NCBI GenBank assembly: GCA_005502445.1
Contig: SCPB01000001.1
Location: 62,001 to 126,000 of the forward strand
Direction of reading: 5' to 3'
DNA: 64,000 nt
DNA from: Microbacteriaceae bacterium X2B
GTDB lineage: Bacteria; Actinomycetota; Actinomycetes; Actinomycetales; Microbacteriaceae
Positions within the stretch are counted from its first letter, which is position 1. The number at the start of each line of letters is the position of its first letter. Under the pieces are notes generated by a model. It was given only the letters and a program-made list of their open reading frames with translations. It ran no database searches and was not told where the DNA came from. Positions 1 to 64,000 of the stretch are shown here, in pieces. The position numbers and the translations under genes were made by a program.

Positions 1-289
1 GATTGATCCCGTCGGACGCAAGGAGTCGGGCCCAGTCAGCAGTGAGCTTCAGGGAGGTGGGAACGTCGTCGTGCGGGCCGCAGACGAGCACGTCGCTTCC
101 GACAAGCGTCTGCGCTTTCGACAAGGGGAAATCAGGCACGTCGGCGGACTCTGGGCAGGACGCTGGGGAGGGCGTCGGCTCTGGGCCGGGAGTGCATCCG
201 GACGCGAGAACGATCACGACGAGGGGCAGCAGTGTCCACGGCCGCCTCCGGTAGGTCACCCGACTGTAGCGCCCGTGCCGCCCGGCCAT
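1..289 (-). CDS. Putative lipoprotein, 3' end off the window
   Basis: The reading frame opens at the ATG at 289 on the minus strand and stays open to the window edge, giving at least 96 residues. The N-terminus has basic residues, a hydrophobic stretch and then the lipobox LASGC near residue 33, followed by a Pro/Ser-rich linker, so export and lipidation at the outer face of the membrane are likely. The remainder (for example LVGSDVLVCGPHDDVP) matches no family I recognise. The start overlaps the end of the upstream protease gene by 34 bases, so the two are probably co-transcribed. Confidence 0.6.
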   Translation of the reverse strand, partial: MAGRHGRYSRVTYRRRPWTLLPLVVIVLASGCTPGPEPTPSPASCPESADVPDFPLSKAQTLVGSDVLVCGPHDDVPTSLKLTADWARLLASDGIN

Positions 290-1512
290 GCTCGCACCCC
301 GCTCAACTGTGTGCAGTAGTACCTGAGGGAAGGAGTGGAGAATCTGGCAGTGACAATACCTGCGACTGTCACTCCGCCAGCGCCGTCCGAGTAATAGCAC
401 GTGCCGCCAGAGTCGCCCGGTTGAGCTCCGTTCCAGTCCGCACCGCTTCCGCCGGTGCTATCGTGTCGCATCTCCAGCATCTGACCCGTAACAATCCCGT
501 CGACAGTGCGAGTACTGTAGGAGTTAGTGACGTAGTAGCGGCAGATCTGCCCGGTCGTCCTTCCTGATGTGCACACCGCTGAACCGTTCGGCCGTCCGCC
601 CCACACGGCTCCGGAAATCGCCAGGCTCGTTGTTCCGTAGACGTCGCCGTTGAAGACGCGCATTCCATACGTTGATCCGTAAAGCAGCTTCCAATCACCG
701 TAGATGTCTGCGTTTCCAGGGTAGGCGGTTGTGTATTGGTTGCCGACGAGGTTACCGGCGTTGGTGAAGCTGGTCGCAGTGCAGTGCCCAGCGGTGAGCA
801 GTCGATGCACTCCCGCGAATGTGATTCGAACACCAGACGAGCAATAGCCGCTGGCAGATACGAGTTCGCCACCCATCCAGTACGGTGCAGTGTCGGCCTT
901 CCTTGTTACAAGGGTTTCACCCTCTCCACCGGGATCAGTGACAATCTGAACCGCGGAATACTCGGTGCGGTCGAGCTCTCGCTGCACGCGAGCGGCAACC
1001 TCACCCTGATCGCTCCCAGGTCGGACCTCAATGAGCAGCGCGCCGGAGTAGATGTCGGGGGCGAACCCCATCACGGCGTCTGAGAGGTCACGTTCCATGA
1101 CGCTCTGTCCCGCAGAGATTAGAGTATCGAGGCTCGCGGGGACTTCGTAGGCGATTACCGGGTACGGTTTCCCAGCGGCGATTCCGTCGATTCGTTCGGC
1201 CAATGCTCCGGCGGTCGGCGTCATGAAGACGGCGACGCCATCGAACCCAGAGCAGAACGCCACGCCCGTCGCAACGTCGGTGTGCTCGTCGACGAGAGCT
1301 TGGACTTCGTTGGCGAGAAGGTCAAGCTCCGCGCTCGCTTGCCCATCCCAGACCTGTTCACCGTTCTCGTCAAACCGAAGACAAGAATCAGGACTTGTTC
1401 CTTCCTCCGTGTGCACGTCGACCGTCGACGCGTGCTGCGCCATAGCGGGTGCGGAGACTATAGCCAACCCCGCTGCGATCATTGCCCCTAGAATCATTAC
1501 GATTCGCCGCAC
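256..1512 (-). CDS. Secreted trypsin-like serine protease (S1 family) with propeptide
   Basis: This is a 418-residue secreted chymotrypsin-fold protease. The GTG at 1512 is chosen because GAGGAGGT lies five bases upstream and the protein then starts directly with a signal peptide (basic VRR, hydrophobic core, cleavage near APAMA). About 170 residues of putative propeptide precede the catalytic part. The catalytic motifs are TAGHC (His near 243), an Asp in NADIYGD (about 268-271) and QPGDSGG (Ser near 368). Paired Cys residues suggest disulfides. The layout resembles streptogrisin or alpha-lytic-type actinobacterial proteases. The DNA is visibly less GC-rich than the topA region, and the gene abuts a truncated tadC, which suggests acquisition by replacement. 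Confidence 0.85.
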   Translation of the reverse strand: MRRIVMILGAMIAAGLAIVSAPAMAQHASTVDVHTEEGTSPDSCLRFDENGEQVWDGQASAELDLLANEVQALVDEHTDVATGVAFCSGFDGVAVFMTPTAGALAERIDGIAAGKPYPVIAYEVPASLDTLISAGQSVMERDLSDAVMGFAPDIYSGALLIEVRPGSDQGEVAARVQRELDRTEYSAVQIVTDPGGEGETLVTRKADTAPYWMGGELVSASGYCSSGVRITFAGVHRLLTAGHCTATSFTNAGNLVGNQYTTAYPGNADIYGDWKLLYGSTYGMRVFNGDVYGTTSLAISGAVWGGRPNGSAVCTSGRTTGQICRYYVTNSYSTRTVDGIVTGQMLEMRHDSTGGSGADWNGAQPGDSGGTCYYSDGAGGVTVAGIVTARFSTPSLRYYCTQLSGVRAWPGGTGATVG

Positions 1513-1570
1513 GGTGACCTCCTCGCCGATCGGCTGCATATTATCAGCTGCCAAATCGCGGCGAAAGAGC

Positions 1571-1723
1571 TGCGCGCGCTCCGCCGCGCGCGAGGCGGCG
1601 GAGCGGCTGGGCGTTCGACTCATGCTCCCGCTCGGCGCCTGCGTGCTGCCGTCATTCATGCTGCTGGGCGTCGTGCCGATGATCGTCGGAATCGTCTCCT
1701 CCACAGCCGCAGTCGCATCGTGA
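1571..1723 (+). pseudogene. 3' fragment of a TadC/GspF-type pilus assembly gene
   Basis: The last 50 codons before the TGA at 1721-1723 read ...REAAERLGVRLMLPLG... followed by a hydrophobic segment ending MIVGIVSS. This matches the C-terminal transmembrane end of TadC/type II secretion F proteins, which normally precede DUF4244 and TadE genes in Actinobacteria. No start codon, ribosome site or upstream TadC sequence is present; within about 60 bases upstream the DNA becomes the 5' end of the divergent protease gene. I infer that the rest of tadC, and probably tadA/tadB, was deleted or replaced here. Confidence 0.6.
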
Positions 1724-1846
1724 TCGACCCCGAGCCTCGTCACGTCGGACCACGTACCGCGCGGCCCCGTGCACAATCGACCTGTTCGTGCCGTACACCG
1801 CCGCTCCTCGCCGAATGCGACGAGCGCTCGATCGATCGGAAGACCC

Positions 1847-2053
1847 ATGGCTCGAACTCTCTCCTCCCTCATGCGCTCGTGGCGCTCGCGGTCGGTGCTC
1901 GCCGACGACACCGGTGCGGCGACCGCCGAATACGCGATCGCGACGATGGCCGCGGTCGGGTTCGCGAGCCTGCTCGTCGTCATCATGCGCAGTGACGAGG
2001 TGCGCGGCATCCTGACCGACATGGTCCGCACAGCCCTCGCGTTCGGCGGCTGA
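1847..2053 (+). CDS. DUF4244 protein (Flp-pilin-like)
   Basis: This 68-residue protein has a basic N-terminus, the segment DDTGAATAEYAIATMAAVGF and a single hydrophobic helix, a pattern like Flp-type pilins and the DUF4244 family of actinobacterial Tad loci. The ATG at 1847 is preferred over upstream in-frame starts because it gives the usual family length. It is followed two bases later by the TadE-like gene and preceded by the tadC stub, so it belongs to a Tad cluster that has lost its upstream part. Whether a pilus is still assembled is doubtful unless another Tad ATPase exists elsewhere. Confidence 0.75.
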   Translation: MARTLSSLMRSWRSRSVLADDTGAATAEYAIATMAAVGFASLLVVIMRSDEVRGILTDMVRTALAFGG

Positions 2054-2055
2054 GC

Positions 2056-2412
2056 GTGCCGGGCGGCCGGCGCGGATCCGCGCCGCGGGGCGACCTCGGC
2101 TCGGTCACGGCGGAGGTCGCCGTCGCGGTGCCGACCGTCGTCGTCGTGCTCGCAGCCTGCCTCGGCGGCATCGCCGCATCCGCGGTGCAGCTGCGGGCGC
2201 AGGATGCCGCTGCGGATGCCGCGCGGGTTCTCGCGCGGGGCGACTCGGCCGCCATGGCGCAGCAGCACGTGTCCGGCGCGGTCGGCGGAGCCGGCCTCCG
2301 CGTGGATCGCACCGGTGACCTCGTCTGCGCGACCGTCACGGCGCATCCTCGACTGCTCGGGGTCCCGATCGCGCTCGCAGCGCGTTCGTGCGCTCTCGAC
2401 GGCGGGCGCTGA
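2056..2412 (+). CDS. TadE-like pilus-assembly protein
   Basis: This 118-residue protein starts with GTG. Its N-terminal part, SVTAEVAVAVPTVVVVL, is the TadE-type pseudopilin segment with the Glu of the E5-like motif, followed by a single transmembrane helix and a short outer domain with two Cys. The stop codon TGA overlaps the ATG of the next gene (TGATG), indicating translational coupling. TadE-like proteins help assemble Flp pili at the cell envelope. Its role here is uncertain because the inner-membrane protein gene tadC is truncated. Confidence 0.75.
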   Translation: MPGGRRGSAPRGDLGSVTAEVAVAVPTVVVVLAACLGGIAASAVQLRAQDAAADAARVLARGDSAAMAQQHVSGAVGGAGLRVDRTGDLVCATVTAHPRLLGVPIALAARSCALDGGR

Positions 2413-2732
2413 TGGCGGGCGCGCCGCTCGCGGTCGCGGCCATCGGCGTCGTCGTGCTCAGCGGGCTGCCGGTCGTCGCGGCGAGCGGGGCGCTGACGGC
2501 CTCGCAGCGCCTCGCGGCGGCCGCCGACGCAGCGGCGCTGGCCGGCGGAGACGCGCTGCTCGGCTGGACCGCGGGCGATCCGTGCGCCGTGGCGGCCCAC
2601 GTCGCGGAGGCCAATGACGCCGCGATCTCCGCGTGCCGGATCCACGACCTCGACATCGTCGTCACGGTGTCGGCGACGCTGCTCGGCACGGCCGTGGAGC
2701 GCACCGCACGCGCCGGGCCGCCGCCGCCGTGA
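2412..2732 (+). CDS. TadG/Rv3654c-like pilus-locus membrane protein
   Basis: This 106-residue protein has an N-terminal hydrophobic segment (AVAAIGVVVLSGLPVVAAS) followed by the LTASQRLAAAADAAALAGGDALLG region typical of TadG-like or 'helicase/secretion neighbourhood TadE-like' proteins. Two Cys residues lie in the outer part. The ATG at 2412 overlaps the TGA of the TadE-like gene; an in-frame GTG at 2388 is possible but would overlap further. It ends the remaining Tad cluster and is followed by the topA promoter region. Confidence 0.65.
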   Translation: MAGAPLAVAAIGVVVLSGLPVVAASGALTASQRLAAAADAAALAGGDALLGWTAGDPCAVAAHVAEANDAAISACRIHDLDIVVTVSATLLGTAVERTARAGPPPP

Positions 2733-2858
2733 CAGGGCCGGCGTGGGGCGGCGCCCTGCGCAACCTGTGTATGGTGTGCCTGACCGCGGCGGCATCGCCG
2801 CGGCGACCGCCGGGGTGCGGAGCCATCCCCCCGGACGCCCCCGAGATCGAGGAGTACC

Positions 2859-5591
2859 GTGCCGAGCACGAAGAAGCTGGTCATCGTCGAGTCGCCGGCG
2901 AAGGCGAAGACGATCGGCAAGTACCTGGGCGACGACTACGAGGTGCAGGCCTCGGTCGGTCATGTGCGCGACCTCATCGAGCCCAAGAACCTTCCGGCCG
3001 AGCTCAAGAAGGGCCCGCTCGGCAAATTCTCCATCGATGTCGAGAACGGCTTCGAGCCCTATTACGTGGTCTCGGACGAGAAGAAGCGAGTCATCGCCGA
3101 CCTGAAGAAGGCGCTCAAGACCGCCGACGAGCTCTACCTCGCGACCGATGAGGATCGTGAGGGCGAGGCGATCGCGTGGCACCTGCTGCAGGTCCTCAAG
3201 CCGACCGTTCCCGTCAAGCGCATGGTTTTCCACGAGATCACGCCCGAGGCCATCGCCCGCGCGACCGAGTCGACGCGGGAGCTCGACACGGCGCTCGTCG
3301 ACGCGCAGGAGACCCGGCGGATCCTCGACCGGCTTTACGGCTACGAGGTCAGCCCCGTGCTGTGGCGCAAGGTCGGCCCCGGGCTCAGCGCCGGGCGCGT
3401 CCAGTCGGCGGCGACGCGCCTCGTCGTCGACCGCGAGCGCGAGCGCCTCGCCTTCGTCTCGGCGAGCTACTGGGATCTCGACACGGTGCTCCGTCCCATC
3501 GACGCGACCACCGACTTCTCCGCTCGCCTCACAAGGCTCAACGGCAAGAAGGTCGCGAGTGGCCGAGACTTCGACGACCGCGGCGCGCTCACCGGGGCCG
3601 ACGCCGTCGCCCTCGACGAGGCGTCCGCGACCGCTCTCGCGGACGCGCTTCGGTCGCCCGAGATCGTCGTCACGGTCAGCAAGGTCGAGTCGAAGCCGTA
3701 CACCCGCCGACCCGCGGCGCCCTTCACTACGTCGACGTTGCAGCAGGAGGCCGCGCGGAAGCTCCGATTCACCGCTCGCCAGACGATGTCGGTCGCGCAG
3801 TCCCTGTACGAGAACGGCTATATCACGTATATGCGCACCGACTCGCCGTCGCTCTCGCAGCAGGCGATCACGGCGGCGCGTGCCCAAGCTGCCGAGCTCT
3901 ACGGGCGCGACTCCGTTCCCGACACGCCGCGCGTCTACGCCAGCAAATCCAAGAACGCGCAGGAGGCCCACGAAGCCATCCGCCCCGCCGGCGACTCCTT
4001 CCGCACCCCGAGCGCCCTCGAGGGCACGCTCCGGGGCAACGACTGGAAGCTCTACGACTTGATCTGGAAGCGCACGATCGCGAGCCAGATGGCCGATGCG
4101 CGGGGGCAGACCGCCTCGGTCGCGATTCAGGCGGGGCCGCTCGCCGCGCCCGCGCCCTCGGGCGCGATCGCGGAGTTCGCCGCGAGCGGCACCGTCATCA
4201 CCTTCCGCGGATTCCTCGCCGCCTACGAGGAGGGGCACGACGAGGAGCGCGAGACCGAGAAGCCGGCCGAGCCGGCCGAGGCGAAGCTCCCGCCGTTGAC
4301 CGAAGGCCAGCAACTGAGCGTTCAGGAGGTCGAGGCCAAGGGGCACGAGACGAGCCCGCCCCCGCGCTACACCGAGGCGAGTCTCGTGAAGGCGCTCGAG
4401 GAGCGCGGCATCGGTCGCCCGTCGACCTACGCCGCGATCATCTCGACGATCGTCGACCGCGGTTACGTGACGCCTCGCGGCACCGCGCTCGTGCCGAACT
4501 GGATCGCCTTCAGCGTCGTCCGACTGCTCGAGGAGCACTTCGGCGACCTCGTCGAGTACGACTTCACCGCCGAGATGGAGGCGGACCTCGACCGCATCGC
4601 CGACGGCGAGGCCGACCGCACCGAATGGCTCACGGCCTTCTACTTCGGCGACGCGCACCAACCGGGTCTGCGCCCCGTCGTCGACAACCTGGGCGACATC
4701 GACGCGCGCGCCCTCAACTCGATGCCCGTCACCGACCGGATCACTCTGCGCATCGGCAAGTACGGCCCCTACCTCGAGGTCGTCGAGGACGGCGTCGAGT
4801 CGCCGCGTCGGGTGAACCTCCCCGAGGGGCTCGCTCCCGACGAGCTCACTCCCGCGAAGGCTCGCGAGCTCGTGGACGCCCCCGTCGTGGGCGATCGCGT
4901 GCTGGGCCTCAACCCCGCCACGGGCAGGCAGGTCGTAGCGAAGGACGGTCGCTACGGCCCGTACGTCACCGAGGTCGACCCCGAGGAGACAGCCGCGGAT
5001 GACACCTCCGCCGATGACGCAGCCCCCGCCACGAAGTCGGCCGCGGCGAAGAAGTCGGCGGACAAGCCGCGCACGGCATCGCTGTTCGCGAGCATGGATC
5101 CGGCCACGGTGGATCTGGAGACCGCCCTGCGACTGCTGGACCTGCCGCGCACGATCGGTGTGGATCCCGAGTCGGGCGCGCCCATCACGGCGCAGAACGG
5201 CCGCTATGGGCCGTACTTGAAGAAAGGCGCCGACACGCGTTCGCTCGACAGCGAGGATCAGATCTTCGCCATCGACCTCGACGGCGCGCTCGCGAAGTTC
5301 GCCGAGCCCAAGTACGGGGCTCGCAAGGCGTCGAGCGCGCTCAAGGAGTTCGACGCGGACCCCGTGAGCGGAAAGCCCGTCAAGGTCAAGGACGGCCGCT
5401 TCGGCCCGTACGTCACCGACGGCGTGACCAACGCGACGATCCCGCGCGGCGAGGAGGTCGAGTCGGTCGACTTCGAGCGCGCCGTGCAGCTGCTCGCCGA
5501 CAAGCGCGCCAAGGGTCCGGCGAAGAAGCCGGTCAAGCGCGCCGCGGCCAGGAAGCCAGCCGCCCGGTCGACCGCCGCGAAGAAGAAGTAG
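2859..5591 (+). CDS. topA: DNA topoisomerase I
   Basis: A type IA topoisomerase of 910 residues that relaxes negatively supercoiled DNA. The GTG start gives the canonical N-terminus KKLVIVESPAKAKTIGKYLG of the Toprim domain, with the acidic ATDEDREGEAIAWHL motif near residues 93-108. The active-site Tyr lies in YITYMRTDS, about residue 324. The C-terminus holds several Topo_C repeats with RYGPYV, RYGPYL and RFGPYV cores and a Lys/Ala-rich basic tail, as is usual in Actinobacteria. It is followed after five bases by tmk, so it probably heads the topA-tmk-holB run. Confidence 0.97.
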   Translation: MPSTKKLVIVESPAKAKTIGKYLGDDYEVQASVGHVRDLIEPKNLPAELKKGPLGKFSIDVENGFEPYYVVSDEKKRVIADLKKALKTADELYLATDEDREGEAIAWHLLQVLKPTVPVKRMVFHEITPEAIARATESTRELDTALVDAQETRRILDRLYGYEVSPVLWRKVGPGLSAGRVQSAATRLVVDRERERLAFVSASYWDLDTVLRPIDATTDFSARLTRLNGKKVASGRDFDDRGALTGADAVALDEASATALADALRSPEIVVTVSKVESKPYTRRPAAPFTTSTLQQEAARKLRFTARQTMSVAQSLYENGYITYMRTDSPSLSQQAITAARAQAAELYGRDSVPDTPRVYASKSKNAQEAHEAIRPAGDSFRTPSALEGTLRGNDWKLYDLIWKRTIASQMADARGQTASVAIQAGPLAAPAPSGAIAEFAASGTVITFRGFLAAYEEGHDEERETEKPAEPAEAKLPPLTEGQQLSVQEVEAKGHETSPPPRYTEASLVKALEERGIGRPSTYAAIISTIVDRGYVTPRGTALVPNWIAFSVVRLLEEHFGDLVEYDFTAEMEADLDRIADGEADRTEWLTAFYFGDAHQPGLRPVVDNLGDIDARALNSMPVTDRITLRIGKYGPYLEVVEDGVESPRRVNLPEGLAPDELTPAKARELVDAPVVGDRVLGLNPATGRQVVAKDGRYGPYVTEVDPEETAADDTSADDAAPATKSAAAKKSADKPRTASLFASMDPATVDLETALRLLDLPRTIGVDPESGAPITAQNGRYGPYLKKGADTRSLDSEDQIFAIDLDGALAKFAEPKYGARKASSALKEFDADPVSGKPVKVKDGRFGPYVTDGVTNATIPRGEEVESVDFERAVQLLADKRAKGPAKKPVKRAAARKPAARSTAAKKK

Positions 5592-5596
5592 CGGGC

Positions 5597-6229
5597 GTGA
5601 CCGGCCTCTTCCTCACCTTCGAGGGCGGCGACGGCTCGGGGAAGTCGACCCAGTCGGCTCTGCTCACCGACTGGCTCGCGGCTCGCGGCGAGACCGTCGT
5701 GCACGCCCGCGAGCCGGGTGGCACGGAACTGGGCGTGGAGCTGCGCGAGATCATCCTCCACCGCCGCGGCTACATCGCGCCACGCGCCGAGGCGCTGCTC
5801 TACGCCGCCGACCGGGCGCACAACGTCGCGACGGTCGTGCGCCCGGCGCTCGAGCGCGGCCAGGTCGTGATCCAGGACCGCTATCTCGACTCCTCGGTCG
5901 CCTACCAGGGCGCCGGTCGAGTGCTGTCGATGCCGGAGGTGCGCGACGTGTCGCTCTGGGCCTCGGAAGGCCTGCTGCCTCATCTGACCGTGCTGCTCGA
6001 TCTCGATCCCGGTATCGGCCGTGCGCGGCTCGACGCGAGCCGGACGCGCTACGACCGGCTCGAGTCGGAGGCGACGGCCTTTCACGCGCGCGTCCGCAGC
6101 GCCTACCTCGAGCTCGCCGCCGCCGAGCCCGCGCGTTTTCTCGTGCTCGATGCGTCGCTCCCGGTCGCCGAGATCCAGCAGCGGATCCGCGAGCGGGTGT
6201 CGGTGCTGCTCGATACGCTGACCGCATGA
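5597..6229 (+). CDS. tmk: Thymidylate kinase (dTMP kinase)
   Basis: Phosphorylates dTMP to dTDP with ATP in the pathway to dTTP. The protein is 210 residues and begins LFLTFEGGDGSGKSTQS, a clear P-loop. It contains the DR(Y/H) motif in QDRYLDSSVAYQG and the HAREPGGTELG segment typical of bacterial dTMP kinases. The GTG at 5597 lies five bases after the topA stop, and its 3' end overlaps the holB ATG by four bases (ATGA), so expression is likely coupled to both neighbours. Confidence 0.96.
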   Translation: MTGLFLTFEGGDGSGKSTQSALLTDWLAARGETVVHAREPGGTELGVELREIILHRRGYIAPRAEALLYAADRAHNVATVVRPALERGQVVIQDRYLDSSVAYQGAGRVLSMPEVRDVSLWASEGLLPHLTVLLDLDPGIGRARLDASRTRYDRLESEATAFHARVRSAYLELAAAEPARFLVLDASLPVAEIQQRIRERVSVLLDTLTA

Positions 6230-7380
6230 CGGGGTGGAACGAGCTGACCGGCCAGGAGGCCGCGATCGCGCTTCTGCGCGAGGCCGCTGCCGATCCGGCC
6301 GCGATGACTCACGCCTGGCTCATCACGGGCCCGCCGGGCTCGGGACGCTCGAACCTCGCCTTCGCCTTCGCGACCGAGCTTCTCAGCGGTCCGCAGGGGG
6401 CCGAAGCCGACGGGCCCGCACGGGCGACCGCTGCGCAAGTGGCCGCGCGCACGCATCCCGATCTCGCCGTGCTTGCGACCGATCGCGTCATCATCTCCAT
6501 CGACGAGGTGCGCCAGTTGGTCTCGCAGAGCCAGTACTCGCCGAGCGTCGCCCCGTATCGCGTGATCATCGTCGAAGACGCCGACCGCATGTCCGAGCGC
6601 ACCTCCAACGTGCTGCTCAAGGCCCTGGAAGAGCCGCCGCCGCGCACCGTCTGGATCCTGTGCGCTCCGAGCGCCGCCGATCTCATCCCCACGATCCGAT
6701 CCCGCGTGCGCGCTGTGCGGTTGCGCGTCCCGAGCGTCCGAGAGGTGGCCGACCTGCTCGTGCGCCGCGACGGCGTCGATCCGGCGCTCGCCGAGCAGGC
6801 GGCGCGCGAATCGCAGAGCCACATCGGCATGGCGCTGCGGCTGGCGACCGATCAGGATGCCCGTGATCGCCGGGCGCGCACGCTCGACCTGGCACTCGGC
6901 GTGCAGAGCGTCTCCGGCGCCGTGCTCGCGGCCGAGCAGCTCGTCGCCCTCGCCGCCGCGGACGCGAAGGCGTTCACCGCCGAGCGCGAGGCGGAGGAGC
7001 GCGACGCGGCCCTCCGCTCGCTCGGCATCGACCCCGGCGGCACCGTCCCCCCCGCGCTTCGCGGCACGCTCAAGGCCCTCGACGAGGATCAGAAGCGGCG
7101 GGCCACCCGATCGGTGCGCGACGGGATCGATCGCGTGCTCGTCGATCTTCTGTCGCTGCATCGCGACATCCTCCTGCTGCAGCTCGGCGTCGATGTCGAA
7201 CTCGTCAACGAGGCGATGCGGTCGCGCCTCGAGGCCGCGGCCCGCGAGGGGTCGAGCGAGCGCTCGCTCGCCGCTCTCGACGCGATCGGCCAGGCGCGGC
7301 GTCGCGTCGAGGGCAACACGCCGCCCGCCCTCGCGCTCGAGGCGATGCTCATCACGGCGAGCGGGCGGGTGCCCGCATGA
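6226..7380 (+). CDS. holB: DNA polymerase III delta' subunit
   Basis: A clamp-loader AAA+ subunit of 384 residues. The ATP-fold P-loop GPPGSGRSN occurs near residues 34-42, and the DnaX-like segment SNVLLKALEEPPPRTVWIL near 125-145, followed by a sensor-type Ser/Arg region (IRSRVRAVRL). The pairing tmk-holB with ATGA overlap is the standard bacterial order. Oddly, the stretch before THPDLAVL lacks the four Cys that bind zinc in most delta'/DnaX proteins; an Ala/Gly-rich sequence replaces it. Its 3' end overlaps the hydrolase gene by four bases. Confidence 0.93.
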   Translation: MTGWNELTGQEAAIALLREAAADPAAMTHAWLITGPPGSGRSNLAFAFATELLSGPQGAEADGPARATAAQVAARTHPDLAVLATDRVIISIDEVRQLVSQSQYSPSVAPYRVIIVEDADRMSERTSNVLLKALEEPPPRTVWILCAPSAADLIPTIRSRVRAVRLRVPSVREVADLLVRRDGVDPALAEQAARESQSHIGMALRLATDQDARDRRARTLDLALGVQSVSGAVLAAEQLVALAAADAKAFTAEREAEERDAALRSLGIDPGGTVPPALRGTLKALDEDQKRRATRSVRDGIDRVLVDLLSLHRDILLLQLGVDVELVNEAMRSRLEAAAREGSSERSLAALDAIGQARRRVEGNTPPALALEAMLITASGRVPA

Positions 7381-8933
7381 GCGGCGACCGCTCGTCATCC
7401 CGAATCCGCCGCCTCGCCGTGGTCGCCGTGCTCGTTCCCGTGCTCCTGCTCACGGGTTGCGTGCCGTCCTGGCTCAACGGATTCATGGGGCGTGATTCCT
7501 CGACGCCGACGGGCGAGGAGGTCACGGCGGGCCTCGAGCCGTATTATCGGCAGTCGCTCGTCTGGGAGCGCTGCGGCGGGGGCGCCCAATGCGCGACCGC
7601 GATCGCTCCTCTCGACTGGGAGAACCCCGGCGAGGGGGATGACGTCGAACTCGCCCTCGTGCGCTACCGAGCGAGCGAGCAGGCCCTCGGCTCGCTCTTC
7701 GTCAACCCCGGAGGCCCCGGGGCATCCGGCTTCGATTTCGTGCGCGACAGCGTCGACTTCGCTGTCAGCGAGCGGCTGCGCGAGAACTTCGACGTGATCG
7801 GCTGGGATCCGCGCGGGGTCGGCCGCTCGTCGGCGGTCACGTGCTACACCGCGACGGCCGATAAGGACCAGTTCATCTACGGCGTGCCCGAGTCCGAGTA
7901 CGGCACCGAGGCGTGGATCGAGGAGGTCACCGCGAGCGCGAAGCGCTTCGTCGACGCGTGCGTCGAGAACACGGGGCCTCTGCTCGAGCACGTCGACACC
8001 GACTCGACCGTTCGCGACCTCGACATGCTGCGCGCCGTCGTCGGTGACGAGCAGCTCAACTACTTCGGCTACTCGTACGGCACCGACATCGGTGCGCGAT
8101 ACGCCGACCGCTACCCCGAGAGGGTCGGCCGCCTCGTGCTCGACGGGGCGACCGACCCCACCGCTAGCCAGTTCGAGGTCGTGCTCGCGCAGTCCACGGG
8201 GTTCGAGAGCGCGTTGACGACCTACCTGGCCGAGTGCGCCTCCGCGGGCACCTGCCCGTTCCCTGCCGACACCGCCGCCGCGCTCTCGATCGTCGAGCAG
8301 TTGTACGAGCGGGTACGCGTCGATCCGATCCCCGCCGCCGACGGCCGGCTCTTCGACAGCGCCGTGCTCGACATCGCGATCGCGACCGCCCTGTACGACG
8401 AGGGCTCGTGGGAGTTCCTGAGCCAGATGTTCACCGAGCTGCGCACGGGGGTGGTCGAGACCGGCTTCCTGCTCGCCGACTTCTACTACGGCCGCGAGGA
8501 GGGCGAGTACGTCGACAACTCGCTCGAGGCGTTCATCGCGATCAACTGCCTCGACTACCCGGTCGAGCGTGACCCGCAGACGATCATCGAGCAGAACCAG
8601 CGGATCGCCGATGCCGCCCCCGTCACCGCCGACCCGAGCCCGATCGGCGACGTGGTGTGCCAGAACTGGCCGTACGAGTTCGAGGGGGAGCTCGCGCCCG
8701 TGAGCGCCGAGGGCGCTGAGCCGATCCTCGTCATCGGCACGACGGGCGACCCCGCCACCCCGTACGTGTGGGCGCAGGCGCTCGCCGAGCAGCTCTCGAG
8801 CGGCGTGCTGCTCACCTACGACGGCGAAGGGCATATCGCCTACGACGAGGGCGATCCGTGCATCAACGATCTGGTCGATGAGTACTTCATCACCGGAGCA
8901 GTGCCGCCGAGCGATCCGGTGTGCGCCGGCTGA
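7377..8933 (+). CDS. Exported alpha/beta hydrolase lipoprotein, tripeptidyl-aminopeptidase type
   Basis: This 518-residue enzyme has a signal sequence and the lipobox LLLTGC, so it should be anchored outside the membrane. The core is an alpha/beta hydrolase with oxyanion segment NPGGPGASG, nucleophile elbow YFGYSYGT (Ser near 233), and a C-terminal TAP-like region with GTTGDPATPY and GEGHIAY carrying the catalytic Asp and His. This arrangement is typical of actinobacterial SlpD/SlpE or tripeptidyl aminopeptidase-like proteins that release N-terminal peptides. The ATG overlaps the end of holB by four bases, which is the common Microbacteriaceae order. Confidence 0.9.
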   Translation: MSGDRSSSRIRRLAVVAVLVPVLLLTGCVPSWLNGFMGRDSSTPTGEEVTAGLEPYYRQSLVWERCGGGAQCATAIAPLDWENPGEGDDVELALVRYRASEQALGSLFVNPGGPGASGFDFVRDSVDFAVSERLRENFDVIGWDPRGVGRSSAVTCYTATADKDQFIYGVPESEYGTEAWIEEVTASAKRFVDACVENTGPLLEHVDTDSTVRDLDMLRAVVGDEQLNYFGYSYGTDIGARYADRYPERVGRLVLDGATDPTASQFEVVLAQSTGFESALTTYLAECASAGTCPFPADTAAALSIVEQLYERVRVDPIPAADGRLFDSAVLDIAIATALYDEGSWEFLSQMFTELRTGVVETGFLLADFYYGREEGEYVDNSLEAFIAINCLDYPVERDPQTIIEQNQRIADAAPVTADPSPIGDVVCQNWPYEFEGELAPVSAEGAEPILVIGTTGDPATPYVWAQALAEQLSSGVLLTYDGEGHIAYDEGDPCINDLVDEYFITGAVPPSDPVCAG

Positions 8934-9050
8934 GGTTCGCGCAACCCGCGCGGCGGCGCCCGCGACGTGCTCACGAGGTGCTCGCCCATGACGAGCGGCG
9001 GCGGCGAATGGGCTAGACTCCATAGCCGTGTCCCGGTGCAGACCGAGCAC

Positions 9051-9126
9051 GCCGCCTTAGCTCAGTCGGCAGAGCGATTCACTCGTAATGAATAGGTCGT
9101 GGGTTCGATTCCCACAGGCGGCCCCA
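9051..9126 (+). tRNA. tRNA-Thr (anticodon CGU)
   Basis: A full cloverleaf can be drawn. The acceptor stem GCCGCCT pairs with AGGCGGC, the D arm contains AGCTCAGTCGGCAGAGC, the anticodon stem ATTCA/TGAAT closes a loop with anticodon CGT, and the T arm carries GGTTCGATTCC. The encoded CCA is at 9124-9126. It reads ACG codons. It lies about 120 bases after the hydrolase gene. Confidence 0.95.
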
Positions 9127-9177
9127 CTGATTCATCCGCGTCGCGCCGCGCACGCGTGCAGCGATCCGGGAGGCGCG

Positions 9178-10155
9178 ATGACCGCTCGCGGCGACGCGCT
9201 GTCGTTCGCCATCGCGAGCGTCACGACCGTCATCGCCGGGGTCGGCGTCGCCGCGCAGCACCGCATCAACGGCGACCTGGGCCAGCGCATAGACGACGGC
9301 TTCACCGCCGCGCTCCTCTCGTTCTCCTCCGGGCTCGTCATCCTGCTCCTCGCCGTCGCGCTGTCGCCGAAGGGCCGGGAGGGCCTCCGCGCGATCCGCC
9401 CGCTGGTCGCGTCGGGCGAGCTGCCATGGTGGATGCTCCTGGGCGGGCTCGGCGGAGCGTTCATGGTGCTCGGCCAGGGCCTCGTGGCGGGCATCCTCGG
9501 GGTCGCGATCTTCACCGTCGCGACGGTGACCGGGCAGACGGCGATGGGACTCTGGATCGACGCGACGGGCTTCGCGGGCGCTCGGCGGGCATCCGTGAGC
9601 AGGCAGCGCCTCGTCGGCGCCCTCATCACCCTCGTCGCGGTCGCGGTCGCGGTCGGCCCCGAGCTCGGCGGGCGGGTTCCGTTCGCGGCGGTCCTGCTGC
9701 CGCTGCTCGCCGGTCTCGGCGTGGGCCTGCAGGCAGCCGTCAACGGTCGGGTGCGCGTGGCGACCGGGTCTCCGCTCGCGGCCACGACGGTGAACTTCGT
9801 CGTGGGTACCTCGGCGCTCGCCGTCGCGACGGCCGTGCACCTTGCCGTGTCGGGACTGCCCGAGGCGCTGCCGAGCGAGCCGTGGCTCTATCTCGGCGGA
9901 GCGCTGGGCGCGGTGTTCATCGCCATTCAGACGATAACCGTCGCCCGCATCGGCGTGCTCGTTCTCGGGCTGTGCCTCGTGGCGGGGCAACTCGTCGGCG
10001 CTCTCGTCTTCGACCTCGTCGCGCCGATCGGGGTGCCGACGACGACGGCGACCGCGATCGGGGCCGTTCTCACCCTCGTCGGTGTGCTCGTCGCGACGGC
10101 GCCGGGTCGACGCCGAGGTCCGCCGTCAACGGCCCGGGCCGACGCTCAGGCATAG
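9178..10155 (+). CDS. DMT-superfamily transporter of the DUF606/YdcZ type
   Basis: An integral membrane protein of 325 residues with about ten predicted hydrophobic helices in two similar halves of roughly 150 residues each, as in tandem DUF606 (YdcZ/EamA-like) proteins. The sequence VAAQHRINGDLGQRI in the first half and GLQAAVNGRVRVATGSPL in the second are the repeated signature of that family. The ATG at 9178 is used because an upstream in-frame start would run into the tRNA. The substrate is unknown. No Shine-Dalgarno stronger than GGAGGCGCG is seen. Confidence 0.8.
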   Translation: MTARGDALSFAIASVTTVIAGVGVAAQHRINGDLGQRIDDGFTAALLSFSSGLVILLLAVALSPKGREGLRAIRPLVASGELPWWMLLGGLGGAFMVLGQGLVAGILGVAIFTVATVTGQTAMGLWIDATGFAGARRASVSRQRLVGALITLVAVAVAVGPELGGRVPFAAVLLPLLAGLGVGLQAAVNGRVRVATGSPLAATTVNFVVGTSALAVATAVHLAVSGLPEALPSEPWLYLGGALGAVFIAIQTITVARIGVLVLGLCLVAGQLVGALVFDLVAPIGVPTTTATAIGAVLTLVGVLVATAPGRRRGPPSTARADAQA

Positions 10156-10179
10156 GCTGACGCGTGCCCGGGCCGACGC

Positions 10180-10761
10180 TCAGAAGTAGGCCGAGCGCGG
10201 CTCCGGCGCCACGCGCGCGACGACGGGCAGCGCGCGCGCGACGGCCGTGTCGATGCGCTCCTGCAGCTCGACGTTCGACACGCGGTAGTCGGTGAAGTCC
10301 GCGTCGGAGGCGTAGATGCCGTTCGGCAGGGTCAGCGACTGGAAGAAGCCGAACAGGGGCCGCAACTGGTGCTCGATCATGAGCCCGTGCCTCTCGCTGC
10401 CGCCCGTGGCCGCGAGCAGCACGGGCGTGCCGACGAGCGAGTACTGCTCGACGAAGTCGAAGAGATGCTTGAACAGCCCCGTGTACGAGGCGCGGTAGAC
10501 CGGGCTCGCCACGACGAGGAGGTCGGCCGTCTCGATGCGGTGCAGCGCGTCGTGCACCGACGGGGGCAGCGCGCTGCGCTGCACGGTGCCCGCGAGCCCG
10601 GGGCCGATGCGGTCGATCTCGACCAAGTGGGTGTCGGCGACGCGCTCGCGGGCGACCACGCCGAGGATGTTCTCGACGAGCGCCGTCGTCTTCGAGGGCG
10701 AATGCGTGCTCCCCGAGACCCCCACGACGGAGAGCGGTCGGTCGATCGTCAACTCAGGCAT
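10180..10761 (-). CDS. NADPH-dependent FMN reductase
   Basis: A flavodoxin-fold reductase of 193 residues. It begins with VVGVSGSTHSPSKT, the FMN phosphate loop, and has the second flavin segment VVASPVYRASYTGLFKHLFD and LLAATGGSERH. Together these match SsuE/MsuE-like NAD(P)H:FMN reductases, which supply reduced FMN to two-component monooxygenases. The ATG at 10761 (MPELTIDRP) is preferred to an upstream in-frame GTG. The FMN-dependent monooxygenase at 13795 is a plausible partner in desulfurisation or related oxygenation. Confidence 0.85.
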   Translation of the reverse strand: MPELTIDRPLSVVGVSGSTHSPSKTTALVENILGVVARERVADTHLVEIDRIGPGLAGTVQRSALPPSVHDALHRIETADLLVVASPVYRASYTGLFKHLFDFVEQYSLVGTPVLLAATGGSERHGLMIEHQLRPLFGFFQSLTLPNGIYASDADFTDYRVSNVELQERIDTAVARALPVVARVAPEPRSAYF

Positions 10762-10872
10762 GGTGAGCACGATAGGCGCAGCCGCGGGGCGCTTCCAGCC
10801 GCGTCGTCACGCGACGACCATCGGCGTAACCAGATGACGCACGGTGACCGTTCGTGACGGCGCGCGGATGCC

Positions 10873-10908
10873 GACGGCCCGCCCGGAGGAGACTCCGGGC
10901 GGGCCGTC
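10873..10908 (-). terminator. Rho-independent-like terminator after metNIQ
   Basis: A perfect 15-base-pair stem (GACGGCCCGCCCGGA with its complement) closes a six-base loop just downstream of the metQ stop codon. There is no long T run, as is often the case in high-GC Actinobacteria. Confidence 0.75.
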
Positions 10909-10920
10909 GAGGGTGCCGCG

Positions 10921-11838
10921 TCAGTCGGCGTCGAGGGGCAGCAGGATGCCCTTCACGCGCTCGTCGGTGGCGAGGAACTCCTGCACGGCCGGGTCTTGGA
11001 ACGCGGCGATGAGGGCCTTGATGTTGTCGGTCTCGAGGTAGTCCGTGCCGACCGTCAGCTGGCCGGCGAACTCGTCGGGGGCCGGCGGGGCGAAGATCTG
11101 CTGCTCGAGCGGGATGCCCGCCGCGAGGTAGTACTCGGTGTAGCCCACTGCGGCGTCGATGTCGGGAAGAGCCCGCGACTGCGCGGCGAAGTCGAGGAGC
11201 ACGAACTTCAGGTTCTTCGGGTTCTCGACCACGTCATCCTGCGTCGCCGAGGCCTTGTCGATGCCGTCGCGCAGCGTGATGAGGCCGGCGCGCTCGAGCA
11301 CCCAGAGGCCCTGGGCCTCGTTGGCCGGGTCGGAGTACAGCGACACGGTGCCGCCCTCGGGGATCTCGTCGATCGAGCCGTGCTTCTCGGACCACACGCC
11401 GAAGCCCCAGCGGAAGACGGGCGTGGCCGCCGTCTCGCGGAAGTCGGGGTTGGCCTGCAGCACCTGACCGAGCCAGAGCTCGTGCTGGTACACCGTCGCG
11501 GCGATCTCGCCCTCGCTCACCGCGCGGTTGATCGTGTTGCTGTCGCTCAGGCCGCGGAAGTCGACCGTGATGCCGTACTTCGGGGCGACCTCGTCGGCGA
11601 CGAACTGCACGAGCGCCTGCTCGGCGGCGTTGCCCTCGGCCGTCGCGACGACGAGCGTGGCGCCGGGGATCTCGTTGGGCGAGCGCGAATCGTTCAGCTG
11701 CGGCACGACGATCGCGGCGGCCGTGGCGAGGGCGACGACGGCGCCTCCGGCGATCCAGGGCCAGCGGCGGCGGCGGCGCAGCTCGAAGCCGCTCTCGGGG
11801 GCCGACTCGAGGTCGGGCGAGTTCAGGGTCGTGGTCAT
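10921..11838 (-). CDS. metQ: Methionine-type ABC transporter substrate-binding protein
   Basis: An NlpA/MetQ-family binding protein of 305 residues for D/L-methionine or a related sulfur compound. After a charged N-terminus (ELRRRRRWP) it has one hydrophobic helix (WIAGGAVVALATAAAIVV), then TLVVATAEGN, the VYQHELWLGQVL segment and a C-terminal region usual for the family. There is no lipobox Cys, so it seems anchored by an uncleaved helix rather than lipid, unlike most MetQ proteins. The ATG at 11838 overlaps the metI stop (ATGA), making it the last gene of the metNIQ operon. Confidence 0.88.
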   Translation of the reverse strand: MTTTLNSPDLESAPESGFELRRRRRWPWIAGGAVVALATAAAIVVPQLNDSRSPNEIPGATLVVATAEGNAAEQALVQFVADEVAPKYGITVDFRGLSDSNTINRAVSEGEIAATVYQHELWLGQVLQANPDFRETAATPVFRWGFGVWSEKHGSIDEIPEGGTVSLYSDPANEAQGLWVLERAGLITLRDGIDKASATQDDVVENPKNLKFVLLDFAAQSRALPDIDAAVGYTEYYLAAGIPLEQQIFAPPAPDEFAGQLTVGTDYLETDNIKALIAAFQDPAVQEFLATDERVKGILLPLDAD

Positions 11839-12575
11839 GCGGGGATGCTCCTCGGGGTGTTCGCGCGATCGCGTCGCGCTCGGGGGGTGGTGGCGCGCAC
11901 GAGTCGGTCGCCCGTGAGCTGGACGACGGCGACGAGTGCGACGAGGATGACGATCGTGGCGAGCATGACGCCGTGATCGAAGCGCTGATAGCCGTAGGTG
12001 ACGGCGACGTAGCCGATGCCGCCGGCGCCGATCGTGCCCGCGATGGCCGAGTACTCGATCATCGCGATCGTGTTGATGGTCAGGCCGCCGATGATCGAGG
12101 GCACGGCCTCGCCCAACTGCACGCTCGTGACGATCTGCAGCGGCGATGCACCGGATGCCCGGGCGACGCGCACGAGCTCGACCGGAACGCTGCGCAGCGA
12201 GTTCTCGACGATGCGGGTGAAGAAGGCGATTCCCGCGATCGACATCGGCACGACCGCCGCGGCGATGCCGATGTTGGTGCCGGTGATGAAGCGCGTGAAC
12301 GGCACGATCGACGCCATGAGGATGAGGAACGGCAGCGAGCGGCCCACGCTGATCGTCCAACTGAGCGCCGTGTGCAGCGCGCGGTGCTCGATGAGCCCGC
12401 CGGGGGCGAGGTTGTGCACGAGGGCGCCGAGCGGCACTCCGACGAGCACGACGATCGCCATGACGATGCCGACCATGATGAGCGTGTCGACGAGGGCCGG
12501 CAGCACGAGCGCGGGGATCTCGAGCGGCGGCACCGTGACCGAGGCGAGGGGGCCGACGGCCAGCACGGCGCTCAT
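11835..12575 (-). CDS. metI: Methionine ABC transporter permease
   Basis: A 246-residue MetI-type permease with five to six hydrophobic segments. The ABC-permease EAA loop is visible as VELVRVARASGASPLQIV followed by QLGEAVPSIIGG. It forms the membrane channel of the methionine importer with the ATPase and binding protein encoded on either side. The ATG at 12575 overlaps the metN stop by four bases, and the 3' end overlaps metQ by four bases. Confidence 0.92.
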   Translation of the reverse strand: MSAVLAVGPLASVTVPPLEIPALVLPALVDTLIMVGIVMAIVVLVGVPLGALVHNLAPGGLIEHRALHTALSWTISVGRSLPFLILMASIVPFTRFITGTNIGIAAAVVPMSIAGIAFFTRIVENSLRSVPVELVRVARASGASPLQIVTSVQLGEAVPSIIGGLTINTIAMIEYSAIAGTIGAGGIGYVAVTYGYQRFDHGVMLATIVILVALVAVVQLTGDRLVRATTPRARRDRANTPRSIPA

Positions 12576-13639
12576 GACGCCGCCTCGAGAGCGGGTGCGC
12601 GGTCGACGGCGGTGGCCGGGATGCCCGGGCCGGCTTCGTCGACGGAGCCCGCGGCGGCGGGCTCGATCGGCCCGCCCTCGAGCCCCAGTCGGCGCAGGGC
12701 GGCGAGCGCGAGGCCGGCATCCGCGACGGCGAGTCCGATCGTGGCGTGCCCCACGGCCCGGCCGTGCACGGTCTCGATGCTCGCGCCGAGCAGGCTCACG
12801 GGCGTGCCGAGCTCGGTCGAGAGCTCGGCGATCCAGTTCGGCGGCACGGCATCCTCGCTGTACTGCACGCGCCAGGCGGTCTCGTTCGGCGCGGCGGGCA
12901 GCGCCGAACGGTACGGCCGCAGCGTCGCGCCGAGCGCCGAGTCGGGATCGCGCAGGAGGTCGACGAGCGGTCCGGCTTCGACGATGCGACCGTGATCGAG
13001 GCGGGCGACCGTGTCGGCGACGGCGAGCACGGTATCCATCTCGTGGGTGATGAACAGGATCGACAGATCGAGTTCGTCGCGCAGCTCTTTGAGCAGGGCG
13101 ACGACCGAGGCCGTCGATTCGGGGTCGAGGCCCGAGGTCGCCTCGTCCGAGAGCAACACGCTCGGGCGCAGAGCCAGGGCGCGAGCGATGCCGACGCGCT
13201 GGCGCTGCCCGCCCGAGAGCTCGTGCGGGTAGCGCTGGGCCTTGTCGAGCAACCCGACCCGGTCGAGCAGATCGCCGACGCGGCTGCGGATTCCGGCGCG
13301 CGTGACCCCGAGGTACTCGAGCGGCAGGGCGACGTTCTGCGCCACCGTGCGTCGGCTGAGCAGCCCGTCGGCCTGGAAGACCGTGCCGATGCGACGCCGG
13401 GCGAGTCGCAGCTCGCTCTCGCGCAGGCCGGTGAGCTCGTCGCCGTTGACGATGATCGACCCCGAGGTGGGCCGTTCCAGCAGGGTCGTGCACTGGGCGA
13501 GCGTGCTCTTGCCCGCCCCGCTGGGGCCGACGACCGCGGCGATCTCGCGGCTCGCCACGCCGAGGCTGAGGCTGTCGAGCACGAGAACGCCGCGCTCGGC
13601 GTCGCCGTAGCGCTTGGTCAGCTTCTCGATCTGGATCAT
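12572..13639 (-). CDS. metN: Methionine ABC transporter ATPase with NIL domain
   Basis: A 355-residue importer ATPase. Motifs in order are Walker A GPSGAGKST (about 37-45), signature LSGGQRQRV, Walker B VLLSDEATSGLD and the H-loop FITHEMD. The C-terminal 90 residues correspond to the NIL regulatory domain that senses methionine in MetN. The ATG at 13639 (MIQIEKLTKRYG) is chosen; an upstream in-frame start would add 17 residues not seen in the family. It is the first gene of metNIQ and diverges from the monooxygenase gene. Confidence 0.94.
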   Translation of the reverse strand: MIQIEKLTKRYGDAERGVLVLDSLSLGVASREIAAVVGPSGAGKSTLAQCTTLLERPTSGSIIVNGDELTGLRESELRLARRRIGTVFQADGLLSRRTVAQNVALPLEYLGVTRAGIRSRVGDLLDRVGLLDKAQRYPHELSGGQRQRVGIARALALRPSVLLSDEATSGLDPESTASVVALLKELRDELDLSILFITHEMDTVLAVADTVARLDHGRIVEAGPLVDLLRDPDSALGATLRPYRSALPAAPNETAWRVQYSEDAVPPNWIAELSTELGTPVSLLGASIETVHGRAVGHATIGLAVADAGLALAALRRLGLEGGPIEPAAAGSVDEAGPGIPATAVDRAPALEAAS

Positions 13640-13794
13640 GGTCGGCGAGCGTACGGTCGTCGACCCGCCCCGCGCATCCGCGCTCGTCACGCGGCGTCGC
13701 GCGCCGTCACGCGGCGTTGCACTCCGTCATCTCATGACGTTCGGTGACCTCGCATGACGGTCGCAGGTGCGCGCGATGGGCGCGAGGAGGCACG
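13640..13794. promoter_or_regulatory. Divergent promoter region between metN and the monooxygenase
   Basis: The 155-base gap must hold promoters in both directions. It contains a short direct repeat (GTCACGCGGCGT and GTCACGCGGCGTTG near 13687 and 13707) and several TGACG/CGTCA elements that could bind a regulator. No SAM-riboswitch-like structure is evident on the metN side. Confidence 0.4.
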
Positions 13795-15234
13795 ATGGCA
13801 GACATGCCTGACCAGAACGACAGCCCCGTGCCCGACGGCAGCGCCGCCCCCGCCCGACGGATCCGCTTCAACGCCTTCGACATGAACTGCGTCGCGCACC
13901 AGTCGTCGGGGCTCTGGCGGCACCCCGACGATCAGTCGCACCGCTACAAAGAGCTCTCGTACTGGACCGAGCTCGCCAAGCTGCTCGAGCGCGGCACCTT
14001 CGACGGCATCTTCATCGCCGACGTGCTCGGCACCTACGACGTCTACGGCGGCTCGAACGAGGCCGCCATCCGCCACGGCGCCCAAGTGCCGGTGAACGAC
14101 CCGATCCTGCTCGTCTCTGCCATGGCCGCGGCGACCGAGCACCTGGGCTTCGGGGTGACGGCGGGCACCGCCTACGAGCACCCCTACCCCTTCGCGCGCC
14201 GCATGACGACGCTCGACCACCTCACGAACGGCCGCGTCGGCTGGAACGTCGTCACGGGGTACCTGCCGAGCGCCGCGCGCAACATGGGCCACGACGACCA
14301 GCGCGAGCACGACGACCGCTACGACCACGCCGACGAGTACCTGGAGGTGCTCTACAAGCTGTGGGAGGGCTCGTGGGAGGACGACGCGGTCATCCGCGAC
14401 CGCGAGACGGGGGTGTTCACCGATCCGAGCAAGGTGCACGAGATCGGCCACCACGGCACGCACTTCACGGTGCCCGGCATCCACATCTCCGAACCCTCGC
14501 CGCAGCGCACTCCCGTCATCTACCAGGCGGGCGCATCCCCGCGCGGCATCGCCTTCGCCGCGGGCAATGCCGAGGCGATCTTCGTCGCCGCGCCGACGAA
14601 GGAGGTGCTGCGGGGCACCGTGAAGCGCATCCGCGACGCCCTCGAGGCCGCCGGTCGCGACCGCTACGCGGCGCGCATCTACACGCTCATCACCGTCATC
14701 ACCGACTCGACGCCCGAGAAGGCGCAGGCGAAGTACGCCGACTACCTGAGCTATGCGAGCCCCGAGGGCGCGCTCGTGTTCATGTCGGGCTGGATGGGCA
14801 TCGACCTCGCGCAGTACGACCTCGACGAGCCCGTCGGCAACGTCAAGAGCAACGCGATCCAGTCGGTCATCGCCAACTTCGCCGAGTCGGCCGAGCACGG
14901 CCGCGAGTTCACGGTCGGCGACATCGGCAGGCACAGCGCGATCGGCGGCCTCGGCCCGCTCATCGTCGGCTCGGGCGAGCAGATCGCCGACCAGCTGCAG
15001 GAGTGGGTCGACGAGACCGACGTCGACGGCTTCAACCTCGCCTACGCGATCACACCCGGAACCTTCGCCGACATCGTCGAGCACGTGGTCCCCGTGCTGC
15101 GCGCCCGCGGGGTGTACCCCGAGGCGTACGACGAGGGCACCCTCCGCGAGAAGCTGCACGGTCGCGGCGATCGACTGCCCGACGAGCACCAGGGGGCGCG
15201 TTTCCGCGTCGGTGCACGCGTCGCAGCGGGCTGA
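13795..15234 (+). CDS. FMN-dependent monooxygenase, NtaA/SnaA/DszA family
   Basis: A 479-residue class C flavin monooxygenase of the bacterial luciferase fold. It contains the family segments GTFDGIFIADVLGTYDVYGG, the TTLDHLTNGRVGWNVVTGY block and QAGASPRGIAFAAGNAEAIF. Such enzymes use FMNH2 from a separate reductase to oxidise chelators, sulfones or similar compounds. The ATG at 13795 has GAGGAGG upstream. Its setting beside metNIQ and near an FMN reductase suggests sulfur scavenging; the substrate itself cannot be read from the sequence. Confidence 0.88.
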   Translation: MADMPDQNDSPVPDGSAAPARRIRFNAFDMNCVAHQSSGLWRHPDDQSHRYKELSYWTELAKLLERGTFDGIFIADVLGTYDVYGGSNEAAIRHGAQVPVNDPILLVSAMAAATEHLGFGVTAGTAYEHPYPFARRMTTLDHLTNGRVGWNVVTGYLPSAARNMGHDDQREHDDRYDHADEYLEVLYKLWEGSWEDDAVIRDRETGVFTDPSKVHEIGHHGTHFTVPGIHISEPSPQRTPVIYQAGASPRGIAFAAGNAEAIFVAAPTKEVLRGTVKRIRDALEAAGRDRYAARIYTLITVITDSTPEKAQAKYADYLSYASPEGALVFMSGWMGIDLAQYDLDEPVGNVKSNAIQSVIANFAESAEHGREFTVGDIGRHSAIGGLGPLIVGSGEQIADQLQEWVDETDVDGFNLAYAITPGTFADIVEHVVPVLRARGVYPEAYDEGTLREKLHGRGDRLPDEHQGARFRVGARVAAG

Positions 15235-15256
15235 ACCGAGTCACCCGGTCGGGATG

Positions 15257-15291
15257 CGAGGGGCTCCGGCGGGTTCCGCCGGAGCCCCTCG
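15257..15291. terminator. Bidirectional terminator hairpin
   Basis: A perfect 16-base-pair stem with a GTT loop lies between the convergent monooxygenase and msrB genes and can serve both. Confidence 0.85.
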
Positions 15292-15310
15292 TTCTCGTGA
15301 TGCGGCTCGA

Positions 15311-15733
15311 CTACTCGTCGCTCGTCGTGAAGCCGAGCGCGAGCGAGTTCATGCAGTACCGGTCGCCCGTGGGCGTGCCGAAGCCGTCCGGGAAGACGTG
15401 GCCCAGGTGCGAGCCGCAGTTCGCGCAGCGCACCTCGGTGCGCACCATGCCGAGCGAGGTGTCCTCGAGCAGTTCGACGGCGTCGGGCCGCACCGACTCG
15501 TAGAAGCTCGGCCAGCCGCAGCCCGAATCGAACTTGGTGCCGGCCTGGAACAGCTCGGCGCCGCACGCGCCGCACGTGTAGATGCCGGCGCGGCTCTCGT
15601 CGAGCAGCTCGCCCGTCCAGGCGCGCTCGGTGCCGGCCTGGCGCAGCACCTGGTAGCGCTCCTCGCCGAGCTCCTCGAGCCACTCCTGCTCGGTCTTCTC
15701 GACGGCGTACGTGCCGGTCTGCCGCTCTGTCAT
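15311..15733 (-). CDS. msrB: Peptide methionine-(R)-S-oxide reductase
   Basis: This 140-residue MsrB repairs oxidised methionine in proteins using thioredoxin. Two zinc-binding CxxC pairs are present (TCGACG and RCANCG), along with the GCGWPSFYE substrate motif and the catalytic RYCMNSLAL Cys near the C-terminus. The ATG at 15733 gives the usual family length. Its proximity to metNIQ fits a general methionine and sulfur neighbourhood. Confidence 0.95.
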   Translation of the reverse strand: MTERQTGTYAVEKTEQEWLEELGEERYQVLRQAGTERAWTGELLDESRAGIYTCGACGAELFQAGTKFDSGCGWPSFYESVRPDAVELLEDTSLGMVRTEVRCANCGSHLGHVFPDGFGTPTGDRYCMNSLALGFTTSDE

Positions 15734-15793
15734 GGTGTCGTCTCTCCCTCTCGCCGCACCGGCGATCGTCTGCCCCTCATTAAACTCGACGCC

Positions 15794-16297
15794 GTGGCCG
15801 ACTCTTCCCCGATCCAGCGAACCTGGAGTCAGATGACGGCGGATGACGTCTTCGAGATCGCGGCGCTGCGCACGAGCGTGTTCTACCTCGAGCAGCGCAT
15901 CGACGAGGAGGAGCTCGATCATCGCGACCGCGAGGAGTCGACGCGACACGTCTGGATCGCCGACGAGCGCGGCGCGGCCGCCTACCTGCGGGTGATCGAG
16001 AACGGTGCCGCCCACGCCGGCGATCGGGATGCCCGCCGCCTCATCGGCCGCGTGGTCACCCGCGCCGACCGGCGAGGAGAGGGCCTCAGCCGCCGCCTGC
16101 TCGAGCACGTCATCGCGCAGTTCGGGCGCGAGCCGCTCGCCCTGCACAGCCAGAGCTACATCCAGCCGCTCTACGCCGCGGTCGGCTTCCAGCCCTACGG
16201 CGAGGAGTACCTCGAGGCGGGCATCCCGCACGTCGGCATGTACCGGCCGGGCGACGGGCCCGTCCGCGCCGACGCGGACCGCGCCGCGACCGCCTGA
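15794..16297 (+). CDS. GNAT acetyltransferase, ElaA-like
   Basis: A 167-residue GCN5-type acetyltransferase. The acetyl-CoA site is seen in IGRVVTRADRRGEGLSRRLL, and ALHSQSYIQPLYAAVGFQPYG with YLEAGIPHVGM is characteristic of the ElaA subgroup. The GTG at 15794 is chosen because the preceding sequence is non-coding and the protein begins VADSSPIQRTW, as in homologues. The acceptor substrate is unknown. The msrB gene diverges upstream. Confidence 0.85.
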   Translation: MADSSPIQRTWSQMTADDVFEIAALRTSVFYLEQRIDEEELDHRDREESTRHVWIADERGAAAYLRVIENGAAHAGDRDARRLIGRVVTRADRRGEGLSRRLLEHVIAQFGREPLALHSQSYIQPLYAAVGFQPYGEEYLEAGIPHVGMYRPGDGPVRADADRAATA

Positions 16298-16325
16298 GCC
16301 CGTCCGCATCTGCCAGGATTCGAGC

Positions 16326-17300
16326 GTGAGCTCGACCGCCGAGAGGTACCGTCGCTTCGCTCGCGAGGCCGCCGAGCGCTCGCCGATCTATGCGGCGTGG
16401 TCGGCCGCGATCGCCGACGACGACGAGCTCATCGAGCTCATCGACACCCTCCCCGTCGCCGACCGGCAGCCCGTGCTCGTGCTCACGGCCGCGCGGTACT
16501 CGGGGCTGAGCCCGCGTGGCGACGTGCGCACCTGGCTCGAGGGGGAGTGGGACGCCGTCGCCGAGATCGCCTGTTCGCGCGCGACGCAGACGAACGATCC
16601 GCGCCGCACCGGGCCCCTCATCGCGGCGCTGCAGGGCATCGCGGGACCGATCGCCCTGCTCGAGGTCGGCGCTTCGGCCGGTCTCGGCCTGCTCGCCGAC
16701 CGCTACACCCACGTCTTCGCGCACCCCGACGGTGAGCGCCGCCTCGACCCGGTCGACGGGCCGTCGCCGCTCGAGCTGCGCTGCGAGCTCGGCGCGGGCG
16801 TACCGGTGCCCATGAGGATGCCCGACATCGTCTGGCGCGCCGGTCTCGATCGCAGCCCCCTGCGTCTGGATCGCGCCGACGACGAGCGCTGGCTGCGCAC
16901 CCTGGTATGGCCCGAGGAGCGCGCTCGGGCGGCCCAGCTCGACGCCGCCATCGCGATCGCGCGCGAGCACCCGGCGCACCTCGTGGCCGCCGACGCGGTC
17001 GACGGGGTGGCCGCGCTCGCCGCCCATGCCCCCACCGAGGCGACCCTCGTCGTCTGGAGCCCGGCCGTGCTCGTGTACCTGAGCCCCGATGACCGGGCGC
17101 GCTTCGCCGCGCTCGCCCGGGGGCTGCCGGGTCACTGGCTGTCGCTCGACGGACGCCGGGTGATCGCCGGGGTGGGCGAGCGGGCGGACGAGAGCCTGCC
17201 CGGCGACGACGGTGACTTCCTGCTCAGCCGCGACGGGCATCCCCTCGCTGTCGTCAGCCCGCATGGCGAGCGCATCGAGCGCTGGGTCGCGTCGTCGTGA
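16326..17300 (+). CDS. DUF2332 family protein
   Basis: This 324-residue protein matches the DUF2332 pattern: N-terminal YRRFAREAAERSPIYAAWSAAIADD, a central LLEVGASAGLGLLADRY segment resembling a nucleotide- or SAM-binding loop, and C-terminal PHGERIEWV-like end. The GASAG element and flanking region hint at a methyltransferase-like fold, but no activity has been assigned to the family that I know of. The GTG at 16326 (VSSTAERYRRF) fits the family start. It follows the GNAT gene by 28 bases. Confidence 0.75.
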   Translation: MSSTAERYRRFAREAAERSPIYAAWSAAIADDDELIELIDTLPVADRQPVLVLTAARYSGLSPRGDVRTWLEGEWDAVAEIACSRATQTNDPRRTGPLIAALQGIAGPIALLEVGASAGLGLLADRYTHVFAHPDGERRLDPVDGPSPLELRCELGAGVPVPMRMPDIVWRAGLDRSPLRLDRADDERWLRTLVWPEERARAAQLDAAIAIAREHPAHLVAADAVDGVAALAAHAPTEATLVVWSPAVLVYLSPDDRARFAALARGLPGHWLSLDGRRVIAGVGERADESLPGDDGDFLLSRDGHPLAVVSPHGERIERWVASS

Positions 17301-17346
17301 GCGCGTCGCCCGGCGCCCGGCCGCCGGTCGCGCCTAGCATTCGAGC

Positions 17347-17625
17347 GTGACCCGCGCAGACCCCTCCGCCGAAGCCGCCGACCGCATCGCGCGCGTGCTC
17401 GAGTTCGAGCGTCGCTGGTGGGGGGCGGCGACGGGGCGGAAGGAGACGAGGATCCGCCGGGAGTTCGGCTGGAGCCCCGCCCGGTACTATCAAGTGCTGA
17501 ACGCACTGCTCGACGACGACGTCGCCGTGCGATACGACCCCGTGCTGGTCGGGCGATTGCGCGAGGTGCGCGCGACTCGCGCCGAGCTGCGTCGCACGCG
17601 CCGCCCGGGCACGGGCGCCGCCTGA
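17347..17625 (+). CDS. DUF3263 protein
   Basis: A 92-residue basic protein with FERRWWGAATGRKETRIRREFGWSPARYYQVLNALLD, the DUF3263 signature of small actinobacterial proteins probably containing a helix-turn-helix. It starts with GTG at 17347. In relatives it precedes the LytR_C-domain gene, as here, where the gap is 44 bases. The function is unknown; DNA binding is an inference. Confidence 0.75.
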   Translation: MTRADPSAEAADRIARVLEFERRWWGAATGRKETRIRREFGWSPARYYQVLNALLDDDVAVRYDPVLVGRLREVRATRAELRRTRRPGTGAA

Positions 17626-17669
17626 CACCGCCCGAATCCGCACCCACAGCCCCGGAGGCAGCCGACAGC

Positions 17670-18218
17670 ATGGCCGAGTTCCCGAGCGACCGCTTCGACG
17701 CCGTGCCGCACGAGCTCGGTCGCGTCGGCGCTCATCGGGCCCCGACCCCGAGCAATCGCCGTTGGGTCGTGCTCGCCTGGGGCGCTCTCGCCTCGGGGCT
17801 GCTCGTGCTCGCCGGGCTGCTCGCCCTCGGGGTGATCGATCGGGGGCTCGACCTCGGCACGCCGCCTCCGGTGGCGAGCCCGCCGGCCGGGCCCGTGCCG
17901 GAGGTCGCTCCCGTCACCGACCCGGCGACGGTGCAGCTGCCGGAGGGCTTCACGATCACGGTGCTCAACGGCGTCGACGTCGCCGGCCTCGCCCAGTCGA
18001 GCGCCGACGTGCTCATCGCCGCGGGCTGGCCGGTCGGCGCGGTGGCCAACGCGGGCGAGAACGACATCGAGGTCACGACGGTCTACTACTCCGATGCCGC
18101 GAACGAGGGCATCGCCCGCGGCATGGTCGAGCTGCTCGGCGTGGGTGAGATCGCGCTGTCTGACGCCTTCCCCGGCGCGCCCATCACGATCGTGCTCGGT
18201 GTCGACGCGGCGAGCTGA
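17670..18218 (+). CDS. LytR C-terminal-domain membrane protein
   Basis: A 182-residue protein with a cytoplasmic N-terminus, one transmembrane helix (residues about 30-55, WVVLAWGALASGLLVLAGLL), a Pro-rich linker and an extracellular LytR_C domain (FTITVLNGVDVAGLAQSSADVL ... ITIVLGVD). The domain occurs alone in many Actinobacteria beside DUF3263 and is thought to act at the cell wall. Its TGA stop is followed in the same frame by the remnant of a cold-shock gene, which suggests a deletion close to its 3' end. Confidence 0.8.
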   Translation: MAEFPSDRFDAVPHELGRVGAHRAPTPSNRRWVVLAWGALASGLLVLAGLLALGVIDRGLDLGTPPPVASPPAGPVPEVAPVTDPATVQLPEGFTITVLNGVDVAGLAQSSADVLIAAGWPVGAVANAGENDIEVTTVYYSDAANEGIARGMVELLGVGEIALSDAFPGAPITIVLGVDAAS

Positions 18219-18383
18219 ACGGCCGGATTCATCACCCTCGCGGGGGGCGCGAGCGACGTCTTCGTGCACTACTCCTCGATCGACATGCCCGGCTTCACGG
18301 CGCTCGAAGAGGGCCAGGCCGTGACCTTGGAGGTCGGCACGGGTTCGAAGGGCCCGCAGGCCGAGGGCGTCCGCGTCGCCTGA
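18219..18383 (+). pseudogene. Cold-shock protein gene remnant
   Basis: The 54 codons after the LytR_C stop read GFITLAGGASDVFVHYSSID, then a segment like FTALEEGQAVTLEV and a KGPQAEGVRV tail. This is the C-terminal three quarters of a CspA-type cold-shock domain, including the RNP2 sequence VFVHY. The N-terminal MxxGTVKWFNxxKGFGFI part is missing except for GFI, and there is no start codon or ribosome site. It is in frame with lytR_C and separated from it only by the TGA, so one deletion could have joined them. An intact cold-shock protein is encoded at 30175. Confidence 0.75.
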
Positions 18384-18443
18384 CCGCGGCGCGCCCGCCG
18401 GCCATGCGTCGCGGGCCGACCGGCTGGGGTTATCGTGGCGCGC

Positions 18444-19496
18444 ATGGGTAGCTCTGCTCGACGTCGCCTGACCGCCGTGATCGCGCTGGGGGGCGTCGCG
18501 GTCCTCCTGGCCGGATGCTCGCCCGCCCCGTCCCCGGTGGCGGCGAGCTCGGCGCCCACCGCCGAGCCCGAGCCGCCCTTCGCGCCGGCCTACGTCGCGC
18601 CGGCCGACTTCGATGTCGCGCCGCTGACCGGTGAGCCGATCGAGGTCGGGGGGCTCGACGCGCCCTCGCTCGCGGCGAAGATCGACAACCATCCTGCGGC
18701 GCGCCCGCAGCTCGGCCTCGATCGCGCCGACCTCGTCTTCGAGGAGCTCGTCGAGGGAGGGCTGACGCGGTACGTCGCGGTCTGGCACTCCGACGTGCCG
18801 GCCGAGATCGGTCCGATCCGCTCGATCAGGCCCATGGACCCGGACATCGTCTCGCCGCTCGGCGGCATCGTCGCGTACTCGGGCGGCCAGCAGCGGTTCG
18901 TCGACATGATGCGGGCGACCGAGGTCTACAACGCGATCCACGGTCAGAGCGACACGAATGACATTATGTACCGCGGCCGCAACGCCCCGGCGCCGCACAA
19001 CGTCATCGTCAGGGCCCCCGAACTCGTCGCGCGGCACGCCGATCTCGCCGCGCCGCGCCAGCAGTTCGCGTTCGCGCATTCCCTGGCGTCGTCGAGCGCC
19101 GTCCGCGACGGTGCCGCTGCGACGAGCGCGTCGATGGTCTTCGGCTCGCTCGCGAGCCCGTCGTGGGCGTGGGACGCCCCGTCGAGCACCTGGTTGCGCT
19201 CGATGACCGGGGGCGCCCCCGACACGGCCGCGAACGGGGCTCGGCTGTCGGCGGTCAACCTCCTGGTACTGCGCGTTCCGGTGGAGGTGATCCAGGGCAT
19301 CCCGACGACGAGGCTCGTCGGTTCGGGCGAGGCCTGGGTTCTCGCGGGCGGCAAGGCGACCGCGGCGACGTGGAGCAAGTCCGATCGCTCCGCGCCCGTG
19401 CGCCTGGTCGATGCGAACGGCGTCGCCGTGCGTCTGGCTCCGGGCAACACCTGGGTCGAACTGGTGCCGAACGCCGGTTCGGTGACGATCGGCTGA
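18444..19496 (+). CDS. DUF3048 domain lipoprotein (YerB-like)
   Basis: A 350-residue exported lipoprotein with signal peptide and lipobox LLAGC near residue 26. The DUF3048 regions are evident: LAAKIDNHPAARPQLGLDRADLV-type N-terminal domain with EIGPIRSIRPMD, then a C-terminal domain with WLRSMTGGAPD. YerB-like proteins lie outside the membrane; their role is not established. An in-frame GTG nine bases upstream is an alternative start. It precedes groL but the intergenic CIRCE sites show independent control of groL. Confidence 0.8.
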   Translation: MGSSARRRLTAVIALGGVAVLLAGCSPAPSPVAASSAPTAEPEPPFAPAYVAPADFDVAPLTGEPIEVGGLDAPSLAAKIDNHPAARPQLGLDRADLVFEELVEGGLTRYVAVWHSDVPAEIGPIRSIRPMDPDIVSPLGGIVAYSGGQQRFVDMMRATEVYNAIHGQSDTNDIMYRGRNAPAPHNVIVRAPELVARHADLAAPRQQFAFAHSLASSSAVRDGAAATSASMVFGSLASPSWAWDAPSSTWLRSMTGGAPDTAANGARLSAVNLLVLRVPVEVIQGIPTTRLVGSGEAWVLAGGKATAATWSKSDRSAPVRLVDANGVAVRLAPGNTWVELVPNAGSVTIG

Positions 19497-19519
19497 CCGC
19501 GAGGCGAGCGCTCCCTCGG

Positions 19520-19546
19520 CTTGCACTCGCCCCTCGCGAGTGCCAG
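19520..19546 (+). promoter_or_regulatory. CIRCE operator 1 (HrcA site)
   Basis: TTGCACTC, nine bases, GAGTGCCAG: an inverted repeat close to the CIRCE consensus TTAGCACTC-N9-GAGTGCTAA. It should bind the HrcA repressor. Confidence 0.85.
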
Positions 19547-19554
19547 AATCGCTG

Positions 19555-21253
<1,699 letters not shown>

Positions 21254-21276
21254 TCCGCAGTTCTCCGCATCGCGAG

Positions 21277-21308
21277 ACGGGGCGGTTCCCTTCGGGGAAC
21301 CGCCCCGT
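21277..21308 (+). terminator. groL terminator
   Basis: A perfect 14-base-pair stem closed by a TTCG tetraloop follows the groL stop by about 20 bases and is followed by TCCG. It also faces the convergent WXG100 gene. Confidence 0.9.
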
Positions 21309-21334
21309 TCCGCGTCCCCGGGCGGGGGCCATCG

Positions 21335-21625
21335 TCAGCGCGCGAACAGCCGCGCGTTCGCCTGCTCGATCTCGGCGTAGTGCTGCCCGGCGCTGCCGAG
21401 CGCCTCGGTGAGCGCCGCGAGGGTCTGCTCGACGCGCTGCTGCGTCGCCGTCCACTCGCCGACGAGCGACTGGAAGGCCGTGGCCGCCGAGCCCTGCCAC
21501 GAGCCCTGCAACGCCGTGAGGTGGCCGTTGAGGGCCGCCACCTCGCCCTGCAGGCGCCCGATCGAGGCGCGGGCCGCGCCCGTCGCGCCGAGGATGGCAT
21601 CGCTGTCGACTTGGTACCTCGTCAT
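21335..21625 (-). CDS. WXG100/ESAT-6-like protein
   Basis: This 96-residue all-helical protein has the central turn GSWQGSAATAF (W-x-G) between two amphipathic helices, the hallmark of the WXG100 family secreted by ESX/type VII systems. The ATG at 21625 (MTRYQVDSD) is chosen over an in-frame upstream start. No EssC/EccC ATPase or other type VII gene is in the window, so it is an orphan here. It lies between groL and the two-component genes. Confidence 0.85.
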   Translation of the reverse strand: MTRYQVDSDAILGATGAARASIGRLQGEVAALNGHLTALQGSWQGSAATAFQSLVGEWTATQQRVEQTLAALTEALGSAGQHYAEIEQANARLFAR

Positions 21626-21682
21626 AGGTTCGTCCCGTCTCTTCACGTGGCAGAGGCCGTCTCCGCCGCCGTGCCGGGAAGA

Positions 21683-23476
21683 CTAGGTCGCTGACGCCGG
21701 CGTCGGGCCGCCTTCGCCGCCGAGCGCGGAATGCGCGGCTCGGTGCGGCCTGGGGAGGAGCGGCAGCGAGACGACGAAGGTCGCCCCGCCGCCCGGGGTG
21801 TCGAGCACGTCGACGCGCCCGCCGTGCTGGGCCACGATCGAGGCGACGATCGCGAGCCCGAGGCCCGAGCCGCCCGTGTCGCGCGTGCGCGAGGAGTCGG
21901 CGCGGAAGAAGCGCTGGAAGATCTTCTCCTTGAGCGCCGCGGGGATCCCCTCGCCGTGGTCGACGATCGAGATCGTGCCCATGCCGCGGGGTCGATCGAC
22001 GGCGACCGCGAGCTCGATCGGCGATCCGGCCGGCGTGAAGCGAATCGCATTGCCGACGAGATTGGTCACGACCTGGCGGATCTTGTTCTCGTCGCCGACC
22101 ACCACCGCTTCGAACGCCGGCAACTCGGGCATCGCGAGCTCGAGCACGGGGGCGGTCGCCGCGGTCGTGCGCGCGCGGCGACCGCGCAACCGGGCGAGGG
22201 CGGCGATCGCGGCGATGCTGAGCGAGGAGGTCGTGCTCTCGCCGGAGGCGGCCGTCTCGGCGCGGGCGGGAGCGCGCGGCGTCGTGCGCGGAGACCGGCG
22301 CGAGCCGGGGCCCTCGGGGGTCCGCTCGACGCGCGCCGCGACATCCTGGTGCCCCATCGGGGCGGCGGATGCCGACCCCTCGTCGACGACGACCGTCACC
22401 TCGCGATCGGGGGCGCCCGCCATCGCGTCGAGAGCCGCGTCGCGCGCGAGCGGCACGAGATCGACGGGCACGGCCTCGAGCGGCTTCGACTCGTCGAGGC
22501 GCGCGAGCTCGAGCAGGTCCTGCACGAGCGCGCCCATGCGGATCGCCTCCTTCTCGATGCGCTCCATGGCCTGGGCGACGTCATCGGGCTTCTGGATCGC
22601 GCCCATCCGATAGAGCTCGGCGTAGCCGCGCAGGCTCACGAGCGGGGTGCGCAGCTCGTGGCTCGCGTCGCCGACGAACCGGCGCATCTGGTCGATCGTG
22701 GCGGCGCGGTCCGCGAAGGCGCGGTCGATGCGCGAGAGCATCGTGTTGAGCGAGCGGCTCAAGCGGCCGACCTCGGTGTTCGGGGTCGCGCCGCCCAGTC
22801 GCTGGCTGAAGTCGCCGCCGGCGAAGCGCGCCGCGGTGGCCTCGACATCGCGCAGCGGGCGGAAGGTGGACGTGACGAGCAGGCGGGTCAGGCCGGCGCT
22901 GACGATCACGGCGACGAGGCCGAACCCCAGGAAGATCGAGGCGAACGAGCCGATGATCGCATTCGACTCGGCCAGGTTCGCCCCGATCACCAGGGTTGCG
23001 CGCATGGAGCCGGCTTCGTCGTCTCGGAGGGTGAGCGAGAACGGCGCGAGGCGCCACTGGGTGGTGCGGTCGATGCTCGTGAGCGTGATGCCCTCGCCGT
23101 AGCGGCCCCGCACGAAGTCGAAGCTGAGCGGGCTCACGTCCGGCGCCTCGAGGGCCTGCGAGGAGTCGACGTTGTCGACGAGCACCTCGCCGCTCTCGCC
23201 GACCGCACCGAAGTAGAACGGGCTCGAGAAGACCGAGCCGGTGAGGTCGTTGAAGTCGTTGAAGTCGTCGAGGGACAGATGGTCGGGCGACTGCGGCAGC
23301 TCGCTCGCGGCTTCCCGCAACTGGCGGTCGACCTCCCCGATGAGGGTCTGCTGCAGCACGGTGAGGGTGCCCATGCCGACGACGAGCAGCCCGACCGTGA
23401 CGACGAGCACGGTCACGCCCGTGATCTTCGATCGGAGGGAGATGCCCTCCCACCACTGGCTCAGCTGCTCATGCAT
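21683..23476 (-). CDS. Sensor histidine kinase, TcrY/MprB-like
   Basis: A 597-residue membrane kinase. Two transmembrane helices (about 20-42 and 170-195) flank an extracellular sensor domain, followed by HAMP, the H-box FVGDASHELRTPLVSLRGY (His near 290), N-box NKIRQVVTNLVGNAIRFTP, G1 DHGEGIP and G2 GGSGLGLAIV. Between the dimerisation helix and the N-box is an unusual Arg/Pro/Ser/Thr-rich insertion of about 80 residues that looks disordered. It lies 28 bases after the response regulator and is surely its partner. Confidence 0.92.
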   Translation of the reverse strand: MHEQLSQWWEGISLRSKITGVTVLVVTVGLLVVGMGTLTVLQQTLIGEVDRQLREAASELPQSPDHLSLDDFNDFNDLTGSVFSSPFYFGAVGESGEVLVDNVDSSQALEAPDVSPLSFDFVRGRYGEGITLTSIDRTTQWRLAPFSLTLRDDEAGSMRATLVIGANLAESNAIIGSFASIFLGFGLVAVIVSAGLTRLLVTSTFRPLRDVEATAARFAGGDFSQRLGGATPNTEVGRLSRSLNTMLSRIDRAFADRAATIDQMRRFVGDASHELRTPLVSLRGYAELYRMGAIQKPDDVAQAMERIEKEAIRMGALVQDLLELARLDESKPLEAVPVDLVPLARDAALDAMAGAPDREVTVVVDEGSASAAPMGHQDVAARVERTPEGPGSRRSPRTTPRAPARAETAASGESTTSSLSIAAIAALARLRGRRARTTAATAPVLELAMPELPAFEAVVVGDENKIRQVVTNLVGNAIRFTPAGSPIELAVAVDRPRGMGTISIVDHGEGIPAALKEKIFQRFFRADSSRTRDTGGSGLGLAIVASIVAQHGGRVDVLDTPGGGATFVVSLPLLPRPHRAAHSALGGEGGPTPASAT

Positions 23477-23504
23477 CGTGCACGACGGCGCCCGTCGGCA
23501 CGGC

Positions 23505-24197
23505 CTAGACCTTCGCGGCCTTGAGCATGTATCCGAAGCCGCGCTTGGTCTGGATCAGCGGCTCGTCGGTGTGCTGGTCGAGCTTGCGGCGCAGGTACGA
23601 GATGTAGCTCTCGACGATGCCGGCGTCGCCGTTGAAGTCGTACTCCCACACGTGGTCGAGGATCTGCGCCTTCGACAGCACTCGGTTCGGGTTGAGCATG
23701 AGGTAGCGCAGCAGCTTGAACTCGGTGGGGGAGAGCTCGATGATCGCGTCGCCCACGGTCACCTCGTGCGTGTCCTGGTCCATCGTGAGCTCGCCGGTGC
23801 GGATGATCGCGTCGTCATCCTCGTGCATCGTGCGGCGCAGGATCGCCTTGATGCGCGCGACGATCTCGTCGAGGCTGAACGGCTTCGTCACATAGTCGTC
23901 GCCGCCGACGGTCAGACCCATGATCTTGTCGTCGGTGTCGTCTTTCGCTGTGAGGAAGAGGATCGGGCTCGTGTAGCCGCTCGATCGCAGGCGCTTGGTG
24001 ACGCCGAAGCCGTTGATATCCGGCAGCATGACGTCGAGGATGATCAGGTCGGGCTCTTCTTCGAGCACCGCCGAGATCGCCTGCGCGCCGTTGCCGACGG
24101 CTCGCACCATGAAGCCGGCGAAGCGCAGCGACGTGGTGAGCAGATCGCGGATGTTGGGTTCGTCGTCGACGATGAGGATCTTGGGACCGTCAGCCAT
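23505..24197 (-). CDS. OmpR-family response regulator
   Basis: A 230-residue regulator. The receiver domain starts KILIVDDEPNIRDLL, with phospho-acceptor Asp in LIILDVMLPDINGFG (about residue 56) and the conserved Lys in VTKPFSLDE. The C-terminal winged helix contains LSPTEFKLLRYLMLNPNRVL and VESYISYLRRKLD. It is followed by the histidine kinase in the same direction. The pair resembles TcrXA/TcrY or MprA/MprB systems; the signal cannot be read. Confidence 0.94.
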   Translation of the reverse strand: MADGPKILIVDDEPNIRDLLTTSLRFAGFMVRAVGNGAQAISAVLEEEPDLIILDVMLPDINGFGVTKRLRSSGYTSPILFLTAKDDTDDKIMGLTVGGDDYVTKPFSLDEIVARIKAILRRTMHEDDDAIIRTGELTMDQDTHEVTVGDAIIELSPTEFKLLRYLMLNPNRVLSKAQILDHVWEYDFNGDAGIVESYISYLRRKLDQHTDEPLIQTKRGFGYMLKAAKV

Positions 24198-24335
24198 GCG
24201 ACGATTATCTGCGCGTCTCTTGTGGGTTTCCTGAACGCCGTGCCGATGAGGTCGGTGCGGGATGCGCGTCGCGGGTCGGAGTGCGCTGTGAGTCGCGCTG
24301 GTGCGGGCGTCGGCGGTCGGGCCTAGCCTCGGCGC

Positions 24336-25046
24336 ATGGACATCGTGCTCATCCCCGGCTTCTGGCTCGACGGCGACTCGTGGAGCGCCGTCATCCCGCC
24401 CCTCGTGACCGCGGGCCACCGCGTGCACCCCCTCACCCTGCCCGGCAAGGGCCCCGGCGAGTCGGCCGCCGGCATCCGGCTGCAGAGCCACATCGATGCG
24501 GTCGTGAGCGTCGTCGACGACCTCGCGTCGGGCGGCGCCGGTCCGATCGCGCTCGTCGGCCACAGCGGCGGCGCGGCGATCGCCTGGGGCGCGGCCGACG
24601 CCCGGCCTGACGCGATCGCACGACTCGTCTTCGTCGACGCGATCCCGTTCGGCGAGGGCAGCGTGGTCAACGACGAGCTGCCGGTCGAGGGCGACGTCGT
24701 GCCCCTGCCCGATTGGGGCTTCTTCGAGGAGGCCGATCTCACCGACATGGACGACGCGCTTCGCGAGCGCCTCCGCTCCATCGCCGTGCCCGAGCCGGCC
24801 GCCGTGGCAGGCGACCCGCTCCACCTGAGGGACGAGACCCGGTTCCGCATTCCCGCCACGGTCATCGCGTGCGAGTTCCCGCGCGAGATGGTCGAGGGCG
24901 GGATCGCCGACGGCGCGGCGTGGGCGGGCGAGCTCGCGCGTATCGAGCGGCTCGAGGTCGTCGAGCTGCCGACCGGGCACTGGCCGCAGCTGTCGCGCCC
25001 CGCCGAGCTCGGCGCGAGCATCCTGGCCGCGATCGGACCACGTTAG
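24336..25046 (+). CDS. Alpha/beta hydrolase
   Basis: A soluble 236-residue alpha/beta hydrolase. It begins IVLIPGFWLDGDSW (oxyanion region) and has the nucleophile elbow ALVGHSGGAAIAW (Ser near 75), with the catalytic His probably in LPTGHWPQLSRP near the C-terminus. There is no signal peptide. The substrate is unknown; esterase or lactonase activity is possible. It converges on the Abi gene, and the GC content falls sharply just after its stop codon. Confidence 0.85.
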   Translation: MDIVLIPGFWLDGDSWSAVIPPLVTAGHRVHPLTLPGKGPGESAAGIRLQSHIDAVVSVVDDLASGGAGPIALVGHSGGAAIAWGAADARPDAIARLVFVDAIPFGEGSVVNDELPVEGDVVPLPDWGFFEEADLTDMDDALRERLRSIAVPEPAAVAGDPLHLRDETRFRIPATVIACEFPREMVEGGIADGAAWAGELARIERLEVVELPTGHWPQLSRPAELGASILAAIGPR

Positions 25047-25069
25047 CAATTGGGCGGCTGCGCCACCGT

Positions 25070-26047
25070 CTATGTGATCCAGAGCGGCAGGGACCGCCAG
25101 TCGACCGGAAACCCCATATCCGTTTCCGGTGACACCTGCGGGTTCTGAGGGAACCCCGCCATCAGATCGATGAGTCTTGCTTTCCAGCCAGTCTGCGGGT
25201 CGATGGTGGTCACGAGGTGCGCGGTGACGGCAACTACCGAGTAGATCTTTCGGCGTGCTGTCGCCGGGAGTGCGGAGAGGTGCTCGAGGTCTGCGACGAG
25301 ACCGGGCGGCGGGGAAGAGATCGTGTACGTGAGTCGACGGTTCCACAGCCGCGAGTGATGCGCGCAGAGGTTGCGCAGATAGTTCAGCGTCGTCAGCCAT
25401 TTGCGAAGCACGCCGCCAGCCGGAACGCCCAGCGACCGGCCGATCTCGGTTCTGTCTTGAGCACGCAGCAGACTATAGAGCTTGGCGACCAGTCCGAAGT
25501 CCATAACTTCTGTTCCCACCCAGATGGGCAACCGGCCGTCGTACTTCTCGGTGTAGTGGCGAACGAAATCTTCCGATCGAGCTCCGTTCACGGCGGTCGC
25601 GTACTTCGCTGCCCACGCCGCCCACTGGGTTCTTCGATCCTCGATGATCTTGGTGCATGCGACCGGGTCAAGATGCTCCTGGTTCAGGTGGCCGAAGGCG
25701 TCCCGCTTGCCGAGGACGTAAGCCACGTGAACTCGGAGGGCGACTTCGATCGTCTCTATCGCATCGAACATCAGTAGACGAAGGTCACGGTCGAATCGCC
25801 AGAGGGCGACAACCGTCGAAAAGGTCGTGCCGGGAAGGAAATCGTCGTGCCGGAACTGCCAGCGAGAATCGCGTGGATGGTCTGCGGGCAGCAATTCACG
25901 GAAGGGATAGGCGTAAGCACTAAGCCTGTAGTAGCCGACCTGCTGGAGTAGGTGCGCTGCCCGCTGCGTGTCAGCGATGACGAGGCCGCGCGCCTGAAGG
26001 TGACGAACTTGTTCAGGGAACGACAAGTGAGGTTTGGTGTAGTCCAC
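25070..26047 (-). CDS. Abi family (Abi_2/AbiD-AbiF) HEPN abortive-infection protein
   Basis: This 325-residue protein matches the Abi_2 family: N-terminal YTKPHLSFPEQVRHLQARGL, then QVGYYRLSAYAYPFRELL, FDAIETIEVALRVHVAYVLG, and the HEPN nuclease motif in YLRNLCAHHSRLWNRRL (R-N-x3-H). Related proteins stop phage infection by cutting RNA. The GTG at 26047 is favoured because the protein then aligns with the family start; an in-frame ATG at 26140 would place a strong terminator-like hairpin inside the coding region. Base composition is lower in GC than the flanking hydrolase and XPB genes, indicating horizontal gain. Confidence 0.82.
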   Translation of the reverse strand: MDYTKPHLSFPEQVRHLQARGLVIADTQRAAHLLQQVGYYRLSAYAYPFRELLPADHPRDSRWQFRHDDFLPGTTFSTVVALWRFDRDLRLLMFDAIETIEVALRVHVAYVLGKRDAFGHLNQEHLDPVACTKIIEDRRTQWAAWAAKYATAVNGARSEDFVRHYTEKYDGRLPIWVGTEVMDFGLVAKLYSLLRAQDRTEIGRSLGVPAGGVLRKWLTTLNYLRNLCAHHSRLWNRRLTYTISSPPPGLVADLEHLSALPATARRKIYSVVAVTAHLVTTIDPQTGWKARLIDLMAGFPQNPQVSPETDMGFPVDWRSLPLWIT

Positions 26048-26065
26048 GCCTCGATCATGCCGGAC

Positions 26066-26104
26066 GAAGAAAACCAGCCCTTGTCGAAACGACAGAGGGG
26101 CTGG
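26066..26104 (-). terminator. Terminator-like hairpin upstream of the Abi gene
   Basis: Read on the minus strand, CCAGCCCCTCTGTCG, a TTT loop and CGACAAGGGCTGG form a stem of 12 pairs with a small bulge, followed by TTTTCTTCG. This is a textbook intrinsic terminator placed just before the Abi start. It could end a small RNA or act as an attenuator. Confidence 0.65.
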
Positions 26105-26196
26105 TGTTTGTTCCAAGAGGGTATCACTCACTGCTGACATTGCACCCGAAAGCGGACGCTGAACGTTGCGTGGTAGGCGCCGTCCGGTGAGATTCC

Positions 26197-27846
26197 TTAC
26201 GCCGCCAGCCCGATCGAGGTCGCGTCCATGATCGTGTAGCTGTAGCCCTGCTCGGCGAGGAACCGCTGGCGGTTCTGCGCGAAGTCCTGGTCGACGGTGT
26301 CGCGGGCGACGAGCGTGTAGAAGTGCGCCGGCAGCCCGCTCTCCTTCGGGCGCAGCAGGCGGCCGAGGCGCTGGGCCTCCTCCTGCCGCGAGCCGAACGA
26401 GCCCGAGACCTGGATGGCGACGGTCGCCTCCGGCAGGTCGACCGAGAAGTTGGCGACCTTCGACACGACGAGCACCGGGGTCTCGCCGACCCGGAACTCC
26501 TGGAACAGCCGCTCGCGCTCGTCGACCGAGGTCGCCCCGGTGAGCTGCGGCACGCCGAGGGCGCCGGCGAGCTCGTCGATCTGGTCGAGGTACTGCCCGA
26601 TGACGAGGATGCGCTCGCCCGCGTGCTGGGCGACGAGGCGCTTGACGACCTCGAGCTTCGCGGGCGCCGTCGCGGCGAGGCGGTAGCGCTGCTCGTCGGC
26701 GCTCGCGGCGTACTCGAGCCGCTCGCTCGCGGGCAGGTCGACGCGCACCTCGTAGCAGCTCGCGGGCGAGATGTAGCCCTGCGCCTCGATCTGCTTCCAC
26801 GGCGCGTCGAAGCGCTTCGGGCCGATGAGGCTGAAGACGTCGCCCTCGCGGCCGTCTTCTCGCACGAGCGTCGCGGTCAGCCCGAGGCGGCGACGGGCCT
26901 GCAGCTCGGCGGTGAGCTTGAACACGGGCGCGGGCAGCAGGTGCACCTCGTCGTAGACGACGAGCCCCCAGTCGAGGGCGTCGAGCAGGGCCAGGTGCGC
27001 GTACTCGCCCTTCCGCTTCGCGGTGAGGATCTGGTACGTCGCGATCGTGACGGGCCTCACCTCTTTCACCTGCCCCGAGTACTCGCCGATCTCGTCGGCC
27101 GTGAGCGTCGTGCGCCGCAGCAACTCGTCGCGCCACTGCCGCGCCGAGACGGTGTTCGTGACCAGGATGAGCGTCGTCGTTCCCGCGGTCGCCATCGCGG
27201 CGGCGCCGACGAGCGTCTTGCCCGCGCCGCACGGCAGCACGACCACGCCCGAGCCTCCCGCGAAGAAGTGGTCGACCGCGGTCTGCTGGTAAGGGCGGAT
27301 GCTCCACTCGCGCAGGTCGAGGTCGATCGGGTGCGGCGTGCCGGGGGTGTAGCCGGCGAGATCCTCCGCGGGCCAGCCGATCTTCACGAGCTCCTGCTTG
27401 ACCTGACCGCGCGCCCAGGCGGCGAGCTCGAACGTCGAGGAATCGATGCGGCGCGTGAGCAGCGGGGCCACCCGCTTGCTGGAGGCGATCTCGGTCAGCA
27501 CCGCGGCATCCGTCGACCGCAGGATCAGCGTGCCCTCGTCGTCGCGGTCGATGACGAGTCGGCCGTAGCGGCCCACCGTCTCGGTGATGTCGACCGACAC
27601 CGACTGCGGCACCGGGAACTTCGCGTACGCCTCGAGCACCGCGAGCATCTCGGCCGCGGTGTGGCCGGCGGCGCGGGCGTTCCACAGACCGAGCCGCGTG
27701 ATGCGGTAGGTGTGCACGTGCTCGGGGGCGCGCTCGAGCTCGGCGAAGACCGCGAGGGCGTGACGGGCATCCTCAGCCTGGCGGTTGGCGACCTCGAGCA
27801 GCACGGTTCGGTCGCTCTGCACGATCAGCGGGCCGTCGGGATTCAT
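26197..27846 (-). CDS. DNA repair helicase, XPB/ERCC3 family
   Basis: A 549-residue superfamily 2 helicase of the bacterial XPB type. After an N-terminal damage-recognition-like region come Walker A VLPCGAGKTLVGA (about 200), Walker B VVYDEVHLLPAP (DEVH), the SAT-like LTATLVREDGREGDVF, and the RecA-2 motifs including the arginine-finger helix QEEAQRLGRLLRPK. XPB helicases unwind DNA for excision repair in a 3'-5' direction. The helicase-associated gene lies immediately upstream in the same direction, the usual actinobacterial pairing. Confidence 0.93.
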   Translation of the reverse strand: MNPDGPLIVQSDRTVLLEVANRQAEDARHALAVFAELERAPEHVHTYRITRLGLWNARAAGHTAAEMLAVLEAYAKFPVPQSVSVDITETVGRYGRLVIDRDDEGTLILRSTDAAVLTEIASSKRVAPLLTRRIDSSTFELAAWARGQVKQELVKIGWPAEDLAGYTPGTPHPIDLDLREWSIRPYQQTAVDHFFAGGSGVVVLPCGAGKTLVGAAAMATAGTTTLILVTNTVSARQWRDELLRRTTLTADEIGEYSGQVKEVRPVTIATYQILTAKRKGEYAHLALLDALDWGLVVYDEVHLLPAPVFKLTAELQARRRLGLTATLVREDGREGDVFSLIGPKRFDAPWKQIEAQGYISPASCYEVRVDLPASERLEYAASADEQRYRLAATAPAKLEVVKRLVAQHAGERILVIGQYLDQIDELAGALGVPQLTGATSVDERERLFQEFRVGETPVLVVSKVANFSVDLPEATVAIQVSGSFGSRQEEAQRLGRLLRPKESGLPAHFYTLVARDTVDQDFAQNRQRFLAEQGYSYTIMDATSIGLAA

Positions 27847-27906
27847 AACGGGCCAGTCTAGGCCGATCGCCTGAGAGGGCCCGACGCTCGATCGGCAAGG
27901 GCCGTT

Positions 27907-29808
27907 CTACTCGAGCGGCTCGAGGGCGGTGATGCTCGCGATGGGCAGCGTGCGCTCGACGTCGGCCTCGCGGTCGCGACCGCGCACGCGGGACCCGGCG
28001 ATGCCGGTCGGCTCGAGCTCGAACACGCGGGCGCTGCCGTCGGGCATCGCGACGGTCGCGCGCACGCCGAGCTTGCCGCGCACGGCGAGCTCCCACTGGC
28101 GCGAGACCCAGGCTGCTCCGCTCTCCGTGCTCGTCGTCGCGGTGGCGCGGCGCAGGCGCTGCACCGCCGCGAGCACGGCGTCGTCCGCGGGCGGCTGGCT
28201 CGCGCGCGAGCCGGGCCTGCGCGGGCGCTCGGGCGGCAGGGCGCCGTCGTCGGGCGCTGCGGGGTAGCGGGCGTCGATGAGGGTCCACAGCACGACGGCC
28301 GGATCCATGCGGCTCACGAGCCGGTGCGCGCCCGTGCGGCGCAGCCCGAGCGGAGCGGTCGCGGCGTCGACGAGCACGGCCTCGAGCATCACGGCGTCGT
28401 CGCTGCGCACGGCCGTGCGGGCGCCGAGCACGGCGCTCTCGTCATGCTCGAGCGCTCCGACCCGCACCGCGCCGTAGCGCCGGGCCGTCTCGAGCACGAG
28501 GTACTCGAGCGGCTGCGGCAATCCCGTGAGCGAGATCTCGCCGAGGAAGGCCAGCAGGCTCTGGGCGCTCTCGCCGAGCGCGATCGCGCGGGTCACCGAC
28601 TCGCCCGTGACCCGGTAGCGGCCGGCGAGCCCCGCGCTCTCGACGAGGGCGACGCGGCGCAGCCGCTCGTCGATCGCCCCGGCGAGCGGACCGGGCGAGA
28701 CGATCGTGAGGTCGTGCTGCAGGTAGACGCGGTCGACCTCGGCGGGGACGAGCGGGGCGAGCACCTCGGCGGCCGCGGCGGCTCCGCGCGTCACGAGCGC
28801 CGTGCCGATCGACGACGGGCGACCCTCGGAGGCGATTCCGAGGCGATCGCCCTGGGCGCCGCGGTGATGCAGGCGACGCAGGAGGGCATCCCCCCCGGCC
28901 GGGTACAGCCAGTCGACGAAGTCGGCGATCCCCTCGCCCCAGCGCGCGTCGACGCGGTCGGCGAGCAGTTCGCGCAGCTCGACCGGAAGCGCGTCGAGCC
29001 AGGCGCCGGCGAGCGCGGCCCAGCGGTCGGTCACCGGCTGGGAGCGCCACGCGTCGACGCCATCGAGAGGCCGGGTGTGGCCGGCGTCGTCGTCGACGAG
29101 TCCGGCGAGCACGGCGAGGTCGAGCAGCAGCGGCACCTCGTCGGGCTCGGCGCCCGCGGCGGCGGCGAGGCGCTTCGACTCCGGCAGTGAGAGTCCGCCC
29201 TTGGCGAGCAGCCGCGCGGGGGCCTCCTGCAGGGCGATGAGCAGCTCGGTCACCCGCGTGGCGGTCGTGAAGGCCTTCTCGGCGGCGCCGCGATCGAGGA
29301 ACCGCCGGTCGGAGTCGTCGACGGGCCCGAGGGCCGCCGGCGGCGGCTCGTCGCGCAGAGCCTCGGGGCTCGGCAGGCCGCGGGTGGGCCACGCGGCGAG
29401 CTCGGCGACGATCGGCGGCCACACGAGAACGGCGGGGTCGGCCGCGAGCGCCGGCTCGTTCCCGCCATCGGCGCGCTCGCCGATCGCGACGAGTGCCGCC
29501 CGCTCGGCGGGAACGAGGTCGTGCAGCAGGGCGGCGGAGTCGCGATCGAGGTGGGTCGCGAGGGCAGAGAGGGCGACGCCTTCGGGATGCTGCGCCGCCG
29601 CCGCGATCGCCGCGAGCCCTCGGCGGCTGAGGCCGGCGAGCGCCACGGCGATCGTTCCCTGGTCGAGCAGGGCCTCGGCGAGGTCGAAGACGTCGCGCAG
29701 CCCGGCGGGGCTCACCCCGCGCTCTCGGATCAGGCGCGCGAGTGCCGCGTCGTCCCGGTCGCGCAGCCGCGCGGCCAGGGCCAGGGAGGCGGCGCTAGTG
29801 CCCGGCAT
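27907..29808 (-). CDS. Helicase-associated domain protein, XPB partner
   Basis: A 633-residue Ala/Leu/Arg-rich protein. It has no Walker motifs; the C-terminal half contains VDRVYLQHDLTIVSPGPL and a terminal beta-rich segment, features of the 'helicase-associated domain' (XPB/Ssl2-like) proteins encoded next to XPB in Actinobacteria. It may regulate or recruit the helicase. Its ATG at 29808 overlaps the preceding membrane-protein gene by 14 bases, and the XPB gene follows after 60 bases. Confidence 0.8.
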   Translation of the reverse strand: MPGTSAASLALAARLRDRDDAALARLIRERGVSPAGLRDVFDLAEALLDQGTIAVALAGLSRRGLAAIAAAAQHPEGVALSALATHLDRDSAALLHDLVPAERAALVAIGERADGGNEPALAADPAVLVWPPIVAELAAWPTRGLPSPEALRDEPPPAALGPVDDSDRRFLDRGAAEKAFTTATRVTELLIALQEAPARLLAKGGLSLPESKRLAAAAGAEPDEVPLLLDLAVLAGLVDDDAGHTRPLDGVDAWRSQPVTDRWAALAGAWLDALPVELRELLADRVDARWGEGIADFVDWLYPAGGDALLRRLHHRGAQGDRLGIASEGRPSSIGTALVTRGAAAAAEVLAPLVPAEVDRVYLQHDLTIVSPGPLAGAIDERLRRVALVESAGLAGRYRVTGESVTRAIALGESAQSLLAFLGEISLTGLPQPLEYLVLETARRYGAVRVGALEHDESAVLGARTAVRSDDAVMLEAVLVDAATAPLGLRRTGAHRLVSRMDPAVVLWTLIDARYPAAPDDGALPPERPRRPGSRASQPPADDAVLAAVQRLRRATATTSTESGAAWVSRQWELAVRGKLGVRATVAMPDGSARVFELEPTGIAGSRVRGRDREADVERTLPIASITALEPLE

Positions 29809-30046
29809 CCCGCGCGGCCCGCCCCCGGCGCACGGCGCTCACGATGAGCAGCGTGATGATGAGGACGAAGCCGATGGGCAGGCCGAGGAGCGGCAGCACG
29901 GTCACGGCGGGCCAGATCCCCACCGTGAAGTCACCGCGCTCGAGGCCTGCGGCGGTGCCGATGATGACGGCGACGAAGCTCGCGAGGCTCAGCACGATGA
30001 TGCCGGCGACCATGTAGGCCAGCACGCGCTCGACGCGGTTGGTCAT
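29795..30046 (-). CDS. Small two-helix membrane protein
   Basis: An 83-residue protein with two hydrophobic helices (about 8-30 and 44-70) and a basic C-terminus (RRGRAARD). The ATG at 30046 is used; longer in-frame starts exist upstream but run into the promoter of the divergent cold-shock gene. It overlaps the helicase-associated gene by 14 bases. Homologous small membrane proteins occur at this place in related genomes, but no function is known to me. Confidence 0.65.
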   Translation of the reverse strand: MTNRVERVLAYMVAGIIVLSLASFVAVIIGTAAGLERGDFTVGIWPAVTVLPLLGLPIGFVLIITLLIVSAVRRGRAARDAGH

Positions 30047-30174
30047 CACGACGGATTCTTCTGGCACCCCCTCAGGATAGGCGTCGGCGACGACGGCGCA
30101 GTACCCCCGGTCCTGGGGTCGCCGCAGCGCGGTATCCTCGAAGGCTGGATCATCCACAGGCGAGGAGTGCGCGC

Positions 30175-30555
30175 ATGCCCACCGGCAAGGTCAAGTTCTA
30201 CGACCAGGAGAAGGGTTTCGGCTTCATCAGCGGAGACGACGGGACCGAGGTGTTCCTGCACGCCTCGGCGCTGCCCGAAGGGGCTGTGGTGAAGGCCGGT
30301 TCGCGCCTCGAGTTCGGCGTCGCCGACGGCAAGCGCGGCGCGCAGGCGCTGTCGGTGCGCGTGCTCGACGCCAAACCGAGCCTCACGAAGTCGCACCGCA
30401 AGCCCGCCGACGAGATGGCGATCATCGTCGAAGACCTCATCAAACTGCTCGACGGCGTCGGCGGTAAGCTCAAGGGCGGCCGATACCCCGACGGCGAGCA
30501 CGGTGCGAAGATCGCGGCGGTCCTGCGCCGCGTTGCGGACGAACTGGATGCCTGA
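30175..30555 (+). CDS. Cold-shock domain protein with C-terminal extension
   Basis: A 126-residue RNA-binding protein. Residues 1-65 form a cold-shock domain with RNP1 KGFGFI and RNP2-like EVFLHA, starting MPTGKVKFYDQEKGFGFIS. The remaining 60 residues are a helical extension (MAIIVEDLIKLLDGVGGKL ... AAVLRRVADELDA) typical of a longer actinobacterial cold-shock family. Its 3' end overlaps the DUF3027 gene by eight bases, suggesting coupled translation. Confidence 0.9.
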   Translation: MPTGKVKFYDQEKGFGFISGDDGTEVFLHASALPEGAVVKAGSRLEFGVADGKRGAQALSVRVLDAKPSLTKSHRKPADEMAIIVEDLIKLLDGVGGKLKGGRYPDGEHGAKIAAVLRRVADELDA

Positions 30556-31066
30556 CGCGGCCGATCACGACCCCGACGCTCTCGAGGCCCTCGCGCGCGC
30601 GGCTCTCGCCGAGGTCGCGCCCGCGAAGCACGTCGGGGCCCTGCGCGGCATCCAGTCAGCGGACGACGTCGCGACGGTGCGCTTCTCGACCACCCAGGGG
30701 GGCTACCCGGGATGGGCCTGGACGGTCAGCATCGCCGTGAACCCGGGCATGGAGCCCTCCGTGCTCGAGACCGAGCTCATGCCCGGTGATGGTGCGCTCG
30801 TCGCGCCCGACTGGGTGCCGTGGTCGGATCGGCTGGAGGACTACCTCGCACAGCAGGACGAGGCAGGCGAACAGGCGGGCGCGGAGGAGGGCGACGACGA
30901 GGGCGGCGACGAGTTCGGTGACGAGAGCGACGACGACGATGACCTCGACGACGATGACCTCGACGACGACGACGACGACGTCGACGGCGTCGACATCGAC
31001 CTGCACGCGGACGAGGACGACGACCTGAACGAGGACGACGACCTCGACGAGGAGTCGGGCCTCTGA
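30548..31066 (+). CDS. DUF3027 protein with acidic tail
   Basis: A 172-residue protein. The N-terminal 100 residues match DUF3027 (VGALRGIQSADDVATVRFST, GYPGWAWTVSIAV, LVAPDWVPWSDRL). The C-terminal 70 residues are almost entirely Asp and Glu with low complexity, which is common in the family but extreme in length here. The ATG at 30548 lies inside the end of the cold-shock gene. The function is unknown; pairing with a cold-shock protein suggests an RNA-related role, which is only inference. Confidence 0.8.
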   Translation: MPDAADHDPDALEALARAALAEVAPAKHVGALRGIQSADDVATVRFSTTQGGYPGWAWTVSIAVNPGMEPSVLETELMPGDGALVAPDWVPWSDRLEDYLAQQDEAGEQAGAEEGDDEGGDEFGDESDDDDDLDDDDLDDDDDDVDGVDIDLHADEDDDLNEDDDLDEESGL

Positions 31067-31079
31067 GCCGTGCTGAACC

Positions 31080-31310
31080 TTAGGGGCGCTTCGCGGAGAC
31101 GAGATACCCCGCGACGCCGAGCGCGAGCCCGACGGCGATGGTGACCAGCCCGCCGACGGCGTCGACGCGGCCGGGCAGGGCGAGCATCCCGAGGGTGACG
31201 ATGAGGGCGATGACCCAGCCGGCGAGCCCGATCGCGAAGGCGAGCCGGTCGTTCGTGCGCAGCGGCTCGGGGTCGGGCCGGCGCTCGTCCTGCTTCACCC
31301 AGAGCCGCAT
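31080..31310 (-). CDS. DUF2530 membrane protein
   Basis: A 76-residue protein with EPLRTNDRLAFAIGLAGWVIA followed by two transmembrane helices, the DUF2530 pattern. The ATG at 31310 lies four bases downstream of the serC stop codon, so it is probably translated from the serC mRNA. It converges on the DUF3027 gene with 13 bases between stop codons. The function is unknown. Confidence 0.75.
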   Translation of the reverse strand: MRLWVKQDERRPDPEPLRTNDRLAFAIGLAGWVIALIVTLGMLALPGRVDAVGGLVTIAVGLALGVAGYLVSAKRP

Positions 31311-31314
31311 GCGC

Positions 31315-32439
<1,125 letters not shown>

Positions 32440-32503
32440 CTACTGAGCGCGGGATGCCCGCTGCGACGCCGCCGGCAGCGCGCGAGCGGGTGCGCGGCGG
32501 GGT

Positions 32504-32522
32504 TCGCATAGGCTTACCTCAC
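32504..32522 (+). promoter_or_regulatory. Possible iron-box-like operator
   Basis: The sequence around ATAGGCTTACCTCAC partly matches the DtxR/IdeR consensus (AGGTTAGGCTAACCT-like) on the minus strand. It lies just before the IdeR-like gene, so autoregulation or control of serC is conceivable. The match is imperfect. Confidence 0.3.
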
Positions 32523-32554
32523 TACTGCGGCGTGCGATGAGGGAGGGCAGCGAC

Positions 32555-33244
32555 GTGACCGACCTGGTCGACACCACCGAGATGTACCTGCGCACCGTCC
32601 TCGACCTCGAGGAGGAGGGCATCGTGCCGCTGCGCGCCCGCATCTCCGAGCGCATCGGCCACTCGGGCCCGACCGTCTCGCAGACCGTCGCCCGCATGGA
32701 GCGCGACGGCCTGCTGCGGGTCGAGGGCGACCGGCACCTCCACCTGACCGACGAGGGCCGCCGCAAAGCCGTGGGCGTCATGCGCAAGCATCGGCTCGCC
32801 GAGCGGCTGCTCGCCGACGTCATCGGGCTCGACTGGGCCCTCGTTCACGACGAGGCCTGCCGGTGGGAGCACGTCATGAGCGAGCAGGTCGAGAGGCGGC
32901 TGCTCGAGCTGCTCGACTCGCCCACCGAGTCGCCATACGGCAACCCGATCCCGGGGCTCGAGGAGATCGGCGGGGTCGCGGCCGAGCCGTTCCTCGACGG
33001 CGTGATCTCGCTGCCGAACGCCGTCGCCGCCGGCACTCGGCACTGCACGGTGCGGCGCTTGGCCGAGCCCGTCCAGTTCGACCCCGACCTGTTGCACCAG
33101 TTGCACGAGGCGGGCGTCACCCCTGGCGCGGAGGCGACGATCCGCAGCGACCCGAACGGGTACATCGTGGTCGATGTCGCCGGTCGCGCGGAGGGGATCG
33201 AGCTGCCGCTCGAGGTCGCGCGGCACATATACGTCGGCGACTGA
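32555..33244 (+). CDS. IdeR/DtxR-family metal-dependent regulator
   Basis: A 229-residue iron-dependent repressor type. The N-terminal winged helix contains YLRTVLDLEEEGIVPLRARI and GPTVSQTVARMERDGLL. The dimerisation and metal-binding region shows HRLAERLLADVIGLDW, HDEACRWEHVMS and GNPIPG, and the C-terminal part is SH3-like. The GTG at 32555 has GGGAGGG seven bases upstream and gives the length of known IdeR proteins, so an upstream ATG at 32537 is rejected. It probably controls iron acquisition genes elsewhere. Confidence 0.92.
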   Translation: MTDLVDTTEMYLRTVLDLEEEGIVPLRARISERIGHSGPTVSQTVARMERDGLLRVEGDRHLHLTDEGRRKAVGVMRKHRLAERLLADVIGLDWALVHDEACRWEHVMSEQVERRLLELLDSPTESPYGNPIPGLEEIGGVAAEPFLDGVISLPNAVAAGTRHCTVRRLAEPVQFDPDLLHQLHEAGVTPGAEATIRSDPNGYIVVDVAGRAEGIELPLEVARHIYVGD

Positions 33245-33354
33245 CGCAATTACACAACATCTCGTGTTCGAGATTCGATTGTGACCTTCTCGTAACCTCG
33301 CATACACTCGCCTCGTCCGAGCGGCCACCCAACCGGTTGCGGACTCTGCGCGCG

Positions 33355-33433
33355 GCGCCTCGCTAGCCCGTCCTGCACGCAGACCGTGGAGCACACGAAA
33401 GCGGACGGGCTGCACCAAGGAGCGGCGAGGCGC
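33355..33433 (+). ncRNA. Structured 5' leader of the NlpC/P60 gene
   Basis: A nine-base-pair closing stem (GCGCCTCGC with GCGAGGCGC) encloses a second nine-base-pair stem (AGCCCGTCC with GGACGGGCT) and an unpaired CACGAAAGC region. The closing stem ends one base before the AGGAGGT ribosome site of the peptidase gene, so folding could control translation. Cell-wall peptidase genes of Actinobacteria are often under riboswitch control (ydaO/c-di-AMP), but I cannot match this leader to that consensus. Confidence 0.5.
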
Positions 33434-33447
33434 AGGAGGTCACTCTC

Positions 33448-34200
33448 TTGATCCAAGAAACCACCCCAGGTCCGGCCGCACTCCGGCGATCCACTCGTTC
33501 CGCGGTGCGGGGCGCCGCTCTCAACATCACCGTCATGGCGGTGGCGACCGGCATCGTCGCGACGCTCGCTCTGCCCGGCTACGCCGTGAACCCGGCTGCG
33601 AACGCCGACGGCGTCGAGGCCGCCGAAGCGCTCGTGCGGCTGCGCTCGACGCAGTCGCAGAGTCTCGAGGTCGAGGCGGGCGCGGCGGTGCAGACGGTGG
33701 CCCGTGACCAGTTCACGGCCACGAGCGAAGAAGAGTTGGCAGCCGCGCAGGCCGCTGCGGCGGCCGCCGAGCGCCGGGCCCAGCTCGCGGCGAGCTACCA
33801 GGCGTACAGCGGCCCGACCACCGCCCAGTACCTCGCGAACCCTGCGTACCCGAATTTCAGCCTCACGCAGGTGGCCGAGGTGGCGATGCAGTACCAGGGC
33901 GTTCCGTACCGCTACGGCGGCGCGACGCCCGACGGCTTCGACTGCTCGGGCCTCGTGATGTACGTGTATGCGCAGTTCGGCATCGCGCTGCCCCACGGAG
34001 TGCGCGCCCAATCGTCGGCAGGCACGCCGATCGACCGCAGCGCGGCCCAGCCGGGCGACATCGTCATGTTCAACGACATGAGCCACAACGGCATCTACAT
34101 GGGCAATGGCATGATCCTCGACGCCCCGTACCCGGGTAAGACGGTCAGCATCCGCCCGCTCTGGACCGACGCCTACTACATCATGCGCGTCGGCATCTGA
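33448..34200 (+). CDS. NlpC/P60 (C40) cell-wall peptidase
   Basis: A secreted 250-residue endopeptidase that cuts peptidoglycan stem peptides. It has a basic N-terminus and hydrophobic signal (NITVMAVATGIVATLALPGYA), an Ala-rich probable coiled-coil region (about 90-115), and a C-terminal NlpC/P60 domain with the catalytic Cys in PDGFDCSGLVMYVY, His in MSHNGIYMGNG and the SAGTPIDRSAAQPGDIVMF block. TTG at 33448 is the start, with AGGAGGT correctly spaced. A structured leader precedes it. Confidence 0.9.
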   Translation: MIQETTPGPAALRRSTRSAVRGAALNITVMAVATGIVATLALPGYAVNPAANADGVEAAEALVRLRSTQSQSLEVEAGAAVQTVARDQFTATSEEELAAAQAAAAAAERRAQLAASYQAYSGPTTAQYLANPAYPNFSLTQVAEVAMQYQGVPYRYGGATPDGFDCSGLVMYVYAQFGIALPHGVRAQSSAGTPIDRSAAQPGDIVMFNDMSHNGIYMGNGMILDAPYPGKTVSIRPLWTDAYYIMRVGI

Positions 34201-34547
34201 CCCTGCTTCAGAAGTTGAACAGCCCGTGAATCGGCGTGCCCGCTGAGGTGGGTGCGCCGATTCTGGGTTAGCCTGAGGCTCTCGGCGCCACCAGAGGACG
34301 AAACCGGGAGAGGCCATGTGCGAGCGACGCGACATCCAAACCGTGGATGCGCGCGCCGTCTTCCGCATACGGCACAGCGTTCGCACGGCCCTGCCCTGTC
34401 GGGGCCGCGCGCGATCGGGCACCGCAGTCTGACTGCGGTGCTTTTTTTGTGCCCGTCGCGACGGGCGCGCTGACCTCCCGCCCGCGGTGACGCTGAGGAG
34501 CAAGGACAGCCCGCAGGCCATGCGGGCTCCGTTCACGGAGGTACTGG
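34201..34547 (+). ncRNA. Gene-free 347-base stretch with a candidate small RNA or leader
   Basis: Between the peptidase and HNH genes there is a possible -10 element (TTAGCCT near 34268), a small open frame from 34316 to 34432 (38 codons beginning MCERRDIQTV, with GGGAGAGG upstream), and a very strong terminator at 34419-34449. The small frame's stop codon lies inside the terminator stem. This layout fits either a free small RNA or an attenuated leader for the HNH gene; I see no known family. Confidence 0.45.
34419..34449 (+). terminator. Intrinsic terminator with T7 tract
   Basis: A GCACCGCAGT stem paired with ACTGCGGTGC around a CTG loop is followed by TTTTTTT, a rare long T run in this GC-rich sequence. 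Confidence 0.92.
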
Positions 34548-35048
34548 ATGCGCACTCTCGTTCTCAACGCCGGCTACGAGCCGCTCGCCGTCGTGTCGTT
34601 CCGCCGAGCCCTCGTGCTCGTCATGAACGGCAAGGCCGTCGTGCTCGCGCGCGACGATGCCCACCCCGTGTTCGGCATCCACGACGCGTGGGAGCGACCG
34701 AGCGTCATCGTGCTGCGCCGCTACGTGCGCGTGCCGCACACGCGTCAAGTGCCTCTGACGCGCCGCGGCGTACTGCGGCGCGACGGCAACCGCTGCGCCT
34801 ACTGCGGCGGCTCCGCCTCGACGATCGACCACGTGCACCCGCGCTCGCGCGGCGGCGCCGACTCGTGGGAGAACCTCGTCGCCTGCTGCCTGAGGTGCAA
34901 CAACGTCAAGAGCGACCGCACCCCGGCCGAGATGGGCTGGCGCCTGCGCGTGCAGCCGAAGGCTCCGCACGGCACCGCCTGGCTCGTGCGCGGCATCGAG
35001 CGGCCCCAGCCCGCGTGGGACGAGTACCTGGCGCCGCTCGCGGCGTAG
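34548..35048 (+). CDS. HNH endonuclease
   Basis: A 166-residue protein of the common actinobacterial HNH family. It starts RTLVLNAGYEPLAVVSFRRA; the nuclease core has two zinc-type Cys pairs (CAYCGG and CCLRCN) around TIDHVHPRSRGGADSWENLV, with the catalytic His in DHVHPRS and Asn in ENLVAC. Such genes are widely conserved in the chromosome rather than phage-borne. The ATG at 34548 has GGAGG upstream. The cellular role is unknown. Confidence 0.88.
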   Translation: MRTLVLNAGYEPLAVVSFRRALVLVMNGKAVVLARDDAHPVFGIHDAWERPSVIVLRRYVRVPHTRQVPLTRRGVLRRDGNRCAYCGGSASTIDHVHPRSRGGADSWENLVACCLRCNNVKSDRTPAEMGWRLRVQPKAPHGTAWLVRGIERPQPAWDEYLAPLAA

Positions 35049-35054
35049 GGCTGC

Positions 35055-35240
35055 TCAGCCGGGGAGCGCCTCGGCGTAGAGCGCGCGCAACTCGGCGGAG
35101 GGTGGGGCGGCGTCCGCCTCGGAGAGCGGGGCGGTCGAGTACCGCCCGCGGTGCCGGTTGCTCGTGCGCCGCCCGTGTCGGCCGCCCGTGTCGCGTGGCC
35201 CCGGAGGCCGCGGGCTCGTGCGTGTGTCGAGGCCCGACAC
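35055..35240 (-). pseudogene. Truncated duplicate of the tail of the downstream membrane-protein gene
   Basis: The last 16 codons before the stop at 35055 read PPSAELRALYAEALPG, closely resembling the DSAELRAVYDAAFRG end of the protein encoded at 35325-35960. The remaining upstream codons of this 61-codon frame are Arg/Pro-rich and look non-coding. I infer a relic of a tandem duplication of the sigma-factor partner gene. Confidence 0.4.
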
Positions 35241-35281
35241 GCCGCGGCACCCGCACGATCGCCGGGGCAGCGCGACACCCT

Positions 35282-35328
35282 GCCTCGGCGACTCGCGTGT
35301 CAGTCGGCCTCGGCGACTCGCGTGTCAG
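35282..35328. repeat. Two direct copies of a 22-bp sequence, period 25
   Basis: GCCTCGGCGACTCGCGTGTC followed by AG occurs at 35282-35303 and 35307-35328. The second copy contains the stop codon of the neighbouring gene, so the repeat may mark the duplication point of the truncated tail. Confidence 0.85.
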
Positions 35329-35960
35329 CCGCGGAAGGCCGCGTCGTACACCGCGCGCAGCTCGGCGCTGTCGGTGCCGGTGACGCCGCATCCGGTGATC
35401 GTGCCGTCGAGCGCGCCGACGAGGTAGCGCTCGCCGACCTCGAACGGCACGCCCGAGAAGTCGGACGACATCGCGTCGACCTGCGTCACCTCGACGCGGT
35501 CGGCGACCTCACCGGCGAAGGTCTCGGTGACCTCGAGCAGCACGGTGCCGCCCTCGACCGAGAGCACGGTGGCGGCGAAGGCCTGATCCTGCGCGGCGAC
35601 GGTGGCGGGCTCGAGCGCGAGGCAGCTGCCGCTCGCCAGGTCGCCTCCCGTGGCGGGGTCGAGCGCCTCGACCGTGGGCTGCGAGCCGCCGAGTGCGAGG
35701 GGGGCGACGATCGCGGCGGCGATGGCGACGGCCGCGGCGGCGCCGGCCACGGGCATCCAGCGGGGGATGCGGCGGCGCGCGACGGCGTCGTCGCCGGCGG
35801 TCGCGAGGGTGGTCGCCGCCTCGGTCTCGGGGGCGACGGTCGGGTCGGTCATGATCTGCTCCATCCTGTGGTCGAGCCACGTCGGGGGGAGGGGCGCGAG
35901 CGCGCGGGCCGGGTCGGTGGCGCGCAGCTGCTGGCGCAGCGCGCGGTCATCGTCGGTCAT
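35325..35960 (-). CDS. Membrane protein partner of the ECF sigma factor
   Basis: A 211-residue protein with a cytoplasmic N-terminus (LRQQLRATDPARALAPLPP), one transmembrane helix near residues 65-90 (WMPVAGAAAAVAIAAAIVAP), and an extracellular domain with two Cys. This topology and its position directly after a sigma-factor gene, overlapping it by 14 bases, suggest an anti-sigma-like role. No zinc-binding anti-sigma motif (HxxxCxxC) is seen, so this is inference. The ATG at 35960 has GAAGGGAG upstream. Confidence 0.65.
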   Translation of the reverse strand: MTDDDRALRQQLRATDPARALAPLPPTWLDHRMEQIMTDPTVAPETEAATTLATAGDDAVARRRIPRWMPVAGAAAAVAIAAAIVAPLALGGSQPTVEALDPATGGDLASGSCLALEPATVAAQDQAFAATVLSVEGGTVLLEVTETFAGEVADRVEVTQVDAMSSDFSGVPFEVGERYLVGALDGTITGCGVTGTDSAELRAVYDAAFRG

Positions 35961-36516
35961 CGGTGCTCCCTTCCTCATGCTTCTCATGTCCGGTCGACTC
36001 GTCGTCTTTCCGCAGCTCGGCCTTCAGGCGCGCCTTCGCGCGGTGCAGACGGATCGCCGCGGCGTTGGCGCTGATGCCGAGCACGACGGCGAGCTGGGGG
36101 CTCGAGAGCTCCTCCCACGCCCACAGGCGCAGCAGTTCGGCGTCGTCGCGGCGCAGGCGGGCGAGCGCGGCCTGGAGGCGGGCGGCTGCTGCGCCGGTCG
36201 CGTCACCTGCTGCATCGCTCGTCGCATCGGGCGCGGCGGATGCGGGCGGGTCGATCGCGATGATCTTTCCGACGAGCCGGGTGCGGCGCCGCTCGGCGCG
36301 CCGGGCGTTGGCGAGGCTGTTGCGGGCGACGACGATGGCCCAGGGCAGGGGATCGTCGGGCACCTCGTCGAGCCGACGCCAGCACACGAGCAGCACGTCG
36401 CCGAGCACGTCGTCGGCCGTCGCGGCGTCTGTACGACGGTGCAGGTAGCGGCGCACGGGCTCGGCGACGGTCTGCACGAGTTCGCGCATCCGCCGCTCGC
36501 GCTCGGAGTCGGTCAC
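35947..36516 (-). CDS. ECF-type RNA polymerase sigma factor
   Basis: A 189-residue sigma-70 family protein with region 2 (DDVLGDVLLVCWRRLDEVPD, PWAIVVARNSLANARRAERR) and region 4 (LRLWAWEELSSPQLAVVLGI, AAIRLHRAKARLKAEL) joined by an Ala/Asp-rich linker. It should direct transcription in response to a signal sensed by the membrane protein that follows. The start is uncertain: GTG at 36516 (VTDSERERR) is used, with another GTG three codons upstream at 36525. Confidence 0.88.
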   Translation of the reverse strand: MTDSERERRMRELVQTVAEPVRRYLHRRTDAATADDVLGDVLLVCWRRLDEVPDDPLPWAIVVARNSLANARRAERRRTRLVGKIIAIDPPASAAPDATSDAAGDATGAAAARLQAALARLRRDDAELLRLWAWEELSSPQLAVVLGISANAAAIRLHRAKARLKAELRKDDESTGHEKHEEGSTDDRR

Positions 36517-36586
36517 GGCTCTCACACTGAGCCATGTCCGGATGCGCGGCGGGGATTTCAGGGTGCGGCGCGGCGGGCGGGTCGCG

Positions 36587-36928
36587 TCAGGCGCGCGGGT
36601 CGTCCCCGAACTCGCGCACCTCCTGCGCGCAGCGGCACGCGACCGCGACCTTGGCCGCCCACGCGTGGGCCTCGTCGCGAGTCGGAACGTCGATGACGGT
36701 GAAGCCTCCGCTGAGCTCGCGGGTCTGCGGGTACAGCTCGTCGGTCACCGTGCCGTCGCCGGAGACGCGCACGGGCTCGACGTCGTCGCGCAGCCCGCCG
36801 GCGAAGACGTAGACGCCGGCCGCGCGCATCTCGTCGACGACTGCGTGGGCGGCGTCGGCGACGTCGTCCCACTCGTCGTCGCGCACGACCATCGCGGGGC
36901 TCGGGAACGAGATCAGGTAGCGGGGCAT
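36587..36928 (-). CDS. YCII-related domain protein
   Basis: A 113-residue ferredoxin-like-fold protein of the YCII/DGPF type. It starts PRYLISFPSPAMV and contains GLRDDVEPVRV, SGGFTVIDVPTRDEAHAWAA, the pattern of these small proteins. Many are fused to or encoded with ECF sigma factors (SigG/ECF41-like contexts), and this gene lies next to an ECF gene. Its substrate, if any, is unknown. Confidence 0.75.
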   Translation of the reverse strand: MPRYLISFPSPAMVVRDDEWDDVADAAHAVVDEMRAAGVYVFAGGLRDDVEPVRVSGDGTVTDELYPQTRELSGGFTVIDVPTRDEAHAWAAKVAVACRCAQEVREFGDDPRA

Positions 36929-36991
36929 GAGGCTCCTCGGGGTGTCGATGCGGTAGCGGATGTCCGTGGTGCGGTCGGTCGGAGGGCGGGC

Positions 36992-37366
36992 TCAGCGATC
37001 GAGTGCGGCGTCGATCTCGACTCGGCGCGCGAGCAGCAGCGCGTCGAAGGCCTCGCGCGGCAGTGGGCGGGCATCCGTGAAGGCGACCGCCCCCTTCGAG
37101 CGCCTCAGGTCGCCGAGCAGCGGCGCGCTCGCGACGATCGCCGCCGGGCTGAACGGGTAGACGGAGTAGCCCGCCGCCGTCACGGCGACGGCGATGAGCG
37201 GACGCCCGCGGTGGCGCAGTGCGGGCACACCGTACGAGACGCCCTCGGTCGTCGAGGGCTCGAGCTCGAGCGCCCGGGCGTGCCAGCCGGCGAGTACGGC
37301 GCGCGCCGGCTGCTCCAGCGCGGCGATCGCGTCGGTGACGGGGCGGTCGGTCGGCTCGGTGGGCAT
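36992..37366 (-). CDS. DUF1801-like (YdhG) protein
   Basis: A 124-residue protein resembling the YdhG/DUF1801 fold: VTDAIAALEQPARAVLAGWHARALELEP, then GVSYGVPALRHRGRPLIAVAVTAAGYSVYPF and LGDLRRSKGAVAFTDARPLP. Members are frataxin-like small proteins without a settled role. It is the last clearly chromosomal gene before the tRNA-Arg integration site. Confidence 0.7.
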   Translation of the reverse strand: MPTEPTDRPVTDAIAALEQPARAVLAGWHARALELEPSTTEGVSYGVPALRHRGRPLIAVAVTAAGYSVYPFSPAAIVASAPLLGDLRRSKGAVAFTDARPLPREAFDALLLARRVEIDAALDR

Positions 37367-37440
37367 GCGGCCATCGTCGCAGAGCGGGCCAGTGGCGGAA
37401 AGGGTCGCGGTGCGGCGAGCGCCTCGGCGACCGGCGCCGA

Positions 37441-39333
37441 TTAGAGTGGATGCACCGGCCTCTGTAGCTCAATGGAAGAGCAGTTCCGTCCTAAGGAAAG
37501 GGTTGGGGGTTCGAGTCCCTCCAGGGGCACCAAAGATTGCTTACTCGAACCCAGGGCCAAGTCCACGGGTTTGCGCCAGTGACCTTCGGTTGATTCACCA
37601 CGTGACGACGCTTCGGCGTCGTTTTCGTTTGACTCGGCTTCGATGCCGAGGCCGAACGATGTCGCCCACTCGGCTTGTGCCTCCAGAAGCAGTCGAACGT
37701 GTTCCTGGAGCTCGGACTCCGCGCGGTCTTGGTCAATGACGAAGATGCGCGTGAAGATCGCCTGGTTGAGTTCGCGGCGCATGTCGTTACTGGCCGTGCG
37801 GTAGAGCTCATAGGGGTCTCGCAACAGTTCGAGCCACCCCTTGAGGAACTCCGCACCGATACTTAGATCGTCTTCAATGGTTCCCAGACGGGCCTCGAGC
37901 CCGGCGCGTTCCCGCTCGATCTCGGTGATCTTCTCGCGAGCCTTCGACCCAGCCAGTCCTCCATCGGCGACGAGGTCAATTAGGTTGTCGACCCTGGTCT
38001 GAAGCCGTGCGATCTGCCCCTGGATCTGGTCGCGCAGTTGACGCCGCGCCCCGGCCTGGTCTTGAAGCGCATTGTCGATTTGCCCGTGCACCCACTCGAT
38101 GAATTCAGGCCGAAGCTGCACCGTGCGGTAGTGCTCGATGACCTGGTCCTCGACGAGATCGAAAGGGATGTGGCGTGAGTTGCAGACACCTTGCTGTTTG
38201 CCTCGGCAGAAGAAGTAGAAGTACTCGCCACCGGTCTTGCCGATGGATCGTTGGATGATCATCCGCTTGTCGACCAGTCCGCGCACGGCGTAACACTCCC
38301 CGCACCACAGCGAGCCTTTGAGATAGTGCGGGTACACGCGCTTGCGCTCACCGGCACGTCCTGACGCCTCGAGTCGTTGCTGAACACGAACGAAGAGGTC
38401 GCGGTCGATGATCGCCGGATGCCGACCCTCGTAGGTTTCGCCCTTGTAGACGATGTCGCCGACGTAGTACGGGTCGCGCAGCATGGCCGAGATCTTCGAA
38501 CTCGAGACGGGCCCCGCAGGTCTGCGTGCGGTCGCCCGGGTCTCCAGCCCACGATCGGTGAGAATGTCGGCGATGTCCTCCATCGAGAACTCGCCCTTGT
38601 CGTACAACTCGAACGCTAGCTTCACGAAGGGAGCGCGTTCTTCATCGACGGCGATGCCGCGGAACTCACGACCTTCGACGCGCTCAAGGGTGTTGATGTA
38701 GCCGATCGGTGCCTTGCCGAGTGTGCCGCCATTCTTGGCCTTCTGGGCCATCTTGTAGGCGATGTCGGCTCCGTCTTCGCGGGAGCGGTACTCGTTGAAT
38801 GCGGCGAGGATGCCGTGCATGAGTTGCCCGACCGGGGTGGAGTCGATCGACTCGGTTGCGGAGATCAGGGTGACGCCACGCTTCTGCAGGTCGGCCATGA
38901 CGATGGCGTCATCTGTTCGGTTCCGGGCGAAGCGCGAGAGCTTGTAGACGATGACGTAGTCGACGTCCTTGTCGCGGCGGATGCGCTCCAGCATCTGCTG
39001 GAAGGCGACTCGCTTGGTCATCTCCGTTCCCGAGATACCTGCCTCGACATACTCGGCGACGATCGTCAGTCCGAGCTGCTCCGCCTTGCGTTGGCAGGAC
39101 TGCCGCTGGGCGGGGATCGAGATCCCTTCGGGGTCGTAGTCGGTGTTGACCTGCCCCTTGGATGACACGCGCAGGTAGACCACGGCGCGTGATCCGGCGG
39201 GTGCGACGACGTCGGCGATCGGGTTGATGATCGTCGTCTCGCTCGGGCCGACCTCAAGGTGCGGGGCGATGTCGGGCAGCCGCGGGGGCGCTGCGACGAA
39301 GGCGGAGGTGGTGGGGTTCTCGGGCAGGCTCAT
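37441..39333 (-). CDS. Large serine recombinase (integrase) of the mobile element
   Basis: A 630-residue site-specific recombinase that integrates and excises DNA. The catalytic resolvase domain begins RAVVYLRVSSKGQ (Ser near 57), with AQRQSCQRKAEQLG and YKLSRFARNRTDD. It is followed by the recombinase domain (GKAPIGYINTLERVEGREFRG), a zinc ribbon (CGECYAVRGL, FFCRGKQQGVC), and a coiled coil near 430-500. The final 30 residues, including VPLEGLEPPTLSLGRNCSS, are encoded antisense to tRNA-Arg and continue into chromosomal sequence, so they exist only in the integrated state. Confidence 0.95.
   Translation of the reverse strand: MSLPENPTTSAFVAAPPRLPDIAPHLEVGPSETTIINPIADVVAPAGSRAVVYLRVSSKGQVNTDYDPEGISIPAQRQSCQRKAEQLGLTIVAEYVEAGISGTEMTKRVAFQQMLERIRRDKDVDYVIVYKLSRFARNRTDDAIVMADLQKRGVTLISATESIDSTPVGQLMHGILAAFNEYRSREDGADIAYKMAQKAKNGGTLGKAPIGYINTLERVEGREFRGIAVDEERAPFVKLAFELYDKGEFSMEDIADILTDRGLETRATARRPAGPVSSSKISAMLRDPYYVGDIVYKGETYEGRHPAIIDRDLFVRVQQRLEASGRAGERKRVYPHYLKGSLWCGECYAVRGLVDKRMIIQRSIGKTGGEYFYFFCRGKQQGVCNSRHIPFDLVEDQVIEHYRTVQLRPEFIEWVHGQIDNALQDQAGARRQLRDQIQGQIARLQTRVDNLIDLVADGGLAGSKAREKITEIERERAGLEARLGTIEDDLSIGAEFLKGWLELLRDPYELYRTASNDMRRELNQAIFTRIFVIDQDRAESELQEHVRLLLEAQAEWATSFGLGIEAESNENDAEASSRGESTEGHWRKPVDLALGSSKQSLVPLEGLEPPTLSLGRNCSSIELQRPVHPL
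37458..37532 (+). tRNA. tRNA-Arg (anticodon CCU), element insertion site
   Basis: Acceptor arms GCCTCTG and CAGGGGC, a D arm with TAGCTCAATGGAAGAGCA, anticodon loop GTCCTAA with anticodon CCT, T arm GGGGGTTCGAGTCCCTC, discriminator A and encoded CCA give a complete tRNA reading AGG. The whole gene lies within the recombinase coding region on the opposite strand, which marks it as the attachment site of the mobile element to its right. Confidence 0.95.
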
Positions 39334-39494
39334 GACTGCCCTCCTTCCGTGGGAGTGAGAGCAGTCTCGAAGCGGTGCTTTCGAGAGAGAGGTGGTGGAG
39401 TGGGCGCCCCATTCAGGAATGGGCTGGGACGCTGGCCCGATGCAGTCTTGAACATCGGCTTTGGTCTCCGTTTACCCTCCCATTTTACCTCGCA

Positions 39495-39514
39495 AGGCCC
39501 GGAATTCCGGGCCT
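39495..39514. repeat. Perfect 20-bp palindrome upstream of the recombinase
   Basis: AGGCCCGGAATTCCGGGCCT is a perfect palindrome in the 255-base gap before the recombinase gene, near a second hairpin at about 39409-39425 (CCCATTC/GAATGGG). It could be a terminator for the upstream operon or a regulator site; no T run follows. Confidence 0.6.
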
Positions 39515-39588
39515 GTTGACTATTCCGCATCGCTCGCAGTCTGCCGTGGGAGAACGCCCCCGGAGGGTGATTCGGGACGCTGCGCGGG

Positions 39589-40395
39589 CTACCGGATGAA
39601 GGCATAGATGCGACCTTCCATCTCCACGACGTCATACACCTCACGCAGCTGCGCGCTGATGACCGACCGATCCAGCGTCACCGCTTCGGCCGGCAGCCCC
39701 AGCTCTGCCGTCCACTCGCCCAGTCGGGTCTCCCACTCATCGATCGGGGTGAGGCCGTCGATGGCGTCGTCTTCGGCTTCGAACCGGCCGACGAAGTACT
39801 GCTCGAACAGGTCGGCCACGTTCTCCGCAGACGCATCGACGTCGGGCAGGGTCAGGAACGCGTGGAAGGACTGCTCGAAGATCTCCGGCAGCTGCTCCAG
39901 GCGTGCGACGACCTCACGCAGTTCGGGGCCAGTGAGGCTCGCGGGGATGTTGACCGTGAGAGTGGCACCTCCGACGTTCAGCTGATCGGTGACGAGGGTG
40001 CTGCGCAGCAGCGCACGCGCTGCTTCCACCCGATCACCGTCTGGCACTTCAGGGCCGGGCTCGGTATGCAGCAGGTAGGTCCCGAGCCAGTTGATCCACT
40101 CGCGAGTAAGCCCGCCGCTGCGCGGGTGTTCCCAGAGCGTCATGAACTCGGCGCGCATTGCCTCCGGGTTGCCCTGTCGGGTGCGACCGTGCTCGGCCAG
40201 TTGCGAGTCGCGGCCAAGGCCTCGCCCGAGGACGTGGGCGATGAGCTGTGCGGTGCCGTCATCGATCTCGCGGCCTGCCGAACGCGCGGCTTCGATACCG
40301 AGGGTGATCGCGTTCTCGAAACGGTTGGCCGCACGCCGGAGGCGTTCGAGATCGATCTGCTCGTGGCTGCGAGGCGTGGGTTCGCGTTCGTTCAT
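39589..40395 (-). CDS. Hypothetical element protein
   Basis: A 268-residue acidic, apparently soluble protein with no motif I recognise. It has an N-terminal helical part (IDLERLRRAANRFENAITLGIEAAR) and a C-terminal acidic part. Residues near 100-120 (EWINWLGTYLLHTEPG) resemble EDWIDTLGRYILLNAGAR at the end of the next small protein, suggesting a shared domain. The ATG overlaps the stop of the gene at 40392 (ATGA), placing it in the minus-strand operon with the replication-relaxation and TraG-like genes. Confidence 0.7.
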   Translation of the reverse strand: MNEREPTPRSHEQIDLERLRRAANRFENAITLGIEAARSAGREIDDGTAQLIAHVLGRGLGRDSQLAEHGRTRQGNPEAMRAEFMTLWEHPRSGGLTREWINWLGTYLLHTEPGPEVPDGDRVEAARALLRSTLVTDQLNVGGATLTVNIPASLTGPELREVVARLEQLPEIFEQSFHAFLTLPDVDASAENVADLFEQYFVGRFEAEDDAIDGLTPIDEWETRLGEWTAELGLPAEAVTLDRSVISAQLREVYDVVEMEGRIYAFIR

Positions 40396-40679
40396 GAGCG
40401 TGCTCCGGCGTTGAGCAGGATGTAGCGGCCGAGGGTGTCGATCCAGTCCTCCTGCTCCAGGGGAACGCGCAGCTCGTTGAGTTCAGCGAGTGCTGCCTCG
40501 GGGTCGAGTGTGCCGGTGGAGGCGAAGTGCTCCAGGGCTGTGCCGGGGCCTCCGTGCAGGGTCGCCGCGACGAGTCGGGCAAGGGTGTGCCCTTGCGCTT
40601 CGGGGTCGAGGGCGATCATCAGGGTGATGATCTGCCGTGCCTTGTCGGTCTGATCCGGGGTGGTGATGGTTGGTGTCAT
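40392..40679 (-). CDS. Small hypothetical element protein
   Basis: A 95-residue soluble protein (TDKARQIITLMIALDPEAQG ... EDWIDTLGRYILLNAGARS). Its C-terminus resembles a segment of the following 268-residue protein. Start and stop overlap both neighbours by four bases (ATGA twice), which strongly supports that it is real and translated with the operon. The function is unknown. Confidence 0.7.
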   Translation of the reverse strand: MTPTITTPDQTDKARQIITLMIALDPEAQGHTLARLVAATLHGGPGTALEHFASTGTLDPEAALAELNELRVPLEQEDWIDTLGRYILLNAGARS

Positions 40680-41521
40680 GTCGTTCCTCCTTTCGGGTTA
40701 GGGGTTGCATCCGGGGCGAGAACGCTCAGCGCGTTCTCCTTCGGGGTGACGTGAAACAGGGCCGTCTGCAGGCTTGGGTCATCGGCGATGCTGCGCCGCA
40801 CACGGTCGGCGCGACGCTCGTCCGGGGTGACCCAGACCACGAGCGGGAACACTCCGGTGCGGTCTTGTTCGATGCCGCTTTGGAAGTACTGCTGGTAAGC
40901 GCGGCACTTACGCAGCACCGCCGGGCCGTGTTCGGTGGCACGGTCGACTTCCACGAAGTTGTGGGTCTCGAACTCGGTGTCGGCAGTCACGACCGCGAGA
41001 TCGGGCTTCACCGAGAGGGCAGATCCGCTGGGCGAGGTGTATTCCCGCCAGCAGGCTGGTTCGGTCTGAAGGCTCAGCACCTCGACGGCGCCGAGGCGGG
41101 ACTTCTCGATCAGGCCAATGGCCAGCTCGGCGACTTCGAGCGTGTGCTCCATGAACGTCGTTGACGGGGTGACGAAGCGACGACGCTGTCCATCTGCCCG
41201 CTGCGCCCGCAGGTACCGCTCTCCGGTCGCAGCCAGCTGCCAGACGATGCCGGACGAACCGTGCTTGATGCCGCCGATGCGACGAGGCAGTCGCGTGATC
41301 AGCCCGTGCTGCTCGAGCCGACAGAGCACGCGGGTAGTGCCGCGGGTGGCCGCCGAGATGCTGGAGTGATCGCCTAGCGGTACGGCGGGGAAGTGCAGAC
41401 GCTGAATGAGCCGGGTGGAGAGCAGCCGGTACTGCTCGATGCTGGTCAGGATCTGCCGGTCTCGCTCGGTCAGCTGCTCGGAGAGCTGCCGGATTCGATA
41501 GGGGGTCCAGGTGGCCGTCAT
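40676..41521 (-). CDS. Replication-relaxation family protein
   Basis: A 281-residue protein of the replication-relaxation type found on actinobacterial conjugative plasmids and integrative elements. A winged-helix start (LTERDRQILTSIEQYRLLSTRLIQRLHF, TRVLCRLEQHGLITRLPRR) is followed by a predicted nuclease-like core with VKPDLAVVTAD and HNFVEVDRATEH, reminiscent of a PD-(D/E)xK fold (inference). The ATG at 41521 has GGAGG upstream, and an in-frame GTG at 41677 gives an unlikely Arg/Gly-rich extension. It may act at the element's replication origin. Confidence 0.75.
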   Translation of the reverse strand: MTATWTPYRIRQLSEQLTERDRQILTSIEQYRLLSTRLIQRLHFPAVPLGDHSSISAATRGTTRVLCRLEQHGLITRLPRRIGGIKHGSSGIVWQLAATGERYLRAQRADGQRRRFVTPSTTFMEHTLEVAELAIGLIEKSRLGAVEVLSLQTEPACWREYTSPSGSALSVKPDLAVVTADTEFETHNFVEVDRATEHGPAVLRKCRAYQQYFQSGIEQDRTGVFPLVVWVTPDERRADRVRRSIADDPSLQTALFHVTPKENALSVLAPDATPNPKGGTT

Positions 41522-41699
41522 GGCTGGCCTCCACGGGACGGTGAACCGGTGCGGCAAAGCAGCGGAGTCCCATCCCAGTTGCCGCCACAACCGGCCACGG
41601 TGCGGGCCTGTGGGCCGGTGGTGGTCGTCGTGGCCGGAATAGCGACCGGAATACTCGCCCCAGAGGTCACACCACACCTACAGGCAACACGTCGGGCAC

Positions 41700-43832
41700 T
41701 CATGCTCGCCTCGCTCGCCGGTGCGACCCCGGCTCCGCACGCGGCGGCTCAGACGTAGGCTGCGGCACCTCGTTCGTGACTGCCCTGCCGTATTGGTTGC
41801 GGCTTGCTCTGCGAATCAGGTCGCCGTGTCCGGTCGGCTTCTCGGGTGGCAGCGTCTTGGCAGAGAACCACCCAGAGGGCGCTCCGCGGTCGACGATGGT
41901 GGCATAGATCTCGTAGGGGGCGAGTGACTGGAAGTCCTCCACCACCAGTCGGGGAGCCATGCGGGCTATGTCTCGGGCGTCATCGGGGCCGAGTGCAAAG
42001 ACGACTTTCGAGCGAGCGTTCGCATCGAACGCAGACCGCATGGCCGGGGAGAGCTGATCGCGGAACTGGTGGGCCAGGTGCCAGCCGACACCGTATGAGC
42101 GGGAGGTGGCTAGGGCGTCGGCGATGGAGGTGGGGAGGTTCAGGAACTGCTGCACCTCATCGACGAACACCATCCCGGGCCGCTTCGTGGGCTCCTTCTC
42201 TGCAGCGCGCTCGAGGGTGGCCATCCACACCTCAGCCACGATCAGACTGCCGAGCAGCTGCGCTGCACCCGGCCCGAGGAGCGCGTCGTTGAGGGGTACG
42301 AGCACGGCGTGGCCGCCGTTCCGGAACACATCCCGCAGACGGAACGCCGGGCGTGACTGTCCGAGCACGGCGGCGACGTTCGGGCGCAGGACGAACTTGC
42401 GCAGCTTGTTCATGGGCGGGCCGATCACGGCTGCGCGTTGCCCGACGCTCATTTCCTCGAACGCTGCCCAGAACGACGACAGTGTCTGGTCGCCTGCGAC
42501 AGCGCCGATCAACGAGCGCCGGAAGGCGGCATCGGTCAGAAGGCGGGGGAGGTCGATCAGCGTGTATGGCTCATCGCGAGCATCGCCCGCCCGGGCCAGT
42601 GTGAGGAGTCCGGCGTGGAGCAGGTCTTCGGTGCGCGGTCCCCAGCCGTCGTGGAACACCGCCTTCAGTGAGGACAGGATGCCGTCGACGACGACGTCCG
42701 CTGGGCGGCCCTTGGTGTCGAGGGGGTTGAAGCCGACCGGTCGATCGTCAGCTGCATCGAGGATCACGATCCGACCCGCCGCATCGGCTGGAGCGTGGTC
42801 GACGATGTAGTCCACGAGCTGCCGCTTCGGGTCCACCAGAACCAGCGGCCGGCCTGCCGCGATGTCGTCAAGCGCGAGGCGAGCCAGCACCATGCTCTTG
42901 CCCGACCCGGTCGGCCCGGTGACGACGGTGTGCTGCAGGCGTGCCGTGGCCGTGATTCCTACCTCGCGTTCGATGCCGGGTGAGTTGGCGGTGGCGAAGA
43001 CACCGTCCGACGAGCTGAGCGTTTCGGGCGGAGCGATGCGTCGCGGGTGTGCGCTCGGCAGGCCAGGCAGGTCGTCGCCGCCGATTGGCCAGTTGAGAAA
43101 CGCGACGACCTCGTCAACACTGAGTCGGCCTGACGGGCGACGGCTGAGAGTCGCCGCGTTGAACGCGCCAGCCTGCTCGGCGACGAGTCGCAGGGTTGCC
43201 CCCGGCGCCTCGAGGCCTTGGAGCGCGGCGAACAGTGCCAGCGTCAGATGTTGTCGACGAGCGGGTGTCGCCGCCGTGACGCCGATTCGGATGGTCGTTG
43301 TAATGGTGGCCTGCGAGGCGCGGGTCTTCATCCGGCGACGCACCTCAGCACTGGCGGGCGCGGGGCCGGTAGTGAGGGCGTGCCAGAGCGACTGCTGCGC
43401 AGGGCTGGCGACCTTGTCCGGGACGAGCTGAGGGCTGTGCGCGGCACCGAGGGCGACTTGGATGGCCACGACCTCACCGCGCTTGCGCGCGCTCAGTGCT
43501 GAGTAGATGGCGTGGGCTGAAGCCTCGACGTCATCGGTCTTGATGGGCAGCCCGCCAGACAGTTCGACTCGTCTGACTGTCGACAGTGCTCCTCGCGCCC
43601 CAGCCTTCATCGTGCGAGCGTCAATGACAGAGCCCGAGATCAGTCGCGCGAGCTGATGGAGTGACTCGGGGGCTGCACCGACGAGATGGTGCACTCCCGC
43701 TTCGTCTGCCCGAAGCTCGAACACGACGGGGCGTGGTGCGGTTGAACGGGCCAGCGATTCGACAATCCGGCGAACGCTTGCCACCTCGAGGGGGCGAGGT
43801 AGGTGAGCGGTGTGGAAGACGAAATCAGTCAT
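41700..43832 (-). CDS. TraG/VirD4-like conjugative coupling ATPase
   Basis: A 710-residue HerA/FtsK-superfamily ATPase. The N-terminal third resembles a type IV secretion accessory region; Walker A VVTGPTGSGKSMVLA lies near 303-317, VLVDPKRQLVDYI follows, and Walker B is GMVFVDEVQQFLNLP near 551-565, then the TraM-recognition-like ATSRSYGVGWHLAHQFRDQL segment. No clear transmembrane anchor is visible. Such proteins pass the relaxosome to a secretion channel. As no relaxase or channel genes are in the element part seen here, it may be mobilisable rather than self-transmissible. Confidence 0.82.
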   Translation of the reverse strand: MTDFVFHTAHLPRPLEVASVRRIVESLARSTAPRPVVFELRADEAGVHHLVGAAPESLHQLARLISGSVIDARTMKAGARGALSTVRRVELSGGLPIKTDDVEASAHAIYSALSARKRGEVVAIQVALGAAHSPQLVPDKVASPAQQSLWHALTTGPAPASAEVRRRMKTRASQATITTTIRIGVTAATPARRQHLTLALFAALQGLEAPGATLRLVAEQAGAFNAATLSRRPSGRLSVDEVVAFLNWPIGGDDLPGLPSAHPRRIAPPETLSSSDGVFATANSPGIEREVGITATARLQHTVVTGPTGSGKSMVLARLALDDIAAGRPLVLVDPKRQLVDYIVDHAPADAAGRIVILDAADDRPVGFNPLDTKGRPADVVVDGILSSLKAVFHDGWGPRTEDLLHAGLLTLARAGDARDEPYTLIDLPRLLTDAAFRRSLIGAVAGDQTLSSFWAAFEEMSVGQRAAVIGPPMNKLRKFVLRPNVAAVLGQSRPAFRLRDVFRNGGHAVLVPLNDALLGPGAAQLLGSLIVAEVWMATLERAAEKEPTKRPGMVFVDEVQQFLNLPTSIADALATSRSYGVGWHLAHQFRDQLSPAMRSAFDANARSKVVFALGPDDARDIARMAPRLVVEDFQSLAPYEIYATIVDRGAPSGWFSAKTLPPEKPTGHGDLIRRASRNQYGRAVTNEVPQPTSEPPRAEPGSHRRARRA

Positions 43833-44040
43833 GACGACCTCCTTCGACACCGGATCCGTCGACGTCGTGCCTGTTGCCCATCTCGGCGGCGAGGCGGCGG
43901 GCGTCGGCTTCACGCTGGGCCTGCTCGAGGCTGGCGGCAACGAGGATGCGGGCGATCTGCTCAGGTTGCAGGTCGTGATTGAGTTGGCTGAAGACCCAGA
44001 CGCGGCGGCCTGGAGTCTTGCGCTTACGGCGCTGAGACAT
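43825..44040 (-). CDS. Small basic hypothetical protein
   Basis: A 71-residue protein with a very basic start (SQRRKRKTPGRRVWVF) and a helical remainder (QPEQIARILVAASLEQAQREAD). Its 3' end overlaps the TraG-like gene by eight bases, so translation is probably coupled. The ATG at 44040 is used because AGGGAGG lies upstream. The function is unknown; a nucleic-acid-binding role would fit the charge. Confidence 0.6.
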   Translation of the reverse strand: MSQRRKRKTPGRRVWVFSQLNHDLQPEQIARILVAASLEQAQREADARRLAAEMGNRHDVDGSGVEGGRHD

Positions 44041-44202
44041 AGGAAACCTCCCTTCTGTTCTGCTCCGAGGTGCTCGCGGTGGGGAGCGGTCGCAGGGAAG
44101 TCCCAATTGGGTTGGCACCGGTTATGAACTCATTGGGCCTGCTTGTCAAGCGATGTTGTTCATTTCGCAACGAATCGTCAGAGGTGAACATGCTCATGCT
44201 CA

Positions 44203-44400
44203 TCACCACTTCTGCGACCGCCACTGGCGCACCTTCACGGCCAACCACACGCCACTCCCGAGCACCGCGATGAGGGCAATCCAGCCCCAGATCTGCGCCA
44301 ACATCTCGAGCGCGAGGGTCAGCAAGACGACGCTGACGAGCACGGCGAAGCAGAAGCTCAGCATGCGGCGAGCGAGCGTGGTCGGCTCCGATCCAGCCAC
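44203..44400 (-). CDS. Small two-helix membrane protein
   Basis: A 65-residue protein with two closely spaced hydrophobic helices (MLSFCFAVLVSVVLLTLALEM and IWGWIALIAVLGSGVWLAV; each shown only in part) and a basic C-terminus. It starts with GTG three bases after the MT-A70 gene stop, so it depends on that mRNA. No function can be assigned. Confidence 0.6.
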   Translation of the reverse strand: MAGSEPTTLARRMLSFCFAVLVSVVLLTLALEMLAQIWGWIALIAVLGSGVWLAVKVRQWRSQKW

Positions 44401-44403
44401 GGC

Positions 44404-45012
44404 TCATCCCTCCCGGTTTCCGTTGACGGTGGACTGCCGGGCGAAGTCGCTCGGCACCGGGTAGCCAGGAATCGTGATGTCGGAATCGACCTCATTGCCC
44501 CAGATGCTCCAGTCACTGTGACTGTTCGGACGCTGCCGGGCGAACAACTCCAGGTAAGGGCCGTCGAGCACGCGCTCAATCAGCGGGATCATCTCCTCGG
44601 GCTTGCGGGAGTGATCCTGGCGAGGGAACAGCAGGGTCGATCGCTGTCCGTGGAACTTGAACGGCGCCTTTCCGCGCACGCCGTGAAGCAGGATTTCGTG
44701 GCTGCCCCGGAAGTAGTTCCCGAGGCCGATGTAGTACTTGTCCCAGACAACGTTCGTGATGTAGCGGAAGCCCCACGCCTCCATGACTTCCAGTCCCGCC
44801 GGCAGGGCGGCGTTGGTCACCCACAGCAGCAGGGTCGAGTTGTCGGCGGCGAGACCCTGGATGGGCATTTCCTTGATGCGCTCCAGGCTCATGACGTCGT
44901 AGTGCTGGCTCGCACCGCGGGCGCCCTTCTGGGCAATGTCCCACGGCGGGTCGGCGTAGATCACGCGGTAACGCTTCGACTGCTGCGGGTTGTCTGCTTC
45001 GTTCTGTTTCAT
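44404..45012 (-). CDS. MT-A70 family N6-adenine DNA methyltransferase
   Basis: A 202-residue methyltransferase. The catalytic motif YADPPWD occurs at about residues 19-25, and the MT-A70 core continues with YDVMSLERIKEMPIQGLAAD, LLLWVTNAALPAGLEVMEAW, FRYITNVVWDK and the C-terminal LFARQRPNSHSDWSIWGNE. Enzymes of this type are common on phages and mobile elements and methylate adenine to mask DNA from restriction. The ATG at 45012 has GAAGGAGA upstream. No cognate nuclease lies beside it. Confidence 0.88.
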   Translation of the reverse strand: MKQNEADNPQQSKRYRVIYADPPWDIAQKGARGASQHYDVMSLERIKEMPIQGLAADNSTLLLWVTNAALPAGLEVMEAWGFRYITNVVWDKYYIGLGNYFRGSHEILLHGVRGKAPFKFHGQRSTLLFPRQDHSRKPEEMIPLIERVLDGPYLELFARQRPNSHSDWSIWGNEVDSDITIPGYPVPSDFARQSTVNGNREG

Positions 45013-45205
45013 CAGTTCTCCTTCCTCGCCCGGCGATGCGCCGGGTGTTGAGGGATGGTTATGCGGGATCGTCCGCAGGTCGGCAATGTTCCGATCGCTC
45101 GACGGGGTTACGCGACAGGACAGCTCGAACAGACGCGCTCGCCCAGAGGTCGCCTACAGCAATGTGTCGAGTCATTGCTGCCGCCGTTGCAGGTGATGTG
45201 GAATG

Positions 45206-45247
45206 AACAACGGGAGGACGCACGAACTCGCGCATCCTCCCGTTGTT
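45206..45247. terminator. Long hairpin between element genes
   Basis: AACAACGGGAGGA pairs perfectly with TCCTCCCGTTGTT around a 16-base loop. It separates the two-gene minus-strand unit ending at 45255 from the MT-A70 gene and probably ends or attenuates transcription. Confidence 0.75.
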
Positions 45248-45254
45248 GGTCGTG

Positions 45255-45530
45255 CTACTCGGGCGGAGGAACTCGCCCCGAGGCGAGGAACGACTCGCGG
45301 ATGAGCGCTTTGCGGGCCTCGTGAGCGTCGGCACCCAACTGGTTCGCGAGGTGGAGGATTGTGGCCCGCAGTTCCGCCTGCTGGCGGTCAAGCTCCGCCT
45401 CGATCCGAGCGATGCGACGCTGCCGACGGTCACGCCACCAGTCCACGAGCCACTCCAACCCGACTCCTGCCCAGTAGAAGAATCCGCCCACGAGAATGAA
45501 CGGGATCAGCAGCAGTGCCAGGTACTGCAC
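45255..45530 (-). CDS. Small membrane protein with coiled coil
   Basis: A 91-residue protein: one N-terminal hydrophobic helix (LALLLIPFILVGGFFYWAG), then WLVDWWRDRRQRRIARIEAE and a helical C-terminal half rich in Glu, Arg and Leu that should form a coiled coil. It starts with GTG three bases after the preceding gene's stop. It resembles small membrane subunits carried by conjugative elements, but I cannot name it. Confidence 0.6.
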   Translation of the reverse strand: MQYLALLLIPFILVGGFFYWAGVGLEWLVDWWRDRRQRRIARIEAELDRQQAELRATILHLANQLGADAHEARKALIRESFLASGRVPPPE

Positions 45531-45533
45531 AGC

Positions 45534-45842
45534 TCACCACCGCGCCACGGCCTGGGCGGCACCCATCGCGTACGCGTCGACGATGTGCTTGTAGCGAGCC
45601 TCACCCAGCGGGGCGACCTGAATCAGGTGCGCCTCGAGCGCCGACAGGGCGCCGACGTTCTGCAAAGCCGTGTTGGTGAGCAGTGCCCGGCCCTGCTCGC
45701 GCACATCGGCGACGAGCGCCTGAGCCTGGACACGCTCAATCTCGCGGCCCGCCTGCCGCTGCGCGCTGCCGCTCATCTGAGCCAGCCCGTTCGCGCTGAA
45801 TGCGCCACCAAGCGGCGCAAGCTCGGTCTTCGAATCGAACAT
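45534..45842 (-). CDS. Hypothetical element protein
   Basis: A 102-residue soluble helical protein (LAQMSGSAQRQAGREIERVQ, QALVADVREQGRALLTNTAL). The ATG at 45842 follows AGGAAAGGA at good spacing and is preferred to the GTG one codon earlier. It precedes the small membrane protein with a four-base gap. The function is unknown. Confidence 0.65.
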   Translation of the reverse strand: MFDSKTELAPLGGAFSANGLAQMSGSAQRQAGREIERVQAQALVADVREQGRALLTNTALQNVGALSALEAHLIQVAPLGEARYKHIVDAYAMGAAQAVARW

Positions 45843-45928
45843 CACAATCCTTTCCTGTTTCTTGTTGGGGTTTCCTGCCGGCGGTTTGCGGCAAGAACTC
45901 TGAGTAGCTAAGGGAGGTCAATTGGCGG

Positions 45929-46174
45929 TCATCTCGCGAGCTCAGGCGAAGTGGCGCTGAAGCTCGGAAACCACTCATCACCGGCCAGTTGTTCTTCGGC
46001 AAGGCACTCGGCCTCGAACTGAGAGGACGCCTGAACGGTGATCGTCCGTCCGGGTCGAAACAGGCCGAAGACCGTTGAAACCTCCCAGTTGTGACGTGCG
46101 CGAAACGTCTCGGGAGGAGTGTCGCTACCGACACCCTCATCGCCCCGACCGAGAGCCGTAACTTCCGTATGCAT
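45929..46174 (-). CDS. Small hypothetical protein
   Basis: An 81-residue protein beginning MHTEVTALGRGDEG, with VFGLFRPGRTITVQASSQFE, AECLAEEQLAGDEWF near the end. A strong GGGGAGG lies seven bases upstream of the ATG, which supports translation. It diverges from the plus-strand gene at 46408 across a 233-base regulatory gap. The function is unknown. Confidence 0.55.
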   Translation of the reverse strand: MHTEVTALGRGDEGVGSDTPPETFRARHNWEVSTVFGLFRPGRTITVQASSQFEAECLAEEQLAGDEWFPSFSATSPELAR

Positions 46175-46407
46175 CAGTGCCTCCCCTGTCTTGCTTGGAG
46201 GCTAGGTACGCGGTCTTCCGCGCGACAAAGAGTTTCTGCGGGAGTTCAACTGGGTCGGAAATCGGACGCCGAGCGCAATACTGGGAGTGCATATTCCGCG
46301 CCACGGAATACCTGTGTGCAAGTGGAACGGGCCGTCGTAGGCTAAGCCCGAGCGGAGCAGATGACAGGCGGCACCGCTCACCACACCTTTCGGCGAGGAG
46401 GTATCAG

Positions 46408-46647
46408 ATGAAACACGGCAACGAAGTGAAGCTGTTCGAGGTTCTTGCGAACACCGACACGGCGGGTCTGGACGGTTGCGTCGGGGGTAACTGCCCGACC
46501 GTCTACGCAACGGCAGAAGGAGACCTTCTGGTCCAGGGGTACACGGCGGACGACCTCTTCGAAGGATCGTTCATTCCCGATGGCGAGTCAGTGGTTCGCA
46601 TTCCTGCGGGATTGATTCGTCAGCTCGTGGAGCGCAACAGTCTCTGA
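46408..46647 (+). CDS. Small hypothetical protein with strong ribosome site
   Basis: A 79-residue protein (EVKLFEVLANTDTAGLDGCV, GNCPTVYATAEGDLLVQGY, VVRIPAGLIRQLVERNSL). The ATG is preceded by GAGGAGGT, a near-perfect Shine-Dalgarno. The composition resembles small proteins that sit next to XRE/DUF5753 regulators in streptomycete and Microbacterium genomes. It is closed by its own terminator, so it is a separate unit from the following regulator pair. Confidence 0.65.
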   Translation: MKHGNEVKLFEVLANTDTAGLDGCVGGNCPTVYATAEGDLLVQGYTADDLFEGSFIPDGESVVRIPAGLIRQLVERNSL

Positions 46648-46659
46648 CGTGTCAGCAAT

Positions 46660-46702
46660 GTCAAGGCGCCTGAGCTGGTAGTGCGGGCTCAGGCGCCTTG
46701 AC
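46660..46702 (+). terminator. Terminator after the 46408 gene
   Basis: GTCAAGGCGCCTGAGC pairs perfectly with GCTCAGGCGCCTTGAC around an 11-base loop. Confidence 0.85.
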
Positions 46703-46742
46703 TATGTATCGACCAAGTCTCATATTGTGGGGGAGAATGACG

Positions 46743-47240
46743 ATGAACCTAAGTGATCTCTTTGAAGTTTTCGAGCAGTCTGCATTTCGCCTCGAGTCCT
46801 TGGCGGCTTACAAGGTCGACGAAGAGACTGACGCTTTTCGAGAGTTTCGGGATTCGGGAGTTATCCGTCCTGGCTTCAACCACGAGTGGGCCGCGATGGT
46901 GGCCGACGCTGTTGCTGCCGGAAAGACCATGAAGCGCCTGAGGCTTCTTTCCAGCCCATTGAGTGAGTACGAGCGATTCGAGGTCGCTGCGTACGAGGCA
47001 GGACTTGCTGCAGGTGAACACATCCGCGTTGCTGACCGTTCCGAGTTTCAACCTGTGAAGGATTTCTGGCTCTTTGACGAGCGGTGGATCGCTGAGATGA
47101 ATTACACCGACGAGGGCGCCTTCTTGGGAGCTGACGTCAGGGAGGTTGCCGATCAGGACGTCGACGATCTCGAGGCTTGGCGGGTCGCATTTGAGAATGC
47201 TCCGGAACTCAGGCAGCGGTTTCCTCTCGACGAGCGCTAG
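46743..47240 (+). CDS. DUF6879 family protein
   Basis: A 165-residue protein with features of DUF6879: LFEVFEQSAFRLESLAAYKV, then EWAAMVADAVAAGKTMKRLRL, and a C-terminal FWLFDERWIAEMNYTDEGAF. It is followed by a gene for an XRE regulator with a DUF5753 domain, the standard pairing of this family in Actinobacteria. The ATG at 46743 is preferred to one six bases earlier because of better spacing to GGGGGAG. The stop overlaps the next start by one base. Confidence 0.8.
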   Translation: MNLSDLFEVFEQSAFRLESLAAYKVDEETDAFREFRDSGVIRPGFNHEWAAMVADAVAAGKTMKRLRLLSSPLSEYERFEVAAYEAGLAAGEHIRVADRSEFQPVKDFWLFDERWIAEMNYTDEGAFLGADVREVADQDVDDLEAWRVAFENAPELRQRFPLDER

Positions 47241-48106
47241 TGGCGTCAGGTGTGGCTACAGGACTGAGTCCGTCGGACACTCAGATAGCGAGGGTGACGC
47301 TCGGGAAGATGATCCAGCAACTGCGCAAGAGCCGCAGGGTTACGAGCCAGGCTCTTGGGAAGGCTCTTGGCTGGAGTCAGTCAAAGATGTCCAAGGTCGA
47401 GAACGGTGTCGCAGCCATCAAGGAGCACGAGCTTCTAAGGATCGCTGAGATCTTGGGTGCGACGGATCGGCAGATTCAGCAGCTCCAGTTCCGGTTCGGT
47501 CTCACCGAGCTGCCGCCGTTGTCTACGCGGGCATTGGTTGCCCATGGTGTTGATAGGCATCAGAGAGCGATCGCCGAGTATGAGCGGTTAGCTCGAGTAA
47601 TTGATGTGTACTGCCACTCGGTTGTGCCGGGACTCCTGCAGACCCCGGACTACACCCGAGCGTTACTGGGTCACTTCGGTGTTCCCGAGCGAGCCATCGA
47701 CCCTGCAGTGGAGGAGCGTCTGATACGGCAAAGAATTCTTGCGCATGCCGCACGCGAGTTTCACTTTCTACTCAGTGAGACCGTCCTGTATTCACTCGTG
47801 GGTTCGCGCGACGTGCAGGTAGAGCAACTTGAAGCGCTGAAGCTTCGCGCTTTGACGAAGAGCATCCGGATCGGAATCATCCCTACAGCCAGTGGCACTC
47901 CGCCAAGGGCGCTGTCCGAGTTCACTGTGTTCAATTCTGATTTCGTGACTTCCGAGACGGTGGTGATCGAGCAGCATTTCTCCGATCCTGTTGACGTCAA
48001 CGTATTTGTGTCCCTTCATGCTGATTTGAGTAGTCGCGCACACTATGGGCAAGAGTCTGCAGTCCTTATCGATCGCGCCATGTCGGCGCTTATGTCGCAG
48101 GAATGA
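47240..48106 (+). CDS. XRE-type regulator with DUF5753 domain
   Basis: A 288-residue protein. Residues about 20-75 are an XRE helix-turn-helix (LGKMIQQLRKSRRVTSQALG, KALGWSQSKMSKVENGVAAI), followed by the DUF5753 region (YCHSVVPGLLQTPDYTRALL, RIGIIPTASGTPPRALSEFT). Scr1-like proteins of this family regulate partner small proteins and have been linked to development and possibly toxin-antitoxin action. The GTG start overlaps the last base of the DUF6879 stop codon, indicating tight coupling. Confidence 0.88.
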   Translation: MASGVATGLSPSDTQIARVTLGKMIQQLRKSRRVTSQALGKALGWSQSKMSKVENGVAAIKEHELLRIAEILGATDRQIQQLQFRFGLTELPPLSTRALVAHGVDRHQRAIAEYERLARVIDVYCHSVVPGLLQTPDYTRALLGHFGVPERAIDPAVEERLIRQRILAHAAREFHFLLSETVLYSLVGSRDVQVEQLEALKLRALTKSIRIGIIPTASGTPPRALSEFTVFNSDFVTSETVVIEQHFSDPVDVNVFVSLHADLSSRAHYGQESAVLIDRAMSALMSQE

Positions 48107-48212
48107 ACGATCTCAGTCCGGATAAGTGTTGTCTTATGAACATCATTGCCGAACAGAATATTGACGCCTGACGCGCTCAGTTCATACTCATCCCCACGCT
48201 TCCTCGTCCGAG

Positions 48213-48258
48213 AGCGGCTCAAGCAGAGGAACCCAGTTCCGGGTTCGTCGGCCGCTCG
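48213..48258 (+). ncRNA. Structured leader, copy 1
   Basis: GCGGCTCAAGCAGAGGAACC, then a CAGTT loop region and CCGGGTTCGTCGGCCGCTCG, folds into an outer AGCGGC/GCCGCT stem and an inner GAACC/GGTTC stem. It ends just before the GAGGAGGAGG ribosome site of the ribbon-helix-helix gene. A second copy occurs at 48703. Confidence 0.55.
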
Positions 48259-48281
48259 AAGAGGAGGAGGTGAGGAGCATC

Positions 48282-48614
48282 ATGACCGATGCCACCCCGC
48301 CGGCCGGAGCGTATCCGGCAACCAGTCAGATGCGGACACTTGCTGTGCGCATCACCGACGACCTGCGTGCGCAGCTGGACGTCATCGCCCAGCTCAACGA
48401 CCGCAGTGTCACCGAGGAGATCCGCATTGCCCTCGAGGCCTGGGTTGTGACCAGCAAGTCCGACCCGAAGGTGCTCGCCAGGGCAGAGACGGTTCGGGCG
48501 GAGATCGAGCGCGAAGCGAAGACCAAGCAGAGCGCGATCGAGGCCATCTTCGGCGGTGAACCAGCTCCCACAAGCGCGCCGCGCGCCAAGGGAAAGTCGT
48601 CTACTGAAGAGTGA
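48282..48614 (+). CDS. Ribbon-helix-helix (Arc-type) DNA-binding protein
   Basis: A 110-residue protein with a ribbon-helix-helix fold at about residues 17-60 (MRTLAVRITDDLRAQLDVIA, NDRSVTEEIRIALEAWVV), resembling antitoxin-type or plasmid-control repressors. The C-terminal part is charged and Ala/Ser/Pro-rich. The ATG at 48282 follows TGAGGAGC at suitable spacing and is chosen over the in-frame GTG at 48270. It may regulate the element; no toxin gene is adjacent. Confidence 0.7.
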   Translation: MTDATPPAGAYPATSQMRTLAVRITDDLRAQLDVIAQLNDRSVTEEIRIALEAWVVTSKSDPKVLARAETVRAEIEREAKTKQSAIEAIFGGEPAPTSAPRAKGKSSTEE

Positions 48615-48702
48615 CTGGCATCGGCGGTCGCCTTCGGGGTTGAGCGCGTCCTGCGCTCTCCCGGGGCGGCCGTCGCCAACACTTCGCCCTCGTTGGTGCT
48701 GT

Positions 48703-48740
48703 GCGGCTCATCAGAGAACCACCCGGTTCCCGGCCGCTCG
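48703..48740 (+). ncRNA. Structured leader, copy 2
   Basis: GCGGCTCATCAGAGAACCAC followed by CCGGTTCCCGGCCGCTCG forms the same two-stem structure as the element at 48213 and again abuts a ribosome site (AAGGAGG), here of the DUF3846-like gene. Confidence 0.55.
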
Positions 48741-48758
48741 CATCAAGGAGGTTGAGTC

Positions 48759-49283
48759 ATGACGAAAGGCATTGTCGTGCCACACGACGCAGAAACGGCG
48801 CTCGAAGTTCGCGAGTTCTCGGAGTTCGGCGACTACCAGAAGGCCGTCGACGGATGGATCGAAGCAGTCGACATCCCGTCGCTCGGAGTCATGGTGTTTG
48901 TCAACGAGGAAGGTCTGCTGAAGCACCTGCCCCTGAACTCGCGCATGACCTTCCTGTGGTGGTTCCACGTTCCGGAAGCCCGGCAGCGCGCGATGCTGGT
49001 CGGCAACGCCGTCATCGTCGGCGCGCCTGACGAGGATGGCAACACGACCGACGTCCCCCAGACGGTCATCTCGCTGCTCATGGAGACCCAGGTCTACAGG
49101 GTCGAAGTGCAGGTGATCGGCGAGACCGAGTGGCACCGGAACGCTGCGAAGTACACCGACTACTGGGAGGCAGTCATCTGGGCGATGCTCCTGCTGGAGC
49201 GGTGGGCGCTGGCCACGGATGTTCGCGTCGTGCCCGTGCTCGACCAGGACATGTTGCCCATCTTCAGAGAGGACACTCTCTGA
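48759..49283 (+). CDS. DUF3846-like element protein
   Basis: A 174-residue soluble protein. The N-terminal half, EFSEFGDYQKAVDGWIEAVD, then GVMVFVNEEGLLKHLPLNSR and GNAVIVGAPDEDGNT, fits DUF3846, a family frequent on actinobacterial plasmids and integrative elements. The C-terminal part is less recognisable. It has an AAGGAGG ribosome site placed right after a structured leader and is followed by a long hairpin terminator. The role is unknown. Confidence 0.65.
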   Translation: MTKGIVVPHDAETALEVREFSEFGDYQKAVDGWIEAVDIPSLGVMVFVNEEGLLKHLPLNSRMTFLWWFHVPEARQRAMLVGNAVIVGAPDEDGNTTDVPQTVISLLMETQVYRVEVQVIGETEWHRNAAKYTDYWEAVIWAMLLLERWALATDVRVVPVLDQDMLPIFREDTL

Positions 49284-49293
49284 AGCATGCGCG

Positions 49294-49336
49294 GGTCGGC
49301 TGGACTTGAGTGCTCTCCACGCTCGTCCGGCCGACC
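49294..49336 (+). terminator. Hairpin terminator before the defence operon
   Basis: GGTCGGCTGGAC pairs with GTCCGGCCGACC (one G-T pair) across a 19-base loop. It isolates the helicase/RM operon from the upstream genes. Confidence 0.65.
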
Positions 49337-49554
49337 ATGCGCCCCGTAACCCTCGGGAATGGCCTCGAGGGTTCTTGACCGTTCTCGAGGTTTCCTTCAT
49401 AGTCAGCAGCATCGATGCCATCTCCGGCATCCAAGTTCAGACATGTCGACGCGTTCGTAATCCCCCGATAGGGACGGCGGCGCGGATAGCCTGAACCCAA
49501 CCAGATCAGCACGAATCAAGGCAATAGCGACCACGAGAGGAGCGAACCCAAGAG

Positions 49555-49644
49555 ATGACCCACCAAGCACCCACAACACCAGCGGATCCTTTTCGCCCTC
49601 AAACGACCCCGCTCGCCACACCTCTTCAGGAGTCCATGTCGTGA
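49555..49644 (+). CDS. Short ORF coupled to the SNF2 helicase gene
   Basis: A 29-codon frame starting MTHQAPTTPADPFRPQTTPL ends in TGA that overlaps the GTG start of the helicase (GTGA). Such an overlap usually means translational coupling, so the frame may be a leader peptide that loads ribosomes for the helicase. Upstream is only a modest ribosome site (GAGAGGAG, somewhat far). The Pro/Thr-rich sequence has no recognisable fold. Confidence 0.4.
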   Translation: MTHQAPTTPADPFRPQTTPLATPLQESMS

Positions 49645-52535
49645 GCGGCCTGTCGAACCATCAGGCCAAGTACTTCGCGCACGAGCTTCAGCGCAGCTAC
49701 GCCAACGACCACGTCGGCAAGCTCGCAGGGCTGCTTTTCGATGCTCAGGTTGAACCGAAGCCACACCAGATCGACGCGGCTCTCTTCGCCCTGCAAACGC
49801 CGTTCTTGCCGGGCGTGATTCTCGCTGACGAGGTCGGTCTCGGAAAGACGATCGAAGCAGGAATCGTCATCAGTCAGTACTGGGCCGAACGGCGCCGCGA
49901 CATTCTCGTTATCGCACCGTCGAGTCTTCGCCAGCAGTGGCAGCAAGAACTCAGCGAGAAGTTCCTGATCCCGTCGAGCATTCTCGAACCCCGCACGAGA
50001 GACTCGATGCTGGCCTCGACTGGTCGCCGTCAACCACTGGTGTTGATTTGCTCCTACGAGTTCGCGCTCCGACACGAGGCGTCCCTCTTGCGATCGTGGG
50101 ATCTGGTGATCGCTGATGAAGCACACCGCCTGCGCAATTTCTGGACGGGTAAGGGGAAGGCTTCCGATGCGGTCTCGCATATCGTTCGAGGCGCGCACAA
50201 GACGGTGCTGCTGACTGCCACCCCGCTCCAGAACAAGCTCGAAGAGCTATACGGGCTGGTGTCGGTGTTCGACCCCGACTACTTCTACTCGCTCGACGCC
50301 TTCCGTGAGCGTTACGTCAAGCACCGTGACATCAGCGGTGACGATCTCGCCGATCGTGTCGCTGTCATCTCGAAACGCACGCTTCGCCGGGATGCTGACA
50401 AGTACATTCACTTCACCAAGCGTCTGCCGCTCACGGTGGAGTTCACCCCGAGCGAGGATGAGCGCAGGCTCTACAACCTGGTCAACGAGTATCTGCAGCG
50501 CCCGATTCTGTATGCCTTCGCCGGGAGTCAACGACACCTGTCTGCGCTGATCATTCGCAAGCGACTTGGCTCATCTACGTACGCGGTCGCGAGTACTTTG
50601 GAGAACATCGCCAACCGACTGGCAGCCGAGATCGAAGCCGGCCAACGACGGGATGCTCGCGGGGGAATCATCTCGATCGACTTCGACGGTGATGAACTGA
50701 CCAGCGAAGAACTTGAGGAAGCCGAGGTCGCAGACCTCAACGCGGCAGCCGCAGAGGCCACACAAGACGACGTGGACGAAGTGGCACGGATCGCGGCCAT
50801 GAAGCAAGAGGTCGCAGAGCTGCGAGAGTTCGCTGCTCTCGCCCGATCGATCACCGTCAATCAGAAGGCCGTGAAGCTCGTCGAGGCGATTGGGCTTGGG
50901 TTCGAACGGCTCCGTCAGCTTGGCGCTCCCGAGAAGGCGATCATCTTCACTGACTCAACCAAGACACAGGAGTACATCGCCCGCTCACTCACCGAAGCAG
51001 GGCTCGGCGACGGGCTCGTATTGTTCAACGGGTCCAACACCTCGCCCGAGCAGAACGCGATATACCAGGCGTGGCTCGAGAAGAACAAAGACGGCGACCT
51101 GATCACGGGCATCCCTGCCGTCGACCGTCGCAAGGCGCTCGTGGAGTACTTCCGGCTCGAGGGCACGATCATGATCGCCACCGAAGCAGCTGCGGAAGGC
51201 ATCAACCTCCAGTTCTGCTCGATGGTGGTCAACTACGACCTGCCGTGGAACCCGCAACGGGTCGAGCAACGCATCGGACGAGCTCACCGATTCGGCCAGA
51301 AGTACGACGTCGTCGTGGTCAACCTCTCCAACAAGGGCAACCTCGCCGAACAACGCATCCTTCAACTGCTCGATCAGAAGTTCCACCTGTTCTCCAGCGT
51401 CTTCGGAGCCTCCGACGAAGTGCTGGGTGCGATCGAAGACGGACTCGATTTTGAGAAGACCATCAGCAACATCCTGAACTCCAGTCGCACCGACGAGGAG
51501 ATCGACATAGCCTTCAAGTTGCTGGAAGAGCAGTACGCCACAGAGATCTCCGCCGAGATGGCGAGTGCCAAAGCGAAAGTCTTCGACAACCTCGACCCAC
51601 ACGTGCAAGACCGCCTCAAGGCGTACGACACGCAGTCGGGGGAGGTGCTGAACAAGTTCGAGCGTCTTCTGCTCGGCGTCACTCGACACGAGCTTGCCGA
51701 TCACGCAAAGTTCGAAGGTGACGGCAGGCACTTCCGTCTGCACACTTCGCCAGTCCCCGAGGCCCCGACCGGACGCTACTTCTTCAAGTCGCAGCCGCTG
51801 GAGAACGCTCACCAGTACCGCTACTCCAGCCCGCTCGCGCAACACGTGCTCGAGTCGGCGAAGGCCAGCTCGACACCAGCGTTGGAACTGACCTTCTCCC
51901 TTGGCGCCTCGGAACGGGTGACGACGGCGGCACGAGCACTCGAGGGTCAATCGGGCGAGATGATCGTCAACGTCATCACGTACTCGATGAAGGCGCGCGA
52001 TGAAGATGTGTCCGAGTCCTACATGCTCGCCGGCGCTCTGACCGATGTCGGTGCCTGGCTAGACGATGAATACGTCGCCGACATCCTGGACCTGGCCTGC
52101 GTCGACGTCAGTAGCCAGCTCATCGAGGTCGATGAACAAAAGTTCGAGCCTCACTTCGCAGCTCACCAGTCCGAGCTGGAGAAGGAAGTCCAGGGTCGCA
52201 ACTCGCGCTACTACGACCAGCAGGAGGAACTGCTCTACCGCAACCAACAGGACCGCAAGGCCGAGCATGAGGGGCAGATCCGCGAGTACCGCGCCAAAGA
52301 GAAGGAAGCCCGAAAGGCCGCACGGCAGACGGACGACCCGATGGAACAGCTGCGGTACAAGAAGGAAGCACGCCGCTGGGAGCAGAAGGCCGAAGATGCC
52401 GACGAGGAGTTCCGCGAACTGAAGAAGCAGCTGCGTCAAGAAGCGGACAAGTACTTGGAACTGATCGAACAATCACTGCAGGGGACACAGCACGTAGAAC
52501 GGCTCTTCACGATCCGGTGGAAGGTCACTTCCTAG
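49641..52535 (+). CDS. SNF2-family helicase of the defence operon (DrmD/RapA-like)
   Basis: A 964-residue superfamily 2 translocase. Walker A is ADEVGLGKTIEAG (62-74), Walker B DEAHRLRN (159-166), motif III LLTATPLQNKLEELYGLV, and the second RecA domain has ATEAAAEGINLQFCSMVVNY (about 513) and QRVEQRIGRAHRFGQ. An acidic insertion lies near 350-375, and the last 110 residues are a long charged coiled coil. It most resembles RapA-like SNF2 helicases such as DrmD of DISARM systems. It is the first large gene of an operon with type III Mod, Res and an OLD-like protein. The GTG start is chosen from the overlap with the short ORF. Confidence 0.88.
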   Translation: MSGLSNHQAKYFAHELQRSYANDHVGKLAGLLFDAQVEPKPHQIDAALFALQTPFLPGVILADEVGLGKTIEAGIVISQYWAERRRDILVIAPSSLRQQWQQELSEKFLIPSSILEPRTRDSMLASTGRRQPLVLICSYEFALRHEASLLRSWDLVIADEAHRLRNFWTGKGKASDAVSHIVRGAHKTVLLTATPLQNKLEELYGLVSVFDPDYFYSLDAFRERYVKHRDISGDDLADRVAVISKRTLRRDADKYIHFTKRLPLTVEFTPSEDERRLYNLVNEYLQRPILYAFAGSQRHLSALIIRKRLGSSTYAVASTLENIANRLAAEIEAGQRRDARGGIISIDFDGDELTSEELEEAEVADLNAAAAEATQDDVDEVARIAAMKQEVAELREFAALARSITVNQKAVKLVEAIGLGFERLRQLGAPEKAIIFTDSTKTQEYIARSLTEAGLGDGLVLFNGSNTSPEQNAIYQAWLEKNKDGDLITGIPAVDRRKALVEYFRLEGTIMIATEAAAEGINLQFCSMVVNYDLPWNPQRVEQRIGRAHRFGQKYDVVVVNLSNKGNLAEQRILQLLDQKFHLFSSVFGASDEVLGAIEDGLDFEKTISNILNSSRTDEEIDIAFKLLEEQYATEISAEMASAKAKVFDNLDPHVQDRLKAYDTQSGEVLNKFERLLLGVTRHELADHAKFEGDGRHFRLHTSPVPEAPTGRYFFKSQPLENAHQYRYSSPLAQHVLESAKASSTPALELTFSLGASERVTTAARALEGQSGEMIVNVITYSMKARDEDVSESYMLAGALTDVGAWLDDEYVADILDLACVDVSSQLIEVDEQKFEPHFAAHQSELEKEVQGRNSRYYDQQEELLYRNQQDRKAEHEGQIREYRAKEKEARKAARQTDDPMEQLRYKKEARRWEQKAEDADEEFRELKKQLRQEADKYLELIEQSLQGTQHVERLFTIRWKVTS

Positions 52536-52579
52536 CCAGAGATCGGCCCCCGTGTTAAGATAATGAAGGAAAATTACTT

Positions 52580-54547
52580 ATGACTGACGATATCTACGAA
52601 ACACCATCCGCGACCCCTGACTTCAAGACCGAGCTCGCAGTGAAATTGGCAGAGCTCGTGCCGGAGGCGGTCGCGGACGGCAAGGTGGACGTCGTCAAGC
52701 TCCAGGAACTTCTTGCGTCGGATGCCGCTGACGGCAACGAGCGATTCGGGTTGTTCTGGCCCGGCAAGAAGCGCGCACTGCGTGCTGCGCAGGAGCCGAC
52801 TTCGGCCACCCTAAAGCCTGACTTTGAGAACTCGAAGAACTGGGACACGACGAAGAACGTCTTTATCGAGGGGGACAACCTCGAAGTCCTAAAGATTTTG
52901 CAGAAGCACTATCACGGCAGGATCAAACTGATCTACATTGATCCGCCCTACAACACCGGCAAAGATTTCGTCTACCCGGACAACTACAAGGAGGGTCTCG
53001 ATACCTACCTCGAGTGGACTCGCCAGGTAAACGAGGAAGGCAAGAAGGTATCAACCAATAGTGAGACCGAGGGTCGATATCACTCCAATTGGCTCAACAT
53101 GATGTACCCACGCCTGAAGTTGGCGAGGAATCTCCTTACCCATGACGGCGTCATATTTATCTCCATCGATGACCACGAGATTGACAATCTGACTCGGCTC
53201 GGGAAGGAGATCTTCGGTGAGGACAATCTGATCGCGACGCTCCCGAGGGTCACAAAGCGAGCCGGTAAGAGCGGTGACTTGATCGCCTTCAACCATGATT
53301 ATGTTTTGGCATTTTCACGCAGCGCGAGCGTCATGCTTAATCGGTTCTCGCACACCGATGAGGGCTTCAGGTATTCTGACGAGTTTGAATCAGAGCGTGG
53401 AAAGTACAAACTTAACCAGACGCTTGACTATGGTTCGATTCAGTACTCGAGATCGCTCGACTATGAGATCGAGTTGGCTGGGCACGTATTTCGCCCTGGG
53501 GGAGCAAGTCGCGAACAGATGTTGGCAAGGCAGGCTCGGAATCCTAGGACCGACTACTGCTGGAGGTGGTCGCGCGATCTTTTCGAGTTCGGATTGAGTA
53601 ACGGGTTCGTTGTCGTTAAGGAGGGGCGCGCCGGCCCTCGTATCTATACAAAGACTTACCAAAACGCGACCATTAAGGAGATTGGTGGCCGTTATGAGGT
53701 CGTACTCCAGGATCGCACTAAGGCCTTTACCACTCTTGACTTTCTTGACAACCGCTACTCAAATGACAACGCGAAAAAGGGACTCAGTTCTCTTCTCGAA
53801 ATTAGTGCGTTCGATTACACAAAGCCAGTTGACCTGGTCAAGATGATCGTTGCGTTGTCGACGAGCCCCCACGGGAATGATGTGGTACTCGATTTCTTCT
53901 CGGGCTCGGCCACAACAGCGCATGCCGTGATGCAGTTGAATGCCGAGGACGGAGGTAACCGGCGACACATCCAAGTCCAGCTGCCCGAGCCCACACCAGA
54001 GGGGTCGGAGGCGCGGGCCTCAGGCTACTCCAGCATCTCGAACATTTCTCGCAAGCGCATTGACCTCGCGGGCGAGTCGATTCAAGGTATGCGCCAAGCT
54101 CAGCTTGCTCACGATGCGGATGCTTTGGACATTGGGTTCAGGTCGTACTCCCTTACCGACAGCAATTTCAGTAAGTGGCGTATTGGAAGTGAGGTTGACG
54201 GCGGCAAGCTCGAACAGCATTTGCTGGACCTTCGAGAGAGCGCTTCCGACGACGCTAGCGAAGACTCGTTGCTTGTGGAACTCCTGCTCAAGCAGGGCTA
54301 CTCCCTTACCGAGAAGATCTCATCCACCGAAGTGGACGGACTTGAACTTCGTTCGGTTGGCGGTGGTGTAGTCCTCGCTTACCTTAGCGAGGCGGTAAAG
54401 CCCTCTCTCGAGCAGCTTCGTGCTGTAGTCGAACAGGATCCTGCACGCATCATCGTTCTTGAAGATGCTTTCCATGGTGACGATGAACTGAAGACCAACC
54501 TGGCCCAGCTCTGCAAGAGCAAAGGCATTGAACTCTGGACCGCGTGA
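52580..54547 (+). CDS. mod: Type III restriction-modification DNA methyltransferase (Mod)
   Basis: A 655-residue beta-class adenine methyltransferase. Motif IV IDPPYNTGKDFVYPDNY lies at about 120-136 and motif I VLDFFSGSATTAHAVMQL near 435-452, the order of type III Mod proteins; NVFIEGDNLEVLKILQKHYH precedes the catalytic site. The region between the motifs (about 230-400) should hold the target-recognition domain, and its DNA is clearly poorer in GC than both ends, suggesting exchange of specificity. The stop overlaps the res ATG (ATGA). A possible TAAGAT -10 element lies just upstream. Confidence 0.93.
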   Translation: MTDDIYETPSATPDFKTELAVKLAELVPEAVADGKVDVVKLQELLASDAADGNERFGLFWPGKKRALRAAQEPTSATLKPDFENSKNWDTTKNVFIEGDNLEVLKILQKHYHGRIKLIYIDPPYNTGKDFVYPDNYKEGLDTYLEWTRQVNEEGKKVSTNSETEGRYHSNWLNMMYPRLKLARNLLTHDGVIFISIDDHEIDNLTRLGKEIFGEDNLIATLPRVTKRAGKSGDLIAFNHDYVLAFSRSASVMLNRFSHTDEGFRYSDEFESERGKYKLNQTLDYGSIQYSRSLDYEIELAGHVFRPGGASREQMLARQARNPRTDYCWRWSRDLFEFGLSNGFVVVKEGRAGPRIYTKTYQNATIKEIGGRYEVVLQDRTKAFTTLDFLDNRYSNDNAKKGLSSLLEISAFDYTKPVDLVKMIVALSTSPHGNDVVLDFFSGSATTAHAVMQLNAEDGGNRRHIQVQLPEPTPEGSEARASGYSSISNISRKRIDLAGESIQGMRQAQLAHDADALDIGFRSYSLTDSNFSKWRIGSEVDGGKLEQHLLDLRESASDDASEDSLLVELLLKQGYSLTEKISSTEVDGLELRSVGGGVVLAYLSEAVKPSLEQLRAVVEQDPARIIVLEDAFHGDDELKTNLAQLCKSKGIELWTA

Positions 54548-57534
54548 TGGCAGGTTCTGGATTCCAGTTCGACGCTTCTCAGCAATATCAGCTTGATGCG
54601 ATCAACTCAGTGGTCGGTCTCTTTGACGGACAACCGAAGGACGCGGACAAGCTCGTCACGACTCTGCGCAGTGCCGCTGCCTTGACTGAAGATGCACAGG
54701 AGGCCCTCGATCTTGATCTCACCCAGGAGGTGGGGGCGATCGGTAACAATCTGGTTCTCGACTCTGGACTTGTCTTGGCGAACCTTCAGGCTGTCCAGGA
54801 TCAGAACGGCCTAGAAGTCTCGAAGGCTCTCTTCGACGCAGAAGCGTTCGACTTCGACATTGAGATGGAAACGGGGACGGGCAAGACCTACGTCTATCTG
54901 CGCACTATGTTCGAACTCGCGGCCCGCTACAACTTCACGAAATTCATCATCCTCGTGCCGAGCGTCGCGATTCGTGAAGGTGTCAGTACGAGCATCCGCT
55001 TGATGCGGGATCACTTCCGTGAGCTCTACCCGGCCCACCCTTTCGACGCTTCGGTCTACTCCGGCAAGACTGCCGAGGAAGTCCAGTCCTTCGCGACTTC
55101 CACAAACGTCCAGATCCTCATCATGACCATCGACTCGATTCGTGGTGACGCGAACTCCCGAATCATTCACCAGACGCGCGACAAGCTCAACGGCCTTCGC
55201 CCGATCGACTACTTGAAAGCGACCAGACCAGTCGTGATCATGGACGAGCCGCAAAACATGGAGTCATTGCTCAGCCAATCGGCACTGGCAGAACTCAATC
55301 CGTCCTTCACGCTTCGGTACTCGGCGACACACAAGAAGCAACGCAACGTGGTGTACCGGCTCGACCCGGTTGACGCGCACGATCTCGGTTTGGTGAAGCA
55401 GATTGTCGTTGCCGATGTGCAGCAGCAAGGTGCCGACGCTACTCCCTACATGAAGCTCATCTCGGTGAAGCGAGAGCCGCAGTGGACTGCCCGGCTTGAA
55501 CTATCCGTCCGTTCCGCGAGCGGCCAGCTTGAGCGCCGCCAGGTGAACGTTCGCCCGAATCAGGAACTCTCCGACGAGCGGCTGACCAACAACCCCGCAT
55601 ACGAAGGCATCTGGGTCACCGAGATGACCCTTGGCTTTGACGGGGCACCTGCGTCAGTCGAGCTGAATCTGCACGGTCATCTCTATGAGGGCGAAACGAT
55701 TGGCGGAGCCAGCGGCGCCATCTACAAGGAGATGATCCGCGAAACCATCAAGGAGCACTTCCGCAAAGAAGCCCAGCTTCGAGAGCGAGGCATCAAGGTG
55801 CTGAGTCTCTTCTTCGTGGACAAGGTCGCCAGCTACCTCGGCGACGGCAGCAGCAACGACGACGCCAACGGTGACTTCGTCCGATGGTTCGACGAGGTGT
55901 TCGCAGAAGAGCGGGCCAAGTCGCCGCGCTGGCAGGAGCTACTGCCGCAGGACCCGCACGAACTTCGACGCGCCTACTTCTCACAGATCAAGCGTGGCAA
56001 GACCACGATCATGCAGGACAGCTCCGGCGCTACGAAGGCAGACGATGATGCCTATGAATTGATCATGCAAGACAAGGAGCGGCTACTCGACGAGAGCGAG
56101 CCTGTCCGTTTCATCTTTAGCCATTCAGCTCTTCGCGAAGGATGGGACAACCCCAACGTCTTCCAGATATGCACCCTGCGAGAGATGGGAGCAGAGGTCG
56201 AGCGACGCCAGACCATCGGACGGGGTCTCCGCCTTCCCGTCACGCAGACCCCGACGGGGTACCAGCGCGTCGGTGATCGTGGCATCGCCACTCTGACGGT
56301 GATCGCCAACGAGTCGTACCAGCAGTTCGCGAAGAGCCTGCAGAATGAGTACCGGGCAGCGGGCGTTGAGATTGGCCGAGTCCGCGTCAACGAGTTCGCC
56401 AAGATCGCCGCTCGAGACGAGGCCGGCACCGTCACTGACAACCAACTCGGATTCGCGAAGTCCGAAGAGATCCACCGTCACCTTACGGAGACCGGCTTCC
56501 TGGTGGACGGCATGGTCACCTCGAAGTTCCTTCCCGGGACGCTCGGCTTCACCTTGAGCCTTCCGGAGTACTTGAAGCCATACGAAGACGAGGTCATCGA
56601 GCTCGTTCAGCGCGCCAGCCTTGAGCGATACGTCAAGCCCAAGAGCAACCGGCAACCCCGTGCGCTCAACAAGGCGCTCTACCTGACTCCAGAGTTTGAG
56701 GAGTTCTGGGAAGCCATCAGCCGCAAGACCACCTACCGAGTGTCGGTCGTGCGAGAAGACCTGATCGCGGCATCCGTCAAGGCCCTGCAGGACGCCCCAC
56801 GCATCGAACCCCTTCGGATCCAGGTGACACGTGCCGGCGTGAAGGTGCTTCGCGGTGGCGCCAAGGGCGAAGAGCTGGGCGTCCGGTCAACTGACCTCAA
56901 GGGCGGCTACGACCTGCCTGACATCATCACCGAACTCCAAAGCGCGACGTCACTAACCCGCAAGACGATCGTGGACATCCTGATCGGCAGCGGCCGGTTG
57001 GAAGAGTTCATCGGAAACCCGAACGACTTCATTGCGATGGCAAAGCGGGCCCTCCAGTCCGAGCTGGCCAAGATTGTTGTCGAGGGCATCCAGTACGAGA
57101 AGATCGCGGGGTCGGTCTACGAACTTCGGGAACTTCAGAGGGACGGCGCCGAGGAGAAGGACCGATTCCTCGACCAGATGTACAAGGTGCAGAACGAGCA
57201 GAAGACCGACTTCGACTATGTCGTCTACGACTCGGACGTCGAGCTTGAGTTTGCGAAGAAGCTCGACACACGCGAGGACATCAAGCTATTCATGAAGCTG
57301 CCCAGCAAGTTCAAGATCCCAACACCGGTGGGGGACTACAACCCGGACTGGGCGATCATCAAGCACGAGGAAGGCGAAGACCGGATCTACATGATCCGCG
57401 AAACCAAGTCGACGCTCGATGACGCGAAGCTTCGTCCGACCGAGCTTGCGAAGATCAAGTCGGCGAAGAAACACTTCGCGGCGATCGGCATTACTGACTA
57501 CGACCGGTCGGTGCCGGGGAATTGGAATTTATAG
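54544..57534 (+). CDS. res: Type III restriction enzyme, helicase-nuclease subunit (Res)
   Basis: A 996-residue subunit that translocates on and cuts DNA with unmodified sites. Superfamily 2 motifs are DIEMETGTGKTYVYLR (Walker A, about 108-115), VVIMDEPQNMES (DEPQ, about 233), TLRYSATHKK and SALREGWDNPNVFQIC with QTIGRGLRLPV. The C-terminal PD-(D/E)xK nuclease shows YNPDWAII (about 931) and MIRETKST (about 950). It overlaps mod by four bases and the OLD-like gene by one base (TAGTG). The length is normal for Res. Confidence 0.95.
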   Translation: MMAGSGFQFDASQQYQLDAINSVVGLFDGQPKDADKLVTTLRSAAALTEDAQEALDLDLTQEVGAIGNNLVLDSGLVLANLQAVQDQNGLEVSKALFDAEAFDFDIEMETGTGKTYVYLRTMFELAARYNFTKFIILVPSVAIREGVSTSIRLMRDHFRELYPAHPFDASVYSGKTAEEVQSFATSTNVQILIMTIDSIRGDANSRIIHQTRDKLNGLRPIDYLKATRPVVIMDEPQNMESLLSQSALAELNPSFTLRYSATHKKQRNVVYRLDPVDAHDLGLVKQIVVADVQQQGADATPYMKLISVKREPQWTARLELSVRSASGQLERRQVNVRPNQELSDERLTNNPAYEGIWVTEMTLGFDGAPASVELNLHGHLYEGETIGGASGAIYKEMIRETIKEHFRKEAQLRERGIKVLSLFFVDKVASYLGDGSSNDDANGDFVRWFDEVFAEERAKSPRWQELLPQDPHELRRAYFSQIKRGKTTIMQDSSGATKADDDAYELIMQDKERLLDESEPVRFIFSHSALREGWDNPNVFQICTLREMGAEVERRQTIGRGLRLPVTQTPTGYQRVGDRGIATLTVIANESYQQFAKSLQNEYRAAGVEIGRVRVNEFAKIAARDEAGTVTDNQLGFAKSEEIHRHLTETGFLVDGMVTSKFLPGTLGFTLSLPEYLKPYEDEVIELVQRASLERYVKPKSNRQPRALNKALYLTPEFEEFWEAISRKTTYRVSVVREDLIAASVKALQDAPRIEPLRIQVTRAGVKVLRGGAKGEELGVRSTDLKGGYDLPDIITELQSATSLTRKTIVDILIGSGRLEEFIGNPNDFIAMAKRALQSELAKIVVEGIQYEKIAGSVYELRELQRDGAEEKDRFLDQMYKVQNEQKTDFDYVVYDSDVELEFAKKLDTREDIKLFMKLPSKFKIPTPVGDYNPDWAIIKHEEGEDRIYMIRETKSTLDDAKLRPTELAKIKSAKKHFAAIGITDYDRSVPGNWNL

Positions 57535-59222
57535 TGCGTGCTGTCGAAATCCGCATTCACAACTTTCGCAGCATCCATGACGCGACGATCCAGCTTGAGC
57601 CCCTGTCGCTCGTGGCCGGAGCGAACAACTCCGGCAAGAGCAACATCGTCGATGCTGTCCGTCTGTTTTACGGCGATCTGAAGTGGGATGAGGAGCGTGA
57701 CAAGCCGAAGGTCGCGCCCGAAGATGCCGAAGCATGGGTTGAAGTTGAGTTCAGGCCAACTGATGACGAGTTGGCGCAACTCAAAGACGACTACAGAAGT
57801 CCGAAGGGAACTTTCCGGGTCCGCAACTACGTAAGTCCTTCGAATGGCCCGGACGGGAAGGTGCGCTCCGGGTACTACGCCTACGAGAACGACAAGTTGT
57901 CCGAGAACCTTTTCTATGGAGCGAAAAACGTTGGCTCGGGAAAAGTCGGGCACATCGTCTATATCCCGGCTGTCAGCAAGATCGACGAGACCACCAAGTT
58001 GACCGGACCTTCGGCGCTGCGAGAACTCGTCGCTGAGGTCCTCAACAAGGTAGTCGCCAACAGCCCTGCCTACAAGAATCTGACTGAGGCCTTCGGAACT
58101 TTTGAGGGTCAGATCAAGGCTCAGGCTAGCGCTGACGGTCAGTCGATCGGGCTGCTTGAGGAGGAGGTCACGGGGGAGATCGCGAGCTGGGACGCTTCAT
58201 TCTCCTTAGCGGTGCAGAGCATTCAGCCCGAGGAAATTCTGAAGACACTGATCAAACCGCAATTCATTGACGAGACGCATGGCGGCGAAGTAGACCAGGC
58301 AAGGTTTGGTGCCGGGTTCCAGCGTCACTTGATCTACACGCTCATCAAGTTGGCCGCAAAGCACGCGAATCCACCGAAGGCCTCGTCGGGTGAGAAGAAG
58401 GAGTTTGCTCCCCACCTCACTTGGATTCTCTTCGAGGAGCCGGAGGCATTTCTTCACCCATCACAAGAGGAGGTGCTGCATGACAGCCTCTTGAAGCTAG
58501 TGAAGGACGGAACGACCCAGGTCTTCCTTACGACACACAGCTCACGTTTCGTCAGTCGATCGATGGACGACCTGACGAGATTGGTTCGACTTCGCCGAGA
58601 CTCCGGTGTCACGTCTGCGTACCAGGTAACGCAAGGGGAACTTGATCAACTCTTCGCAGATGCACTCGTTGCCGATGACAGCATTTTCCCGCATGGCACT
58701 AGCGCCGCAGAGGTCAACAAAGCCGCGATGATGGCATCTTTGAAGACGGAGCTTTGGATGCAAGCGACACGGACTACTGCCTTCTTCAGTAATCGGGTCA
58801 TCCTTGTCGAAGGGCCTAGCGAGACTGCGATCTACAGTTACCTGGCTACTCGTGGGCTGATGGACCCGCCGCTTCGCGGGCTTGCCGTTATCGACTGCAT
58901 GGGCAAGTACAACATTCATCGTTTTGTCGCCATCCTCGGTGCTTTCGGCGTCGATCACTCCGTGCTCTACGACGGGGACAACGGGGGTGCAAAGGATTCA
59001 GAGGTGAGTAAGGCGATTCGTGAAGCTGCCGCTTCGTTCACGAAGCGAATCACTCGTTTCGAAGGAGATCTGGAATCCGAGCTGGGCATCGCACCGTTGC
59101 CTCGCGATCAATTCCATCGGAAGCCGCAGTATGTTCTCTATCACCTCGAGGCCGGGCTGGTTGACCAGGCAAGAATCGATGACCTCAAGAAGGAGTTCGT
59201 CGAACTGGCGACCGCGACGTAG
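57534..59222 (+). CDS. OLD-like AAA ATPase with TOPRIM nuclease domain
   Basis: A 562-residue protein. The ATPase begins VEIRIHNFRSIHDATIQLEP, with Walker A VAGANNSGKSNIVDAVR (about 27-35) and Walker B WILFEEPEAFLHPSQEE (about 297-306) followed by VFLTTHSSRFV. The C-terminal TOPRIM part has FFSNRVILVEGPSETAIY (Glu near 425) and DHSVLYDGDNGG (about 480). This is the layout of OLD-family nucleases, several of which act in phage defence. The GTG at 57534, overlapping the res stop, is chosen over a TTG upstream because the ATPase N-terminus then begins directly. Confidence 0.88.
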   Translation: MRAVEIRIHNFRSIHDATIQLEPLSLVAGANNSGKSNIVDAVRLFYGDLKWDEERDKPKVAPEDAEAWVEVEFRPTDDELAQLKDDYRSPKGTFRVRNYVSPSNGPDGKVRSGYYAYENDKLSENLFYGAKNVGSGKVGHIVYIPAVSKIDETTKLTGPSALRELVAEVLNKVVANSPAYKNLTEAFGTFEGQIKAQASADGQSIGLLEEEVTGEIASWDASFSLAVQSIQPEEILKTLIKPQFIDETHGGEVDQARFGAGFQRHLIYTLIKLAAKHANPPKASSGEKKEFAPHLTWILFEEPEAFLHPSQEEVLHDSLLKLVKDGTTQVFLTTHSSRFVSRSMDDLTRLVRLRRDSGVTSAYQVTQGELDQLFADALVADDSIFPHGTSAAEVNKAAMMASLKTELWMQATRTTAFFSNRVILVEGPSETAIYSYLATRGLMDPPLRGLAVIDCMGKYNIHRFVAILGAFGVDHSVLYDGDNGGAKDSEVSKAIREAAASFTKRITRFEGDLESELGIAPLPRDQFHRKPQYVLYHLEAGLVDQARIDDLKKEFVELATAT

Positions 59223-59247
59223 CTCGAGTTGACGAGCGTCCGATTGA

Positions 59248-59688
59248 CTACTGGTTCTTTGCCCGACGATTCGGTGCAACGGCTGGCCGGATCTTCACGC
59301 CTCTCGCGCGCAAGGCCTTGAGAATCGTGTGATTGTCGAAGCCAAGGCGCTTGCCGATCGCGACGCTCGAGAGACCTTGCTCGTACAACTGAACAGAGGT
59401 GCCTATCTGGGTCTCAGTCATCCCTCGCGAGGTGTCGATGCCATGCTCTGTAAGCATCCGTGCAGCTGTTGTGCGCGATATCTTGAACTCACGGGCGACG
59501 GCCCGGATGTTGCGGGAAACCAGATAGCGGCTGATGAGAGCTTCAGTTTCGACTGTTCGAAGCTGACGTGCTCGACCTCTGTTGCCCGGGCTTGCATTCT
59601 TGCGACCATTGCCTATCGAGCGGAAGAGTAGCTCTTGGGGTGTAACGATCCCCGGTGAGGGGTTCGAGTAAACCTGTAGCAGGGGCAC
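59248..59688 (-). CDS. Paralogous HTH protein A at the cassette border
   Basis: A 146-residue protein with two helix-turn-helix units: ALISRYLVSRNIRAVAREFK, ISRTTAARML, and SVQLYEQGLSSVAIGKRLGF, DNHTILKALRARGV. Both look like the DNA-binding ends of resolvases or IS transposases, but no catalytic domain is present. Its first codons (PLLQVYSNPSPG) lie in a 74-bp sequence repeated at the start of the paralogous gene at 61905. The GTG start sits in a stretch resembling a tRNA 3' end. It converges on the OLD-like gene. Confidence 0.7.
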   Translation of the reverse strand: MPLLQVYSNPSPGIVTPQELLFRSIGNGRKNASPGNRGRARQLRTVETEALISRYLVSRNIRAVAREFKISRTTAARMLTEHGIDTSRGMTETQIGTSVQLYEQGLSSVAIGKRLGFDNHTILKALRARGVKIRPAVAPNRRAKNQ

Positions 59689-59689
59689 C
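59616..59689. repeat. 74-bp direct repeat, left copy (tRNA-3'-end-like)
   Basis: This 74-bp stretch matches 62282-62355 at 66 positions by direct comparison. It contains GGGGTTCGAGT and AGGGGCACC, both also present in the 3' end of tRNA-Arg at 37510-37532, separated by AAACCTGTAGC. It encodes the N-terminus of the HTH gene on the minus strand. Confidence 0.8.
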
Positions 59690-59773
59690 GACCGGAATAT
59701 CCGACCGGAATATCTGAACGGGTTTTCATCAGCAGTGTTGTACGCCTTTCGGCGCCGCTCGGGATCGCATTTG

Positions 59774-61126
59774 TCAGAACATGGAGCCGAGGTCGGAGCC
59801 GACGGAAGGATAGGTGGCCGTCACGGACTTCAGCTGTCGGGTGGTGAGTCCGAGCTTGATGGCGAGGCCAAACGTGTTGATCACTTCTGAATAGCCTGGG
59901 CCGAGTAGGTGCGCCCCGAGAATCAAGTCGGTCGCTGGATCCACGATCACCTTCGTGGCGGCGGTAGTCTCACCGATTCGGTAATTGCTGTACCAGCCGC
60001 TGGTGTCGTGGTAGCGCACAGAAATCTCTCGACCATCGCGTGCAGCTTCTTGTTCGAGCATCCCGACCCGGTTTAGTTCTGGAATCGTAAACACCGTCGA
60101 GGGCACGCCGGCGTAGTCGGGCACGGTCTCGATGCCTTTGAGCATGTTGGATGCGGCGACCTTACCTTCGACGACGGCCACCGGCGTCAGGCGTTCGCCC
60201 GGGGTGCCCGCCGCGTCACCTGCTGCATAGACGTACGGATTGCTACGGCTCTGCAAGTGCCCGAAGACGTCAATGCCCTGTGGCCCGTGCGCGATATCGG
60301 CTGCCTCCAGATCGAGGCCGTCGAAGTTGGGTACGCGGCCCGCTCCGTGCACCACAAGGTCGGCGTCGATGTTGGACGTCGCGCGGTCCCGCTCGATTGC
60401 AACGTGAAAGCCCGTGGAGGTGTGCGTGACTGCGCTCACGGAGGTGCTGTGGTGCACTCGTATTCCAGCCTGTTCGCTGCGGCGCACAAGCAGATCTACG
60501 AGGTCCGGGTCGAATGCGCGCAGCGGCTTTGTGCCGTGGTCGATGATCACGCACTCCACGCCAGCGCGCGCTGCGATGTGCGCCAACTCGAAGGAAACAA
60601 ACCCGCCGCCGACGAACACGATTCTTCTGGGCAGCGCTTCGAGGTTCAGGAATTCGGTGCTGTCGACCAGAAGCTCCTGGCCGGAGAACTCGAGCGGCCG
60701 AGGGCGGGCTCCGGTGGCGATGAGAAATCGTGCTGCGGAATGCTGTTCGCCGTTGATGTCGACGTGATGGCGGCTGACGAATCGGGCATCGCCGTGGAAC
60801 GTGGACACACCGTTCCGTTTCAGCGTGGACTCCATGGCGCCTGGAATATCGTCGGTGAAGCCGTGCTTGTGCCGCATGAGGGCGGGCCAATCGAGTGTGA
60901 GGCCATTCTGGTTAACGCCTTTGCCGTGCATGAGGCGTGCATCGTCGATGATTTCGGCGCCTCGGCGGAGAATTTTCTTGGGGTCGCAGCCGCGAAGAGC
61001 GCAGGTGCCTCCGTAGGGAAGGGTGTCGACGATGCCGACTTTCCAGCCTTGGGACGCGCAGCGGTTGGCCGCAGTGGTCCCTGCCATCCCGGCACCGATG
61101 ACGAACAGGTCGTACTCCGCGTTCAC
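59774..61126 (-). CDS. FAD-dependent pyridine nucleotide-disulfide oxidoreductase
   Basis: A 450-residue enzyme of the glutathione reductase/mercuric reductase superfamily. The FAD site is DLFVIGAGMAGTTAANRCA, the redox-active pair is GGTCALRGCDPKK (Cys42 and Cys47), and the NAD(P) site is RIVFVGGGFVSFELAHIA; NPYVYAAGDAAG binds FAD. It lacks the N-terminal metal-binding domain and the C-terminal CysCys of true MerA, so mercury reduction is unproven. The ATG overlaps the stop of the thioredoxin-like gene (ATGA), making a two-gene redox operon under the MerR-type regulator. Confidence 0.88.
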   Translation of the reverse strand: MNAEYDLFVIGAGMAGTTAANRCASQGWKVGIVDTLPYGGTCALRGCDPKKILRRGAEIIDDARLMHGKGVNQNGLTLDWPALMRHKHGFTDDIPGAMESTLKRNGVSTFHGDARFVSRHHVDINGEQHSAARFLIATGARPRPLEFSGQELLVDSTEFLNLEALPRRIVFVGGGFVSFELAHIAARAGVECVIIDHGTKPLRAFDPDLVDLLVRRSEQAGIRVHHSTSVSAVTHTSTGFHVAIERDRATSNIDADLVVHGAGRVPNFDGLDLEAADIAHGPQGIDVFGHLQSRSNPYVYAAGDAAGTPGERLTPVAVVEGKVAASNMLKGIETVPDYAGVPSTVFTIPELNRVGMLEQEAARDGREISVRYHDTSGWYSNYRIGETTAATKVIVDPATDLILGAHLLGPGYSEVINTFGLAIKLGLTTRQLKSVTATYPSVGSDLGSMF

Positions 61127-61440
61127 AGTGCGACTCCATCGTGCTGTGCGGTGATCGCCATGCGCAGTTGTTCCAGAGTGGGGGCGCCAGCGCGACCTGC
61201 GGGTGTGCTGTACACACGGCAGGCCAGGCCGACGGGTGCCGACGAGTCGGCGAACGGGTCCACTCCGTCGACGAGAATGCTGGGCGAGCCGCGGAAGCCG
61301 AGCTTCTCCGCGTCATCGAACGTTTCGACGAGCCGGTGAAGAACGGTGATGTCGGGGCGTTCGGAGGCGATCGTCGCCAAGCGCTCGGCGGCGATCGACC
61401 AATTCGGGCAACCAGTGAAGTACTGCAGCGTGATCTCCAT
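61123..61440 (-). CDS. Small thioredoxin-like protein of the MerR-controlled operon
   Basis: A 105-residue protein beginning EITLQYFTGCPNWSIAAERL, with PSILVDGVDPFAD and CRVYSTPAGR, as in small thioredoxin-like proteins encoded with organomercurial or mercuric reductase-like genes. The active site is CPNW with a single Cys, so it is not a standard CxxC thioredoxin. The ATG is only about eight bases from the -10 element, so the mRNA is probably leaderless. Confidence 0.75.
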   Translation of the reverse strand: MEITLQYFTGCPNWSIAAERLATIASERPDITVLHRLVETFDDAEKLGFRGSPSILVDGVDPFADSSAPVGLACRVYSTPAGRAGAPTLEQLRMAITAQHDGVAL

Positions 61441-61447
61441 TCCCGGA

Positions 61448-61478
61448 GAATAAACCTTGTAGCGCGATGCAAGGTCAA
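61448..61478 (-). promoter_or_regulatory. MerR-type promoter with 19-bp spacer and operator dyad
   Basis: Read on the minus strand: -35 TTGACC, a 19-base spacer and -10 TTATTC. The spacer region carries the dyad ACCTTG-N10-CAAGGT. The overlong spacer with a central dyad is the hallmark of promoters that MerR regulators activate by DNA distortion. It drives the redox genes; the MerR gene reads the other way. Confidence 0.88.
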
Positions 61479-61495
61479 GTGGTGAAATGGAGCCC

Positions 61496-61900
61496 ATGAA
61501 GATCGGCGACCTGTCCAACGTCAGCGGTGTTCCCTCACAGACAATCCGTTTCTATGAGCGACGAGGACTTCTTTCGCCCTCTGCGCGTGAAGGAAATGGC
61601 TATCGCCGCTATGACCACGCGGCCGTATCGCGACTGAACTTCATTCGATCCGCGCAATCGGCGGGTCTCACCCTTGCTGAGATCGCCAGTGTGATCAACA
61701 TCCGCGACGCGGGCGAAGCGCCCTGCGCTCATGTCTCAACTCTGCTCGAGGAAAAGCTCGATGAGGTGCAGCGGCGGCAACGTGAGCTTGCTGTCTTGGA
61801 AGCTGAATTGAATCAATTGATCGCGGCGGGTCGAGACCTCGACCCGACCGACTGCGAACCGGGGGGCGTCTGCAGCGTCATCGTCTCGACGGGAGGCTGA
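61496..61900 (+). CDS. MerR-family metal- or thiol-responsive regulator
   Basis: A 134-residue activator. The N-terminal winged helix reads MKIGDLSNVSGVPSQTIRFY, ERRGLLSPSAREGNGYRRYD, followed by a long dimerisation helix (EEKLDEVQRRQRELAVLEAE). Cys77, Cys120 and Cys126 (APCAHV, TDCEPGGVCSV) resemble the three-Cys site of MerR/ZntR that binds thiophilic divalent metals. The ATG at 61496 is chosen because GGAG precedes it and the first helix then starts at once; another ATG lies three codons upstream. It diverges from the redox operon over the dyad promoter. Confidence 0.9.
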   Translation: MKIGDLSNVSGVPSQTIRFYERRGLLSPSAREGNGYRRYDHAAVSRLNFIRSAQSAGLTLAEIASVINIRDAGEAPCAHVSTLLEEKLDEVQRRQRELAVLEAELNQLIAAGRDLDPTDCEPGGVCSVIVSTGG

Positions 61901-61904
61901 CCCT

Positions 61905-62357
61905 TTAGGAGACGCTTCCTGAATCACCCTCTCGCCTTTGAGCGGCCGCCAGCCTGATCCTGACGCCGCGGCTTCGCAGCCCCTTCAAGATCGTGTGATT
62001 GTCGAAGCCTAACTGCTTGCCGATCACGGCACTCGACTGGCCACTTTCGTAGAGTTCGACGGCGATCGCTATCTGGCCCTCGGTCATCCTTCGTGACGCG
62101 TCGATTCCGCGATCGCTCAGGATTCGGGCCACGGTAGTCCGGGAAAGGCCGAACTCGGCGGCGACGGTTCGAACGTTGCGCACCGCGAGGTAACGGGTCG
62201 CGACAGCTTCTGCTTCGTCAGCCCTCAGTTGGCGGGCTCGCCGACGAGTTCCGGTTGTCGAACTTTCCTGGTTGCGGGGGCTCGAGCGGAAGAGTAGTTC
62301 TTGAGGTGTGATGACCCCAGGTGCGGGGTTCGAGTAAACCTGTAGCAGGTGCACCAC
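61905..62357 (-). CDS. Paralogous HTH protein B at the cassette border
   Basis: A 150-residue homologue of the protein encoded at 59248, with the same two helix-turn-helix units (TRYLAVRNVRTVAAEFGLSR and VELYESGQSSAVIGKQLGFD, followed by NHTILKGLRSRGVRIR). The two proteins are similar along their whole length, and their first 20 codons lie in the 74-bp repeat. It is immediately downstream of merR in opposite orientation (four bases between stop codons). A GTG start at 62354 is also possible. Confidence 0.7.
   Translation of the reverse strand: MVHLLQVYSNPAPGVITPQELLFRSSPRNQESSTTGTRRRARQLRADEAEAVATRYLAVRNVRTVAAEFGLSRTTVARILSDRGIDASRRMTEGQIAIAVELYESGQSSAVIGKQLGFDNHTILKGLRSRGVRIRLAAAQRREGDSGSVS
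62282..62355. repeat. 74-bp direct repeat, right copy
   Basis: Right-hand copy of the repeat at 59616-59689, same orientation, 2.67 kb away. The interval holds the redox operon, its MerR regulator and one HTH paralogue, so recombination between copies would delete the cassette. Confidence 0.8.
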
Positions 62358-62479
62358 GTGTTGTCTCAGGGCATCGTGGACGGGCGAACCCCCAGCAGGC
62401 GGGTGCGCTCGTTTTTCATTCCTTGGCCTGGTGGCGCTTGTTCGGGTCGATCAGGTGCTCGGCGATGACCTCGCCGTGC

Positions 62480-62496
62480 GATAGCGCACCGCTATC
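62480..62496 (+). promoter_or_regulatory. Operator of the XRE-MNT/HEPN module
   Basis: GATAGCG-CAC-CGCTATC is a perfect seven-base inverted repeat eight bases before the antitoxin ATG, a probable binding site of the XRE domain for autoregulation. Confidence 0.75.
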
Positions 62497-62504
62497 ATGA
62501 GGGT

Positions 62505-62969
62505 ATGAACGGTGTGGCTGTCGTCGGCGAGTCGCTGCGGAACCGTCGCGCGGCCGCCGGACTCTCGCAACGGCAGCTCGCCACGCTCTCGGGAGTGCCG
62601 CAGCCCAACATCGCCGCCTACGAGAGCGGTCGGCGAAACCCCTCCTCCGAGACGCTCGATCGGCTGGTCGCGGCGCTCAGTGTTCCGACGATGGGCCGCG
62701 TGCGGGATGCGCGGGAGGCGATACTGCAGGCCGCCGAGCGGCGGCGGCTGAGTGACGTGCGGGTGTTCGGCTCGGTCGCGCGAGGCGAGGCGGGCCGTGG
62801 CTCCGATGTCGACCTCATCGTCCATCCGAGCCCCGAGACGTCGCTGTTCGACCTGGCGGGGTTTCAGGTCGAGGTTGAAGAACTGCTCGGTGTCGAGGTC
62901 GACGTGGTCTCCGACCGCGGAACGGGTGCGGTCATCGACCGCATCCGCGCCCAGGCGGTAGCGCTATGA
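62505..62969 (+). CDS. XRE helix-turn-helix fused to MNT nucleotidyltransferase (antitoxin)
   Basis: A 154-residue fusion protein. Residues 6-60 are an XRE domain (GESLRNRRAAAGLSQRQLAT, GVPQPNIAAYESGRRNPSSE). Residues 75-150 form a minimal nucleotidyltransferase with VRVFGSVARGEAGRGSDVDL, which holds the GSxxRG and DxD catalytic motif. In MNT-HEPN systems the MNT protein disarms the HEPN toxin by adding AMP to it. The XRE domain adds DNA binding for autoregulation. The stop overlaps the HEPN start (ATGA). Confidence 0.88.
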   Translation: MNGVAVVGESLRNRRAAAGLSQRQLATLSGVPQPNIAAYESGRRNPSSETLDRLVAALSVPTMGRVRDAREAILQAAERRRLSDVRVFGSVARGEAGRGSDVDLIVHPSPETSLFDLAGFQVEVEELLGVEVDVVSDRGTGAVIDRIRAQAVAL

Positions 62970-63307
62970 GCGACCAGGTCGACCGCACCCCCGAGATCCT
63001 CGCCGACATCGCCGGCTTCGCCGCCACGGCTCGACGTGTCGTCGATCGCGGTCGCGAGCGATTCGTCGACCCTGATGACGATGATCAGCGGCGCATCGCG
63101 CGCTCGCTCGTGGTCGACCTCTCAGCCGCTGCCGACCGGCTTCCCCCAGCGTTCCGCACCGCGCATCCCGCCATCGACTGGACTGGGATTCGCGCGGCGC
63201 GCAACTTCATCGCGCACGACTGCTCGGGCACCGACGACGAGATTCTGTGGCAAGTGGTCGCGGTGCAGTTTCCGGTGATCGTCGCGGCACTGGGCATCGA
63301 CGACTGA
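62966..63307 (+). CDS. HEPN domain toxin (DUF86 type) of the MNT pair
   Basis: A 113-residue all-helical protein with the HEPN RNase motif in GIRAARNFIAHDCSG (R-N-x3-H). It starts SDQVDRTPEILADIAGFAAT and overlaps the XRE-MNT gene by four bases. HEPN toxins cut RNA, and the partner nucleotidyltransferase blocks them by AMPylating a conserved residue near the motif; DUF86 members usually have a RxxxxHxY pattern. Here His is followed by Asp-Cys rather than x-Tyr, so the usual modified Tyr seems absent. Confidence 0.85.
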   Translation: MSDQVDRTPEILADIAGFAATARRVVDRGRERFVDPDDDDQRRIARSLVVDLSAAADRLPPAFRTAHPAIDWTGIRAARNFIAHDCSGTDDEILWQVVAVQFPVIVAALGIDD

Positions 63308-63337
63308 GTCCTGCTCACGCAGTCGCCAGAGGAGTCA

Positions 63338-63409
63338 CCGCGACACTCACGATGTACATGAATCCGGTCCGGATGTACAATTCGACCATGTCCATCGTGA
63401 GTGTCGCGG
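63338..63409. promoter_or_regulatory. Operator region of the Phd/YefM-RelE module with 17-bp inverted repeat
   Basis: Two TGTACA hexamers at 63353-63358 and 63374-63379 are 21 bases apart; TGTACA is the core of YefM-family operators. They lie inside a perfect 17-base inverted repeat, CCGCGACACTCACGATG at 63338 and its complement at 63393-63409, the right arm being within the antitoxin coding region. Confidence 0.75.
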
Positions 63410-63636
63410 ATGCCCGCAAACACCTCTCCGACGTCATCGCCCGTTCGAAGAGCGAGGCGGTGTTCATCGAGCGTCGCGGACAGCGTGCCGCTGTGGTTGT
63501 CAGTCCCGAGCAGTACGAGCGCATGCTCGAGGCAGTGGAGGACGTGGAAGACGTCGCGGCATTCGATGAGGCGGTGGCCGAAGAGGGCCCCAGCATTCCG
63601 TGGGCGCAGGTGAAGGCGGATCTGGGCTGGGCATGA
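63388..63636 (+). CDS. Phd/YefM-family antitoxin
   Basis: An 82-residue antitoxin. The Phd/YefM DNA-binding part is SIVSVADARKHLSDVIARSK, followed by RRGQRAAVVVSPEQYERMLE; the acidic C-terminus (AAFDEAVAEEGPSIPWAQVK) should bind and block the toxin. The ATG at 63388 follows the TGTACA operators directly. Its stop overlaps the toxin ATG by four bases. Confidence 0.9.
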   Translation: MSIVSVADARKHLSDVIARSKSEAVFIERRGQRAAVVVSPEQYERMLEAVEDVEDVAAFDEAVAEEGPSIPWAQVKADLGWA

Positions 63637-63890
63637 CCTACCGGATCGAGCTGCGCCCAGCCGCCGTTCGGGCGCTGAAGCAGATCGGCCACCAGGATCG
63701 CGATCGCATCCGCGGCGCGATCGCGCTTCTCGGCGAGGACCCCCGGCCACCGGGTGCGAAAGCACTTCGTGGACGGCCGGGGCTCCGAGTCCGCGTCGGC
63801 GACTATCGGATCATCTACGTCGTCGACGACGACGTACTCGTGGTCGTGGTCGTCACCCTCGGCCACCGTCGCGACGTCTACAGCCGCTGA
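63633..63890 (+). CDS. RelE/ParE-family toxin
   Basis: An 85-residue toxin with the RelE fold: YRIELRPAAVRALKQIGHQD, then GALRGRPGLRVRVGDYRIIY-type core (KALRGRPGLRVRVGDYRIIY) and a final HRRDVYSR. Basic residues in the core and the final Arg/Tyr suit an mRNA interferase acting at the ribosome. It forms a type II module with the Phd/YefM antitoxin through ATGA overlap. The longer in-frame start at 63600 is rejected. Confidence 0.9.
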   Translation: MTYRIELRPAAVRALKQIGHQDRDRIRGAIALLGEDPRPPGAKALRGRPGLRVRVGDYRIIYVVDDDVLVVVVVTLGHRRDVYSR

Positions 63891-64000
63891 CTGAGAATCG
63901 CCGACCGAGTCGCGTCACCGCAGCCGCCGCCGATCAGGGTGCGGGCGAAGGGGTCGATCGGCCTCAGCGCTCAGAGGCGTGGGCGCTCGCTCGGGGGGCG
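63891..64000. other. End of window, no gene called
   Basis: The last 110 bases are GC-rich and open in several frames on both strands; no start, domain or hairpin lets me decide whether a gene begins or ends here. Confidence 0.3.

What the first reader, a model, noticed from the sequence alone, without database searches (positions are those of the whole stretch)
49555..59222. Four-gene defence operon: SNF2 helicase, type III Mod, type III Res, OLD-like nuclease
The genes run in one direction and mod/res/OLD overlap by 1-4 bases, with 44 bases between helicase and mod. Type III restriction normally needs only Mod and Res. Adding a RapA/DrmD-like SNF2 translocase with a long C-terminal coiled coil and an OLD ATPase-TOPRIM nuclease suggests a composite system in which methylation status licenses two further effectors. 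It is not DISARM, since DrmA, DrmB and DrmC are absent. I know of no named system with this exact set.
Basis: partly seen in the sequence, partly recalled or inferred. Interest (0 to 1): 0.78.

Follow-up and report, generated by a model that had tools for sequence, protein, structure and literature searches.

The report
Three-gene restriction operon with swappable cargo
This is a bacterial restriction-modification operon of an already reported three-gene type (an extra RapA-like DNA motor plus Mod and Res) that carries an OLD nuclease as one of many exchangeable add-on genes; the interest is that the motor gene is kept while both the restriction enzyme and the add-on are swapped.

Summary
The four genes are real, intact and in one operon-like run (helicase start is 49641, not 49555). 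The reading "new four-gene system" is only partly right. The core, SNF2 helicase–Mod–Res, is in print: Murray et al. 2021 (PMC8259958) reported an extra helicase/ATPase gene 5' of mod in type III systems such as Eco86II (>500 genomes, function unknown). I tested the link: the E. coli NCTC86 locus encodes a full-length homologue of the window's SNF2 (38%, 631 bits). In 64 of 73 sampled loci with room, this SNF2 sits with Mod and Res. In 248 sampled genomes of the window's order all 7 close Res relatives (61-77%) have it. OLD is not core: 1 of those 7 has it, and its nearest kin on plasmids stand alone (5 of 5 viewed). Cargo slots hold many unrelated defence-type genes; ABC/OLD cargo is scattered over the SNF2 tree. 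New here: SNF2 is kept while the restriction genes change. Three Res groups without a 100-bit link are interleaved on its tree, and one pair with 83% identical SNF2 has no detectable Res similarity. Most likely SNF2 is a general helper motor for type III restriction and OLD an autonomous back-up effector; both roles are inferred, not shown.

The parts
49555..49644 (+).
   Evidence: several relatives have a small HTH gene at this place instead
49641..52535 (+). RapA-like SNF2 translocase, 964 aa, with C-terminal alpha+beta domain and long coiled coil
52580..54547 (+). Type III Mod, beta-class amino-methyltransferase, 655 aa; residues about 201-400 hypervariable (target recognition region)
54544..57534 (+). 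Type III Res, SF2 helicase-like ATPase + PD-(D/E)xK endonuclease, 996 aa
57534..59222 (+). OLD nuclease (ABC ATPase + TOPRIM), 562 aa, cargo gene

Best explanation
It is a type III restriction-modification operon of the three-gene Eco86II kind (RapA-like SNF2 motor, Mod, Res) with a class-1-like OLD nuclease in the add-on slot behind res. Shown here: the genes, their motifs, the conserved SNF2-Mod-Res core, the hypervariable region of Mod, the exchange of Mod-Res beneath a conserved SNF2, and the changing cargo. From established type III biochemistry: Mod methylates one strand of an asymmetric site, and Mod-Res slides along DNA and cuts when it meets a second complex at an unmodified site. Inferred: SNF2 does not bind a particular Res; it works at the level of the DNA, translocating on duplex DNA and removing roadblocks (RNA polymerase, as RapA does, or phage DNA-bound proteins), so that sliding type III complexes can meet and cut in the living cell. 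Inferred: OLD is co-expressed but acts by itself, as a back-up nuclease for phages that survive restriction.
For: Core: SNF2 with Mod and Res on one strand in 64 of 73 loci with at least 8 kb downstream, order SNF2-Mod-Res in 62 of 64. Order survey of 248 genomes: 7 non-self Res matches at 61-77% identity, all 7 genomes carry SNF2 at 61-80%. Link to Eco86II: NCTC86 locus is SNF2-Mod-Res; SNF2 38% over full length, 631 bits. SNF2 not tied to one Res: three Res groups (33, 24, 15 loci) without a 100-bit link; 8 changes of Res group on the SNF2 tree, least possible 2; L095/L031 SNF2 83% identical over 974 aa, Res 23.5 bits (E 0.085), Mod 26% over 378 aa, DNA similarity only over the SNF2 gene. 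RapA chains are the four best Foldseek hits, with 1059-1077 alignment columns (best E 3e-26). Murray et al.: extra ATPase not required for methyltransferase activity and no peptides of it in the partly purified Eco86II. OLD as cargo.
Against: No functional data for any window gene. The RapA likeness is loose: 15-16% identity, TM-score 0.46-0.50, rmsd 10-14 A, and RapA is not among the 50 rows of the second look. SNF2 motors have many jobs; this one could act before or after cutting or as a sensor. 9 of the 73 loci lack the pair at my size limits, and a diverged branch goes with an Eco57I-type methylase (L102, and L104 by a linked ORF), so the SNF2 family is not exclusive to type III RM. In 296 genomes of the phylum SNF2 (7 genomes, own included, E<=1e-60) and this Res (12, own included, E<=1e-40) share only the own genome and G076, since most SNF2 there go with another Res group or none. 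The 1-base Res-OLD overlap, also in L151, suggests tight co-expression, which a purely autonomous OLD would not need. OLD in L206 sits in a run with an N6 methylase, so some OLD-methylase relation cannot be excluded.
Confidence: 0.6

Rival explanations
1. One reading: a four-component system in which methylation status, read by Mod, licenses SNF2 and OLD as two further effectors.
For: All four genes overlap or nearly touch and run in one direction; L151 (G320) keeps the same four genes at 80/58/77/83% identity.
Against: OLD in 1 of 7 close trios; 11 ABC/OLD cargo rows need 11 changes on the SNF2 tree, no fewer than shuffles (mean 10.4); viewed OLD kin on plasmids stand alone.
Confidence: 0.08
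2. OLD (and other cargo) are guards of the restriction system: they fire when a phage inhibits or evades Mod-Res, as PARIS does on sensing Ocr.
For: 49 of 64 trio loci hold at least one extra co-directional ORF of 150 aa or more inside the operon or directly after res. Identified cargo in these and related loci includes Abi_2, AIPR, Fic, SIR2, GmrSD, RT, Schlafen AlbA and AAA + S8 peptidase (annotated). Four loci pair the ABC ATPase with a DUF4276 protein (that DUF4276 is TOPRIM-like is recalled, not tested). OLD-type back-up effectors and PARIS/Ocr are discussed for BREX in PMC12839542 (passages).
Against: No trigger known; viewed relatives of this OLD are found without RM genes.
Confidence: 0.3
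3. SNF2 is itself an independent sensor/effector motor (compare the HamB and Hna helicases, abstracts) that merely shares an operon with type III RM.
For: It is kept while Mod-Res is replaced; no peptides of it were found in partly purified Eco86II.
Against: It was seen without the Mod-Res pair in only 9 of 73 loci; no nuclease domain in it by Pfam; all 7 close Res relatives keep it.
Confidence: 0.2
4. The gathering is hitchhiking only: a mobile element collects defence genes, and SNF2, RM and OLD do not interact.
For: The operon lies in a lower-GC stretch (0.53-0.61 against about 0.67) and downstream of a recombinase-like ORF at tRNA-Arg and conjugation-like ORFs.
Against: Would not predict the order SNF2-Mod-Res in 62 of 64 loci from many phyla.
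Confidence: 0.15

Closest known systems
Three-gene type III RM, Eco86II (E. coli NCTC86) and BspHIV, Murray et al. 2021 (PMC8259958; abstract, passages, sections 4, 17, 18 read)
   Same: SF2 helicase-like ATPase gene directly 5' of mod and res; NCTC86 SNF2 is homologous over its full length (38%); helicase without nuclease motif. The locus was matched by strain and gene order; the paper gives NCTC86 one putative type III system.
   Different: Window Res shows no significant BLAST similarity to the NCTC86 Res (20.8 bits, E 0.51), Mod 27% over the core; no OLD at the NCTC86 locus; Eco86II makes m4C, the window's base is unknown.
EcoP15I-like type III RM
   Same: Mod matches solved type III Mods 6k0w (E 7e-68) and EcoP15I 4zcf (E 2e-50); Res architecture.
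   Different: Extra SNF2 and OLD genes.
DrmD of DISARM (NF038318)
   Same: Best NCBIfam family for SNF2, residues 31-675, 574 bits.
   Different: Under the curated cut-off of 950; C-terminal third not matched; no PF09369 domain in the genome.
RapA (RNA polymerase recycling SNF2 motor)
   Same: Top four Foldseek matches of the model; NF003426 157 bits.
   Different: Cut-off 576 not met; TM-score only 0.46-0.50; the window protein has a long coiled coil near its end.
OLD nucleases, class 1 (Old/TsOLD); Gabija GajA; PARIS AriAB
   Same: PADLOC Old 172 bits over 8-521, GajA up to 97; 6p74, an OLD-family nuclease, is the best PDB sequence hit; ATPase + TOPRIM on one chain.
   Different: Encoded as the last gene of an RM operon; no GajB or separate AriB beside it.
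Helicase-(DUF4391)-Mod-Res type III loci of actinobacteria
   Same: Type III mod/res with an upstream SF2 helicase; 16 of the 20 SNF2-less Res loci examined have one.
   Different: Another helicase (1061-1278 aa where uncut); DUF4391 matched by BLAST in 4 of 20, the query locus included.

Membership tests
Type III restriction-modification | Mod: beta-class amino-methyltransferase with DPPY and AdoMet motifs | tested here: met
Type III restriction-modification | Res: SF2 ATPase plus PD-(D/E)xK nuclease | tested here: met
Type III restriction-modification | ATP-dependent cutting near an asymmetric site methylated on one strand | not testable with these tools
   needs methylome and biochemistry
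Three-gene type III RM (Eco86II kind) | SF2 helicase gene immediately 5' of mod, homologous to that at the NCTC86 locus | tested here: met
Three-gene type III RM (Eco86II kind) | helicase carries no endonuclease motif | tested here: met
   Pfam shows helicase/ATPase domains only
Three-gene type III RM (Eco86II kind) | m4C modification | not testable with these tools
   Mod is near solved adenine-type Mods, but base choice cannot be read from sequence
DISARM | DrmB (MZB/DUF1998, by recall) with DrmA and DrmC | tested here: not met
   no PF09369 match in the genome; DrmA and DrmC not sought genome-wide; none among the four neighbouring ORFs scanned
DISARM | DrmD over NCBIfam cut-off | tested here: not met
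   574 against 950 bits
BREX | PglZ | tested here: not met
   no PF08665 match in the genome
Hma / DUF499 BR systems | operon of HmaA helicase, MTase and DUF499 ATPase | tested here: not met
   none of the four operon proteins has a DUF499 hit; SNF2 hits HmaA at 186 bits against DrmD 577; DUF499 not sought genome-wide
Gabija | GajB UvrD-like helicase next to GajA | tested here: not met
   the other neighbour of OLD is a 146-aa ORF on the opposite strand with only sub-cut-off HTH hits
PARIS | separate AriA ATPase and AriB TOPRIM | tested here: not met
   one chain holds both; fused AriAB exist per PMC10568477 (passage)
OLD nuclease | ABC ATPase with Walker A/B plus TOPRIM with E and DxD | tested here: met
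Class 1 OLD | single gene outside an operon | tested here: not met
   overlaps res by 1 base; but 5 of 5 viewed plasmid relatives (35-38%) have no annotated RM gene in the stretch viewed (up to 9-10 kb on each side)
MADS | eight-gene mad1-8 set (by recall) | not tested
   only noted that PGAP calls a small HTH before an E. coli relative MAD1

The most novel reading that the evidence does not exclude
The SNF2 gene is the constant part of a modular defence locus: a universal helper motor that works with any type III restriction enzyme. Whole Mod-Res pairs are replaced beneath it (83% identical SNF2 with no detectable Res similarity in Marinobacter/Marinobacterium), while add-on slots inside and behind the operon take up interchangeable effectors such as OLD. 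That would make it a chassis for restriction rather than an accessory of one enzyme.
Probability: 0.45. Interest if true: 0.68.

Novelty: new variant of a known kind. Interest (0 to 1): 0.5.

Why it matters
Murray et al. left the extra ATPase of type III systems without a function. The survey here gives a testable reason for its spread: it goes with at least three distinct Res groups, so its job is probably generic (DNA-level) and not enzyme-specific, and pairs such as L095/L031 and the E. coli variants with different cargo are ready-made comparisons. It also suggests that a family-by-family annotation, which gives this stretch as 'type III RM + DrmD-like + Old', misses a recurrent unit and its cargo slots.

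Tried and rejected
Considered and rejected: DISARM, BREX, Hma, Gabija and PARIS (see membership test). An upstream HTH gene as in relatives was looked for at 49401-49640 in three frames; none seen. Literature: 10 searches. Papers opened: PMC8259958 (abstract, passages, sections 4, 17, 18), PMC12839542 (abstract, passages, section 28), PMC12255303 and PMC12458937 (abstract, passages), PMC8565338, PMC2292703, PMC10568477, PMC12278908 (passages only). In what I saw of these, only PMC8259958 describes the helicase-Mod-Res trio, and none its cargo. The last search, for MADS, listed no paper with the term 'methylation-associated defense system'. The library holds open-licence papers only, so a description elsewhere of the cargo slots or of SNF2 promiscuity is not excluded; REBASE could not be searched. 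In the second structural look RapA was not among the 50 rows shown; only residues 21-641 were well covered, so no claim on the fold of the C-terminal part is made from that call. A near search of plasmids with window 45000-64000 found only 53-142 base scraps in 3 records.

Genes in unannotated loci are ORFs, not curated genes; the extra-ORF count includes a recombinase (L019) and ORFs without any Pfam hit. Accessory ORFs were typed by Pfam for selected representatives only. Plasmid gene tables are incomplete. The SNF2 tree is a quick tree; long branches L084 and L050 and some joins are unsure. Rows are not independent (L189, L191, L192 are near-identical E. coli loci). Dropped before counts: L018 (SNF2 in two pieces) and the short loci L004-L010 from the survey; from 73 Res rows, L082 (single) and two with SNF2 under 850 aa from the 70-row tree. 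At 60 bits instead of 100, Res groups A and C join (48, 24, 1), while B stays apart; Mods of all loci are one group at 100 bits. Three SNF2-less Res genomes of the phylum search (G039, G098, G173) were not examined further.

Full report
WHAT IS THERE. Window 49641-59222 (+) encodes a RapA/DrmD-like SNF2 helicase, type III Mod, type III Res and an OLD nuclease, all open and with their catalytic motifs. The operon lies in a stretch of lower GC (0.53-0.61, against about 0.67 at 40-44 kb).

THE CORE IS A KNOWN KIND. Murray et al. 2021 (PMC8259958) described type III systems with an extra helicase-like ATPase gene 5' of mod (Eco86II of E. coli NCTC86, BspHIV), in more than 500 genomes, not required for methyltransferase activity and without peptides in partly purified Eco86II; function unknown. 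The NCTC86 record shows SNF2-related protein, methyltransferase and DEAD/DEAH helicase in a row, and its SNF2 aligns with the window's over the full length (38%, 631 bits). So the helicase-Mod-Res trio is not new.

HOW FIRM IS THE TRIO. Of the 9 others, L021 and L096 hold Mod or Res pieces under my size limits and L083 a Mod without Res, L102 an Eco57I-type methylase, L089 an SbcCD-like pair; in L049, L080, L086 and L088 neither was labelled. In reverse, in 248 genomes of the window's order, 20 others have a Res match at E<=1e-60: 7 at 61-77% identity and 13 at 35-41%. All 7 of the first set carry the SNF2 (61-80%), none of the 13 does at E<=1e-60. In one of the 7 (G463) SNF2 and Res lie on different contigs, each broken within Mod; in another (G524) the order is Mod-Res-SNF2. 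Three further genomes match SNF2 over about residues 33-631 only; two of these loci (L159, L161) also hold Mod and Res, one (L160) does not. Of the 13, 11 have another large SF2 helicase upstream of mod, so 19 of the 21 loci, own included, have one or the other extra helicase. Against a tight bond: in 296 genomes of the phylum, 7 have SNF2 and 12 this Res at the limits set (own included), and only the own genome and G076 have both; G131 and G185 carry their SNF2 with the other Res group B (L099, L100).

SNF2 IS KEPT WHILE THE RESTRICTION ENZYME CHANGES. The Res proteins fall into three groups (A 33, B 24, C 15, the window in C) without a 100-bit BLAST link, plus one single; at 60 bits A and C join. 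On a tree of 70 SNF2 proteins the group label needs 8 changes where 2 would do; it is clustered (shuffled mean 30.7) but repeatedly exchanged. The clearest case: Marinobacter L095 and Marinobacterium L031 have SNF2 proteins 83% identical over 974 aa, Mods 26% over 378 aa, and Res with 23.5 bits (E 0.085); DNA similarity spans the SNF2 gene and nothing else. E. coli itself has two Res groups with related SNF2 (A in L188, L189, L191, L192; B in L187, L190).

WITHIN THE WINDOW'S CLADE (8 relatives, each against the window) SNF2 is 60-80% identical and Res 60-78%, while Mod drops to 8-40% over residues 201-400 against 70-96% over residues 51-200 and 34-82% over 401-650: the presumed target-recognition region differs in each of the 8 comparisons, as expected for type III systems under pressure to change specificity.

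OLD IS CARGO. In 248 genomes of the order only G320 besides the window's own has this OLD at E<=1e-10 (83%), again directly after Res with a one-base overlap. In 386 genomes of the phylum 7 others match at E<=1e-12, of which 2 over the full length (38-40%). At the place behind res the other six close relatives have: a 140-aa N-terminal remnant of an ABC ATPase (G463), a reverse transcriptase (G535), an HD-domain protein (G478), a 524-aa ORF without Pfam hit (G490), nothing within 400 bases (G347), or another gene order (G524); Kocuria rhizophila L019 has a serine recombinase. Of the 64 trio loci, 35 have at least one extra ORF of 150 aa or more inside the operon, 14 only after it, 15 none. ABC/OLD-type ATPases form the largest cargo cluster (11 ORFs; the 10 besides the window's all have ABC-type Pfam hits) and, with L151 and without the short locus L027, occur in 11 of the 64; on the SNF2 tree these 11 rows need 11 changes (shuffled mean 10.4), so they came and went independently. 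Not all cargo is so loose: AIPR 7 rows and 4 changes, Abi_2 4 and 2, the SbcCD-like pair 3 and 1. ATPase and TOPRIM on one chain were seen in the window, L151 and L095 only; four loci have an ATPase followed by a DUF4276 protein. Other cargo: Schlafen AlbA, AIPR, Abi_2, SbcCD-like pair, RhuM, GmrSD, Fic, BRO-N, DUF2130, YhcG nuclease, SIR2, McrBC, PLD, protein kinase, AAA + S8 peptidase.

MECHANISM. Shown: gene content, motifs, order, exchange patterns. Established for type III enzymes: Mod2Res, one-strand methylation, sliding to meet a second complex (PMC8259958). Inferred for SNF2: because it accompanies Res groups that are not detectably similar, and no peptides of it were found with Eco86II, a fixed Res contact is unlikely; its AlphaFold model (pLDDT 83) matches RapA best, though loosely (TM 0.46-0.50), so I favour a duplex-DNA motor that clears roadblocks for sliding type III complexes. 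Inferred for OLD: co-expressed, autonomous back-up nuclease; a guard role is the main rival.

VERDICT. Observation confirmed; interpretation partly supported; new variant of a known kind. The new content is the promiscuity of the SNF2 gene and the cargo slots, which I did not see in the papers opened (searches named in Tried and rejected).

Noticed in passing
window 37441-45012: tRNA-Arg (cct) 37458-37532 overlaps the end of a large serine-recombinase-like ORF (37441-39333, -), followed by ORFs that look like a relaxation protein and a coupling ATPase (names by reading the translation, not by a family search): the operon probably rides on an integrative mobile element.
   Followed up: partly
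window 59774-62357: Next to the operon: a flavoprotein-disulphide-reductase-like ORF (59774-61126, -; mercuric-reductase-like by recall) and a MerR-like ORF (61487-61900, +; by recall), flanked by two ORFs of 146 and 150 aa that resemble each other by eye.
   Followed up: no
window 44404-45012: A 202-aa ORF with an ADPPW motif, MT-A70-methylase-like by recall, on the other strand upstream of the operon.
   Followed up: no
L158:12048-13670: Reverse transcriptase (RVT_1) directly after res in a close relative (G535): an RT in the slot that holds OLD in the window.
   Followed up: partly
L154:4199-4615: 140-aa N-terminal remnant of an ABC ATPase starting at the res stop in G463: decayed cargo at the same junction.
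   Followed up: yes
L162-L170, L175-L181: Another type III arrangement in actinobacteria: about 1080-aa SF2 helicase, small gene (DUF4391 in some), Mod, in some a Schlafen AlbA gene, Res.
   Followed up: partly
L187-L192: Within E. coli the same SNF2-Mod-Res core carries different cargo: none, Abi family + hypothetical, AAA ATPase + S8 peptidase; GmrSD-type in STEC309.
   Followed up: partly
L188:11808-12008: PGAP names the small HTH gene before SNF2 'MAD1' of MADS; similar small HTH genes overlap the SNF2 start in several relatives, suggesting a dedicated regulator that the window lacks.
   Followed up: no
L206:5836-10742: An OLD relative (40%) in a run with a RadC-like gene and an 840-aa N6 methylase with an HSDR_N-type end: a different OLD-methylase pairing.
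   Followed up: no
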